A program made the translations under genes and the position numbers. A stretch of DNA of 64,000 bases from assembly GCF_022201045.2 (NCBI RefSeq), contig NC_068560.1, positions 21,283,501 to 21,347,500 on the forward strand, written 5' to 3'. Source of the stretch: Citrus sinensis (Eukaryota; Streptophyta; Magnoliopsida; Sapindales; Rutaceae). The number at the start of each line of letters is the position of its first letter. Positions within the stretch are counted from its first letter, which is position 1. Shown one piece after another: positions 1-64,000 of this stretch. The notes beneath the pieces are model-generated. The model ran no database searches and had not been told where the DNA came from. It saw only the letters and a program-made list of their open reading frames with translations.

Positions 1-3000
1 TTTTACCATGAAGTGACACTTTTCCCAATTTAGAACCAAGTTCTTTTCTTTACATCTCTGCAAAACTAATGTTAGGTGCTGCAAACATTCATCAAAAGAA
101 TCTCCATAAACAGAAAAATCATCCATGAATACTTCAAGAAATCTCTCAACCATATCAGAAAAAATACTAAGCATGCATCTTTGAAATGTAGCAGGTGCAT
201 TGCATAAACCAAATGGCATTCTCCTATATGCAAAAGTTCCAAATGGACAAGTAAAAGTAGTTTTCTCCTGGTCCTCTGGAGCTATAGTGATCTGATTATA
301 ACCCGAATATCCATCTAGAAAATAATAAAAATCATGACCTGCAAGTCTATCAAGCATTTGATCAATAAATGGAAGAAGAAAATGATCTTTTCTTGTGAAT
401 GAATTCAATTTTCTATAATCAATGCAAACACGCCAACCTGTAGTTACTCTAGTGGGAATTAATTCATTATTAGCATTAGTAATTACTGTAACACCAGATT
501 TCTTAGGAACAACTTGCACAGGGCTAACCCAAGAGCTATCTGAAATAGGATAAATAATTCCTGCATCTAATAATTTGATTACTTCAGCTCTTACCACTTC
601 TTTCATGTTAGGATTTAGCCTACGTTGCATTTCTCTAATAGGTTTAGCATTTTCTTCAAGATGAATACGATGCATGCAATCTACTGGATTAATACCTTTA
701 ATATCAGCGATGGTCCATCTTATTGCCTCCTTATGCTCTTTTAGAATATCTAACAATTTACCTTTTTGCTCAAGATCGAGGGAAGAAGAAATAATAACAG
801 GTAGAGTGTCAGATTCTCCCAATAATGCATATTCCAGAGTGTCAGGCAGTGCTTTGAGTTCCAATTTTGGTGGTGCCTCTGCAGATGGGCCAATTTTCTT
901 CTCAGAATGAGGCAGTAGTTCTGACTTTGTCTTCCATTTAGTTGTGTCCGTAATTAGAGGTGCATCAAGTAAAGCGCTGATTTCTGCAATTGCACTGTCA
1001 TCATTAAAAGATAAATTAGAATGAGTTAGACATGCCTCTAATGGATCATCATTATGATTAGAAATGAATGAATCTTCTACTAATTCCTCTATCATATTCG
1101 CTTCAACAAATTCATCTTCTTCTTGTGGCTGCTTGGTAACATTAAAAATATTCAATTCCATGGTCATATTACCAAAAGATAATTGCATGTTTCCATTCCT
1201 GCAATTAATAAGAGCATCAGCTGTAGTTAAGAAAGGACGACCTAGAATAACTGGAGTGTGTTTCTTAGGATCATGTACATGCTGAGTATCAATAACGATA
1301 AAATCAACAAGATAATAAAATTTATCAATCTGTATCAACACATCCTCTATAATACCACGAGGTATTTTCATTGATCTATCAGCAAGTTGCAAAATAATAG
1401 GAGTTGATTTTAACTCACCTAGTCCAAGCTGCATGTAAACAGAATAAGGCAAGAGATTAACACTAGTACCCAAATCCAATAATGCTTTATCAAAACATTG
1501 GTTCCCTATAACACATGAGATAGTAGGAGAACCAGGATCCTTAAATTTTGGTGGCATTTTACATTGAAGTAAATTGCTAGTTTGTTTAGTTAAAAATGCC
1601 TTTTTAGTGACATGTAAATTTCTCTTTTTAGTGCATAAATCTTTCAAAAACTTGGCATAGGAAGGAACTTGCTTAATGGCATCGAGTAAAGGGATGTTTA
1701 TACTTACCTGTTTGAAGATTTCCATAATCTCACCTGTTGACGTCCCTTTCTTTACCTTTGTTAACCTTTGAGGAAAATGAGCCTTAGGAATGTAAGCTGG
1801 TGGGCCACTCTCTTCTAGATCATTTGGTGATGAGTCTTGTGATGGAACTGGATCTGAAGAAGTAGGCTCAGATGTCTTCCTTGTTTGAACCTCTACTTTG
1901 TTGTCAAATAATTTTCCTCTTCTCAAGGTCATAACAGATTTTGCTTCTTCATATTGATGGCTTGAACTTGATCCAACTTCGTGCACTCCTTTGGGATTAG
2001 GAATTGGTTGACTTGGAAATTTTCCTTTTTCTCTCTCAGCTACAGTAGTTGCTAATTGACCCAATTGATGTTCAAGCTTTAGAATAGCTTGAGTATTTGA
2101 CTGAAAAGCTTGTTGGGTTGACTGAATGAAACTTTGAAGTGTATCCTCTAAAGAAGGCTTTCTTTGTTGGGGTGCAACAAATTGAGACATAGGTTGTTGG
2201 GCAGGAGGATATACTTGATTATGAGGGATAAATTGTTGATTGGGCATGTTAAATTGTTGTCCTCCTTGGTTTGACAAAGGCTGATTTTGTTTCCAAGAAA
2301 AATTAGGGTGATTCCTCCAATTAGGATTATATGTGGGTGAATATGGATTATTGGGGGTTTTCTCATATGATTGTAAGGCATGTACCTGCTCAGAATAAGC
2401 CTCTTGATAGGCTGGTAATGATGGACAATTCTGTGCTGTATGAGACAAGTTAGAACAAAGAGCACAAACCTCATTATTCATTGATTGGTTCAGAGCTAAG
2501 GCGTCTACTTTCCTAGAAAATGTAGCTAGAGTGGATTTCACATCAAAATCATCCTTAACTTCATATAACCCCTTTCTAGAAACTTGAGATGATTTTTCTC
2601 TTTGATTTGAAAAATCCCACTGTTGAGAATTCTCAGAAAGCGAATTAAAGAAATCCCATGCAGCCCCTTCATGTAAGTTCAAAAATCTCCCACCATTCAT
2701 AGACTCTACCATATGACGATTTGACATGGTTAAACCGTTATAAAAGCATTGTATAAGTCTCCATTTTTCAAAACCATGGTGGGGGCACTTAAGGAGTAAA
2801 TCATTGAATCTTTCCCAACACTCGTAAAATTGCTCACCCTCTCTTTGATAAAAATCACTTATCTCTCTCCTAAGGGCATTTGTTTTAGACATAGGGAAAA
2901 ACTTGGTGAGAAACTTATTACTCAATTCATCCCATGTACTAATAGACCCAGCAGGAAGTGAATTCAACCAAGCTTTTGCTTTGTCTTTTAATGAGAAAGG

Positions 3001-3372
3001 GAACATACGAAGCCTAATTGACTCATCATTAAAATTTTGAAAACGGAATGTAGAGCATATGTCAAGAAATTCCTTAATGTGCAAATATGGATCCTCTCTC
3101 TCTAACCCATGGAAAGATGGTAAAAGTTGAATGACAGAGGGCTTGAGTTCAAAGTGTGTTGCTGTGGTTTGTGGCAACACAATACAAGATGGTTGGTTGG
3201 CTGCAAGTGGTGAAAAATATTCTCTAAGGGTTTTCTCTGCTTGCACTGGTGGAAGTATTGGCAATAGTCTATTTGGGTCATCCATCACTTCTAAAGAACT
3301 AGTTTGACTACTATCAATTTTCGACTCTCTTTTAACCAAACGATTTGTTAAATCACGTTCCCAAACACTCAT
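1..3372 (-). CDS. gag-protease-reverse transcriptase polyprotein (partial, no stop in 1124 codons)
   Basis: The frame starts at ATG 3372 (MSVWERDLTNR) and reads without a stop to position 1; I checked every codon for stops. Order of domains: retrotransposon gag domain around residues 100-200 (AWLNSLP, TKFFP, FYECWERF); a CCHC zinc knuckle at residues 303-316 (CALC...H...C); a Gln/Asn/Pro-rich linker; a retropepsin-like protease with Asp633 in DLGTSVNLLP; then reverse transcriptase with YFLDGYSGYNQI and the catalytic FMDD at residues 1082-1085, running off the window in NWEKCHF. The protein would package element RNA and copy it into DNA in cytoplasmic particles. Absence of lesions makes this the best preserved transposon gene here. 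Integrase is not visible. Confidence 0.93.
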   Translation of the reverse strand, partial: MSVWERDLTNRLVKRESKIDSSQTSSLEVMDDPNRLLPILPPVQAEKTLREYFSPLAANQPSCIVLPQTTATHFELKPSVIQLLPSFHGLEREDPYLHIKEFLDICSTFRFQNFNDESIRLRMFPFSLKDKAKAWLNSLPAGSISTWDELSNKFLTKFFPMSKTNALRREISDFYQREGEQFYECWERFNDLLLKCPHHGFEKWRLIQCFYNGLTMSNRHMVESMNGGRFLNLHEGAAWDFFNSLSENSQQWDFSNQREKSSQVSRKGLYEVKDDFDVKSTLATFSRKVDALALNQSMNNEVCALCSNLSHTAQNCPSLPAYQEAYSEQVHALQSYEKTPNNPYSPTYNPNWRNHPNFSWKQNQPLSNQGGQQFNMPNQQFIPHNQVYPPAQQPMSQFVAPQQRKPSLEDTLQSFIQSTQQAFQSNTQAILKLEHQLGQLATTVAEREKGKFPSQPIPNPKGVHEVGSSSSHQYEEAKSVMTLRRGKLFDNKVEVQTRKTSEPTSSDPVPSQDSSPNDLEESGPPAYIPKAHFPQRLTKVKKGTSTGEIMEIFKQVSINIPLLDAIKQVPSYAKFLKDLCTKKRNLHVTKKAFLTKQTSNLLQCKMPPKFKDPGSPTISCVIGNQCFDKALLDLGTSVNLLPYSVYMQLGLGELKSTPIILQLADRSMKIPRGIIEDVLIQIDKFYYLVDFIVIDTQHVHDPKKHTPVILGRPFLTTADALINCRNGNMQLSFGNMTMELNIFNVTKQPQEEDEFVEANMIEELVEDSFISNHNDDPLEACLTHSNLSFNDDSAIAEISALLDAPLITDTTKWKTKSELLPHSEKKIGPSAEAPPKLELKALPDTLEYALLGESDTLPVIISSSLDLEQKGKLLDILKEHKEAIRWTIADIKGINPVDCMHRIHLEENAKPIREMQRRLNPNMKEVVRAEVIKLLDAGIIYPISDSSWVSPVQVVPKKSGVTVITNANNELIPTRVTTGWRVCIDYRKLNSFTRKDHFLLPFIDQMLDRLAGHDFYYFLDGYSGYNQITIAPEDQEKTTFTCPFGTFAYRRMPFGLCNAPATFQRCMLSIFSDMVERFLEVFMDDFSVYGDSFDECLQHLTLVLQRCKEKNLVLNWEKCHFMVK

Positions 3373-3592
3373 AAACTAACTAGACAAGGAAAGAAAGAAA
3401 AACAAAATAAAATAAAACAAATCAACAATAATAAAAAATAAATAAAAGAAATCAAACAACCAAACAATGAATTTAAAGACAAATAATTTTTTTTTTGTGT
3501 TTTTTTTAATTAAAAAAAATATAAAAGACAATCTAAATTATAACTAGTGGAAGAATCAAATCAACCTAGATTAAACTAACTTTCTAGCACAA
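3373..3592 (-). other. 5' untranslated leader of the gypsy element
   Basis: About 220 bp between the primer-binding site and the gag ATG, A/T-homopolymer rich on both strands. No reading frame or other gene is visible. Confidence 0.6.
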
Positions 3593-3610
3593 TCCCCAGC
3601 AACGGCGTCA
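3593..3610 (-). other. primer-binding site, tRNA-Asp type
   Basis: The plus strand reads TCCCCAGCAACGGCGTCA, which matches the 3' end of plant tRNA-Asp (from memory TCCCCGGCAACGGCGCCA) at 16 of 18 positions. It lies a few bases inside the LTR, where the minus-strand primer site of a retrotransposon belongs, and fixes the orientation of the element. Confidence 0.75.
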
Positions 3611-3616
3611 AAAACT

Positions 3617-4940
3617 TGTTGTGAAAATTTTAATGTACTCGCAAGCGCACGAATCTAGAAATAGAGTAGTGGTAACGAGGTCGATCCCACATGGATTGTT
3701 ATAAATTGAAAAGTCTAATTTAAATCTAAAATTAATATTAATTCTAACCTAGTTGACCAAATTGAGTTTTAAGAGAAATTAAACTAATTAAACTAAGAAA
3801 ACAATTAAAGCAAATGAGAATTCAATGAGATAAAAATTACCAAGGTTTCGGAATCCACCACTATTCAACTAGTAATTATCTAATTATTAATTAATCCCCA
3901 ATTTTAGAGTGACAACTCGAAATCAATCTGTGTCATCTCATGGATATAACAATTAAGCCCAAGTGATTAAATCTAATGTAGGTTCTTTTTCTGCTTAATA
4001 ATATGACATCTAAGAATCTCATGTAAACACATTGAATAACAAAGAGTCAAAGTTTCCTAAGCACTCCATGTAAACAATTTAATGAAAGACATAAAATCAA
4101 AGATAATCATGTATAAACTTTATAGATCCAAGCATAGAATTAATCGAATATTAATCCTAACAATCAATAATGCATGACAGAATTGATGAAAAGATTTTAT
4201 TAACATCCAATTAATCATGTGAAATAAAAACCATAATCATCAAAGAACATATATAGGGAATTAATTAAATAAAAAGATAATTATTTTATTGAATAGGGTT
4301 TCATCCTTAACCTCAGTGTAAGAAAATTAGCTAAACATACTTGAATTGGGAGTAACACAAAAAATAAAATCAGCCATGGAAGCTGAAATATTGCTACTGC
4401 CGATTGCTCTCTTCCAGCCCTTGCGTCTGCACTCCCTTCTGGCGGCCACTCTAATTCAAAAGCAAAACCCCCTTTTATATTGCTTGGCCACCGAATCCTA
4501 TTGTGATTCTAATAACTAAACCAACTTTTACAAGCTAAAGCCCTAAGCTTGCCACGTAATTGAAAACAATAAAAGCCAAAAGCTATTGATTTCCTTCCTT
4601 TATTCTACTTTGACTTTCCATTCAAAGGCTTAATTAAGAGCTTTGTTTTTATGTGCTGCCCACTTTAGCTTTAACCTTCTTCTTTGTTTGCACGTGGATG
4701 GTGAATGCATTTGTTGAGTTCGGTTTTCTTGGCTTGAATTAACGTGCATATAAGCAGAATTGCTTCCAAGTTAATTAATCTTTAATGCTCACAAATTGAA
4801 CTCCTTTGTGCCCTTTTTATCCATAATCTCCAATTAATTCCCTATTCAATAAAATAATTCAATTAATTAAAAATAACAAATAAATATAACTAACAATTAT
4901 TTAATTAATGGTAAAATATGTATGTATTATATGCTCATCA
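3617..4940 (-). repeat. 5' LTR of the gypsy element (~1.32 kb)
   Basis: On the minus strand it starts TGATGAGCATATAATAC at 4940 and ends in ...CA next to the primer site. The outer border is sharp because copia coding sequence (codons for LLCDNIGA) stops exactly there. The inner border is uncertain by about 5 bp because several TG dinucleotides lie together near 3617. The partner LTR is outside the window, so age cannot be estimated. Confidence 0.8.
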
Positions 4941-6799
4941 GGCACCTATATTGTCACATAATAGACGAGGTGGCAGAGGGAGTTGGAGACGTACCTCACT
5001 GAGAAGATTTGTAATCCATGTAAGTTCGGCTACTGCTGAAGCAACTGAGCGGTATTCGGCTTCTGTAGAGGATCTAGCAATTGTCCGTTGTTTTTTAGAG
5101 CACCAAGAAATCGGGTTACCGCCAAGAAAAATGATATATGCTGATATTGATGTGCAATCATCTCGGTTTCCTGCCCAATCAGAATCAGAATAAGCTGTCA
5201 AGGTCAGTTGTCGATGACGGTGGAGATAAAGACCATACATAACAGTGTGTTTGAGATATCGGAGTAGCCGTTTTGCTGCTGTCCAATGAGTTTGACGCGG
5301 AGAGTGCATGTACTGGGCTAACTTATTGATTGCATAGGAAACATCAGGACGCGTGAGAGATAAATATTGCATTCCTCCAATTAAGCTGCGATATCGAGAG
5401 GCATCAACTGGGGGAGAGCCATCATTGAGGATGAGGTGAGTAGTGGAGCTAAGAGGAGTGGCTGTTTCTTTGATACTTTCCATGTTGAATCGAGCAAATA
5501 AGTCACGGATGTATTTCTGTTGAGAAAGAAATAATCCATTACTTGTGGGAATCACCTCTACACCCAAAAAGAAATTCAATGGCCCAAGGTCTTTGATTGA
5601 GAACTTGTGAGAGAGAGGAGTAATGACGGGGCGAATGAGAGTCATAGAGTTGCCGGTGATTAACAAGTCGTATACATAGACTAAAAAATAAACACGAATA
5701 GATTTGTTAGTATAAACAAATAAAGAAGAGTCTGAGTGACAGTTCACAAAACCTTGAGATAGAATAAAGTTCTTAAGCTCGGTGAACCAAGCGCGAGGAG
5801 CTTGTTTTAAGCCGTAAAGAGACTTCTGCAAGCGGCATACATGGTGAGGTCGGGAGGGGTCAATGAAACCGGGTGGCTGAGACATGAAAACTTTCTCATC
5901 AAGGTGACCATGAAGAAAGGCATTATTGACATCTAGTTGATTAATTGGCCAACCAGATGAGATTGCAATAGATAGAACAACTCGAATAGTTGTGGGTTTT
6001 ATCATTGGACTAAAAGTCTCAGTATAATCTAAACCAGGACGTTGATTGAATCCCTTGGCAACTAGACGAGCCTTATATCTAGCAACACTCCCATCAGGAT
6101 TTCGTTTGATTCGAAAAACCCATTTACAGCCAACCACATTGTGATGAGATTCTCGAGGCACTAGGACCCATGTTCCATTTTTGGCAAGAGCATGCAGCTC
6201 TTCACGCATAGCATTTGTCTACTCTTTCTGTTTAAGGGCTTGGGAGACAGAGGTGGGTTCTAGTGATAATGGTATAGGATGCTTTGTCGCAGTAAGGGTG
6301 AATATAGTTTTTGGCCTGAAAATATTATTTTTTGAGCGTGTTTGCATTGGATAAGAAGGATGTGGAGTGTTGGTGTTTTCAGTTGGATGAGAAGAATTAT
6401 TACCAGGGAGCGACTCATGGATGGAGGAGTTCGATAAAGTCTCGGGAGTGGTAGTCGGTAGAGATTGATCATCGACAAGCGGGATGTCACAAACTTGCAT
6501 GGGTTCATGAGTATTGGAATTTGGAGGGGATGGTTGTGTGGGGCTAGACGCAATTGATAAAGGTATATTTGGATTATGCATGGAGGTTGGTTCACGTGAA
6601 TCATGGGATTGACTATGAAAGGTGGTAGAAGTTGGGCCATTTGGAGTATTCATGGAAAAAGAATCACGTGAATTGGGGGGATGAGTAGGAAAGGTCCGAA
6701 ATTTAGGAATAGGAATATTGGGATCCTGGGGGATGGGCTGCCTGAGAGAATTTTCCAACCATACTTGTGTCTGATTTGCAATCCAGGCTTTGATACCAA
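4938..6799 (-). pseudogene. Ty1/copia pol: reverse transcriptase-RNase H, broken
   Basis: One minus-strand frame runs from just inside the primer-binding site (~6799) through a Ser/Pro/Asn-rich spacer into copia reverse transcriptase ([45 protein letters not shown]) and RNase H ([17 protein letters not shown]). Three lesions show it is dead: an in-frame TAG at 6219-6221 where the family has Trp (QKE[15 protein letters not shown]); YVYDLL in place of the catalytic YVDDLL; and loss of gag, protease and integrase, since the primer site is only ~40 bp from the spacer region. The 3' end is cut in RNase H (CDNIGA), where the TGA comes from the inserted gypsy LTR. Confidence 0.92.
6786..6799 (-). 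other. primer-binding site, initiator tRNA-Met type
   Basis: The minus strand reads TTGGTATCAAAGCC. It differs by one base from TTGGTATCAGAGCC, the usual copia site complementary to initiator tRNA-Met. It begins one base inside the LTR end at 6801. Confidence 0.8.
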
Positions 6800-6800
6800 T

Positions 6801-7008
6801 TGTAGTGTTTAAGAGTGACTAATTATCCAATCAACTCGAAACACTTCCCAAGATCACAATCAAACAAACAAGATGCACCAAGAATCAATCCAGTAGAATA
6901 CACAAGGAGTTTAGAACTAAAAAGAATTAAGAAAAGAACAAGAGTTAACGTGGTTCAGCTAACTTCAATCTAGCTTACATCCATGGGAGAAACAGAACCC
7001 AATTCTAT
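6801..7008 (-). repeat. copia 5' LTR, inner fragment
   Basis: R/U5 side of the LTR, next to the primer site, interrupted at 7008 by the MULE. The last nine bases, CAATTCTAT (7000-7008), are one copy of the MULE target-site duplication. The LTR resumes at 24674. Confidence 0.8.
7000..7008. repeat. MULE target-site duplication, left copy
   Basis: CAATTCTAT here and CAACTCTAT at 24665-24673 differ by one base and flank the inverted repeats directly. Nine base pairs is the classic Mutator superfamily length. Confidence 0.85.
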
Positions 7009-7085
7009 GGGTCATTCTATAATGCCGTAACTAAATTTACGGCATTGATGCCGTAATGGACGTGGACCGTTAGATTTGAATAAAA
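7009..7085 (+). repeat. MULE left terminal inverted repeat
   Basis: About 77 bp. It pairs with 24590-24664 through ATTCTATRATGCCGTAA and then GAACCGTTAGATT-type sequence (GGACCGTTAGATT here). The left copy carries an extra ~30 bp in which the GCCGTAA/TTACGGC motif is repeated as a small palindrome (7025-7054). Confidence 0.82.
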
Positions 7086-7139
7086 AATCTCTACCATTAA
7101 TTCTAAATAAATGGGTAACTTGTTACCTAAATAGCAGGT

Positions 7140-10100
7140 AATTACTCTTTTTTATTCAAGTTCCAGGTTATATTTACTAATTTTACGTGTGATTTACAAG
7201 TTTTATGAAACTTTTACAAGTTAATGTTGATTTACAAGTTTTATGCACCATTTACAAGTTTTTGTTTTGTTTACAAGTTCTTCATATAATTTACAACTCT
7301 AACATCAATTTACCTATTTTTTCATTAATTTACTAGTTTTATGTATGGTTTACATATTTTATGTTTTATTTCACACTTAATGTGAATTTACTAGTTCTAT
7401 GTCATTTTTCTACGTTTTTGTTTTGTTTACAAGTTCTTCATACAAATTACAACTCCAGCATTAATTTACTCATTTTTTCATCAATTTACTAGTTGTATGT
7501 GTGATTTACATATTTTTTGTTTTATTTCACATTTAATGTCAATTTACTAGTTCTATGTCATTTTTCTAAGTTTTTGTTTTGTTTACAAGTTCTTCATACA
7601 AATTACAACTCCAACATTAATTTACTCATTTTTCCATCAATTTACTAGTTTTATGTGTAATTTACACATTTTTTATTTTATTTCACAATTAATGTCAATT
7701 TACTAGTTCTATGTCATTTTTATAAGTTTTTGTTTTGTTTACAAGTTCTTCGTGCAAATTATAATTCCAACATTAATTTACTATTTTTTTTCATAAATTT
7801 ACTAGTTTTATGTGTGGTTTACATATTTTTTGTTTTATTTCACACTTAATGTGACTTTATTAGTTTCATATCATTTTTCTAAGTTTTTGTTTGGTTTGCA
7901 AGTTCTTCGTACAAATTACAACTCCAACATTAATTTACTCATTTTTCCATCAATTTACTAGTTTTATGTGTAATTTACACATTTTTTTGTCTTATTTCAC
8001 AATTAATGTGACTTTACTAGTTTTATATCATTTTTCTAAGTTTTTGTTTGGTTTACAAGTTCTTCGTACAAATTACAACTCCAACATTAATTTACTCATT
8101 TTTCCATCAATTTACTAGTTTTATGTGTGATTTACATATTTTTTGTTTTATTTCACACTTAATGTGACTTTACTAGTTCTATGTCATTTTTATAAGTTTT
8201 TATTTTGTTTACAAGTTCTTCGTACAAATTACAACTCCAACATTAATTTACTCATTTTTTCATCAATTTACTAGTTTTATGTGTGATTTACATATTTTTT
8301 GTTTTATTTCACAATTAATGTCAATTTACTAGTTCTATGTCATTTTTCTAAGTTTTTGTTTTGTTTACAAGTTCTTCGTACAAATTACAACTCCAACATT
8401 AATTTACTCATTTTCCCATCAATTTACTAGTTTTATGTGTGATTTACACATTTTTTATTTTATTTCACAATTAATGTCAATTTACTAGTTCTATGTCATT
8501 TTTATAAGTTTTTGTTTTGGTTACAAGTTCTTCGTGCAAATTATAATTCCAACATTAATTTACTATTTTTTTCATAAATTTACTAGTTTTATGTGTGGTT
8601 TACATATATTTTGTTTTATTTCACACCTAATGTGACTTTATTAGTTTTATATCATTTTTCTAAGTTTTTGTTTGGTTTGCAAGTTCTTCGTATAAATTAC
8701 AACTCCAACATTAATTTACTCATTTTTCCATCAATTTACTAGTTTTATGTGTAATTTACACATTTTTTTGTCTTATTTCACAATTAATGTGACTTTACTA
8801 GTTTTATATCATTTTTCTAAGTTTTTGTTTGGTTTACAAGTTCTTCGTACAAATTACAACTCCAACATTAATTTACTCATTTTTCCATCAATTTACTAGT
8901 TTTATGTGTAATTTATACATTTTTTGTCTTATTTCACAATTAATGTCAATTTACTAGTTCTATGTCATTTTTACAAGTTTTTGTTTGGTTTACAAGTTCT
9001 TCGTGCAAATTACAATTCCAACATTAATTTACCATTTTTTTCATTAATTTACTAGTTTTATGTGTAGCGTACATATTTTATGTTTTATTTCACACTTAAT
9101 GTGAATTTACTAGTTCTATGTCATTTTTCTAAGTTTTTGTTTTGTTTACAAGTTTTTCGTACAAATTACAACTCTAACATTAATTTACTCATTGTTCCAT
9201 CAATTTACTAGTTTTATGTGTAATTTACACATTTTTTGTTTTATTTCACAATTAATGTCAATTTACAAGTTCTATGTCATTTTTATAAGTTTTTGTTTGG
9301 TTTACAAGTTCTTCGTATAAATTACAACTCCAGCATTAATTTACTCATTTTTCCATAAATTTACTAGTTTTATGTGTGATTTACACATTTTTTGTTTTAT
9401 TTCACAATTAATGTCAATTTACTAGTTCTATGTCATTTTGATAAGTTTTTGTTTTGTTGACAAGTTTTTCGTGCAAATTACAATTCGAACATTAATTTAT
9501 CATTTTTTTCATTAATTTACGAGTTTTATGTGTGATTTACATATTTTTTGTTTTATTTCACACTTAATGTGAATTTACTAGTTTTATGTCCTTTTTCTAA
9601 GTTTTTGTTTTGTTTACAAGTTCTTCGTACAAATTACAACTCAACATTAATTTACTCATTTTTCCATCAATTTACTAGTTTTATGTGTGATTTATACATT
9701 TTTTGTTTTATTTCACAATTAATGTGAATTCACTAGTTCTCTGTCATTTTTATAAGTTTTTATTTTGTTTACAAGTTCTTCGTGCAAATTACAATTCCAA
9801 CATTAATTTACCATTTTTTTTCGTAAATTTACTAGTTTTATGTGTGGTTTACATATTTTTTGTTTTATTTCACACTTAATGTGACTTTACTAGTTCTATA
9901 TCATTTTTCTAAGTTTTTGTTTTGTTTACAAGTTCTTCATACAAATTACAACTCCAACATTAATTTACTCATTTTTCCATCAATTTACTAGTTTTATGTG
10001 TGATTTACACATTTTTTGTTTTATTTCACACTTAATGTCAATTTACTAGTTCTATGTTATTTTTATAAGTTTTTGTTTTGTTTACAAGTTCTTCGTGCAA

Positions 10101-10930
10101 ATTACAATTCCAATACTAATTTTCCATTTTTTCAATAATTTACGAGTTTTATGTGTGGTTTACATATTTTATGTTTTATTTCACACTTAATGTGAATTTA
10201 CTAGTTCTATGTCATTTTTCTAAGTTTTTGTTTTGTTTATAAGTTTTTCGTGCAAATTACAATTCCAATATTAATTTACGAGTTTTATGTGTGGTTTACA
10301 TATTTTATGTTTTATTTCATACTTAATGTGAATTTACTAGGTCTATGTCATTTTTCTAAGTTTTTGTTTTGTTTACAAGTTCTTCATACAAATTACAACG
10401 CCAACATTAATTTACTCATTTTTCCATCAATTTACTAGTTTTATGTGTGATTTACACATTTTTTATTTTATTTCACAATTAATGTCAATTTACTAGTTCT
10501 ATGTCATTTTTATAAGTTTTTGTTTTGTTTACAAGTTCTTTGTGCAAATTACAATTCCAACATTAATTTACCATTTTTTTTCATTAATTTACGAGTTTTA
10601 TGTGTAGTGTACATATTTTATGTTTTATTTCACAATTAATGTGAATTTACTAGTTCTATGTCATTTTTATAAGTTTTTATTTTGTTTACAAGTTATTCGT
10701 GCAATTTACAATTCCAACATTAATTTACCATTTTTTCATTAATTTACTAGTTTTATGTGTGGTTTACATATTTTTTATTTTATTTCACACTTAATGTGAA
10801 TTTACAAGTTCTATCTCATTTTTCTAAATTTTTGTTTTGTTTACAAGTTCTTCGTACAAATTACAACTCCAATATTAATTTACTACATTTTCTATAAATT
10901 TACTAGTTTTTTTCTATTTTTTAATTTTTT
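7140..10930 (+). repeat. 156-bp higher-order tandem repeat array, ~24 copies
   Basis: The landmark ACAAGTTCTTCG/A recurs at about 7429, 7585, 7741, 7898, 8055, 8211, 8367 and 8523, a period of 156-157 bp, and continues to about 10850. Each unit is itself made of ~20-26-bp variants beginning TTTAC (TTTACAAGTT, TTTACTCATT, TTTACTAGTT). At the left edge (7178-7330) these short monomers run without the 156-bp order. The array has no coding capacity; frames within it are chance. Such subterminal repeats are common in MULEs. Confidence 0.93.
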
Positions 10931-11840
10931 AAATTTTGTAGACCAATTTACCACTCTAACGCTAATTTATCCGTTTTACCTTCAATCTACGAGTCATACG
11001 TGTGGTTTAGAAATTTTTTGTCTTATTTCACATTTGTTTGGAATTTAGGTTATTTAGTTTAAGTCAATTGCCTCAACTTAAATCCAACGTGAAAATGATT
11101 AAGGAGTTGGATTATTGGCATTTTATGATTTAGATAGAATGATATAAGGGTGGGCATGAGTTGGGTTTGATAGGGTTAGTGAAATTATAACTTGGTCTAC
11201 TTTTTAATGAGCTGAGATAAAATTCATCCAACTTAACTAAATAAACTTATTTAACCCAATTCTACCCAAACCTTATATCGTCTGGTTAAGTTGATTAGGT
11301 TGAAGGTCAAATCAAAAATTTAAATTGAACAATGAAAATGATATGAAACTTGAAATGAAACTTATTAAAATCAAATATAAATATTTTATAACATGAAATT
11401 TTCATTCACTATCTAGTGTACGTAAAGAAAGTTAATAAATTAACTATCTTTAAATTAAGAAAATTTTCACAAAAAAATAAAAAAACTTTTTAGACTTTAT
11501 TTCTCCTGCATCTCCTTTTCCAATTCCAAATTAGGACTTTTTAGATAATTAGCTAGCATCATATACAAAAATAAAATGAAAGTGATATATAATTATGTGC
11601 CGTTAAGTATTCACTAAAAAAATTAAAAAAATTAAAACCAACTTACTTTTATATTAATCTTATAAAATAATAAATTTACTTATAAGAGAGTGTGATTTTG
11701 GTTTTGGAATTGTAGTCTAGAGCAGCAGATGCAAGAATGAAATAGCCTCTTGTATTAAAAGATTAAAAAGAATAAAAAATTAGATAAGCCATTTAAGTCT
11801 TTATAATTTTGCAATTGAGAATTAACACATTATCATTATC

Positions 11841-11871
<31 letters not shown>

Positions 11872-12700
11872 TTATTATTATAGATTTGGTTGGGTTAGAC
11901 TGGTTAATTATAATTTATCCAACCCAAAGTAATTATTAATTAGGTTTGAAAAAAACAGACCCAATTAAACCACAATAATCTGCTCATGGTGCATTTACTA
12001 ATCAGTAATCGGAACGAGCTACAATCAGAATCAAGAATGTGAATAAGAATAAGTTATTTATTTGAGCTGTAGAAATTGAAGTTGGAATGAGATTTATTTC
12101 CATCGATGTGTTTAATTTGTCTTGAAATCAGAATGAATTATCATAATTTCTTAAATGCCCTTTGTTGATTATTGTCAATTGGTGGTAATAATAATAATAA
12201 TCATCATCATCATCATCATATTTATTAAAATAGTATTATAATTATGATTACTAATTCATTATTGTTATTATTTATTAATTTCATGATTTTGTTTTATGAT
12301 TATTATTTATGAAAATATTATTGTAATCAAACTTTATAATAATTATTATAATAATAAGTTATTAGTATTAATATTTTATTATATTATTATTTCATAAAAA
12401 TATTATTATATTTATAATTTTATTGTTATTATTATCAGTATGAAATTATTTCATTATTATTTATTATAATATTATTATAATTATAATTCATTATAATTTA
12501 TTAATATTTTATTATTTATTTATTTATTTAATATTACCTAATTAAAATTTATAATAATTAATTAAAATATTTTTATGGTTATTATTTATTAAAAAAATTC
12601 AATATTATAACAATTATGGCACCATCAACAGCAAAAAAGTTAAAAAAAAACTTTTTTTTATATTATCTATTTTTTCTCCTTTTTTAAAAATAAAAGGCGG
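10931..12700. other. AT-rich spacer inside the MULE
   Basis: No gene is visible. It contains simple repeats: (TTC)n near 11840-11870 followed by (TTA)n, (AAT)n/(ATC)n near 12187-12220, and a very AT-rich ATTATT tract from 12220 to 12600. Confidence 0.6.
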
Positions 12701-13846
12701 AAAAAAAAACATTTCCCATTGAGTCTCAACGTCACTGTAGAAGAAAAAAAATCAAAACAAAGAGCACCGCCCTATCCGCCCTTAATGTTCATTTCCAAAT
12801 GTGAATTTTTGTCTCAAATCTCCAAAATTTTAAGCCAAGATTCACCAAATCCGAACCCGAATCCGCTGGCACGTGAACCGTGAAACCGTCGATCACAATC
12901 CAAATAGTTGGGAATGCAGATTGTCGAAGAGATGAGATGCAGATTGCCTTTCAGATTCTGGTGATGGTAAGGCTGTGGAAGAAACCAAGAAGAGCACCAA
13001 AAGCATCCGCTAGTTTTAACCCTGAAACTGTCTTCCAACTCCAAAACTTTGCAGATCGGTTTGGCGCGCATCGCGCGAGGTAAGCAATCTGGAAAATCAT
13101 TTTAGATCTGGTAAGATCTGGTCCTAATATTTGCAAGCAAGTAGCTGAGGGTTTTCTGCCACTTTTTTCTGCCCCCTTACTTTTCTCACCCTTTCGCTTC
13201 TAGTAAGGCTCGGAGATACTGATCATGTGGCTTCTAAGCTAGATGAAAGGGGATTTTAGTGGCAAGCTTGTGATTGAGTAGAATACCTGTTAGAAGATGC
13301 AGTGAGGAACTGCCTTGTGGTGCCAGGGCCCACCGTCCAGGCCTGATGAGGAGACTGGTAAGTTGTCATTGTCGTTGAGGTTTTATTTGAGGGAGTATGT
13401 AAGAATTTTTAAATCCAATAAGATGAAAGTAAAAACATGCACAAATGAATTCCGTAAATAAGGATGTTGTGCCTCTGGAGTTTATCCTGATTTGTGTAAG
13501 AGGTCCTATCAACACAGAGGGGCTTGTAAGAGATTTGCGATCTGCTACAAATGGCAGTTGTAATAGGTCAGGCTTTTCTCCTAAGTTCCATTGTAATGCC
13601 TTTTATATATAGTTTTGTATGGATCAAGGTGAAGTGAAATAGGAGTTTATATCAATTTTCCAGCTTTTCTGAAAATACATTATTTGAAGGAGGATGGTCA
13701 TAATAGAAAAGCTGGCATTCAGTATTAGGAAAAAATTTATTCCAGAGTCAAGAGGCTAAAAAGGACTTAAATATTGAAAATATGATGCTCCTTCATATTC
13801 AGTAATCTTTAATTTTCTTTGATTCATTTCAATTCCAATTTGGCAG
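12701..13846 (+). other. GC-richer block, possible captured host sequence of unknown origin
   Basis: Base composition rises sharply relative to the AT-rich spacer. A plausible donor site (GCGCGAG/GTAAGC) lies at ~13080 and another (GAGACTG/GTAAGTTG) at ~13362, as if 5' exons of a plus-strand transcript precede the zeaxanthin epoxidase exon. The short frames (e.g. 12880-13083) resemble nothing I recognise. It may be promoter and untranslated-exon sequence captured with the host fragment, or sequence from a second gene. Confidence 0.35.
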
Positions 13847-14058
13847 GTGTAAAGGAAAGGTTGCTGAAAATATTTGAGGGTTGGTGTGATAATGTGATAG
13901 ATTTGATGCTTGCTACAGACGACGAAGCCATTCTTCGACGTGACATATATGACCGGACACCTACCTTCACGTGGGGAAGGAGTCGTGTTACTTTGCTTGG
14001 AGACTTGGTCCATGCTATGCAACCAAATATGGGCCAAGGGGGTTGCATGGCCATTGAG
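13847..14058 (+). pseudogene. ZEP: zeaxanthin epoxidase exon captured by the MULE
   Basis: A 212-bp exon bounded by TTGGCAG/ and /GTACAC splice sites encodes VKERLLKIFEGWCDNVIDL..., RRDIYDRTPTFTWG, LLGDLVHAMQPNMGQGGCMA. This is the conserved FAD-monooxygenase segment of zeaxanthin epoxidase, the plastid enzyme that converts zeaxanthin to violaxanthin; the GD...P motif binds the FAD ribose. The frame is open and close to the plant consensus, with Leu where the family has Ser (LLGDSVHAMQ in the usual protein). No other exon of the gene is recognisable nearby, so this is a fragment, apparently copied as genomic DNA because intron ends are retained. Orientation is opposite to the MULE's own genes. 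Confidence 0.92.
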
Positions 14059-14938
14059 GTACACTTTTTTTTTTTTTGATGCCTCTCCATCCCCGTTAGA
14101 GACTATTCACTTCACGGGAATCATATATATTAAATCCTTGGTTACTTTTAGCTCACTCTGAGCATATATATCCTGTTATGGTATAATGCAAAATGATTTT
14201 TTAAAATAACCATTTTCTATGTCTGTTCTTTCTTTTAATTCCATGCATGTGTCAACCCTGTAAGTTATAACTGTTTAAACATGTTTCTTCGTGTGAGCAT
14301 ATATGTTAGACCTATAACTTCACAAGTGAATTCCTGTTGAGATGGAAATGCTTAATGAATACCTTCTCTTGATGAGTCTTTAAGACAGATCATCGTCTGT
14401 TTAGAAATCTCCATTATTTATTTATTTATTTATTTTGGGTGGTTATTTTATTGTTTGTCATTAATTTCAAGTAATATTGCTTATCTCTTGTATATCTATT
14501 GGGATTATCCTATGGATACGTAAATTCATATGCTTATCACATAGGTTGTGGATTCTGAAGTTTCTAATGCTTATCACGTAGGATGAACAAATTTCTTTTA
14601 ATGCTTTCTTTTGGAATAACTTGAAATAGTCCAAGTTGCATCTCATGTTCAAAATGAATGAATTATTATTGTTTTAATATGTAAGAACCTTAAGCCTGAG
14701 AGGTGTAATATTTCATTATTATTATAACAAAAAATGCATTAAAATATAAGACTACATCACATGGCCATAACTATAGTCTAAAAAATACTTGGTCAAAATT
14801 GTGTTTTCTTAAAATGCAAATAGCTTGTCCAAATCCACACCCTCAGGCATATGCAGATTATTTTAGGATAATTTTGTGTGCATTGACGCAAGTGAGGCAG
14901 CCTCCTTAGGATATAATCTGCAGAAAATTTGAACAAAA
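14059..14938. other. intron-like and unassigned MULE sequence
   Basis: The first part follows the donor site of the captured exon and probably derives from the host intron (T-rich, 14062-14081). The rest shows no gene or repeat I can name. Confidence 0.4.
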
Positions 14939-16460
14939 TTATTGATACAACACATTGATTTGGACTAAAAAAAAATTATAGAAATAATGACCTATTTTCC
15001 CATACCAAATAAATTTTGTGAAGCTGTTTAATGGTCCAGCGAAGTTGTCCACACTTGTAACATGGCCGTTCTTACTTGGGCATTTCCGTGCAGTATGTCC
15101 ATCTTGTTTGCAATATCCACATTTTCTTGTGTTAACACCTTTGTTAAATTTCGTACTGGGTGCACCCTTTGTCTTCACAACTAGAGGATCTTTTACAATT
15201 CTTGCTTTCTTTTCTGCACTGCATGGTCTATCTGTATCTCCGTTGTCACACATTCTCAACTCCTTTATCTCACTCTTCAGTTGAGCAAAGATGATCCACT
15301 TACAAAAGAAATCTGGATCCATGTCAGCTTTTGCATTTAAGTATGCAAGTGCAGCTTCTGAGTCTGTTTCGAGTATCATGGATCTACGTTCATTATCTAA
15401 ATTGTTATATAAATCCTTTAATCCGAAGCCCAAATTGTCATAACCCCCAGCCTGGTTGACAAAGAAGTCCATAATCTGACTTGTCTTTATACCAAATGTT
15501 TGCATTGAATTAGCTAGAGCATTGTCAGAATCTTTAACCATTCGATGAGATCGAAGAAATTGAGTCTCAAAATCTGCTGCCAACTCATGAGAGTGTTTCG
15601 GAACAAAGCTTCTAGCAACCCAAGTTTTGGACTCCTTATCTAAATTTACCCTGAATGCTGCTCGACAGTTGACTCTTGTAATAGCTCTAGGTTCACGGAT
15701 TCTGTTTGTATGCTCAATATACTTTTTATCCCTTTCACCTTCTCTACTGCAAACCCAATGTTTCATTATGGGTGCACCATTTGTATCACGTCTCCCATCA
15801 TAAATGCGAACACTAAAACCCATTATTTTTGAGTATTTTTTATAAAAATCTGTAGCTTCTTCAAGTGATGCAAATCGCTTTCCAATAACGTCTTCAGCAG
15901 TAAGTTCATACATGCTTTTATCATCCCAATAAATAGAGTTTGAACCATCCTTCCCTGTCATAATAGAGTATGAATAATTATTTTTTTTATCATGAATAGC
16001 TAACTTCAATTGATACTATTATTTTATTATTGACAACTAAAATAGTCTAATTCTATTATTTTATTATCAACAACTAAAATAAACTGATACTGTTATTTGA
16101 TTTTCAAAATATTACAAAAATAATTTGGTTCAATTGTTTTGTTATGAACAACTAAAAAACCTGATTGTATTCCTGCTTGAGCTGTTGAAGGAATATCATA
16201 TGATGATGGAACATCAAGCTCTGGCACTTTGTAATTTTTGTTAATGCCTGTCATAATACAATAAGAAAATATTACAATAAGTGAAATGGCACTGCTAGAC
16301 AATAGCCTGTAAATTATAATAGACACAATTAATATTAATTTTAAAAGGTTAAAAAACACTACTCTTTTTAGAAAGAGAGAAAATAACATAAAAAATAATA
16401 GCAAAGAGTAACAAATCATTAAAAGACAATGAAGAATTAACCTTGTTGATCATCATTCAT
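14939..16460 (-). pseudogene. FAR1/MURA-family protein: FAR1 DNA-binding domain joined to zinc knuckle, transposase core deleted
   Basis: Exons by splice sites and phase: 16460-16442 (MNDDQQ), 16247-16161, 15954 to at least ~15010. The N-terminal half is a FAR1 DNA-binding domain: F-SLEEATDFYKKYSKIMGFSVR, W-VCSREGERD, NCRAAFRVNLD, with conserved Cys and His residues, followed by the helical linker of MULE transposases (MDFFVNQAGGYDNLGF, LNAKADMDPDFFCK). There the DDE transposase and SWIM domains should follow, but the frame jumps to a C-terminal tail with a CCHC zinc knuckle (CGYCKQDGHTARKC). The frame is open across the junction, so a ~350-residue DNA-binding product could be made, but it cannot catalyse transposition. 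Same strand as the Ulp1-like gene. Confidence 0.85.
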
Positions 16461-16510
16461 TGTGTTCTATGTGGTCGTTAGAAAAAACTGGGCAAGGAAA
16501 TTGTAGGATT

Positions 16511-16915
16511 GAATGGAACTATTGAATTAGGAAAAGACGTATTCTGGACAAGTTGCAATAGTTTTTATTATGGCTAATTTCAAATTAGTACCCATTAAGT
16601 CTTTAAATTTGAATGGAACTATTGAATTAGGAAAAGACGTATTCTGGACAAGTTGCAATAGTTTTTATTATGGCTAATTTCAAATTAGTACCCATTAAGT
16701 CTTTAAATTTGAATGGAACTATTGAATTAGGAAAAGACGTATTCTGGACAAGTTGCAATAGTTTTTATTATGGCTAATTTCAAATTAGTACCCATTAAGT
16801 CTTTAAATTTGAATGGAACTATTGAATTAGGAAAAGACGTATTCTGGACAAGTTGCAAAAGTTGTTAATATGGCAAATTTCAAACTAGTCCCCATTAAGT
16901 ATTCAAATTCTGTCG
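16511..16915. repeat. 100-bp tandem repeat, four copies
   Basis: Copies start at 16511, 16611, 16711 and 16811, an exact 100-bp period. The first three are identical as far as I can read; the fourth diverges in its second half, and a further partial copy follows to about 16975. It lies just upstream of the FAR1-type gene. Its function is unknown; the identity implies recent expansion or gene conversion. Confidence 0.95.
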
Positions 16916-16975
16916 TTTCTAGACAAGTTGCAAAAGTTTTAATATGGCTAATTTCAAATTAGTCCCCACTAAGTC

Positions 16976-18913
16976 AAAATATTACAAATAACCCCATTTA
17001 TTTTAAAAATACTCATCCAGCCCCAGAAGTATAAAGTCAGCCTTAATTATGTTTTGCCTGTTGAGTATTATTGTAAGTGTCAAAATATTAACAATGTCCC
17101 TAAATAAATCGATTACTACTGTGGTTGTAATTTTAGAATTATAATTTTTTCCCGTTTTGCCTCTAGTTTCTCTTATAATGTTCTAAAAATTATTTGTTGC
17201 AAAATAATGTGTCGTGTTCATGTCCGTAGGAGTTATATTAGGTCTTATTTTTCTAGCTAGGTTACTATTATGCTTGTAATTTAATTTTTCTAAATAATTA
17301 GATCATTATCATGCTATCGCAGCAAGTTTGGACAGTCATGATGGTTGTGTAAAACCTCAACTATTTTTTATTATTGACTGGGCCTTGCTTGCTTCTTGTT
17401 TTTCAATTTTGGCAGTGATGGTAGTAAAAGCTTTTGGAGTTTTGGAGTGAATAGAAGACGTGCATTCGTGCAATACTCTTGAGCAACCCTAGCACTTTTT
17501 GGCAGCAAACATATGCATCCATGTAATTTTTTTTTTCTAAAGGGACAAAACTACCCCGACTTATTCGCTATATAATCAGAACAAATCCAAGATTTTGAGG
17601 GAGTAATGATGAGTTTTACCCCGGGGCCAATCTGTGCCACAAAAACCAACTACTTGGTTGTTCGGATATTGTCTGGTTATCGTTTATAGATTCTTGATGT
17701 GGGCATGAGATGAATTCTGATACCTGCATAACAAATACATGCGATTGACAGTGGCCAGTTCAAATTGGGGGTCCTTTTAATTTTATTTTCTTCTGAGTCC
17801 CACTTGGAATCTATCAAATATCCCCTCCACGAAAGTTCCTCGGTTCCCCCAGTATTATTAAATTACTATATATTAAATATACGACACACAAAGACACAGT
17901 TGATCTCAAGTCTCCACCACATATATTATTGTTGAAAGGGAAAATATTTCTAATATGCGTTGATTTGATGTGCCACTTTTTTTTTATTTAGATTTATCTA
18001 AAAAGACAAAATCATTTGAAAGGCAAATTCAAGGCCACTAGACCTAAGAAGCTTTAACAGACACATAACTTCACAATTTGACAAATGAATGGCTTTAAAT
18101 GTTCCTTCAAGGCATACTACATATATTTATTCGTGTATGATCTTTCACAAGCAAACTTTAAGTTCTGCACAAAGATTGTACATCTAACTTGTTTTCTTTA
18201 TTTTGGTCTTGTTTAAACTGTTTCAATTGAAGAAGAGTGACTTGGCTTTTGTTGTTTTTTGTTGCCAAGAACATGCAGTGAGGAAAGAAAAGTTGAAAAT
18301 TCTTGCTTCGTAGAATCTTTAGCATGCAAAGTTCCGGTAGCTCAATTAATTGCTTTCTAGAGTTTCTCACAAACTATATGTTTCACTTTCTCTCTATGGT
18401 AAAGAACTGCTCTAATATAGAGAAGTTTACATGAATTCCCATTTGGTAAAATCGGAACTCTTGTACACTGCAGTTTTTCCAACACTGTGATGATGGTACA
18501 TGTGATTGCGATGAATTAATCAACCTTAATTCCAGATTATAATTTGTTAATTGCTTCAGTTTCTGGAAGCTAAAGTGAAAGTATTCTAAAGGAACTATCG
18601 TTACTACTGCTCCCCAACAAAGATGATCCACTTTCCCACAAGATGTCACTGAAGAGGAAATTGTGAGCCACCTGGAGAATAAAGGAAAACTTGCAGTAAA
18701 ACATTGACTATTTCCAGTCCACATTCTGCTTATACTCGGTAGGCAATTGCAAATTGGAAATTGTTTCTAATTAATTTTATGTGAAACAACAATTATAATT
18801 GCAATAACTAATAAATAACTAATACAAATCATGAAATGTAATAGGAGAAAAAAAAAGCAAGAAAAAAACAGTTAAAGAGAACTTACTTTTAATATGCTGC
18901 ATGCTTTTGGACT
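16976..18913. other. unassigned MULE interior
   Basis: Almost 2 kb between the FAR1-type and Ulp1-type genes. The largest frame (18383-18724, minus) resembles no protein I know and lacks gene-like composition. No inverted or direct repeat stands out. Confidence 0.4.
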
Positions 18914-21900
18914 CTACTTTTTCTTCTTCAAATTCTTTTGACCATTAACTTTGTTCGTCACTTTGTTCGGTGGAAGATTATTCTTGTGCGAATCATGAAA
19001 TTCTTCAGCCTTACATCTGATACTATCTCTCACTTTATTTGTATCTCCGTTGACAAGGTGGAGTGCAATGCGATATGACAAGGTGGAGTGCAATGCGATA
19101 TCTTTCTATTGTTGAGTTATACTAAATATAGTACGAGAAAAAATAAAAAAGTGAGAAACAGAGTCATCATTCATTGTAAAACTTTTAATCAATATGATAT
19201 AAAATTAATGTCACATACATGTTTTATAGATAATAGATCACATTGCGTCTCCATGAACTTGATCACAAACAAACCGCAGTCAGTTCCATTTGGTTGTACT
19301 GAGACATTATCTAGATATAAAATTTTAAAACTAAAAAAATCTCAACATGAATGAAAATTTCCCAAAAAATCATCGAGGAAAACTTCGTCGAGTCCCTGTA
19401 ACTGTGATAATGATGATAATAGTCAGCATACATTTGCATTTATTGGTAATAATACAGGTGAAATGCAAGCTTCACTTACAATTGCTCTAACAATTTCCTC
19501 TCGATGTGAATTCGAACTATTACTAGGTAAAGAGTCCCAATTTTCAACGGTTTGCGTTTTAACAATCAACACCGCCAGATACCAATGTGCAAAGCCATCA
19601 TTTATAGGAACATAGATCTACCTGACAAATGCATAATTTTTAATAATTACCATTAAATGTCTTAAACAATGCCATGATTTATTGTAATTTTGTATTTAAT
19701 TTCTTACCTTTTCACATACTGCAAGTTCTGACATGTACTTATCTCGAATATTATGATTTTTGACAAAGTCTTCGATGCTTGATTTCTTTTTAGAGTCCAT
19801 GTTTGCCACTATTTTTTGCTGCAAAACTCATAAAATAAATACAAAATTAGTATATTATCAACATATAGGGTCAACTGTCAGTAAACAAATTCATAGTATA
19901 ACATTTACAACTTACCGAAAATATGGTGGGCAAATACCAAATACGCATCTCTAGGCTCGTTTTTGCACGTTCTTTGTTTGTCAAGTAGTTGACGAAACAA
20001 TCTATGACCTACGAATAGAGCCATTAAACAAGAAGACTTAAATACTTAGAAAGAAAATAAATAAATTGAATGATTAAACTAAATATAAGGAAGGTATGCT
20101 TACTGTGTCAATGATCCAAGTATTAGGAGCCAAAGAAAACATCTCTTGGCGAGAGACGAAAAAACTAATTCCATCAACAATATGCTCACTGTATTAAGAA
20201 TCCAAAAATAGAATTAAAACTATAACAGTGTTAATGCAAAAATAATAACATATGGAAAATGGGTCATGCGAAAATCCAATTACTCCATAGGCAATTCTCC
20301 TTGAAATATATATTGCAGCAACTTCATATCTTCCTCTGAAAATGAATTTAGTAGAGTGATTGAATCATGAAAAAAATTTTGTTTGCTTCGTCTTTTGGGA
20401 AACTGATTATAAGGGGATTTTTGGTATGGACCAGGCTTTCGCTTTCGGGAGCGCATATCTTTAACCTCAAATACACTAAGTTGGTTTGATGATTCCTCTT
20501 CAATAGAACAATCATCATTCCGGCCATTATCCTACAAAAATTATGATTTATAACTTAATACTCATCTATGCACTATTATGTTTTACTTGTGCAAAAAAGA
20601 AGATCGTCGTTTATTGCTAAATACCTGTATAGCTGCATTGTAGAAAATTTGCTTACGCTTTCCCTCATTTAGGTCTGACTCGCCCGTCAAAATTCTCTCA
20701 TCATGTTTCTCTTCAACATTCTCCTCATCCAGTAATTTCTTCTCAAGAATATCATCTCCATCTGGCCTTTCTTTGGCTCTCTTCATTAGTTCCGCAAAAG
20801 TTAAAATTTCATGGCTTGATTCATCGTTCTTTTGTTGCTTTCAGGAAGGAGAAGTAATTCCAATAGCAGCGCCATTATTCTCCTTTTGCTGCTCAACTTG
20901 CTTTTGTGTTAAGTTCTCTTTAAAGGTTTCCATTACTTGTTGCATTTGCTGCATCCAGCTACCCATTGAATGCTTTAAACCATCAAGCTCCAATGCCATA
21001 CGGCCAATATCTTTTCGAACAAGTGATAATTCCTTTTGATGTTGACAATTATGTATGCATTCTTCATTCTTCCGACTTGTTCCATCAAATGTTTCCTGGG
21101 CCGTGTTTTGTTGAGGATGGATTTCTCGCAAATTAACCTAATAAATACCACATATTATTAAATACATGTCATTTCAATATGATACGTTAATATTTAATTA
21201 ATAAAAAGTAGATGTCATACCTTTGAGCTCCCATAACCGCCATTTTTCTTAACAAAACTCAATAAGTTAGTTACATCTCGATTTGTCCATGTTGTTATTG
21301 GACTCAAAGATTTATCAATAAATTTTCGTGCAAATGATATAGAATCCATGTAAAAAAGCTACAATATTAACAAAATGATCAAAACAAAGCAAAAAAAAAA
21401 AAACACAATAAAACTGATGAAATTATTTTTAAAAAAAATTATTACCTCCAAAAATAGTACACAACCATTAACAACTTTATGTTGTCCTGCCTTGAACTTT
21501 TGTATGCCCTCAACTAGCCCTTTAAAAGCCCACGTTGCCCAATTTTTTTTATTTATGGCACTGGTGTCTTTCAAAAAAACCAAGTAATACGGGGCTAAAT
21601 TCAACCCTGATTTAGGAAAAATAATTGTAGCTAGAGCAAACAAAACAAAGCTTCTTTTAAAGTCATCATTCACCTCCCTTTGATTCACCAATTTTGACTC
21701 TAAAGTTTTCAGCTTAATGTATCCACTGTCATCACAATATTCATTCCTCAATTTATCTATATCATCAATACCAAGATCCACATCAATGTCGACTCCACCA
21801 TCTTTTATTCCTATAATGTACTCAAAATCTCGAGGCGACAAACTGATACTCTTACCATGCAAAAAAATACATGAAGTAAATGGATCAAAATTTTGAACCA

Positions 21901-22547
21901 ACCATGAACATAAATCTCGTTTCAGTCGACCACATTTTATGTGCAGAAGACTTTCAAATCCTAACTCCACAACAGCTTTTTTTTATTTTCTGACAATTTT
22001 GTGACCAGTTTTGCAAAACGATCTGGAGCGCATCTAGTTTCCATGGCTTTTTGAGTTCCCTTCACAAAATCATCTTCTTTGTCTTTATTCTGTGCTATAT
22101 CACTACCAACCATTCTAACTTTAGCCTTCTCTTCTTCACTCAAATTTTTGAAACATTTCCCTAATTTAATTCTATCCTAAAAAATTAAAAAAAAATATGA
22201 CAATAAGTTATTGCTTGTAACACGTCCCAAATTTAATGGAAATTAATTATCGCACCTACACTCACCACTTTTTTTCCTTGTTCCCGTAATATTTTTGCTT
22301 CTTGCTTGCTGCAGTCAATTAAATATTTTGAAAAAAATATATATAATCAGTGCATGTTAACATTATTGTGCTTGGCTTTACTAAATACTCATAAATTTAC
22401 CAATAGTCAAACACATAATATTTAATTTAAGAAGACTTACAAATACTCAATGAAAGGTCGATTTCTTCTTGAAATTTCATTTTCCTGGCTCACATTATCA
22501 TTCTCCTTGAAATCATTCTCGTTACCCTCATCTACATTTTCAGCCAT
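18914..22547 (-). pseudogene. Ulp1-like SUMO protease (peptidase C48) gene, 13 exons, two lesions
   Basis: Exons: 22547-22441, 22308-22266, 22176-21446, 21358-21221, 21137-20625, 20531-20284, 20188-20104, 20008-19916, 19818-19708, 19617-19480, 19401-19347, 19310-19219, 19105-18914. Every junction keeps phase except within exon 3, which is 731 nt where a multiple of 3 is required; the break is at an A8 run (~21978). A second lesion is an in-frame TGA at 20841-20843. The product (~848 codons) has a plant transposon-type domain (LGFESLLHIKCGRLKRDL, PRDFEYIIGIKDGG; DUF1985-like from memory), a coiled, charged middle, and a C48 protease domain with all catalytic residues: His in GFAHWYLAV, Asp in ENWDSL, Gln and Cys in QPNGTDCGLFV. 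Such proteases cleave SUMO from targets; transposon-borne copies are known but their role is unclear. Confidence 0.9.
19052..19101. repeat. 25-bp tandem duplication in the last Ulp1-like exon
   Basis: The 25-mer beginning GACAAGGTGGAGTGC occurs twice back to back (19052-19076 and 19077-19101). The exon stays open through both copies but reads the first in a different phase, giving an altered peptide at the exon start before YRIALHLVNGD. Confidence 0.9.
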
Positions 22548-22619
22548 TTTCGAGTTTACAAGAACCTGTACATGAAGATATTAGGCACAAAAAGAAATGG
22601 GAAATATCACAAGTTTTGG

Positions 22620-23290
22620 ATCCTGTAAAACAACAGAAAATTTAACCCAAAAACAGTAATAAATTTATCCAAAAAGAACAAAAAATTTAACTGAAAAATA
22701 GAAGGAAATTTAACCAAAAACAGCAGAAAATTTAACCCAAAATAAGCAGCAAATGAAGCCCAAAACACCAAAAAAATTTAACCAAAAACGGCAACAAATC
22801 ATCTCAAATACAACAGAAAAATAAACTAAAAAATAGCAACCAATTAACCCAGAAACAACAAAAAATTTAACCTAAAAACAGCACCAAATGAAGCCCAAAA
22901 CACCAAAAAAATTTAACCAAAAAGGGCAGCAAATCATCCCAAATACAGCAGAAACTTTATCCAAAACACACCAGAAAAATTTAACTGAAAAACAGCAGTA
23001 TATTTACCCAGAAACAGCAAAATATTTAACCCAGAACCAGCAACAAATGAAGCCCAAAACACCAGAAAAATTTACCTGCAAATAGCAGAAAATATAACAA
23101 AAAAACAGCAGTAAATTTATCTAAAAACAGCAAAAAAATAAACTGAGAAACAGCAGCCAATTAACCCAAAAACGCAAAAATTTAACCTAAAAACAGCACC
23201 AAATGAAGCCCAAAACACCAGAAAAATTTAACCAAAAACAGCAGCAAATCATCCAAAATACAGCAGAAAATTTGCCTAGAAACAAAAGCA
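22620..23290 (-). repeat. second MULE tandem array, ~25-bp monomers with ~156-bp order
   Basis: Monomers of the type AACAGCAGAAAATTTAACCC repeat throughout. A longer landmark, AAATGAAGCCCAAAACACCA, recurs at 22751, 22886, 23045 and 23201, spaced 135, 159 and 156 bp. It lies just upstream of the Ulp1-like gene. Confidence 0.85.
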
Positions 23291-24584
23291 TTTCAAACCC
23301 AAAATTTTTCTGCAACTTCACATAATTCTCTATCACTTCAATTATATTTGAGACAAAAACCCACTTCCAGTTTCAGAATTATGATCCATTACCTTTAATT
23401 TATCTACTTGTGTCTGATGTATATTTCATTTATTTATTATCCTCATCCATACATCCATCCATGATCCACCACACATTTGTTTATCAACCAAAATCAATGC
23501 AAACAATAATACAAAATCAAGGTCACAACAATTAGCATAACTCATATAGCACTCTATATTGTTCACCCAAAAAAAAATTGATGGCCAATCAAAATCGAAG
23601 AAAAAAAAAAGAAAAAACAAAACAATAATAATAATAATAATAACTGTGAAGAGGAAAGTGGGTCACAAACACATGCTGCGTTCAGGCAATGCCATGTGCC
23701 CACATGCTTCAATAGAAAAGAAAAATAATAATAAAAAAAATGTTTGCATACTCTTCGCTTCCTTCCTATTGAGAAATTTTGACAAGCAAATTCTCGTAGA
23801 GAAATAATAACTCCAACAACAGCAACAAGTTATAACAACTGAATATCATCAACAGGAAGAAGAAGAAGAAAGAGGAGGAGGGAGTGATTTGAACAGAAGC
23901 ATCCTTGAAAGAAAGAATGAAAGAAAGCAGTGATGGGTTCGTGAGAGCAGATCAGATTGATCTGAAAAGCTTAGATAAGCAACTGGAGAGGCATCTAAAC
24001 AGAGTATTGAATATGGAAAGCTTCTGCTAATGCCACTGCTACTGCTATTGGCAAAGCTTCTAATTTTCTCAAGAGGCAAAGGCAGGAGTGCACTGGAACT
24101 TCTTAATTCCGTGAACAAATGCGGAAATTATGACTATGAAATAAAACTATGCAAACCCAAACACTTGCAGCGACTTCTTAATTCTTAGATTCAATGCCGT
24201 GAACAAATTATGACCATGAAAGAAAACTAAAATGCTTAGCAATTCGAACGAGATAGAGGATTAAATTTACCTTGCACAGGTGACGACGGCCAAACCAAGA
24301 TAGAGGCAGCAACAGCAGAGACTCAGCAATTCGAACAAGATAGAAAATCAAGACAGAAAATCAACTCAAGAATGGCTGCAATCTGTAGACGTATGAGAGG
24401 TTTCTTTAGGAATTCGTTAATTAGGGTTTAATGAAAAATATGAACGGAAGTTTCCCTTTCTAATTTTTTATTTCTTTAAAAGGTAAATCCTCTTTTTTTT
24501 TTCCTTTAAACTTACACCGGTCAAATTTTATCTTTAAAAAGTACTTAACCGGCTTATAACCGGTTAGATTTAATTTAATTAAAA
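23291..24584 (-). other. MULE right interior, probable promoter and leader of the Ulp1-like gene
   Basis: No protein gene is convincing; frames at 23849-24118 are low-complexity Ser-rich chance frames. A donor-like site on the minus strand (TGTGCAAG/GTAAATTT at ~24271) suggests a spliced 5' leader transcribed from near the right inverted repeat towards the gene at 22547. Confidence 0.35.
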
Positions 24585-24589
24585 ATTTT

Positions 24590-24664
24590 ATTATTTCATA
24601 ATTATTGTGAATCGTTGATTTAATCTAACGGTTCATAATAATTACGGCATCATAGAATTTTCCC
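24590..24664 (-). repeat. MULE right terminal inverted repeat
   Basis: The reverse complement begins GGGAAAATTCTATGATGCC and continues with GAACCGTTAGATTAAAT, matching the left end. Confidence 0.85.
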
Positions 24665-24673
24665 CAACTCTAT
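24665..24673. repeat. MULE target-site duplication, right copy
   Basis: CAACTCTAT, one mismatch from the left copy at 7000-7008; the copia LTR resumes immediately after it. Confidence 0.85.
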
Positions 24674-25036
24674 TGATTGTTTACAGAAGTTACAGAGAGC
24701 TTTTCAAGCTGATTACAGAGTCTTTCAAGAAGCCTTTGTTTCAATCTCCTCAACTCACAATAGCTCTCACTCACGCTATCCTCTGTTGGCAGAATCAGCT
24801 GTATATAACAGCTTGTTAACGAATCAGTAACGAACCCAGAAGCCCACATGACTAGCATGTGAATTAACTGATTCTAACGAACCAAGAAAGCAACTTATCC
24901 GTGCACGTGAAACTCTCGTGCATCACTTAAACCAAAACGACCTTTATTTATATCGTTCAAAGGAGTAAGTGTGTTGCTTTCCAAAACGCGACATCAGCTG
25001 GTCGTTTTACCAACTGATTTGCTTCATAATACAACA
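24674..25036 (-). repeat. copia 5' LTR, outer fragment
   Basis: Completes the LTR begun at 6801 (about 570 bp in total). The minus strand starts TGTTGTATTATGAAGC at 25036 and contains a TATA-like TTATATAC near 24800, in the position expected for the retroelement promoter. Confidence 0.75.
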
Positions 25037-25041
25037 GATAA

Positions 25042-26169
25042 TTTATTACTGTAAAGTCAAGCAATTATATATACAAGTTCATGAAGCTGAAAAAGGAAAG
25101 TTACAGAGGATTCCTTAGTCTATGGAATTGCAGAGATTACTCCTAAAGTCAAGCACAATCGTGTGAATCATCTTAATTTAAGGAGGAGATTGATTCTGTC
25201 CTTTTACACATATATAAACATACGTAGAGAAGGGAAGCTGAGGAAAGAGTTAGACAACATACCAACTTGGTCTACAAATTCATTTTCCATTGCAACAAAT
25301 CCCTCCAAATTACAATAATTTCTCGAGTATTAAAACTAGTACCGAAGACAAATTTATTAGGATAAGATTTTTCAAGGGTTACAGGTCTCTCAAGAATAAT
25401 ATTTCTTCTTTAAAATATCTAAAAGGGACAATGGCATATATAAAGTACCAAGGTTGATGGTTTATACAATTCAACATTAAATTTTCAGAAAGAGTCAGAA
25501 TAACTATTGATATTCGCCAAGTTTTGGAAATTGGTGGTTGCAAGAATGAAATGGAAAGGGGAATGCAATGGGGGGAAGGGATATTGATTCTTTAATTTGT
25601 TTGGTTTGGTCAAGGAATATTGATTTCTTTGCTTGGTTGCAAGAATGGATGGTAAGGGGTAAGAAAACAACTACAATACAAATGAACAAGAATATGTACC
25701 CTCCACTCAAAAAACGTCTATTTCAACGAGCCGAAGCAATATTTTAGTTCTATTTTCTATTATCAAATATTATAAAATTAGCTTCCAAAATTTAGGCCTG
25801 ATTTAGTATTATGGTTGAGCAGCACTTTGTGTTCGGTAAATACTTATTAATCTAATCTGAAAGTTAAGTTGATTTTATTTCACGCTCGTAAAATAAAAAA
25901 ACCTATTGCGACTAGTAGAATACAGAGAGAAAAAAAAAGGGGGCAATAGTGAATAAGATATCACAGGCTAAACCTATAAGAAGCATCCCCATCTACTTTC
26001 CATGTGGAGACTTAACAACCAATTAACCACCAATTATCAAGCGGCGGCAACTGAATTTCTTTGTCAAAATATATGGGTACGATGAGATTAACTGTTATTA
26101 TGAGAATAAAATTAAAAAATTGGCATCCCAATTTTCTTGTAAGAGTAATAATGCTTATTAGAGTATATA
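25042..26169. other. intergenic sequence between the transposon stack and the MATH cluster
   Basis: AT-rich with no recognisable gene. Short frames at 25485-25710 come from a segment in which a TTGCAAGAATG motif is repeated (25540 and 25638) and are not credible proteins. Confidence 0.45.
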
Positions 26170-27230
26170 TTACAGGGCTTTGGGAATTCTAAGCGCAGAC
26201 ACCTCTACTTCAGCAATGCACACATCGTTCACAAGAAAACCATTGCTTCCCTTGTTCAAGTAACTGGGTTCAACAAATTTGTGCCAGCCCCAATCTTCGA
26301 TTGAGTTCCTAAACCATGTACTGGCTACAGGAACAACAATAGAAACCTGAAGTTATCTGTATCTAGCTACTACGCTTATTGATGAACTTCAATACCTGTT
26401 AAAGCTTGGGTTAATAATAACAAGGGTAAAGTTTTATGATTATGGTTTTACTAAACTTGATCCTGGATTTGCAGTGTGAAACAAAGGTATTTTTAAAACC
26501 ACGAGTTATAGTTGAGAAGTCAGCCAAATACCAGGTACATAGAAATATGATTGCCAGGTCCTTCTCTCTGTCCCTCGGGATAGAGGCATACCTTCCTGAA
26601 AAAATCAACAAGGGTAAAGTTTAAGTCTCGGCATTCAATTGTACTTATTTACTAAGAGGTTCCACTTAACAAATTATTAAAACATTAACTTTCAAATGTG
26701 GCATTTAGTTTATATATATGAACAGAGAAACAAGTAAATTTTAGCAAATCATTTACATTATACATTCGAAGAAGTGATCATAACATGAGGCACCTTTTTA
26801 ACAAGTTGTACTATTCAAATTTCTTCTACATTACCATTAGAAATATATCGCACATGTATAAATGAACCTTAAGTATTAGTCATGTTCAGGTACAGATGTC
26901 TAGATTTCGGCTATTATATATTAGAGTTGTGCATCATTATAAAACGTACAACTTTGATTATAGTTCGAATCGAGGTTTTATAGACTCTGAACGTCCTGAC
27001 TTGAGCATCAAATCCAGATATCATTAAATTCTGAATTGATCAAAACCTAATTCAAGCTTCTTTCATTTCCCATGGCATCTATTACATGAAGTTGACCAAA
27101 TCATTGATTAGCTCTTAGTTAAATAATTAAATAAGAACAAAATAATCATAAACATTGTTGAGTGTAATAATTAACCTTGAAGAATCAAGAATTCGTCTCT
27201 CTTCTGATCAAGCACAAATAATAATCTAAT
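26170..27230 (-). pseudogene. MATH-domain pseudogene (exons 3-6 remain)
   Basis: Exon 6 (26324-26170) is intact at the family length of 155 nt and encodes [30 protein letters not shown] and a stop. Exon 5 (~26598-26440) shows VCLYPEGQREGPGNHISMYL and then breaks frame. A shrunken exon 4 relic (~27085-26990, AMGNERS then LGFDQF) and the 3' end of exon 3 (~27230-27177, LFVLDQKRDEFLILQ) follow upstream. Exons 1-2 are missing and a MITE-like element begins at ~27298. It is the most diverged member of the cluster. Confidence 0.8.
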
Positions 27231-27297
27231 ATCTAATTCACTGTTGTGGATAGTTATGACCAAATTAATTATCTTATTTTGCAATAACATATTTTTT

Positions 27298-28358
27298 ACG
27301 TTCGGCACCGTTTTTCATGGGCCATTCTCATTTTCTTTTTATAAATTCAAGTGGAATAAGTGTTCGGTAGCCCTTCTCGTAAAACCTAATTGTAAAACAT
27401 AGAATCTGACTTAGCTTTGATAGTTATAAATTATAAAACAACTTATACATGCTTTACTTGTTTTATAAAACAAATTGTAAAATAAAATATAATAATATAC
27501 ACGGTTAATAAAAATAGCAGATAGTCTCCATCTTTAAGACTCTTGACACCCCGTCTATCTCACTAACCTTATCTCTTAACTCTCATCTCCCTTCATCATT
27601 TATGAACTGCATCTCGTTCTTCCTTTCTTCTTCTTTTCTTCTTCCTCTGTTTTTTCTACCTTTCCTTCATAATTCTTTTCTTTATTAGCTCGATCATTTT
27701 TTTCAACATATTTCTGGGTTCTTATACATTTTATTTAGTTTTGCTTTGATAAAATCACCAAAGATCTATAGAGATTTACACTGAACTTTGCAGATATGGG
27801 TATTTGGTTCTTAATTGTAAGCAAGCATGTAATCTTTTTTTTTTTGTTCCCCAGAAACGCCATATTTAATCATTTTAATTTGATCAAATGTTAAAATGTT
27901 GTAAGAATTCAATATTTTTTTTTCTTTTTTGATAAAAAGGAGAATTAGATTTAATAGTTATAAAATTATTTTTCCTCCTTTTATATCCTTTTCGAATCAA
28001 GTGTATAAGGTAGAAAGATCGATCGAAAAGTGAGCCTGTTAACAAAAAATAATTATTTAAAAAAGTTAAAATTGGATATTAGAATTATTGTTATTATTAT
28101 TGCTGTTGTTGTTGTAAGTTGGTATATTGAAAAATAAATTAGTTTTTATATGAATTTTAAACACAAATTTAACTTGCATGAAGTAAAAACTATTAATAGA
28201 TACTGAGCGTGTATTATTAATTTCATTTTCTAAATATAGGATATACAAAATAATACCAAACACATATTTAAATTAGAAATATAAGAACTTCAAAACACCA
28301 TTTTCGTTCTCATTTTTATTCTAAGAAAATATAAATTTAAAAACCATACCGAACATGC
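27298..28358. mobile_element. MITE-like element related to the one at 47086-48907
   Basis: Left end ..GTTCGGCACCGTTTTTC and right end (reverse complement) GCATGTTCGGTATGGTTTTT form an imperfect inverted repeat. The last ~120 bp closely resemble the right end of the TAA-flanked element at 48780-48907 (CAAAACACCATTTTCRTT core). No clean target duplication is left, so the borders are approximate. No transposase is visible. Confidence 0.5.
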
Positions 28359-28732
28359 TAGCTTCTGATCCTTTTTTTAGTTTAGAAACTACTTCTTTTG
28401 AATTCTTAAATGTCCATATATGATATTTCTTTCATGTAACATTAATTTCTTGCTCTATTGTACTCAATTTATCTTATTAATGCTTCTCTTTAATTAAAAA
28501 CTAAGAGTTTTTATCACCATCTCACTTGTTAATATTTGATAGATAGTAATTTTATTCCAGGATTAAGATTGTCAGAGATTTTCTTCCAGGATTAAGAATT
28601 ATGTCAATGAACAAATGTGATCGCATAAGTAAGCCATAAAATCAATGAATTTCTTTATTTTGTGTGAAACCAAGAAGAATAAACATCTCAAGTTTCTTCA
28701 TATTTTGCTCGAATTACTTGTTATTATAATGC
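28359..28732. other. intergenic, nothing recognised
   Basis: AT-rich sequence downstream (3') of the next MATH pseudogene. No gene, repeat or terminal structure seen. Confidence 0.4.
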
Positions 28733-28906
28733 CTAGCTCGGAGATTCTGAGCACGTGATCTCAGCTTCCACCACGCAAATGTCGTTCACAAGATACCCAT
28801 TCTTGGGGTCATTAAACTTACTTAATGAAACGAATCTTGACCAACCCCACTTATTATCGCATGGTGCATAGAACCATTTTCTACCTCCTAGAGAAAAAGA
28901 ATCATT

Positions 28907-29438
28907 TGTTGAACATGTGCATGCATGTGGCAAACAATTGCACGTGGCTAGCATGCAATTTTTTAACTCTTAGCATAAAGTTGTTGAGTAAGTGGAAAAC
29001 AAAGGTAAGTGGAAGGAATCAACTTTTGACTTTGGCACCAAAGTTGAAATCTTGGGTGGAAATTTATATTATTTTAATGCCCACCATTGTTGATTTTTGG
29101 GCATGGCTTGACCTATAAATAGAGACCTCATTTGCCCTCTTTATTTATCTCATTTTCTCCAATTCAAGTGAGAGTGCCAAGAGGTGTAAGTTGAGAGTGT
29201 TGAGAGCTTTGAGCTGTAGTTCTAGTGTTTTGAGAGTTTGAGTGTATTGAGATTTCAGGTTGAGAGAAAAAATATTATAATATTTGTAACTCTTTTTCAC
29301 TAGTAAAATATTTCCTTTTGTCTTTGTCTGTGGATGTAGGCTAAAAGCTGAACCACGTAAATTATGGTGTCCATGTATGTTCATTATTTCTTAATTTCAC
29401 TTTAGTTGCGTGTCTGATGTACCCGCAAATTCCCAACA
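28907..29438 (+). mobile_element. solo LTR of a copia-like element (532 bp)
   Basis: Starts TGTTGAACATG and ends CCCAACA, flanked by perfect TCATT duplications (28902-28906 and 29439-29443). It has a TATA box (CTATAAATAG near 29113) on the plus strand. No internal region is present, so it arose by LTR-LTR recombination. It sits in intron 5 of the MATH pseudogene. Confidence 0.88.
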
Positions 29439-30535
29439 TCATTCTCATTATACATATTATTTGAATTCTATAACCTCAAATTAAGCTGATTTTTTTTAGG
29501 TTACAGGTACTTTCAAAATCAAAAGGTAAAAAAAGAAAAAAAAAACTGCTTGAAAATCGCTCGATCAAATTGTCGGTGGCAACCAAATTAGTTGCATATA
29601 AAAAACAAGCTATATACCTTAAGAAGATTCATGCATTGGCCGAATTTGATCCATGATTCGAAATGTAAACTCTGCGCATACTTTAACAATACTCCGAACT
29701 GCGGAATCTCCAAAACCCAAGAACAAGGAAAGATAATCGCCAGCACCGGGGCCAGCTCCCATGGGTGTAGCTCTATCTTCCTGAAAAAAACGAAATGGTA
29801 TTTAATTAATTGTACACTCACTGACAACTTTGTCTCAAGAACTTATTATTTATTATACCTGTATAAATTAAAAATAAAATAAAATCTTTGATACCATTTG
29901 TGATTTCCAGCATCGAAAACTTGTGATTCCTCATATCCTGCGTCTAACTTTGAAAAGTTCTCGATCTTCCAAACATACTTACAACTACTTGCAATTTCTT
30001 TCATAGATAGGCACTCTCCTTTGAATTTGTTTCTTTCTTTAACAAGCTCTTCAGCGTCAAAAACACACGTACCTTCGACAAGGTATCCATTCGAAGCATC
30101 ATTGAAAGCTCTAAGCGGGATGAATTTATCAAAACCCCATACATGCTTCAGTCCATTAAACCGTCTTTCCTTTCCCATGCAATCTATCACATTAAAAGCA
30201 GCCACTGATTATGCATGCATTCAATTTCTTTCCTAAAGATTCGAGCAAAATTTTTGCTTTCAATATACAATTCTGGACATCAAATTTGATTTAACCTTGA
30301 ACTACAAGGTAGTTGTCTTGGTTCTAATCAAGTAAGAACAGACAAAAACTGCAGAGACTTCCCAATCCAAAGTAAATGAACTTGTGCCTGCAATTGCTAA
30401 GTAGAGTGAGATGTAGTCTTTCACATTCTTGCTCTAATTTCCATTTGGGTACAGAACAAGTTCCTTGTAATAATTAATCGACATTAATAAATAATACACT
30501 AACTTGATAATTAAATTTAATTACGTCAATTAAGG

Positions 30536-30575
30536 ACACACACACACGCACACACATACATACATACGTACATAC
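30536..30575. repeat. (CA)n/(CATA)n microsatellite in intron 2
   Basis: ACACACACACGCACACACATACATACATACG-type run (split by single variants) immediately next to the exon 2 donor. Related short CA-type or TA-type repeats occupy the same spot in the paralogues. Confidence 0.8.
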
Positions 30576-31138
30576 CACTTGTAGCCTCCAACTTCAAATT
30601 CTCCTGATTCATATTCCTCTTCTGCTTTTTCCGCAAGTAATGAAAATGATTTTATTTTGACAATGTAATGAGCCGGTGGCGCTTTTGAAGTGGATCTTTC
30701 ACTAGCTATTAAAGTAATTTTATACACCGATTGATTAATTAGGAAATAAAATAAGAAGCTGAAGATTTTATGTATATTAATTTGACCAAGAAGAGAAGGA
30801 GAGAGAACAAACATTCCACGGAAAAAAATTCTTCCAAATAATTGTCGAATGCACATTCTGCCTCGTGGGAATTCTCGGACGGCGTTTAGGCAGCCGTCTT
30901 TTGAGGGTGGTTCATGCTAAGTCCGATGATGGCTTCAGGAATGCTCCGCTTGATACAACTTAATAGCTAATAACTTTGTCCAAATCCCAAATAAATAAGA
31001 GAAATAAATTTAAATCCAAATAAAAATGGAATTACAAAAACTGACTCAAAAACAAATGCTAAATAAGGTAAATCCTAATAAAATATGAAAGACTGCTTTT
31101 AACTAATAAAATTCGTAAGTATCTCATTTAAATGTTAC

Positions 31139-31345
31139 AAATGATCAATAAATTCCCACCCTTAAAAGTTGTGTGCCTTGCCCGCACTTGATCCAAAATA
31201 TAGGGTCTGAGCTTTGCATATACTTTTAACAGTCGAATATACCAAAATCGAGAACAGCAGATCAGCTTTTTCTTCATGAAGAATATTAGCTTTTTTGCAT
31301 TTATTTTCATTACAATAAGTTTCTTGCAACCACCATGAATTCAAT
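31139..31345 (-). pseudogene. MATH exon 5 relic
   Basis: Only an exon 5-like piece survives: LLFSILV..STVK then, in another frame, KVYAKLRPYILDQVRARHTTF, aligning with [30 protein letters not shown] of the intact genes. It marks the end of an older duplication unit; downstream 31320-31560 is repeated at 41700-41935. Confidence 0.7.
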
Positions 31346-31897
31346 GAGATATTAGACGGCCGTAGTTCAGTAATAAGAAAATCTGAATATTAAATGAATT
31401 AGTCTGGCTATTGATATTCATCAAATTTCTGAAACTGGGTCATCAATTTGTTTTTCATTGTAATCCAGCGAAGGAAAAAAAAAAGTAATAATAAATAAAG
31501 TTTGGTAGATAAATCAAAAGAAAATCATATAATAATATTCCATGTGATTGGATTAATTGTTTCAGTTGGTTTCACTGCCTTCGATTTCTCTCTTACATCC
31601 CAATTTTCTTTGTACCAATCACTTCTTTATTTTTGGAAATCAAAATCTTAGAAGAAAGAAGAATTACTGCCAAGAGCATATAATAAATCTTCACGTTCAT
31701 AGATGCATAAAATTAGATCACCAAAATCACACTAAAAGTTAACTGGACAACTGAAACAATAAGCAACATAGCTATAATTTGGAAATCCAGGAGAGAAATA
31801 ATTTTCTTGCAAGCTAAAATAAATTTCCTATATTAGCCAGGATGGCAGTCAGCATCACACAATAAAAGAACCCAATTGGACAACAAGTAACTACTTG

Positions 31898-33811
31898 TTA
31901 TATTGCCTTGGAAATTCCAAGCACAGTGACCTCAGCTTCCACCACGCAAACGTCATCCACTAGGAACCCAGTCTCTGGATCATTTAACTTACTCAATGAA
32001 ACGAATCTTGGCCAGCCCCAGCTAGACTTTGGTGTATGGAACCAGTATTTATCTGCTAGAGTAAAACGAGCGCTCTCGTAATATTATTTGGATTTGCCTT
32101 CAATTAATTAAGCTGACTTACTAATTGCATGTAAAGACAGACATTTTACCTTGAAAAGATTTATGCTTTGCCCCCAGTTGATCCAAGATTCGCAATGTGA
32201 ACTCTGCATATACTTTCACAGACTCAACTGTGGAATCTCCCAAAGCCAAGAACAGAGAAAGATGATCGGCAGCACCAATGTCAATTCCCGCGGGGTAGAG
32301 CTTTATCTTCCTGAAAACAATTATATGGAACTTAGTTGTAGATTCACCGAAAACCTTGCCTCAAGATTCAAGAACGTATTTACATCTATAATCTGATTTA
32401 AAAAAAAAAAAATTGAATCTTTGATACCATTTGTGATTTCCAGCACAGAACACTTGTGATTCCTGACGTCCTTTGTCCAACTTTGAAAAGTTTTCAACCT
32501 TCCAAACATACTTAGAACTATATGCATATTTTTCCATGGATAGGCACTCTCCTTTGACTATGTTTCTTTCTTTAACAAAGACTTCAGCTCCAAAAACACA
32601 GGTATCCTCGACAAGGTATCCATTTGAAGCATCGTTGAAAGCTTTAAGCGGGATGAACTGATCAAAACCCCATTCAAGCTTCAATCCATTAAACCTTCTT
32701 TCCTTTCCCATGGCATCTATCACATTACAAGCGACCACCGATTATGCAATTGCTTATCTAAAAGACTAGAACGAGTTTCTGCTGCAATATTTTCTGTAAA
32801 ACTTTATATGTACCAGCTAGACTGTATTTAATTTGTAAAATACAGACGATCACACTAGATAAAATTTACAAAGATATGATATCGTCAAAATCGTCAAACG
32901 TAGATCATTGGAAAATATGATCAAGGTTAACATTTCAAAAGTAGAATATAATATAACCTTGAACTACCAGGTAGTTGTCTTGGTTCTGATCAAGTAAAAA
33001 CAAACGAAAAACTGCATAGACTTCCCAACCAAAAGTAAGTGAACTTGTATCTGCCATTTCTAGGTAGAGGGAAATGTGATCTTTCACATTCTTGCTGTTG
33101 TTTCCCTTGGGGTATATAACAAGTTTCCTGCAATAATTAATTAATCAACATAAATACACTAATAAATGATACTACCAAGCAAAGACTATCATTCAAAAGT
33201 TAGGTTCAAATCCTGATCACATTAGGGTTGGGGAGTTGTTGTATTTTTTTTTATAATCATTATAGTTTAACAGCAGCCCAATTTTCTTGTCATCTTTGAA
33301 AAGTGATTTTGAACCCGGGATCTGATGTTTCACCACAAAAGATTTTACCAATTTAACTAAATAACACTCAGCCCGTAGGTTGAGGTGTCGTTTGATTATT
33401 AATATCAAGATGGAATAATAATAATAATAATAATAACGATAATAACAAAAGAAAAGGTGGTGGCATAAGTTATTTAATTTACTGCAATAAAGGAACTATA
33501 TATATATATAGATATATATGCACACGCACGCACGCACCACTTGTAGCCTCCAGCTTCAAATGCTCCTGATTCGTACTTCTTATGAACTGCTTTTTGGGCA
33601 AGTAATGAAAATGATTTTATTTTGACGATGTAATGAGCCGGTGGTACATGTGAAGTGGATCTTGCGATGGCTATAAAGTAAAGTAATTTTAATCAACATC
33701 GACTGGTTAGAAACAAAAATAAGATGAAAATTTTAAGAATATTGACCAAGAGAATAAAGTGAGAAAAGCTTCAACATACATACCATCTTTGTTAACAAAG
33801 ACATTTTCCAT
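31898..33811 (-). CDS. TRAF-like protein with two MATH domains, intact
   Basis: Six exons: 33811-33784, 33670-33538, 33127-32958, 32716-32428, 32310-32150, 32052-31898, total 936 nt, 311 aa, all junctions in phase with GT-AG introns. MATH domain 1 spans residues ~20-155 ([77 protein letters not shown]) and MATH domain 2 residues ~165-305 ([74 protein letters not shown]). No signal peptide, membrane segment or coiled coil is seen, so a soluble intracellular protein is likely. The start MENVFVNKD is a 28-nt first exon, conserved in the paralogues (MDSVFVNKD). Partner proteins are unknown. It is the best candidate, with the gene at 43430, for an active member of the cluster. Confidence 0.9.
33180..33395. 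mobile_element. tRNA-derived SINE-like sequence in intron 2
   Basis: On the minus strand TTTAGTTAAATTGG (A-box-like) is followed ~35 bp later by GGGTTCAAAATC (B-box-like), the internal Pol III promoter layout of tRNA-derived SINEs. The same sequence sits in intron 2 of the genes at 43430 and 49404, so it predates their duplication. It is not a tRNA gene: no acceptor stem can be formed. Confidence 0.5.
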
Positions 33812-34619
33812 TGCGAAAAGTTTTCTAAAATGTTGTTGGAGTTTTATTTTTATTTTTGGCAACTTCGACAGCACGAAGTCAGTTTAAATAAAAGAAAAAT
33901 AAAATTACTGGGAGGTCGTATACTAAGTTTTATCGATCTCTCAAGAAAATCATAGAATCTGAACATGAAAATACAATGAATAAAGATAATTTAACTAAAT
34001 ATACAATGAATCTTCATTAACTACTAAATTAGGGGATAAATACAAAAAAAATTAATAAAAGGCCTACTGATTGGACTGTTTACATTCTACTTTCTGATTC
34101 AACAAACTCGAAAACATATAAACTCAATTTAAATTTTCTTTTGTTTGCACTAATCTCGATCCGTTACATCAGTTAGAATATTCTATGCTCATATAGCGAT
34201 AGTTTAATTCACGTATTCTTTTGTGGGGAGAAAATTTCTTGATTGTTAATAATTAAAGTAAACATAACAAAATAAATAGATATCAATCACACGTATAACA
34301 GTGTGCAACTATTAAAATGTACTTCAAAGCCGAAAGCTAAACTAAGTTTAGATCGAAGGAATATTCTTAAGCTAAAAATGTACAAGAATATTGAAAAATA
34401 TGATATTATTTAATCCTAATTAATCAATATACATACACTAATACCGTAACAGTAGTGGTTCAAGAGGTTCGGGTTCGAATTCGGATTACACTAGGCTCGA
34501 GGAGTTGCTTGATTTATATCGCAAAATGGGAAAAAATAATAATAATAATAGAAATAATAAAGAAAAGGAATGGTGGTGGCGTGGTGCCTTGAGTTATTTA
34601 ATATACGGCAGTCAAGAAA
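33812..34619. other. upstream region of the intact MATH gene
   Basis: AT-rich. Around 34458-34510 there is another short tRNA-like motif (GTGGTTCAAGAGG, then GGTTCGAATTC) on the plus strand. No gene seen. Confidence 0.4.
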
Positions 34620-34690
34620 ATAAATATACGTATCACTTGTAGCCTCCGGCTTCAAAGAAACTGTCCATCTTTGTTAACAAGTTCTCCAAA
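34620..34690 (-). pseudogene. MATH exon 1/exon 2 relic
   Basis: The end of exon 2 (codons for E-A-G-G-Y-K, next to CACTTGTAGCC on the plus strand) is joined directly to the start of an exon 1 (ATGGACAG.. side), with everything between deleted. A duplicated upstream block (34740-35060) follows, also found at 45580-45900 and 51530-51720. Confidence 0.65.
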
Positions 34691-35374
34691 GAATTGTTGA
34701 TTTTTATTGATTAGAAATAAAATAAATTAAATTCTATCCAAACTGAAATTACAAAAACGACTGAAATACGACCAGTTTGACTGATTATAATTTCTAATTG
34801 AATTTTACCAAAACAGAACCATGATTAATTGCGTACACCTTGCATATTAACAATCAAAAGAGCTCTATGTTTGATGAAAATTTGGCATGGGCAAAGTGTC
34901 AATGTAGGAGGAATGATACCACTACCAGAAAAGAACACAACCTTCCTCCCTAGCATATAAATGTCAAGCAATTACAAGACTGCTAGCTAACTCTTAAAAG
35001 GTATTGAAGTCCAAAACAGAGCCACGATTGTCAGTTGCTCGTTTACTGCATTGACAAATGAATAGAAGCATGAATTTGATCATCATCATTAGTTCTGAAA
35101 CGAATTGGCTGACAAAAGGGGAACTAAATTCTGCTTGGGCAATGTGAAAATACGACAAAGCATACTAAAATCATGTGACGTGGGACCCGAAAACTTATAA
35201 CCACAACCCCGAAACAAAGTCTCAGAAATTTATAAAAAATGATACTACCAACCATACTAAAATCATGTGACGTGGGTCGTCAATCCTTGGTTCTTTTACT
35301 TTTTGACTTTTTGATTTTTTCCATTGACTTTAGAATTTGTTTTACTCCTCTCCGTGGCGGCACTTTACACTCGT
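34691..35374. repeat. duplicated upstream block of the MATH units
   Basis: 34740-35060 is closely similar to 45580-45900 and, in part, 51530-51720 (shared landmark AATTGAAATTCAAACATG in the latter two, and GTTTGATGAAAA in all three). It holds no gene. It marks the 5' edge of the tandem duplication unit. Confidence 0.7.
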
Positions 35375-35814
35375 CACTACTAAAAAAATAAAAATAGGCT
35401 ACTATAACAGATTTCTTGTGAGATACTTAAAAATGAATTATTTATCACAAAAATATGATAGATTCGTGATAGAATTTTTATAGATCATAGAAACATGATA
35501 GATTTGTAATAACTTATTTATCTATCACATACACATGATAGCATATTAATATTTAATGAAACGGTGAGTTTTGAATGGATTAATTTAGGCATAGAACAAC
35601 AATGTATCTTAAAACCACAAAAAAAAAAAAAACCATAAGTGGTAGACTCTCCTTTGACTTCAAATGACAAACCCTAATTTCTAAATCACGCTGCTGACAA
35701 AAAATTTGGTCCTCTACTGCGCTGCTTGCCGACAACAAATTGCCACTCTTCGTCTTCGTCTTCGTCTTTGTTAAGGAAGCTCATTTGAGCAAAATGGTCG
35801 GCAAAGCAGAGGAT

Positions 35815-36075
35815 TGTAACAGTTGCAGTTCATAGTTACAAGTTGATGACTTGGCATGCCAGCTGGCACCCGGTGGTTATATAGTTTCTTGTACACGTGA
35901 ATATTAGTTTTAGTTTTGTTATAGTAGCTATTAAGCATGTTTAGCATGTTTAGTTAGCTAAGCAAAATTAGTTGTGTAGATACGTGAGTATATAAAGCAA
36001 ACTCTGTACAGTTTCTTTTGTAATTTTTGATGAATGAAGTAGAAAACAAATTTCCAGAATCTTCTCATTTTCTCT
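35815..36075 (+). repeat. possible copia LTR fragment inside the CACTA element
   Basis: TGTAACAGTTGCAGTTC at the start, a TATA box (GTATATAAAGC near 35990) followed by a CTCTGTACAG-type start region and a TTTTGTAA polyadenylation-like stretch resemble an LTR layout. No matching target duplication is visible, so it may instead be a captured host promoter and leader. Confidence 0.3.
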
Positions 36076-37709
36076 CAATATTTTCTTAGTTTCCAAACGT
36101 CTTGATTCTTATCTGTCTTCATCCTTACTCTTCGATCTGCTGCTGCTACTACTTGCCGATGAACAACACGCACACGTTCAGCCAGGTCTTTACTTCCTCT
36201 TTTTTTTTTTATATTATATTCTTTTGATTTGATTTGATTTTTCTGTGATCTATACGCCGTTTATTTTGATCGATCTGATTGCTATTCTATGATGTTGTTT
36301 ATTTTTTGGTGAACCATTAGCTTTCAATTGATTTTGATTTATTTGCTAGATCTAGGGTTTTGTATTGGCTTATTAGTTTAGTAGTTATGTATCGACATGT
36401 TTTTTCCTTTAATTTTGATTTTTTTTACTTCTCTCATTCTAATTTAGATAATTTTAGGGTTATGCTTGAATTAATTATTCTTTTAATCAACTTAGGGTTG
36501 GATTTAATTGATTCTAAGTCTCATCTCTGTTCCCATTCAAAAAATAAGTACGCACAAATAGTTTTCATTTTATTCTCAGTCATTGCCATGTGATAATTTT
36601 GTTTCTTTGAATTAATTTATTTTATCTTCGGTTAATACACTTCTCTTTGAATTAATTTTGTTTGTTTGAATTAATCATGGCCATGTGATGAAGTTCATTT
36701 AGCATTGGGAAGAAAAAAGTAGATGAGAAGGAATATCATGTTCAAGAGATTAAGGACAACATGCTGGACTAATTATCGATTATTTTAAAATTATGTTTTG
36801 GCTTAAACTACCCATGTCACTAGCATTATTTCAAAATCTGAATAACCTCATCTCTTTCTCAGACTGAAAGGCTAGCATAGCATTGGGCTGTTGCCTTTAC
36901 TAATTGAGAAGTGAAGTTCTAAACAGTGGCTCTATACTGGAAACTTGGTTTCATCTGCGTTAATACTTTTGGTAATCTCAGAACAAGAACTGGAATCTAA
37001 ATAAGTAGTAGAAAAACTTTTATGTAATTGTCAAGATTTTTGATATCTGAATTTATGGATTAGTTAGATATCTAATTTCTTCACTTTTTAAAGTGGAAAT
37101 TACTAGTTCCTTGATGAGTATGATAAGTTTACTGCAAAATACTTGTCTAGGACGCCCTCTGCTATGATGGGCACTAATGTGTTGATTTCTCTGATTTCTG
37201 TCCTGGAAGAAACTTTTCATTTCTCTAATTTATGTTGTTGTTTTTTTAACCGTTGTTGCTATTTTAACTGCTAGTTTTTTTTTATTGAATTTAACTGCTG
37301 TTGGTTTTTTTTATGGGTTGATTATGTAATTTTATTAGTTGTTCTTACAGTTACAAAAAATATTAATCCAAATGTGCATGATTATATATATATATATATA
37401 GTTTGCATTAATATTAATGGAATAAATATAGAAAAAGATCATAAGTAACCATACCACACAAGTTGAGATTGTGTGGATATTATATCTTCAAAATACACAC
37501 CCAACTAGCTCTGGTGAGCTCTGGAGACTTTAAACTCGTTATTCGAAGCGTTTTGCTAATATCATTCATTTGGATTAGTTGCAAATAAAATTCATTGTTT
37601 CTAATTAGTAGCTAAATAAATTCACTATCCATGATGGAATTCTCCTACAATTTTAGGATTAACAAAGATGAATCATATGAAAAATTATAATAATGAAGGA
37701 GCAAAATAA

Positions 37710-37985
37710 GATATGGAATTATGGGAATTTGTTTCTGCCAGTATAGCAAAGGCCACAGATAACTTCTCAAGTTACAATAAACTGGGAGAAGGTAGATTTG
37801 GGCTAGTGTACAAGGTAATATTGTGGTATTCTGCTCATATTAAATCGTGTTTTCTTTTTATACTAACTAATTAGCATATATGTGGTACATAGGTAGAAAG
37901 GCAAGAAATTCCAGTTAAAAGGCTGTCAAAAGCTTCTAGACAAGGAATTTAAGAGTTCAAAAATGAAGTTACATTGATTGTTGTT
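37710..37985 (+). pseudogene. receptor-like kinase fragment captured by CACTA
   Basis: Exon piece 37710-37814 encodes SASIAKATDNFSSYNKLGEG then RFGLVYK with a /GTAATA donor: the start of a plant receptor-like kinase domain with the glycine-rich loop. After an intron, 37893-37985 encodes VERQEIPVKRLSKASRQGI, a TAA stop, then EFKNEVTLI, matching the subdomain II Lys strand (VKRLSK) of S-domain or cysteine-rich receptor kinases. The stop replaces the Glu usually found in QGxEEFKNEV. The rest of the kinase is missing. Confidence 0.88.
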
Positions 37986-38807
37986 AGTAATTATAGGTTT
38001 TTGTTACATATGTGAAATTCTTCATTATTCTTGATTATTGAAGTGTGTGATGACTCCTTATGAATTTGATTAACTATAAGTGGCCGATATGTTAATTTGC
38101 ATTTTTTTGGTACTCATCTTAATGTAATCTGTTTTTCAGGTGATGTTGGTGGCTTTTGAGAATTTACCATCAATATTTTTTTTATGGATTAATTGTTTTT
38201 CTAGGATGGGTTGGTGATTAGATATTGTAAAGGATTTATGAGATATTATTATGGATTTGATTCATCATGTATTTTGATGATGCTATTTGTTGGAAGTTTC
38301 GAGTGATTGAAATTTTTAGTATATGATGTTATTTGGTATTTAATAGTTTTTATGAATTTGAATGTAATTTTTATTTCAGTTAATTCAAGTTTTAAAATGT
38401 GATTTTTATTATTTCTATTTCAAAATTCTGGAATTTAAATAATAATAATTAGTATTATTATAATTTCAAAATAAAAAATAATAATTTTATTTTTCTTTAA
38501 ACCTTAAATCTCATGACAGAGAATACAAATCATTAATATATGGCATATTTTGAAGAAGCCCACCAAATTCAAAACAATTTAAATTACCCACTAAAATTTT
38601 CTATTAATTTCAAAAAGTCTTGCAAAACAACGTTGCATGGCTAATGACATATGTGTGATAGATATACATTGTCATGGAAGATGTGATAGATAAAATAATG
38701 TTATGGATTTATCGTAGGGGCTACAATGACACATAAAAACTTTGTCATAAGGGGGGTCGGATGACAAAAATTCTCTGTCATGGTAGCCCATCTTTCTAGT
38801 AGTGCGT

Positions 38808-39979
38808 GGAATAATTGTCTTCAATTGCTTCGCTCAATATATTACTAATAAAATGGAAAATACTTTGGCTAATGATATATAGTATAATCTCGGTACATTA
38901 ATAGTATTGGGACCATAAAAATTTTATTAATTTATCGAACATTAGTATATCAATAAATTAATTTATTAATATATCTTTATAAAACTAATATTGCATTCAT
39001 ATTAGGATTTTCTATGAAATATAAAGATATTATAATTAGAGAATTTAGTGATTTTGAGTTAGTATAATTAGATAATTTAATGATTATGTCACGTTGTACG
39101 ATAGGATCTTGAGTGAGTGAGTGAATTACTTGATAATCCTTTAGCTAGATTGCATGGTTAGATCAAGATTAGATGGTAACTTATCAAAGGAGACTTTTTT
39201 GAAGCAACTGATTGAATCAATCTCTCTCTTATTTTTCTTAATAAAACACGTAATACAACAATGGCTTCCAATATGGAAGGTGTAAAGAAAGTAGTAATGA
39301 TCGAAAAAACGCATAAAGCATTATGCCAGTATAACAAAGAAAATCATAAACATATCATATGTAATTAGTTTCAAATTAATTAATTATCAATTTATTTATT
39401 AATTAGGTCCTACAGAAAAATAATTTTCTTTTGAAAAAATATTATCCAATTAATATATCAAATTATTAATTTATCTTATTGGCCCCTAGTCGAAACTAAC
39501 AAAAATTATTATTTAATCAACGTCATCAATATTAATTTAATTGAGATTTTATTGTACTTGGTTTTCATTCTCTTAGTAATGGAATTATTAGTTCTCTTAC
39601 GTCCTAATTTTCTTTGTACCAATCACCACTTCTTTTTTTTTTTTTTTTTTTGGGAAATCAAAATCTTAGAAGAAAGAAGAATTATAGCCTAGAGGATATA
39701 ATAAACCTCACCCCTTAAGAGATGCATAAAACTAGAGCACCAAAATCACACTAAAAAGTTAACTGGACAGCATAAACAATAAACAACATAGCTGTACTTT
39801 TGAAAACCACAAGAGAAATAAATTTTCTACAGCATAAACAATAAACAACATAGCTATACTTTTGAAAACCACAAGGGAAATAAATTTTCTGACAGCTAAA
39901 ATAAATTTCCTAGATTAGGCTGGAAGGCAGTCAGCATCTCACAATCAAAGAACCCAATTGGAGGACAATTAACTGCTTG
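38808..39979. other. intergenic with an inverted-repeat element and duplicated 3' flank
   Basis: 38880-39556 has long imperfect inverted ends (AGTATAATCTCGGTACATTA versus AGTACAATAAAATCTCAATT, continuing with ATTAATA-rich matches), suggesting a MITE. From 39600 the sequence repeats the 3' flank of other MATH units (TTCTTTGTACCAAT, then AAATCAAAATCTTAGAAG). Confidence 0.5.
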
Positions 39980-40365
39980 TTATAATGACTCGGAAATTCC
40001 AAGCACGGTGACCTCAGCCTCCACCACGCAATCGTAATTCGCTAGAAACCCAGTCTCTGGCTCAGTTAACTTACTCAACGAAAGGAATATTTGAGAGCCC
40101 AAGGCAAAGGCTGGTGCAAGCACTCTCGTAGTATTAGTTGGATTTGGCTTCAATTAACTAAGCTGACTTACTAATTACATGTAAAGACAGACATCTTACC
40201 TCGAAAAGATATATGTTTTTCCCCCACTTGATCTAAGATTCGCAATGAATAATACTCTGCATATACTTTAACAGCCTCAACTGTGCAATCTACCAAAGCC
40301 AAGACCAGAGAAAGATGATTGCCATCACCACAGCCATTTCCCATGAGATAGAGCACTATCTTCCT
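39980..40365 (-). pseudogene. MATH exon 5-6 relic
   Basis: Exon 5 reads RKIVLYLMGNGCGDGNHLSL, VKVYAEY, then [12 protein letters not shown] with one inserted codon; exon 6 has lost its middle and retains EPETGF and the VTVLGIS end. No upstream exons follow; 40380 onward is unrelated. Confidence 0.8.
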
Positions 40366-40410
40366 GAAAACTAAAAAATATCTCCTGCAATAGGAAATCA
40401 CGAGTGTCAA

Positions 40411-42110
40411 TATGGATTGATGTTATGTTTTATTTTACTAAAACACAAAATATGATTTTTTGATTAAAAAGAAATTCATAGTTAATTTATCTCCTTAATA
40501 GATTCCTGTTTTTGTGGAAGTAGTAATGGATGTAACCATTATTCAAATAACTTTTCAAAATTATAACAATTATAGACCTCATCATAAGAAATCAATAAGT
40601 GAATATTATACAAACGTAATTAGTATGAAGTTGAATCAATATTGATGATGGACCGGAAATTCAAATCCAAAATCTTCACTAATTTGGCTTAGTAACTTTG
40701 CTGTTCAAGTTTAATAATTTTTGTGAAACTGCTCCTAAAATTAGGGAGAGCAAAGTGATATATATATTTGATGGACAATATAAATGCCATGTATCACCTC
40801 TACCCCATTTGATTTTTATATGAATTAATTTATTTGAACTTAAAGTTCAACAGGATTATTGTACAATGTGCATTGTTGATCAATTAATTGATAAACTCAT
40901 TGACATAGAGAATTAAAAAAAAATTACCACTAATATGGGTTGATGTCCTTGAAGGATGAAATGGTGATACAAAATAAATACACAAATACTTGAAGCTTGC
41001 TGCTTGCATGTAATACATCAAACAGTAAAAAATAATTTAAATCTCGGGAAAATGACAAAATCTTTTAAAATAATTAGGCGCACCTGAAGAGACCATGTTT
41101 GTATATAGAAACACATTTGATCTATAATTAGATTATTGAATATATTGCCCCTGGAAAGGCATACCAACTAATAAATGAATCTTAAATACTCTTGAAGAGG
41201 TAGATACTAAAAAACAAAGAGATTGAAATTGTCCTATAAAAGATGCTCATGTATACTAAAAAAGGCCGATCTTCAGTCCTTGCAAAGATATATGTATTAG
41301 AAATTTTGAAAGATCTCAATTGTGCATGTATATTGAAAGTGAGAAATATTTAATAAATGTTGGTACTTGGTGCAAGAGAAAAAATTGAAATTGACATTAG
41401 ATATTTGTCAATAAAATATAATTGTTATGATAAAAAATTTTTAGAATTCTAAATTACAAAATGTATAGATCATCAAATTATATGATTGGCCAAAATTGTA
41501 AAATATTTGGATTTGTAGTCCATACACTAAAGGACGTAAAATTAATTAGTGAATTTTTATGAATTTTGGACTTGTAGTCCATACACCTAAAGTCATAAAA
41601 TTTATTAATAAAATGTAAATCTAAACTGTAGTATGTCAAAATTAAATTGAAGAATTTATCTAATTATTTTTTAAGGGTAAAATACTTGAATCTGAACTGT
41701 TGTATCGCAACCACTGTGACTTCAATAAGATATTAGACAATAGTTCAGTACTAAGAAAATCTGAATAGTATGAATTAGTGTGACCATTGAGATTCACCAA
41801 AATTTTGAAACCCGGTCACCAATTTGTTATTCATTGTAATCCAGCAAAGGAAAAAAAATTAATAATAAATAAAGCTTGGTATATAAATTAAAAAAATAAT
41901 AATAATATTCCATGTGATCAGATTATTTGTTAATTAAATTCACTCTATTCGATCAAAGTACAACCAGGATCCCAATTTTCTGGTAGAAACAAGTAATCTC
42001 AGCAGCTTGCTTGGATTTATAATTTGGCTAACTTTGATGATCTGATCATTTTTAATTTGCTCATTAGCATATTGATTCAAACTTGGCTAAAGCTCCCAAA
42101 GTGGCTACAC
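40411..42110. other. intergenic, AT-rich
   Basis: No gene. 41700-41935 duplicates 31320-31560, showing that the duplication unit extends here. The phrase TAGTCCATACACxTAAA occurs twice (41515 and 41574), a short local repeat. Confidence 0.5.
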
Positions 42111-42113
42111 TAA

Positions 42114-42929
42114 TGCTACGTTTACTTTTGGATTGGAGTGGGAATCCTGAGGAGTGGGAATCCTTGGATTAGGAGTGTGGAGTGGGAGTGAGAGTAGGGT
42201 GTTTACTTAGACTAAATGAAAGTATGGATTGTCAATCAGAATCCTAATTATTTGTTTACTTTGTCTTGGATTGAGAGTAAATTATTTTAAATTACAATTT
42301 TATCCTTATGTACAGAATTATAATTTGTAATTAAAAAATTAATAAAAATATATTTGGAAAATAAAATAAATATTTTATTATATTTATAAATTAATAATAA
42401 TTACTAATATTCTTAATTATGTAAATCATAATTTTTTATTAATTTAAATTTAAATTATGTGAATAAAAATTATTAATAATAGAAAAACAAATGAAATATT
42501 ATTATTGATAATATAGTACAAAATTAATATTTTTTTAGAATAAAATATTTATTATTATTAATTAAATAAATAATTAATATTTATTAAAATTAATGTTTAA
42601 TATTATTAATTTAAATATAATATTTATTTATTTTTATTTTATTAAATTTAATAAAATAAATATGATATAATTTATTTTATTAAATATGATATTATTTATT
42701 TTATTAAATATTATTTATTTATTTATTTTTATAAGGATAAAATGGGAAGAAGAGGGAGTGGATTCCCACTCCCACCTCCCCCCATGGGAGTGAGAATCCC
42801 ACTCCCCACTCTAAAATTAGGTGAGACCCACGGATTCCCACTTCCACTCCTCCCTTTTTTAAGGTAAGTAAATACTGAAGTGGGAGAAATCCACACTCCA
42901 CACTCCCACTCCATAAAGTAAACACTGCC
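42114..42929. mobile_element. PIF/Harbinger-like MITE, 816 bp
   Basis: Ends TGCTACGTTTACTTT and (reverse complement) GGCAGTGTTTACTTT, each followed by GGAGTGGGA-rich sequence, flanked by TAA (42111-42113 and 42930-42932). The interior is extremely AT-rich (42340-42730) with no transposase. A 3-bp TAA duplication is typical of PIF/Harbinger. Confidence 0.75.
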
Positions 42930-42932
42930 TAA

Positions 42933-43429
42933 TTGCTTATTTATGGATTGGCAGCTTAGCTATGTTCCTGGGTCGTAATCCTCTTTATTTGTTTATTTAT
43001 TGTTTTTCCTTCACACTCGTTGGTTTAACAGCCTTCAGTTGCTTGGACTAATGATTATATACTTGGTTTTCATTCTTTTAGTAAGCGGAATTATTAGTTC
43101 TCTTACATCCCAGATTTCTTTGTACCAATTACTTCTCTCTTTATTTATTTATTTATTTTTTTGTTGGAAATCAAAATCTTAGAAGAAAGAAGAATTAGAT
43201 CCTAGAGGACATAATAAACCTTACCCCTTAATAGATGCATAAAACTAGAGCACAAAAATTACACTAATAAGTTGACAGCAGCAACAACAAACAACAAAGC
43301 TATATATATATATTTCATAAGAACAAAGCTATATTTTGGAAAACCACTAGAGAAATTAATATCCAACTTTAGCCAGGCAGTCAGCATCACACAGTAGAAG
43401 AACCGAATTGGAGGACAATTAATTACTTG
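42933..43429. other. 3' flank of the second intact MATH gene
   Basis: Carries the duplicated flank (TTCTTTGTACCAAT at ~43112; AAATCAAAATCTTAGAAG at ~43168). A short (TTTA)n run lies at 43140-43158 and a TA run at ~43301. No gene. Confidence 0.5.
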
Positions 43430-45314
43430 TTATAATGGCTCGGAAACTCCAAGCACAGTGACCTCAGCTTCCACCAGGCATACGTCATTCACTAGAAACC
43501 CAGTCTCTGGCTCATTTAACTTACTCATCGAAAGGAATCTTTGAGAGCCCAAGGCAAAGGTTGGTGCAAGGAACCAGGCTTTACCTGTTAGAGTAAAAGG
43601 AGCACTCTCGTAGTATTATTTGGATTTGCCTTCAATTAATTAAGCTGACTTACTAATTGCATGTAAAGACAGACATCTTACCTTGAAAAGATTTATGTTT
43701 TTCCCCCACTTGATCTAAAATTCGCAATGAATAGTCTGCATATACTTTAACAGCCTCAACTGCAGAATCTGCCAAAGCCAAGAACAGAGAAAGATGATCG
43801 CCATCACCGAAGCCATTTCCCATGGGATAGAGCCGTATCTTCCTGAAAAGAATTTTATGGAATTTAATTGTTCATTCACTAAAAACTTTGTCCCAAGAAT
43901 GTATTTACATCTATAATCTGATTTTAAAAAAAGAAATTGAATCTTTGATACCATTTGTGATTTCCAGCACTGAACACTTGCGATTCCTGACGTCCTTCGC
44001 CCAACTTTGAAAAGTTTTCAACCTTCCAAACATACTTAGAACTATATGCATATTTTTCCATGGATAGGCACTCTCCTTTGACTATGTTTCTTTCTTTAAC
44101 AAAGACTTCAGCTCCAAAAATACATGTATCCTCGACAAGGTATCCATTTGAAGCATCGTTGAAAGCTTTAAGCGGGATGAACTGATCAAAACCCCATTCA
44201 AGCTTCAATCCATTAAACCTTCTTTCCTTTCCCATGGCATCTATCACATTACAAGCGACCACCGATTATGCAATTGTTTATCTAAAAGACCAGAACGAGT
44301 TTCTGCTGCAATATTTTCTGTAAAACTTTATATGTACCAGCTAGACTGTATTTAATTTGTGAAATACTGACGATCGCACTAGATAAAATTTATAAACATA
44401 CGATATCGTCAAAATTGTCAAACATAGATCATTGGAAAAAATGATCAAGGTTAGCATTTCAAAAGTAGAATATAATATAACCTTGAACCACCAAGTAGTT
44501 GTCTTGGTTCTGATCAAGTAAAAATAAACGAAAAACTGCATAGACTTCCCAACCAAGAGTAACTGAATTTGTGTCTGCCACTGCTAAGTAGAGTGAAATG
44601 TGGTCTTGCACATTCTTGCTCTTATTTCCATTTGGATACAGTACAAGTTTCCTGCAATAATTAATTGATCAACATAAATACACTAATATATGATACTACC
44701 AAGCAAAGACTATGGTTCAAGAGTTAGGTTTGAATCCTGATCACATTAGGGATGAGGGTTGAGTTGTAGCATTTTTCTTATTATCATTATAGCTTAATGG
44801 CAACCCAAGTCTCTCCCATCTTTGTAAAGTAGGTTCGAACCCCAGATTTCATGTTTCAGCACAAGAGATTTTACCCAATTGAACTAAACGACACTCAACC
44901 CACAAGTTGAGGAGTTGTTTGATTATATATCAAGATGAAATAATAATAATGCTGACGATAATAACAAAAGAAAAGGTAGTGGCATAAGTTATTTAATTTA
45001 CAGCAATAAAGGAAAAAAATATATATTTATATATGTATATATATACCACTTGTAGCCTCCAGCTTCAAATGCTCCTGATTCGTATTTCTCATCAACTGCT
45101 TTTTCCGCAAGTACTGAAAATGATTTTATTTTGACAATGTAATGAGCCGGTGGTACATGTGAAGTGGATCTTGCAATGGCTATACATTCAAGCAATTTTA
45201 ATTAACACCCACTGATTATAAATAAAATAAACTGAAAATTTTAAGAATGTTGACCAAAAGAACGTGAAAGGTTTGAACATACATACCATCTTTGTCAACA
45301 AAGACGCTGTCCAT
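43430..45314 (-). CDS. TRAF-like protein with two MATH domains, intact paralogue
   Basis: Exons 45314-45287, 45179-45047, 44651-44482, 44240-43952, 43842-43682, 43584-43430. Lengths (28, 133, 170, 289, 161, 155) are identical to the gene at 31898, total 936 nt and 311 aa, no lesions. Starts [13 protein letters not shown] 1 includes [36 protein letters not shown] and [15 protein letters not shown] 2 includes [45 protein letters not shown] and [14 protein letters not shown]. The C-terminal exon differs most from its paralogue ([17 protein letters not shown] in place of the W-G-W-P motif), so the second domain has lost the Trp-Gly-Trp usually seen. Likely a soluble adaptor with unknown partners. 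Confidence 0.9.
44705..44925. mobile_element. tRNA-derived SINE-like sequence in intron 2
   Basis: On the minus strand GTTTAGTTCAATTGGG (A-box-like) and GGGTTCGAACC (perfect B box) are spaced as in a tRNA. The plus strand has a second tRNA-like pair (TATGGTTCAAGAG ... GGTTTGAATCC at ~44714-44740). Best preserved of the three intronic copies. Confidence 0.6.
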
Positions 45315-45906
45315 CTTTGTTAAATTGTTCATTTTTTTTCTTTTTTGGTAATTAAACTGAAGCCGGAGGCTGTAGACGCTACCTGGACGGTACTGTTTTT
45401 GTTGGCGAGGGCAAGGCACAAGGCTCTGCTACCGATCCTAGGGAAATAAATGGACTATTATTTATTAGGGTAACTTTTTTTTTTATTAAGATAAGGTAAC
45501 TTAAAATTTACTTAATTATCTTTTCAAAAAAAAAATTACTTAATTATAATCCTAAAAAATTAAGAAAATAAATTAAATCCTAACTAAACTGAAATTACAA
45601 AACGGCTCAAATACGACCAATTTGACTGATTATAATTTCTAATATAATTTTACCAAAATAGAATGATGACTACTTGCCCCTTGCATATTAACAATGAAAA
45701 AGATCTCTTTGTTTGATGAAAAATTGGCATGAATTGAAATTCAAACATGGGAAAAGTGTTAATGTAGAAGCGATGATACCAAAACAGAACATAACCTTCC
45801 CCCCTAGCATATAATGTCAAACAACAACTACAAAGACAGCTAGCTAGCTCTTCAAAGGTACTGAAGTCCAAAACAGAGCCATAATTGTCAGTAGCTCACT
45901 TATTGC
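45315..45906. repeat. upstream block of the MATH unit (duplicated)
   Basis: 45340-45430 has GC-richer sequence (TGAAGCCGGAGGCTG) repeated at ~51340; 45580-45900 repeats 34740-35060 and 51530-51720. No gene. Confidence 0.6.
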
Positions 45907-46887
45907 TAGGGATGGCAATGGGCCGGGCTCGGGGCAGAGATCATGATCCCCAAACCCGAGCTGGAAGCAATCTCCGTACCATAACCGAAAAACTTTAACT
46001 GGGGATATTCCCGATAATCCCATTTATTTATTTTTTAAAAAATTGATAATTTTGAATATTCGGGTCCTTCAAAAAAATTAATTATTTTGCATACATAGCT
46101 TTGAAAAAAAATTACAAATGAGCAAATTAATAGCCCAAACAACATTTCAAACGAACGAATTCAGCTATGAAGCATACCCGTAATTAATAACAAGATTATT
46201 TCAACACGAAACGAATTGATGATCATCCATCAAGGATATCCGTAATAACAAATCCAATATCACTGAACAAACTTGTACAATAATACCACTTAGTAATATT
46301 CAACCAAGTTTCAAAGAATACCTCGTCGCAAGCAAAGGCGCTAATTTCTAAAATTACCTTGACTGATCAAATGGCAGCGAAGGCGGCGACGGGTGGTTGA
46401 GTCCGGTGAGAAATGAGAGCGCCGGCGAGAAAGGGTTAGCGGCTTGCGGTAATGCTTGGTCTTTAGGCTAGAGAGTAGAGCGATGTTAACGGCGCAATCT
46501 TGGACTTTTGGTGTTGGACGCGACGGCCGGAAAGGGGAAGCTCCGTTGACCGTTGGAGACTTGGAGGTGGCGATGTCTAGCGTTTTGAGAGTGGTGGGTT
46601 TCGGTCTGGGTTTTAGTTTTCTGATGCCTTTTTTTATTATTTGATTAAACTTATTCGGAAAGCGCGTCGAGTAATTTTTTTTAATTATTTGATTAAATTA
46701 AATATTTTTTAATCGCGTGAATTCAAAATATATTTTACTTTTAAAATAAAAAAATATTTGGGTTCGGATTCCTGAACCCAAATGCAAAATACATTTGGGA
46801 CTTGGACTTACTTTTGAAACAGATCCGTTTTCAGTTTCAAAAAGGTTTGGGCTCATATCTGACCCGAGTTAATCTAAACCATCCCCA
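45907..46887. mobile_element. hAT-like element, 981 bp
   Basis: Starts TAGGGATGGCAATGGGCC and ends CCATCCCCA, flanked by CTTATTGC (45899-45906) and CTTAATAC (46888-46895), six of eight bases matching. TAGGGATGGCA ends are typical of plant hAT-type MITEs. The interior holds a GC-rich segment (46370-46600), possibly captured host sequence, with no credible protein. A truncated copy lies at 51718-52895. Confidence 0.72.
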
Positions 46888-47085
46888 CTTAATACTTTCT
46901 TCGTTTCAACTACTTTTTTTAAAATCAAAATCTTAGAAGAGAAGAATTACAGATTAGGGGATATAATGAATTTCTCCTTAAAGAGATGCAGAGAAATACA
47001 ACACCAAAATCACACTAAAAAGTTAGCTTGACAGCATAAACAATAAACAATGTAAGAGTTATTTTAGAAAATCACAAGAGAATAA

Positions 47086-48907
47086 GGGTCCGTTTGGTAG
47101 TGTTTTTTATCCATTGTTTTCATTTTTGTTTTCATAATATATGTTCGGTGAGATGGATTCAAAAAACAAATCACAAAATAACAAATTCAGATCCAGTGTT
47201 ATAACTACAAACATAAAAATGTGTTTAACATATTTCCTAAATATTACAAACTAAACTCAAAAATAGAGTAAGAAACAAAACCCATTCTCTTCGGCAGCAA
47301 CCCTCTCCCCCCCCTCATCGTTCTCGATCTGGTCACGGCAGCAGTGCTTTCTCCTTTTCTTATTCCAACAACACTTTCTCTCTCCTTATCTCCTCATCAT
47401 TTTCTTCGGTAGCAGTCTTCTCTCTCCCCCTCATCTTTCTCGATGTGGTCATGGCAGCAGCTCTCTCTCTCCTTTTCTCCCTCCAACAACACTTTCTCTG
47501 CCGCCGCTGCAACTTCGTCTCTACCGCGGCTGTCCTTTGGTGTGTCGTTCTCTCTCCGTCGTGGCCGTTGCTGCTCCGTTTGAGCATAGCCACTGGTGTC
47601 CATCTCCGTGTAGCCACCGCCGCTCCTGCTTGATCGACTGAACTGCTCCATCTCTCCCGGCCTGCTGGTAATTTTTTTTTTATTTCAGGAAATTTTTTTT
47701 ATTTCAGTAATTGTTTGAATAAATGTGAGAGATTTTTTTAAAGCATGTTAATTGTGTATTCCCTCTATTCATGCCAAAATAATTTTGAGTAATTGTTTTA
47801 GATTATGAGTAATTGTGTTGATTTGAAAGCAAAACCGTGTAAATATAGTTTTGGTACACTTTGATTTTGTTTGTGGAATGAAAAAAAAGGGAGCGATGAA
47901 CTGGAATTGGGGGATTTGTCTTATGCTGCTGCTTTAATTGTTGCTATGCTGCTGCTTTGTGTGCTTGGTCATTATGAGTTTTAATATTTTCTCTCTCTGT
48001 CATTGAATCGAAATGCAAGCTGGAAATTGTAATTTCAGATAAATATATTTGGGGAAAATGATGATTGCCGAATAGCATTGTATTTGTGTTTTAAGGATGA
48101 AGAATACATATATCTGTTTTTGTTTATGCCATGAAATTCTTTATGCCATTAATTTGAATTGGTGAAGTTGTATTGGAATATTTTTTATTTTGGACTGTTC
48201 AATTTTTAATCTATGACATATTGGTAAAATGGTTTTCATGCTATGTTGAATTTGATTAATTTCAAAAGTTTGAGCTATGTGTGTTTAGAAGTAGTTTCTT
48301 TAATTTCATTAATATTTGATATATGTTATTTTTTCTAATTTTCTAGTAACAAGATATGGATCCACATGATGTTGATGGTGAGGATAGCAAGATTTGGTTA
48401 CCAACGAAGAAGGAGATACTAGTAGGCCACTTACTAATATTGATTTATGTCCAGCGAGTGTCGCACGATTACACACGTAATGCATAATGTATACCATATA
48501 TTTTTTTATAATTATTTTGTTTATATCATGTGTTGTAATATATATCTTAATTATAGTGTAAAAACAATGACAATGTAAAGTTTTTTTTAATTAATGGTAA
48601 TTATAAAACTTTATCATCATTTAATTTTTTATAATAATTTTGCTTAAATTATTATGGTATATTTGTGTATGTAATATTGTCACAATTATTTTCTAACTAT
48701 AATTATAAGTTAAAATGCTTAGTAAAAACTGTTTTTGAAAAAGGTATTACCGAACGCATATTACTGTTTTCAATTTGGAAATACTAAATACAGAAAATGA
48801 TACCAAACGCATACTTAAATTTGAAATACAGCAACTGTAAAACACCATTTTCATTTTTATTTTTATTCTTAAAAAATAAAAATTTAGAAACAATACCAAA
48901 CGGGCCC
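47086..48907. mobile_element. PIF/Harbinger-like element, 1.82 kb, non-autonomous
   Basis: Ends GGGTCCGTTTGGTAGTGTTT and (reverse complement) GGGCCCGTTTGGTATTGTTT, flanked by TAA (47083-47085 and 48908-48910). The related MATH unit at ~39868-39895 carries the empty site with one TAA, proving insertion. Inside, 47316-47560 is a pyrimidine-rich segment with a ~114-bp internal duplication, and 48356-48480 has a short open stretch (ATGGATCCACATGATG); no transposase is recognisable. Confidence 0.85.
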
Positions 48908-49002
48908 TAAATTTCCTGATAGCTAAAATAAATTTCCTAGATTAGCCAGGCAGTCAGCATCACACAATAGAAGAACCCATTTGGAGGACAATTAATTACT
49001 TG

Positions 49003-49400
49003 TTATAATGGCTCGGAAATTCCAAGCACACTGACCTCAGCTTCCACCACGCAAAAGCCATTCACTAGAAATCCAGTCTGTGGCTCATCTAACTCACTCA
49101 ATGAAACGAATCTTGGCCGGCCCCAGTTATCGCTTGGTGTATGGAACCAGTCTTTATTCTCTGCTAGAGTAAAGGGAACATTCTCGTTATATTAATTGGA
49201 TTTGCCTCAAATACTAATTGCATGTAAACACAGACATTTTGCCTCGAAAAGATTTATGTTTTGCCCCCACTTGATCTATGATTCGCAATGTATGCTCTGC
49301 ATATATATTCTTTAATCACCTCGACTGTGGAATCTCCCAAAGCCAAGTACAGAGAAAGATGATCGCCATCACCACAGCCGTTTCCAATCTGGAGGAATGT
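49003..49400 (-). pseudogene. MATH exon 5-6 relic at the 3' end of the third unit
   Basis: Exon 6 (to stop at 49003-49005) encodes DNWGRPRFVSLSELDEPQTG, then FLVNGFCVVEAEVSVLG. Exon 5 (~49395-49240) reads frame-broken, with [18 protein letters not shown] and an insertion (ATATAT) before the HTLRIIDQVGAKH part. It abuts the truncated exon 6 of the next pseudogene, so two 3' ends are tandemly arranged. Confidence 0.8.
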
Positions 49401-49403
49401 GCT

Positions 49404-51289
49404 TCACAAACAAAGAAACAAACAAACATTACCAGAAGCAACCACCACGCAAACGTTATCCACTAGAAACCCAGTCTCTGGTTCATTTAACTTACTCAAT
49501 GAAACGAACCTTGGCCAGCCCCAGCCATCGCTTGGTCTACGGAACCAGTATTTAGCTGCTAGAGTAAAACGAGCATTCTCGTAATATTATTTGGATTTGC
49601 CTTCAATTAATTAAGCTGACTTACTAATTACATGTAAAGACAGACATTTTACCTTGAAAAGATCGATGTTTTGCCCCCACTTGATCCAAGATTCGCAATG
49701 TGAACTCTGCATATACTTTCACAGACTCAACTGTGGAATCTCCCAAAGCCAAGAACAGAGAAAGATGATCACCAGCACCAACGCCGGTTCCCATGGGGTG
49801 GAGCTCTATCTGCCTGAAAAGAATGATATGGAATTCAATTGTACATTCACCGAAAACCTTGCCTCAAGATTCAAGAACGTATTTACATCTATAATCTGAT
49901 TTAAATAAAAAAAAATTGAATCTTTGATACCATTTGTGATTTCCAGCATTGAACACTTGTGATTCCTGACGTCCTTTGTCCAACTTTGAAAAGTTTTCAA
50001 CCTTCCAAACATACTTAGAACTATATGCATATTTTTCCATGGATAGGCACTCTCATTTGACTATGTTTCTTTCTTTAACAAAGACTTCAGCTCCAAAAAC
50101 ACAGGTATCCTCGACAAGGTATCCATTTGAAGCATCGTTGAAAGCTTTAAGCGGGATGAACTGATCAAAACACCATTCAAGCTTCAATCCATTAAACCTT
50201 CTTTCCTTTCCCATGGCATCTATCACATTACAAGCGACCACCGATTATGCAATTGCTTAACTAAAAGACTAGAACGAGTTTCTGCTGCAATATTTTCTGT
50301 AAAACTTTATATGTACCAGCTAGACTGTTTTTAATTTGTAAAATACAGACGATCACACTGCATAAAATTTACAAAGATATGATATCGTCAAAATCGTCAA
50401 ACGTAGATCATTGGAAAATATGATCAAGGTTAACATTTCAAAAGTAGAATATAATATAACCTTGAACTACCAGGTAGTTGTCTTGGTTCTGATCAAGTAA
50501 AAACAAACGAAAAACTGCATAGACTTCCCAACCGAAAGTAAGTGAACTTGTGTCTGCCATTGCTAAGTAGAGTGAAATGTGGTCTTTCACATTCTTGCTC
50601 TCATTTCCACTTGGATATAAAACAAGTTTCCTGCAATAATTAATTAATCAACATAAATACACTAATATATGATACTATCAAGCAAAGACTATGGTTCAAG
50701 AGTTAGGTTTGAAACCTGATCACATTAGGGATGAGGGTTGAGTTGTGGTATTTTTTTTGTTATTGTTATAGCCTAATGGCAACCCAATTCTCTTCCATCT
50801 TTGTAAAGTAGGTTCGAACCCCAAATCTTCTGTTTCGGCCCAAAAGATTTTACCAATTGAACTCAATGACACTCAACCCATAAGTTAAGGAGTTGTTTGA
50901 TTATATATCAAGATGATATAACAACAACAACAACAACAACAACAAAAGAAAAGGTAGTGGCATAAGTTATTTAATTTACAGCAATAAAGGAAAAAAGAAA
51001 TTTATATAGGTATATACATGCCACTTGTAGCCTCCAGCTTCAAATGCTCCTGATTCGTATTTCTCCTCAACTGCTTTCTCAGCAAGTACTGAAAATGATT
51101 TTATTTTGACAATGTAATGAGCCGGTGGCACATGTGAAGTGGATCTTGCAATGGCTATACATTCAAGTAATCTTGATTACTACCGACTGATTAGAAATAA
51201 AATAAACTGAAATTTTTAAGAATATTAACCAAAAGAATGAGAAACGTTTGAACACGCATACCATCTTTGTTAACAAAGACACTGTCCAT
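49404..51289 (-). pseudogene. two-MATH-domain pseudogene with premature stop and GC donor
   Basis: Exons 51289-51262, 51154-51022, 50630-50461, 50219-49931, 49813-49653, 49555-49404. The first five have the exact lengths of the intact genes. Lesions: a TGA in exon 4 at 50053-50055, where the paralogues read NIVKGEC (GGA to TGA); the exon 2 donor is TG/GCATGT instead of GT; and exon 6 stops matching after NVCVV, running into ASGNVCLFLCL and a stop. An N-terminal fragment of ~165 residues containing MATH domain 1 could still be made if the GC donor works. Confidence 0.88.
50695..50905. mobile_element. tRNA-derived SINE-like sequence in intron 2
   Basis: Third intronic copy: minus strand GAGTTCAATTGG and GGGTTCGAACC boxes, plus the plus-strand TATGGTTCAAGAG motif. 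Shared position with the other two genes indicates descent by gene duplication rather than independent insertion. Confidence 0.55.
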
Positions 51290-51717
51290 CTTTGTTAACA
51301 AGTTCTCAAAATAATTTTTCTTTTTTTTCCGGTAATTAAACTGAAGCCGGCGGCTGTGGACGATACTGCCTTTTTTTTATTTTTAGGGCACGAGCAAGGC
51401 GCAAGGCTTTGTTGCCGTACCTAGGGAAATAAATGGAATATTATTTATTAGGGTCACTTAATTTTTTTAAAGATGAGGCAGCTTAAAATTTACTTAATTA
51501 TAATCGTAAAAAAATTAAGAAAATAAATTAAATCCTAACTAAACTGAAATTACAAAACGACTCAAGTACGACCAATTTGACTTATTATAATTTCTAATAT
51601 AATTTGACCAAAACAGAACGATGATTAGTTGCCCCTGGCAAATTAACAATAAAAAAGATCTCTTTGTTTGATGAAAATTTGGCATGAATTGAAATTCAAA
51701 CATGAGAAAAGTGTCAA
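51290..51717. repeat. upstream block of the third MATH unit (duplicated)
   Basis: Matches 45315-45770 almost throughout (TGAAGCCGGCGGCTG at ~51342; the AATTGAAATTCAAACATG landmark at ~51688). No gene. Confidence 0.65.
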
Positions 51718-52079
51718 TGTAGCCATCAAGCACATCCGTAATTAATAACAAGATTATTTCAACACAAAGCGAATTGATGATCATCCATCAAGCACAACCG
51801 TAATAACAAATCCAACATCACTGAACAAACTTATATAATAATTTGTAAGGCTAATGGATGGAACACACCACTTAGTTATATTCAACGATGTTTCACAGAT
51901 TACGGCCTCGTCGCAGGCCAAGGCGGCGAGCAGTGTTGAGTCCGGTGAGAAATGAGAGCGCCGGCGAGAAAGGTTAGCGGCTTGCGGCAAAGCTTGGTCT
52001 TTGAGCGAGAGAGGAGAGCGATGTTGGCGGTGAAGCTTGGTATTTGGCGACGTCTAACCAGCGTTTTGAGAGAGGTAAG

Positions 52080-52639
52080 TAGGGGTGGCAAAAAAGCCCG
52101 GGCTTGTCCAGGCCCGGCCAAGCCCAGCCCAGGCCCGCGGGCCTAAAGCCCGGCCCGCACGGATGGGCCTGGATATGGGCCCAAAAATTACAAAGCCCAC
52201 ATATATTGGGCCTGGACAAGGGCTTCGCAAAAAAGCCCGGACTTGGCCCGGGCTTTTTAAATTTATGAATAAAAAATAAATTTAATTTAAATAAAAAAGA
52301 AAAAATTCAAAATATTAAATTAGTTTAATTTTTTATATTAGTATTTGTTATTTTATTAGGTTGTATTACTAATATTTCATGTATTTGACCATTATTCTAT
52401 TTATATATTAGATTATTATCTTTAATTTAAATATTTTTTCTTAATTTAAAAAATATTTTATAATTGATTTAAAAAGCCCAAGCCCGACCCGAGCCCGGCC
52501 CAGGCCCGTCTAGGCCCGGCCCGAGTTCGGCCCGTCCAAGTTGGACGGGCTTTTGAAGGGCCTAGGCTTTGTTTGAATGATGCGGGCTTGGGCCTGGGCT
52601 TTAAAAAGCCCGGCCCAAGCCCGCAAATTGCCATCCCTA
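52080..52639. mobile_element. hAT-like MITE, 560 bp, perfect 8-bp duplication
   Basis: Starts TAGGGGTGGCA, ends TTGCCATCCCTA, flanked by perfect GAGGTAAG (52072-52079 and 52640-52647). Both subterminal regions are dense in GGGCTT/GCCCGGCCC motifs, giving a strongly GC-rich rim around an AT-rich core (52260-52460). The paralogous copy at ~46580 keeps the uninterrupted sequence. No protein is encoded. Confidence 0.92.
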
Positions 52640-52671
52640 GAGGTAAGTTTGGACTTCGGGTTTTAGCTCTG

Positions 52672-52673
<2 letters not shown>

Positions 52674-52703
<30 letters not shown>
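52674..52703. repeat. (TA)n microsatellite
   Basis: About 15 uninterrupted TA units inside the hAT-like copy; absent from the paralogue at 46600-46630. Confidence 0.95.
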
Positions 52704-52707
<4 letters not shown>

Positions 52708-52895
52708 TATTATTTGATTAAATTAAATATTTTTCAATTGTGTGAATTTAAAATATATTTTAATTTTAAAATAAGAAATATTTTGAGTTCGGATTCTTGA
52801 ACCCAAACGTAAAATATATTTGAGACTGTACTTATCTCTAAAATAAATCGACCCTCAACATTAAAACGTTTTGGGTTTATATCCGCCCCTAATTA

Positions 52896-53928
52896 ATTAA
52901 TTGTTAAAAATAACGGCATTTAGGGGTAAGTTGAAGTTTTCATACTTTTGAAGGTTAAATTGACATATTTCAGTCAAATAAGGGGGTCGGGTGAAATTCA
53001 CCCTATTTTCTTTTACCATATATTTGAAGATAAGAGTTTAAAGCAATTATTAATAAAATAATTACTATATTCAACCTAAAATTAAAAATTTATAAACCTG
53101 TCGCTGGCGTGGGTAAAGGCTGTCGCGCTAGGACTATGCTGCCATCACCACTAGAACCTTATGGTTAGAAAAATTTGCTCTAGCAGTCTAACTAGAAAGC
53201 TCCAACTTCAAGCTATCAGAAAAATCTGTTCTAGCGGTCTAACTAGAAAGCTTCAACTTCAAGGTAATAATTAGAATTCGCCTTAGGAATAAAGAATTTC
53301 ATTGAAAACTCTTCCTTACATAGTGTGAAAAGCCAAAGAGAATTTTGGACCGAACTGATGCTTGAACCATTCATCAACAAAGTTTAATATGAAAAAGCAA
53401 GAGATAAGGTGTGGCCTTTATACCTACGATGTATTCCTTTACCTCTTTTCTCGGTAATTGAATAAACGTGGCCCTAATGGAATCTAGTTGCTTGGCATCT
53501 TTTCGAGAAAACATTGTGATTAAATCTGCAATTAACTAATGCAGAAATGAAATAGAAACTATCTAATTAAGGAGTCTCAGAAAACTTTTGTGAGTTTATT
53601 TTCTATTTCTCTTTGAACTAAAAACTTTTCTGCGGAATTATAGAAATAAAGGTTGCAATTTTAAATTTTATCACACGAAAAGAACTCATTAGTCATTACT
53701 TAGACAAGTCGAAACCGAAAGATATAAAGAATCGTTATATATTCTGCCTCTAAAAAATATATGCGAATCTGGTTCTTTAGTGATCAAAGGAATGAAATCA
53801 ATGCATGATGGCGAAAGAATCAAATAATTACCAAAGCCCTCTCCCATTCACTGCCTTTTCATCCTTGAAAAGGCATATGAGTTTTTTCATTTGTTGCCCT
53901 CTCTAGCCTAAAGCATATACAAATCAAT
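52896..53928. other. intergenic and promoter region of the metacaspase gene
   Basis: A ~51-bp imperfect direct repeat lies at ~53169-53265 (GTCTAACTAGAAAGCT twice). The last ~150 bp before the ATG should hold promoter and leader; no unambiguous TATA box is visible. No gene. Confidence 0.5.
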
Positions 53929-56900
53929 ATGACAAGTAGAGTTGAAAGATGTGGCGGATGTGGGCGGCAACTATGGCTACCACCACAGGCAGTGGCCGCT
54001 CGATGCCATGCGTGCCGATCTGTAACGAGCTTTCCATCATCCTCTCAGCGATGGGCTCAAGTATATGGCGCAGTGAGCCAACCACACCATAACGTTGTCA
54101 CCACAGTGCCGAGCAATTATCTGGCAGCTGGTCCAGGAAACGGCAAGTATCCTCGACAAGGCTGTGATAATTATTACATAGACCAACCGCGACCTGCGTG
54201 GGCTCCTCCTCCGGTTTATGGGAGGAAAAAAGCATTGCTATGTGGAGTAACATATAATGATACAAATTACATGCTTACTGGCAGCATAAATGATGTTAAG
54301 AGTATGTGGTTTCTTTTGGTTCGCATGTTAGGGTTTCCTAGTGACTGCGTAGTCATCTTGACAGGTATAAATTGCTCTCTACTAAGTTAATAAGCTAGCA
54401 TTATTGCATTTTTTTGTCTAATACCTTCCGTTTAAAGCTCGATCTTATTTTTCAGTTACCAATAAATGGCATTCGATTACTTTTATGGGTACATGTTCTG
54501 TTCGTTCCTACAGTTTGAGTCAATTATTTTTCAGTTAACCTTTGTATTTTTTTAAATTGTTTCAAACATCCCGTTGTTTCTTTGCAGCTGTAATCTTAAT
54601 TTTCCTTTTTCTTTGATTTATTTTTTTTATAAGGCAGAGGAGTGGACAAAACTGGAACTTGATTAAAAAATTTTCAAGGTTGAAATAGTATTGATGTCGG
54701 ATATTTTGAGTTCAAACAAATTTGACATGCAACCCGTTTAAAATAGATGATAATTAAATATATTTTAACAAAGACAAATATATAATATAATTCTTTTAGA
54801 TAACTTTGAAAATACAGGAATTAACTAAGTAGTTGACTCAAAATTATAATGATTAAGAAAACATTTACCATCACTCTTACATTCTTATATAATATCCACC
54901 AATATGAACAAAATATTCGTATAATTTGACAGAAGAAGAGAAAAATCCATATAGGATTCCAACAAAGCAAAACATTCGAACGGCCATGCGATGGCTAGCG
55001 CAAGATTGCCAGCCAGGAGATTCATTGGTATTTTATTACTCAGGCCATGGATCAAGGCAAAAGGACTACAACAAAGATGAGCTTGATGGGTTTGATGAAA
55101 CCATCTGTCCGCTTGATCATGAGACCGAAGGCCCTATAATTGATGATGAAATCAATGCCACCATTGTAAGGCCACTGCCCCGTGGTGCAAAACTGCATGC
55201 CATCATTGATTCCTGCTACAGTGGAACTGTATTGGACCTACCATATGTGTGCAAGATCAACGGGTATTTAAATATATGTGAATTCTTTTTAGCTATTTAG
55301 ATATATATGAATTTTTTTATAATAAGGAGATTGACTCATTTTTTGGATTGTTTTTGGTTTTACTATTTACTTTTAGGTATGTTTTAAAATGTAATACAAT
55401 GTTTCCAGTGGTCAAGCTAGCAGTTAATTTGATAGCGGCCTAGACTAATATATAGGGAAAAAAAATTGTATGCTCATAAACCTAACTATACATAAGTGAT
55501 TAGTTCCTTCAAATTAAAGCAAAACTGAAAATTGATGAACCACAAAAATCCTAGTCAAAGTTGTCAGTAGTGCTTTTGTTGTTTATTTAAAACATTCGAT
55601 TAATGAAAAAAAAAAGTTAAATTTTTATTTTTGTAATTTATAGAGAATGGTTGGGCAGATTTAAGAAATATTAAGGGAAAAGAAAAAATTAAATTGTTTA
55701 AAAATTAAATCGATTTGTTTTCATCGGGGTCAAAATAACATTTTTTAATAGGGATGGCAGAAATCCTCATGGGAACGGGGACCCTAGGAGATTTTTCCCA
55801 TTCAGAGAGGGCATGGGAACGATTTTATATCCAATTTCTCATTTGTGGGCGGGACATGAATGATTTTTTACCGAGCTTCTCATTCCGAGAATGGACGGAC
55901 ATGACGTGGAATCTCCATCCCCTCCGCATTTCTCCATTTAATTTTTAATTTTAATTTTATTTTTTAAAATTATTAGTGAATAAATAATAAATTTAAATTG
56001 TAAAATATTAAATATTAGTATAAATAACAAATATCAATATATATATATATATATTAAAAAACTTTGGGGAATGGTTGACTAGTTGTAATCTTAAATTTCT
56101 ATTTAGGATATTAAAAAGGGCGGACAAGATTCTGTTGGCCTAAAATATTTTAAATAACAATATTTGTTAAATATTTTAAGCTTTTATCTAATAAGATAAA
56201 AGTCAAAGAAAAATCGTAAAACCTAATTTCTAAGTTTCGACAACAGCAGCCGCCTTAACTCTACTTTTTTTTAAAATAAATTTATTATTTTAATATAATT
56301 AAAATAAAATAAAAAACTAAAAATGTATCAGTTATTTGGGGATAAGAGACCCTTGGAGATCCCCTAATATTATTCACGGAGGGGATTAGGATTCCCTCAA
56401 CCAATTCTAACTAGGACGGGGAGGGGGTGGGGACATATGTAAAATATCGGGTGTAAGTACGGAGATGTCGGTTCCCTCCCATCGCATCCCCTCCCTATTG
56501 CCATCCCTAATATTTAAATGCCAATTTTAGCATTTCTTGTTTAGAAGGATTTGATTGAAGTTTTTCCGAAGTCTTTATCCCACGCTAGTCGTCCTGGTTC
56601 TTCGCCGATGCATATTTATTCTTGAAAAAGATGATTGTTTTATGATTCGGATTTCAATGAAGGCTTTGACACAAGAGGGTATTGCAATATTTTAAAATTT
56701 GTAAGAGTGGTAAAGCTGAAAATCGTTATTGGGAATGTGTTGATCTCCCTTATAATGAATTAATAATAAGAAATCATTATGAAAATTTTGGCTAATTATT
56801 GTACGGTATTTTTACTAGTGAAGAGTACAAATGGGAAGATCAAAGAATTCCAACAGCTTGCTATAAAGGCACAAGCGGCGGGATAGCCCTCTCGTTTAGT

Positions 56901-58701
56901 GCTTGCTCTGATAATCAAACCTCTGCAAGTACCTCGGTGAGCAACTTTTTTGACACATACAATATTTTTTCTTGTTCTTTTTTATGTTGACATTAGAGGT
57001 GGCTAAATCTTTCACCAGTTTGCAGTCTCACGGGGCTCCACATCAAATGAGGTGAATTTTAAATAATTTTTGGGCAATTAAGTGGGAAATGGGTGGAACA
57101 TAATCCCCAAATTCTTAATGGGATGACGTTTGGTTTTACACTCCCTACCCTACCCCCACTCCAATCCCATTATATATGGTTTTTTTTAAATTTTTGTTCA
57201 ATAATATTGCATAATAAATTTTCTTTTTATTTTTACCTAATATAAATAGGTTGTAACTAAAATAAAATGCTACATTATAATTCTTTTTTAACCCTAAAAC
57301 ATTATTATATTTTATTTTTTTCTCTCAACGTACTGCTCTCTTTAAACATTTTTGTTTTGATATTATTTCAAGATGTTGTTTCATTTTGTTGGAGATTTTT
57401 TTAAATAATTTAAATACTTTGTAATATGGTAACGATTTTATTTAAGTTTCTTATTATGAATTTACTGAAATCATTTATCTATACTCATTATAAAATAAGT
57501 AAATAAACAATGAGGTGGGGATGGGGAAATAATTCCCCACATAAGGATTCATCATCCCCATCCCACTAAATTTATTGAGGGATGAGGTAGGGAATGGAAG
57601 CGAAATTTTTAATGGGGTGGGGAATGGGGTGGACCTCTCCACTCCATTGCCATCCCTAGTTGACGTATATATTTAACAAACTTGGCTATAAAAGAGATGG
57701 ATCATATTCCTAATGGTGGACTACTACTATCGCAGTTAAAATCCCCATTTGAGATATGGAGGCTGAAGAATTTTTCTTTCTCAAATAAGATTTAATGAAG
57801 TGGAGATAGATTTCTATTAAATACGAGAATATGTAAAAAAAAAAAATTTAAATATATATATGCAGGATTTTGTTCCTCAACTTTCTTTAGCCTAGGTATG
57901 CATGCATGTATGTTTGTATATATGTATGTATCAAAATAAAAAAATGGTTTAATTTAGTTGGTTGGAATGATACATGCATGCAGGCTTTTTCAGGCAAAGA
58001 TGTCACAGGTGCTATGACTTCTAGCTTTATCCAAGCTGTTAAAAATGAACGTTGCCTCACATATGGTCGACTGCTTGCTGCAATGGGCGATGCTATTCCC
58101 TCACTAATGCCAAATGACACTGACGTAATCCAGGTATATTTTATAACCAGAAACATATAAGAATCTTACGATCGCCTCTTGTTGTAAGACCAAAAGGTTT
58201 AAAGTTTAACAAATAATATTAATAATGTCAATATTTAACTTCTAACTTTTGAGAATACATTATTATAATTCATTGATTTATTGGATAATGAATTTTATAA
58301 CTTTTAAAATTATTATTTTATCCTCCAATAATTGAATCACATATTAATTGACATTCAAATATTGAGCTCTTAACATTGATAGGACTGTGTATATATTTAT
58401 ACACACACAGAAAAGCTTATGCTACAGGAAGAAATAGTATGAGGCTAATTTTGTGGTTTAATTTCTTTTAAGAATATGATCACCTGCATAATGGGTAGAA
58501 CAAGAGAATTGTTAACTGTTGAGAAAATAAAAATTGACTATGAAGTTTGAAAGTGTGATTTAAGGGTAAGTTTAAGAATTGGTTGAGTAAAGTTTCTTAA
58601 GGTGACTAATTTAAAGAGTTATTTTTGTTTGGTGTTTTCAGGAGCCTCAACTGTCTGCATCTGAGACATTCGACATTTTCACAAAGCAATTCATACTATA
58701 A
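53929..58701 (+). CDS. type I metacaspase with LSD1-type zinc finger
   Basis: Five exons: 53929-54364, 54933-55263, 56819-56936, 57984-58133, 58642-58701; 1095 nt, 364 aa, all in phase with GT-AG introns. Domains: N-terminal LSD1-type zinc finger (CGGC...LPPQA...CHAC, residues ~8-33), a proline-containing linker, then the caspase-like p20 from ~98 (KKALLCGVTYNDTNYMLTGS) with catalytic His184 in YYSGHGS and Cys240 in DSCYSGT, 56 residues apart as in Arabidopsis MC1, and the p10 part (WEDQRIPTACYKGTSGGIAL, MTSSFIQAVKN) ending ETFDIFTKQFIL. Metacaspases are Ca2+-dependent cysteine proteases cutting after Arg/Lys; type I members regulate cell death and stress or vascular processes. The ending most resembles Arabidopsis MC3 (ATKFVL), from memory. 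Introns 2 and 3 contain hAT-like elements. No lesion seen. Confidence 0.94.
55749..56509. mobile_element. hAT-like MITE in metacaspase intron 2, 761 bp
   Basis: Starts TAGGGATGGCAGAAATCC, ends TTGCCATCCCTA. The flanking octamers TTTTTTAA (55741-55748) and ATATTTAA (56510-56517) match at 6 of 8. The short frame inside (55754-55948) is not a gene. Confidence 0.78.
56994..57658. mobile_element. hAT-like MITE in metacaspase intron 3, 665 bp
   Basis: Starts TAGAGGTGGCTAAATC, ends TTGCCATCCCTA, flanked by GTTGACAT (56986-56993) and GTTGACGT (57659-57666), one mismatch in eight. The interior is AT-rich with GGGGATGGGG-type motifs near both ends. Confidence 0.88.
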
Positions 58702-58830
58702 TTGTAATATTTTCTTTTGCTTTTACAAAATTATATAGTTAAAATAGATTAAATGTGTTAAATTAATCTAGGTTTGTTTTATGCATAATGTAGGTGCTAT
58801 GTTTCAAAGGCATCATATTGCACCTCATAT
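58702..58830 (+). other. metacaspase 3' untranslated region
   Basis: Sequence after the stop, including AATTGTAATATT and TTAAATGTG; the TRIM element starts at 58831, so it may lie inside or just after the transcript end. Confidence 0.4.
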
Positions 58831-59455
58831 TGTTGGGGTTATGAGGCCCCAGCAATTCTTCTGTGCGTTTGTAGGTGTAACATCTTTTTGTGTAAGGTTA
58901 CTTAGGGTGTAACTGCACAGTTCGTTGGCAAAATTACAAATGTGTGTAACCCTCATGTCCACCTACCGCTTAGTGTGGGGCTCTCTGCTTCCATGGTATA
59001 AGGAAATAAAGTTGCACCTTGGCTATCAGCTTAAACTTTTAACCTAGTGGTAAGTGCTTGATCCTAACAATTGGTATCAGAACGAGATCCCGGATTCAAG
59101 CCGCCACATAAGCAATTTTGTGGGAGGGAGATTGTTGGGGTTATAGGGCCCCAGCAATTCTTCTGTGCGCTTGTAGGTGTAACATCCTTCCGTGTAATTC
59201 CATTGAGGTGGCAGTAAGGTTACCTAGGGCATAGCTACCTTGCCCGTTGGTACAATTACAAATGTGTGCAACCCTTCATGTCCACCCGCCGCTTAGTGTG
59301 GGATGCCCATTGGCACAATTACAAATGTGTGCAGCCCGTCATGCCCACCCACCGCTTACTATGGGACTGTGTGCTTCCATGGTATAAGGAAATAAAGTTG
59401 CACCGTGGCTATCAACTTAAGATTTTAGCCTAGCGGTAAGCGCTTGATCCTGACA
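58831..59455 (+). mobile_element. TRIM (miniature LTR retrotransposon), 625 bp
   Basis: Two LTRs (58831-59069, 239 bp; 59133-59455, 323 bp) both start TGTTGGGGTTAT and end in TAACA or TGACA. Between them only 63 bp remain: a primer-binding site TTGGTATCAGAACGAG (59071 on, initiator tRNA-Met type) and a polypurine tract GTGGGAGGGAGAT before LTR2. Flanks CATAT and TATAT differ by one base. LTR2 is longer because of a ~66-bp internal duplication (ACAATTACAAATGTGTGCA twice) and a ~20-bp extra piece. There is no coding capacity, so it depends on proteins from another element. Confidence 0.9.
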
Positions 59456-59460
59456 TATAT

Positions 59461-60362
59461 CACATTCTTAAACCTGAAAAATTGCCATAAACAATTTTGG
59501 TTCTAGACTTATGTCTTTTTCTGCCCAAAGTGTGTGTGTGGCACTTTGATCCAGCTCCAGAGTTGTTGCAGTATAACACAAGCATCAAATATGACTTAAA
59601 GATCAAATAACAAACATTTCCTCTTATGAGGGAACAAAAATTAAGAAATGACTTCAAACTGTGCTACAACAAAATTTTTTTTTTCAGTGTCATACCTTTC
59701 AGTATAACATTGATTCTTCATGTGAATGTCTATCATTTGTAATAATGCCACTCAATTACTTGACCAATGTACATATCAGAGTTGCTGCACCAAAAACGTC
59801 TAAGATGCTATAACATAGTCTTATCTATAGACACCTTTAACTCAAGGCTGAACATGGGTTGCATAAATAGACATGCTACTCAATATCCTAGACAGAAGAC
59901 CTATCTTGCTCTTCTCTTTTTTTTTAAAAAAAAATAGTTGCTACAATAATGCTTATAACTCTCACTACCCTTTTACTTAGGTCTGCATATGTGGTGCATA
60001 CTTAGCCCTGGTTACTCAACAACTAAGTCATTGGAGTATAATTTTATTCTATAACTAGCACACTTGTAATAATTTTGAAAAAAATTTTAGGCCCGCCCCC
60101 CAACTTGAGATATTTTAAACCTTGTTGTTTTATCTGATTTTGGTACAACATACTCACAAAACTCAACCAAAACCTAATTGTTCAGATAGAGTTTCAACCT
60201 TCATCTATAAACGTCTGTCTATGCTTGGCAGTAATTCATTCCCCATTTCAACACTCAATTTATCCTTATTGGGTTTTCTAATCCATATAAAAATGGTGGA
60301 TAAACAAAGCCACACACACAACACAAACACATTCATTCACAGACACATTACATCATAGCACA
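59461..60362 (-). repeat. probable 3' LTR and adjoining sequence of the second gypsy element
   Basis: On the minus strand a LTR-like start TGTGCTATGATG at 60362 follows directly on a purine-rich tract (60363-60378). The far end of the LTR is not identified; nothing else is recognised in the stretch, apart from a second C-rich/purine-tract-like motif at ~60092-60102. Confidence 0.4.
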
Positions 60363-60378
60363 ACCCCCTCAAACTTGA
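60363..60378 (-). other. polypurine tract of the second gypsy element
   Basis: The minus strand reads CTCAAGTTTGAGGGGGT directly before the LTR-like TGTGC, the expected plus-strand priming site. Confidence 0.5.
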
Positions 60379-60580
60379 GAAGTGTGGTGTCCTCACATGC
60401 ACACAAAATGATTTAAAGACAGACATGCATACATTATCAAAAATAAATGTTCAATAAACAAGATAAAATAAATAAAAGAAAGGAAATTTTTTTTTGAAAT
60501 AGTAAAATTAAACTGGGCAGGCAGGGGATACTCCCCTTATTGTTTGAAGTTCTGCTGCAGCACATGCTGAAAATGTTCAC

Positions 60581-62209
60581 TTATTCTATGATTCCACTTC
60601 TCAAATGTTCCTTTGGTGAACCTAATGGTACAACAACTGGCTGTTTCTTTTTCTGACTCTTGTTTAGGCTAGTTTGAAGGGTTTTAGCGGCTTCTGTGAC
60701 TTTGGGCACATTTGTCTTTGTTTTCTTAAGTTTTGATTCTTTTGGTGCTACAGCAATGCGAGTTTTGGTGGGAGTTGGTATAGGAGACTTGGTGGGAGTT
60801 TTCTTTGTGGCAGTTGGTGAAGGAGTTATTGCTGCTGGTTGCTCAACAGTGATGCTCGCAATTATTTCCCTCAAACTCATCTTTGTTTCTTTTGCCTATG
60901 TGACTCTGCTAATGGCCTCCTCTAAAGCTGCAACAATGTTCTCTTCTTCCTCTGGCTTGGACTCCTCATCGATCAAAATCTTTTTTTTACCCTTGTTCTT
61001 TGAAGTCACAATTGGTGGTTCATCTTCATTTTCCTCATCTTCACTGTCTTCTTCTTTTTCTGTTTCAACATCTACAACCTCCCCTTTTTCTTACTGCTGC
61101 TCTTCTGCTAACTCTCATTCACTCTCTCTTTCTTCATTTTCTTATACTGGAATAACCTTCTCAGCTCTCTGAAAAATTAAATTGTTGCAGCTGTGACTCA
61201 GGGAAATTTGCATGTTTACTCTTCATATATCTGGCAAATTGATGCTTTTTTTCTTCAAGATGTATTAAGTAAGTCCCAAATCTATGATTTTCTTCATTTT
61301 GTGCTTAGACATATGCATTTATCCTATCACTGAGCTCTTGTAACATTTGCTCAATCCTCGTGGCTCGTTCTACTTTAGTTGCAGCAGAGTGCTCTAGGGT
61401 TGCTGCAGCAGTGGATATCATAGCAATTCATTCAATTGTTCTAGCAGTGATAGCCCCTCATTCTTCACTATTTCATCACTTGCCTTAAATTTTACCCTAG
61501 AGTCCACACAAATGCCTATGATAAGTTAAGGAAACAGCAAGGCAATAGATTTTTACTTCTTTGTTGTACACTATCTAATTTCTTTTTCAATAATCCTTCC
61601 AACACTTATGACTAAACACATTACTATAACATATAGCAGTATGAGTCTATCTTGAGAAACTGTTGTAGTGTAGGTAACCGACATTAGTCTAGATTTTAAT
61701 AATTTCACCCAAACCTTAGCAATATGCTTCAAGTCTATCCCATTGACCACTATACCCTCCTCATTTATCCATTTACTACCTTGAACAGTGAAGGTTTTAA
61801 GAACCTCCCCCCACCTATTTACAGTCATGTTCTCAGCAAATTTAGTGTACTCACAATCAATCACAAGAGGCAAGTCATAAAAAACATTAATAACTCGAGA
61901 GTTTAAAGGTACTTGCACTTGCCACACAAAGATGTTGTGTTGGTCTTGTTGTAACATATTGGAATAGAACTCTTTAACGACCGGAATGACGGAGTCTTGG
62001 GGGTGACCACAAAACTTGATCCATCCTCTTCGTGTTACAACAATGTATATGTTGTTTATCATCCCCTTTGGCTATTTTAGAAATTGAAATCCCTTTTCTT
62101 CCAGAATTTTTCGACGCTCGATAATGTCTTCAAATTTTTCCTCAGCTTTAAAATTATAAAAACACTTGGGGTCTATCAATTTACCAGCACGTGCTTTAAT
62201 TTTTGGCAT
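60581..62209 (-). pseudogene. gypsy third ORF, 'putative plant transposon protein' domain, broken
   Basis: Starts at ATG 62209 (MPKIKARAGKLIDPKCF), has an in-frame TAG just before KGMINN (~62075), and continues to 61571 with RRGWIKFCGHPQDSVIPVVK, EFYSNM and VPLNSRVINVFYDLP, the conserved pattern of the plant transposon domain annotated in Pfam as Transposase_32 (from memory). Further 3' the reading shifts frame and shows a long acidic, Glu/Ser-rich tract (60900-61130) and then a Pro/Thr/Lys-rich tail (60880-60581). The function of this ORF is unknown; it is not a DDE transposase. Confidence 0.75.
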
Positions 62210-62984
62210 AGCAATTTGAACAGAGTTTTGTTTTGCTTAAAAGAATAGAACATGAGAATGGTAAAGAAGTTGAAAGTTACTGATGGGCCAAGAAAGAGCA
62301 ATAGTGAATTTCAAATATTCAAAGTGAAAGTAAAGCCCTAATTTATAGCAAAAGAAAAATGGAAAGAGAAAGGTAATTAATAGGATAAACTTGGAAATAT
62401 TCTTTGAATTTTAAAAACAAATTTTAAAAAGAAAGCAAAGGATATATGTCACGGTAAATCCGGTTTTGTCGAATTGTCCTTGTCATAAATTCTGATCTGT
62501 TGACATGAGCATGTTTGCCCTCTAATAGTAAAAATCCAAAGTTGACAGTGCAGTGGTAAAAATTGTTGCTATAACAACCAATCTGTTGGTACAACAACAA
62601 CGATAAATGCCTCTGTTGTTTGAGAACCATCTTCTAACTACCACGCTGTAAATGATGTTGCAGCAATTCCTTTTGGTTTCTTTATCCACACATTTTTTTT
62701 TATGTCAACTTATACTTGCTGCAATTTAACATAAGGAAATAAAAAAAATAAAGAAATTAGATGTACAATTAAAATAACAAAAAGACAAATTAAACAATTT
62801 TTAAAACTAAATTTAATGCTTAAAAAAACTTAAAACAACTTCCTCCATTAGGTTGCCTTCTAATCAGCGCTTGATTTTAAGTCTTTCAACCTGACCATCC
62901 CTGATTGCTCAAGTTGGGTCCTTTAAGAACAAATCCTCCCTTGGATTGTTCATAGCAGCTCCAATGTATTGCTTTACTCTTTGT
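62210..62984 (-). other. spacer between integrase and the third ORF
   Basis: No credible frame; the short frame at 62424-62630 does not resemble a known protein. AT-rich, as in inter-ORF spacers of gypsy elements. Confidence 0.45.
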
Positions 62985-64000
62985 CCATTCATTTTGAATT
63001 CTTGGCATGTCTTTTCATCTTAAAGTAGCCCTGTGAGGATAAACTTTGATAAGTTTGAAAGGCCCTAACCATCTAGACTTTAATTTTTCAAGAAAGAGCT
63101 TTAGTTTTGAATGATAAAGCAAGATTTGTTGATTTAGAATGAGCTCTCTCTGCTGGATTTCCTTGTCATGACATTACCTGGTCCTCTCCTTGTAGATTCT
63201 TGAATTTTCATAGGAAAACAATCTTAACTCTTCTGTCTCACAAAGATGTAACTTCCTCTATTCTGTTGTAGCAATAATATCCATGTTCAGTTGTGTTTAT
63301 TACCCAATATGCTTTGTACTCTAGCTCTACCGGCAAATGGCATGCTTTCCCATAAATAATTATGGATGGAGACATGCCAAGTGGAGTTTTATAAGCTGTT
63401 CGGTAAACCCATAAGAAGTCATTTAATCTAAGAAACCAATTCTTCTATTGGGATTCACCATTTTCTCCAAAATATTTTTTATCTCCCCATTGTACACTTC
63501 TGTCTAACCATTTTTTTGTGGATGAAATGTTGTAGCAACTTTATGCTTGATCTTATACTTTGCCAATGCTGCAACAAACATCATGTTGTAAAAATGTGTT
63601 CCTTTATCACTAACTATGGCTTTAAGAGTGCCAAACCTTGAGAAAATATTCTTCTAAAGAAACTTCACCATTGCCTTATCATTTTTTTTTGTTGTCAATA
63701 CTGCAGCTTCTACCCACTTGGATACACAGTCCACAACAACCAAGATATATAAGTTTCCGAAGGAGGGTGGAAATGGTCTCATAATGTCTATTCCCCATAC
63801 ATAAAAAAGTTCAATCTTTAAGATGTTGGTTAATGGAATTTCATGCTTTTTAGAGATGTTTCATGTTCTTTGGCACCTGCCACAATATTTAACAAACTCG
63901 TAAGCATCCTAGAAAATATATGGCCAATAATAATTGTTTGAAGAACTTTTGCTGTTGTTTTGTGTCCTCTAAAGTGTCCACCATATGCTGTAGCATGACA
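62985..64000 (-). pseudogene. gypsy integrase relic
   Basis: Pieces in order on the minus strand: HHCC zinc-binding region (GGHFRGHKTTAKVLQ, later YCGRCQR), catalytic core ([46 protein letters not shown]), then the C-terminal region (QRELILNQQILLYHSKLKLF and SRWLGPFKLIKVYPH). Stops interrupt it, e.g. after FHPQKNG and before DAYEFVKYC. The first catalytic Asp (GID) and second (VSD) are visible; the Glu region is damaged. Confidence 0.87.

Follow-up and report, generated by a model that had tools for sequence, protein, structure and literature searches.

The window analysed here is a 64,000-nucleotide stretch of a Citrus sinensis contig (NC_068560.1, positions 21,283,501 to 21,347,500), in which a single insert extends from position 7009 to approximately 24664 and interrupts an LTR (Table 1). 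As the initial annotation proposed, the insert is one Mutator-like element (MULE) that combines FAR1-type, Ulp1-type and captured host sequences; its ends recur across the host genome (300 Mb, 11 contigs). Ten sister elements with parsed ends range from 5.7 to 22.8 kb and have modules in common.

Table 1. Features of the insert and its immediate flanks (window coordinates)
Feature	Position	Strand	Evidence or match
Target-site duplication, left	7000..7008		CAATTCTAT
Left terminal region	7009..7171	+	Starts GGGTCATTCTATAATGCCGTAA; genome matches 90-100%
Left subterminal array, 156-bp unit	7172..10910		TRF
Family sequence with simple AT-rich repeats; part of it resembles other genomic repeats at 71-80%	10950..13386		Genome comparison
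Zeaxanthin-epoxidase-like gene fragment, one exon (~13847-14058) and parts of flanking introns	13385..14459	+	96% to C7:3650094-3651168
Family sequence, also in sisters C6_7.28 and C3_26.6	14462..14569		94-95%
Piece resembling a repeated part of the gene cluster at C1:18.49-18.80 Mb	14555..14699		81-92% to 9 places there; in four sisters
Remnant of a FAR1-type transposase (open frame of 358 aa; core lost at 15294/15298)	14939..16015	-	PF03101, 7e-18
100-bp tandem repeat, 4 copies	16509..16909		TRF
Three collinear pieces of C2:31298145-31299888	17443..18589	+	94, 95 and 99%
Ulp1-type (C48) gene of 12 exons, here a pseudogene	18914..22547	-	Sister model and comparison
Right array, 23/45-bp unit, directly upstream of the Ulp1-type gene	22627..23273		TRF
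Captured piece of C3:2956875-2957477	23569..24090	+	85% and 93%; in four sisters
Right terminal region	24300..24664	-	365-bp end matched in genome
Target-site duplication, right	24665..24673		CAACTCTAT

The gene initially described as SUMO-protease-like is indeed of the Ulp1 type but is broken in this copy: the region, 98% identical to that of a sister, contains four lesions, namely one frameshift, two stops and a 25-bp duplication. The sister model is open and encodes 855 aa in 12 exons, with a C48 domain (PF02902, 4.1e-20); an alignment of the protein to yeast ULP1 (1euv) at E=1.3e-10 matches H, D, Q and C, and the intact protein is likely to be a cysteine protease. A C48/Ulp1 gene between the ends, the hallmark of ULP-carrying MULEs, is thus present here, though not intact. 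The dN/dS ratios are in the range of 0.35 to 0.69 over ten pairs, that is, below 1, which led us to consider selection on this gene, yet introns as a yardstick give no backing: for the full-length pairs, dN is 0.010, 0.024 and 0.020, versus intron divergence of 0.017, 0.023 and 0.017, respectively. Because the intron yardstick fails to support it, we do not claim selection; so measured, constraint appears doubtful, with little or none apparent. Stops are found in 4 of the 5 copies.

Two repeat arrays had been recognised in the element; the arrays are real, but three are conspicuous, with units of 156 bp, 100 bp (four copies) and 23/45 bp. AT-rich simple repeats also occur at ~12200-12600. The 156-bp left array consists of 5 to 34 full units per element (n=14 elements). 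The left array is present in 14/14 elements and the right one in 12/14, with or without genes, and the array units turn over within elements. This distribution invites comparison with the VANC/KIU anti-silencing MULEs: VANC proteins bind non-coding tandem arrays of VANDAL elements (PMC5735166, PMC10398659), Arabidopsis VANDALs possess Ulp1-bearing KIU genes (PMC13317346), and the second protein of such elements combines DUF1985 with DUF287 (PMC5735166). By analogy, the Ulp1-type gene and the arrays might constitute an anti-silencing pair that acts in trans on array-bearing copies, and the widespread arrays, independent of gene content and with their units turning over, would fit such a role. 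However, in the 855-aa sister model, neither DUF1985 nor any other Pfam match besides C48 was detected at E<=1, and membership of the protein in the DUF1985/VANC group was accordingly dropped; the single-sequence structure model of the N-terminal exon is too poor to use (mean pLDDT 35.3); arrays located near the ends would outlast internal deletions anyway; and there is the doubtful constraint on the gene. We therefore regard such a pair as unlikely.

The FAR1-type protein was at first taken to be transposase-less. The 358-aa frame of this copy indeed contains a FAR1 domain, and a Pfam search of it found no MULE domain (PF10551), but it is the deletion product of a transposase. The 22.8-kb sister, with identical ends and module order, encodes an open 746-aa FAR1-MULE transposase (MULE PF10551, 9.4e-27; FAR1, 6.8e-18), and because this sister has a 407-aa core at the same place, the short protein is best described as an internally deleted transposase: the core is missing in frame between DPDFFCK and AQLKSEI, where 4 residues stand instead, and the alignment to the sister breaks at this site. 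A complete transposase is present in only 1 of the 14 elements examined. Jittery/FAR1-type MULEs typically combine an N-terminal FAR1 domain with a C-terminal SWIM or CCHC motif (PMC6446971). The sister transposase has this layout, with the CCHC visible by eye, although the C-terminal SWIM (0.066) and zinc knuckle (0.11) matches are below the cut-off. Some FAR1-type proteins lack a transposase core, and the short protein, with its open, frame-preserving deletion, could in principle be a co-opted regulator of this kind, maintained by selection, rather than a remnant. This is highly improbable, however, given that the deletion was found in a single copy among 14 elements and the core is in place in the sister; moreover, one in three deletions keeps the frame by chance, and an open frame is to be expected in a young copy anyway.

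The carotenoid-gene exon noted previously is confirmed as cargo, but is not the sole capture: host sequence in the element derives from at least 4 places, namely a zeaxanthin-epoxidase-like gene on C7, loci on C2 and C3, and a gene cluster on C1. The C7 and C2 captures are found in this copy only, and those from C3 and C1 are common to sisters. The C7 fragment (1.07 kb, 96%), identified by tools as coming from an FAD monooxygenase gene that we take to be zeaxanthin epoxidase (ZEP), retains intron sequence; no report of a captured ZEP in a Mutator-like element was found in the literature searched, which was covered in part. The C3 donor is presumably a Raf-like kinase locus, and a 127-aa antisense ORF of the C2 locus gave no Pfam hit at E<=0.1. 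Other sisters contain a P450 fragment in which ~120 bp of the donor are missing, a gap that presumably falls within coding sequence, judging from P450 alignments. Since the P450 and C2 pieces lack some donor segments, a retro-processed, intron-less origin was considered; it is ruled out for the ZEP-like piece by the retained intron sequence.

The borders of the element had been placed by inverted repeats, a 9-bp duplication with one mismatch and the continuity of the LTR upon removal of the insert, and these borders are confirmed. The duplication, mostly of 9 bp in MULEs, is here CAATTCTAT/CAACTCTAT (8/9 identical, one mismatch) or, should the element terminate in TTTTCC like its sisters, CCAATTCTAT/CCAACTCTAT (9/10), which shifts the right edge from 24664 to 24663, an uncertainty of 1 bp. 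Among 11 script-parsed elements, judged by eye, 6 have duplications of at least 8/9, 3 have AT-rich, out-of-register ones, and 2 have unlike flanks. The terminal inverted repeats (left, GGGTCATTCTATAATGCCGTAA; right, inverted, GGGGAAAATTCTATGATGCCGTAA) are short and degenerate, and the pair by itself is only modestly above chance: of 2000 segments of 200 bp drawn at random from the window, 2 scored equally high under loose gapped scoring. A genome search with a 15-bp end pattern gave 71 exact matches, whereas the reversed control gave 0; for the 163-bp left end there are at least 40 genome matches, own copy counted (40 of 95 first-look candidates scored), and for the 365-bp right end at least 52 matched pieces genome-wide (40 of 41 candidates scored). 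Both ends are matched in all 13 sisters fetched, although in one of these the outermost 12 bp at the left are missing. It is this recurrence of paired ends in the family, rather than the weak inverted-repeat match, that is decisive. The window contains no second LTR copy, so the restored LTR had until now been an inference. When the flanks were joined with one copy of the duplication (401 bp) and used as a query, at least 24 genomic LTR copies matched without a break from position 1 to 399 or 401, at 81-96% identity, among the 40 of 103 genomic candidates scored; one further copy matched positions 5-395, another 8 aligned less closely (70-75%) across at least 365 bp, and 8 pairs of matches lie ~4.6 kb apart, a spacing expected of two LTRs in one element. 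Neither ends belonging to different elements nor an empty LTR unlike the flanks was seen. A composite of at least two nested or adjacent transposons mimicking one element, which the short, degenerate repeats and the patchwork middle might suggest, is highly improbable, being largely refuted by the rejoining of the flanks; the pairing of the ends also speaks against it, as does sister C3_30.2, in which the same two ends enclose the left array, the transposase, the Ulp1-type gene and the right array, arranged as here.

Pack-MULEs are by definition without transposase sequence, so the citrus element, with its 358-aa transposase remnant, differs from them. The likeness lies in host genomic fragments, including introns, between MULE ends, some of them amplified (PMC13317346, PMC2528002). 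In grapevine, Jitvine-1/-2 and Mutavine resemble the citrus element in their 9-bp duplications, where found, and in host exons with introns inside one MULE family, and no TIRs are listed for Jitvine; some Jittery-like families bear ULP sequence, Jittery-like MULEs measure 11.9 and 14.4 kb, and lengths of 16.2 and 17.7 kb are attained by MuDR-like families (PMC2528002). Given these elements, and sisters of up to 22.8 kb with common modules, the supposedly unusual combination and size are not exceptional. Large subterminal arrays and several captures per element, as in citrus, are not described for the grapevine families in the sections consulted (PMC2528002). CitMule of Citrus clementina is similar in its Jittery-related FAR1 + MULE + SWIM transposase, 9-bp duplications, short degenerate TIRs (17 bp at 100%, 34 bp at 88%, 65 bp at 78%) and near-identical copies, some with unlike flanks; compared by description only, it differs in being ~6.9 kb long with a protein of 795-805 aa, and the text of the paper contains neither 'ulp' nor 'captured' (PMC4334395). 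An Ulp1-domain gene is also carried by Kaonashi (KI-MULE/KIU), VANDAL, melon and rice ULP1 MULEs, in melon by Jittery-like elements as well; KI-MULEs, however, have a mudrA-type transposase and a reversed ULP gene, whereas the citrus genes are FAR1-type and in the same orientation (PMC13317346, PMC2528002), and the citrus Ulp1-type model, unlike the Kaonashi and VANDAL types, has no DUF1985 match. Mosaic MULE families like the one to which the citrus element belongs have already been described in other plants; no earlier description of the element itself was found in the literature searched, again covered in part.

Taken together, we are confident that the element is a non-autonomous, multi-capture, Pack-MULE-like derivative of a Jittery/FAR1-type, ULP-carrying Mutator-like family. 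Ends and arrays are common to many copies, and an open transposase frame and an open spliced Ulp1-type model are preserved in a sister; this copy has lost the transposase core, its Ulp1-type gene has decayed, host sequence was captured at the DNA level, introns included, and the whole was inserted into the LTR as one unit with a 9-bp duplication. Mobilisation would have occurred in trans, with a full-length transposase expressed from another genomic site recognising the ends and inserting the element into the LTR. The host pieces and internal deletions may have arisen by copying from other loci during break repair inside the element, because the donor pieces are discontinuous and collinear and their joins have short overlaps or filler. 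Because elements that lack the Ulp1-type gene are bounded by the same ends, this gene is probably dispensable in cis. Two elements, located at C4:5.96 and C4:6.25 Mb, are identical over 4352 bp and 99.9% identical over 1941 bp, which points to recent movement, although this pair could also be a product of recombination or assembly.

Here, one transposon contains pieces of several unlinked host loci, and with donors, junctions and sisters all in one assembly, it becomes possible to read in which order capture, deletion and amplification took place. Because copies with and without the Ulp1-type gene have ends and arrays in common, the family also lends itself to addressing the role of the widespread, unexplained Ulp1-type protease in plant MULEs. 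As a long shot, this FAR1-type MULE family might have evolved its own VANC-like self-recognition, with the N-terminal part of the Ulp1-type protein targeting the fast-changing subterminal arrays; if so, gene-capturing, array-bearing copies would stay mobile despite their dead coding genes.

The MULE in the window belongs to a family and is not a singleton, and the middle of the family's elements is a mosaic. The window corresponds to C5:21283501-21347500 of the source genome (299.7 Mb, 11 contigs). Scanning this genome with the 15-bp end pattern gives 71 exact hits vs none for the reversed control; the left end has at least 40 matches (40 of 95 candidates scored) and the right end at least 52 matched pieces (40 of 41 candidates scored). 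Besides the window element, the matches listed comprise 17 left-right end pairs and two right ends without a partner. The left end, the left array and the right end are present in all 13 sisters fetched from these pairs (a non-random choice, made partly by place), which bears out the pairing of the two terminal repeats in the initial annotation; the right array is present in 11 of the 13, and the ten sisters with parsed ends span 5.7 to 22.8 kb. The earlier claim of one MULE inserted in an LTR likewise holds: the flanks, which carry the duplication copies CAATTCTAT and CAACTCTAT, when joined at one copy match 24 other genomic copies unbroken (best 96%), along with weaker ones. A second copy of the interrupted LTR was not found within the 64-kb window.

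Features of the window element and its relatives, with module counts for 14 elements (13 fetched sisters and the window copy); bare numbers are window positions
Feature	Position	Strand	Donor or match	Identity or score	Elements of 14
MULE (window copy)	7009 to 24663/24664				
Copia-type reverse transcriptase, near the interrupted LTR	4938-6218	-	PF07727	1.1e-68	
Piece 1 (ZEP-like)	13385-14459		C7:3650094-3651168	96% (1042/1080 aligned), introns included	1 (window copy)
Piece 2 (C2 locus)	17443-18589		C2:31298145-31299888	three collinear pieces, 94, 95, 99%	1 (window copy)
Piece 3 (C3 locus)	23569-24090		C3:2957002-2957477; 2956875-2956945 (both minus strand)	85%; 93%	4
Piece 4 (C1 cluster)	14555-14699		nine places in C1:18.49-18.80 Mb	81-92%	4
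Sister C3_30.2	C3:30200767 to ~30223583				
Transposase					complete in 1, parts in 5
Ulp1-type region					complete in 3, parts in 5
P450 (at least 85% of fragment)					6, absent from window copy

The two elements on contig C4 (5.96 and 6.25 Mb) are identical over 4352 bp, which suggests recent movement of the family unless the pair is a product of recombination or assembly.

Several further features of individual loci were recorded. The two C4 sisters (L046-L047 at 5.96 Mb and L044-L045 at 6.25 Mb) are near-identical and inverted, with unlike left and right flanks, TGAATTGCA being the left flank of one and the right flank of the other; the element at 6.25 Mb includes a run of N of about 5 kb. 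In sister L058-L059 (C8:22.17-22.19 Mb), a run of three long ORFs (553, 366 and 438 aa) looks by eye like a copia-type element inserted close to the right end of that sister, and a 183-aa ORF in sister L053-L054 (C2:22.49-22.50 Mb), with a Transpos_assoc match just under the cut-off (2.7e-05), suggests a CACTA-type insertion. Within the window, the region 28000-52000 contains, among others, the repeats 31589-33811 / 43099-45314 (85%) and 31939-33811 / 49442-51289 (90%). Short ORFs in it encode a MATH domain (PF22486, 2e-17), and the region is probably a decaying MATH gene cluster.

The protein initially annotated as a transposase-less FAR1 protein does lack the core, but it is the remnant of an internally deleted transposase. 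In sister C3_30.2, one uninterrupted frame encodes 746 aa with FAR1 (6.8e-18) and MULE (9.4e-27) domains, and a CCHC motif can be made out by eye at the C-terminus. In the window copy this protein is short of 407 residues, with 4 others standing there instead, and is therefore an in-frame internal deletion product, the DNA alignment breaking at 15294/15298. An N-terminal FAR1 domain with a C-terminal SWIM or CCHC motif is the layout given for the Jittery sub-group of dicots and monocots in the sections of PMC6446971 covered here.

The SUMO-protease-like (Ulp1-type) gene is present as annotated but broken in the window copy: a single deletion breaks the reading frame, two stops lie in frame, and the last exon contains a tandem duplication of 25 bp. 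Stops and frame breaks occur in the other three copies compared as well, and the C3_30.2 gene, spliced by hand, is stop-free (12 exons, 855 aa). The C-terminal part matches Peptidase_C48 (4.1e-20) and yeast ULP1 (1.3e-10), the alignment to the latter including all four catalytic residues (H, D, Q and C). There is no Pfam hit at E<=1 in the first 600 residues, and the single-sequence model of one N-terminal exon is too poor to use (mean pLDDT 35.3). The dN/dS ratios are in the range of 0.35 to 0.69 (ten pairs among five copies; 13-29 synonymous changes per pair). Constraint on this gene is not established because dN in the three full-length pairs (0.010, 0.024 and 0.020) is close to the divergence of the introns (0.017, 0.023 and 0.017, respectively).

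The reported carotenoid-gene exon proved to be a gene piece with intron sequence kept; the donor continues into further exons, probably of zeaxanthin epoxidase (ZEP), and tools return FAD-dependent monooxygenase with no finer call. This piece joins the element with a 2-nt overlap on the left and a few nt of filler on the right. The C2 piece skips 315 and 256 bp of the donor, with overlaps of 12 and 4 nt at the joins, values taken from BLAST ends and possibly overstated. Both pieces were found in the window copy only, and therefore either arrived late or were lost or missed in other copies. The C3-locus piece, from what is presumably a Raf-like kinase gene, and the C1-cluster piece were amplified along with the family, each occurring in four sisters; in the former, a stretch of 62 bp in one sister corresponds in position to 56 bp of the donor, and the remaining copies have nothing there. 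A P450 fragment (PF00067, 4.6e-15) is present in other sisters; its best non-family match is C1:15192576-15193549 (93-96%).

Transposase from a complete relative probably moved the window element, and the host pieces probably entered through copying during break repair within it. The Ulp1-type gene is probably dispensable in cis, given that elements without it share the same ends.

The left array comprises 5-34 full 156-bp units per element (223 in total over the 14 elements, one of which is cut by a run of N). Mean unit identity is 0.927 within vs 0.902 between elements, and the closest relative lies in the same element for 50% of the units vs 9% (maximum 16%) in 500 label shuffles, a pattern of turnover as expected of tandem repeats. 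The array is similar to those targeted by VANC in VANDAL elements, as presented in the portions of PMC5735166 and PMC10398659 considered, whereas DUF1985 was not found in the Ulp1-type protein at E<=1. Arrays near the ends would outlast internal deletions even without function. A 2.2-kb array at G000:C8:6248641-6250836, with no family ends nearby among the matches listed, shows about 70% similarity to the right array of the family and possibly represents a diverged sister family.

The initial view that the combination and size are unusual is not supported. According to the relevant parts of PMC2528002, Jittery-like MULEs in grapevine measure 11.9 and 14.4 kb, some Jittery-like families there contain ULP sequence, as do MULEs in melon, MuDR-like families extend to 16.2 kb in a case with ULP and to 17.7 kb in another, and one MULE family includes both exon and intron sequence of the host. 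In clementine, CitMule combines FAR1, MULE and SWIM within 6.9 kb and has weak TIRs and 9-bp duplications (PMC4334395, in part). Thus, elements of this type are already known, and the window element holds more captures than the grapevine and clementine examples compared, as far as these are described in the same excerpts.
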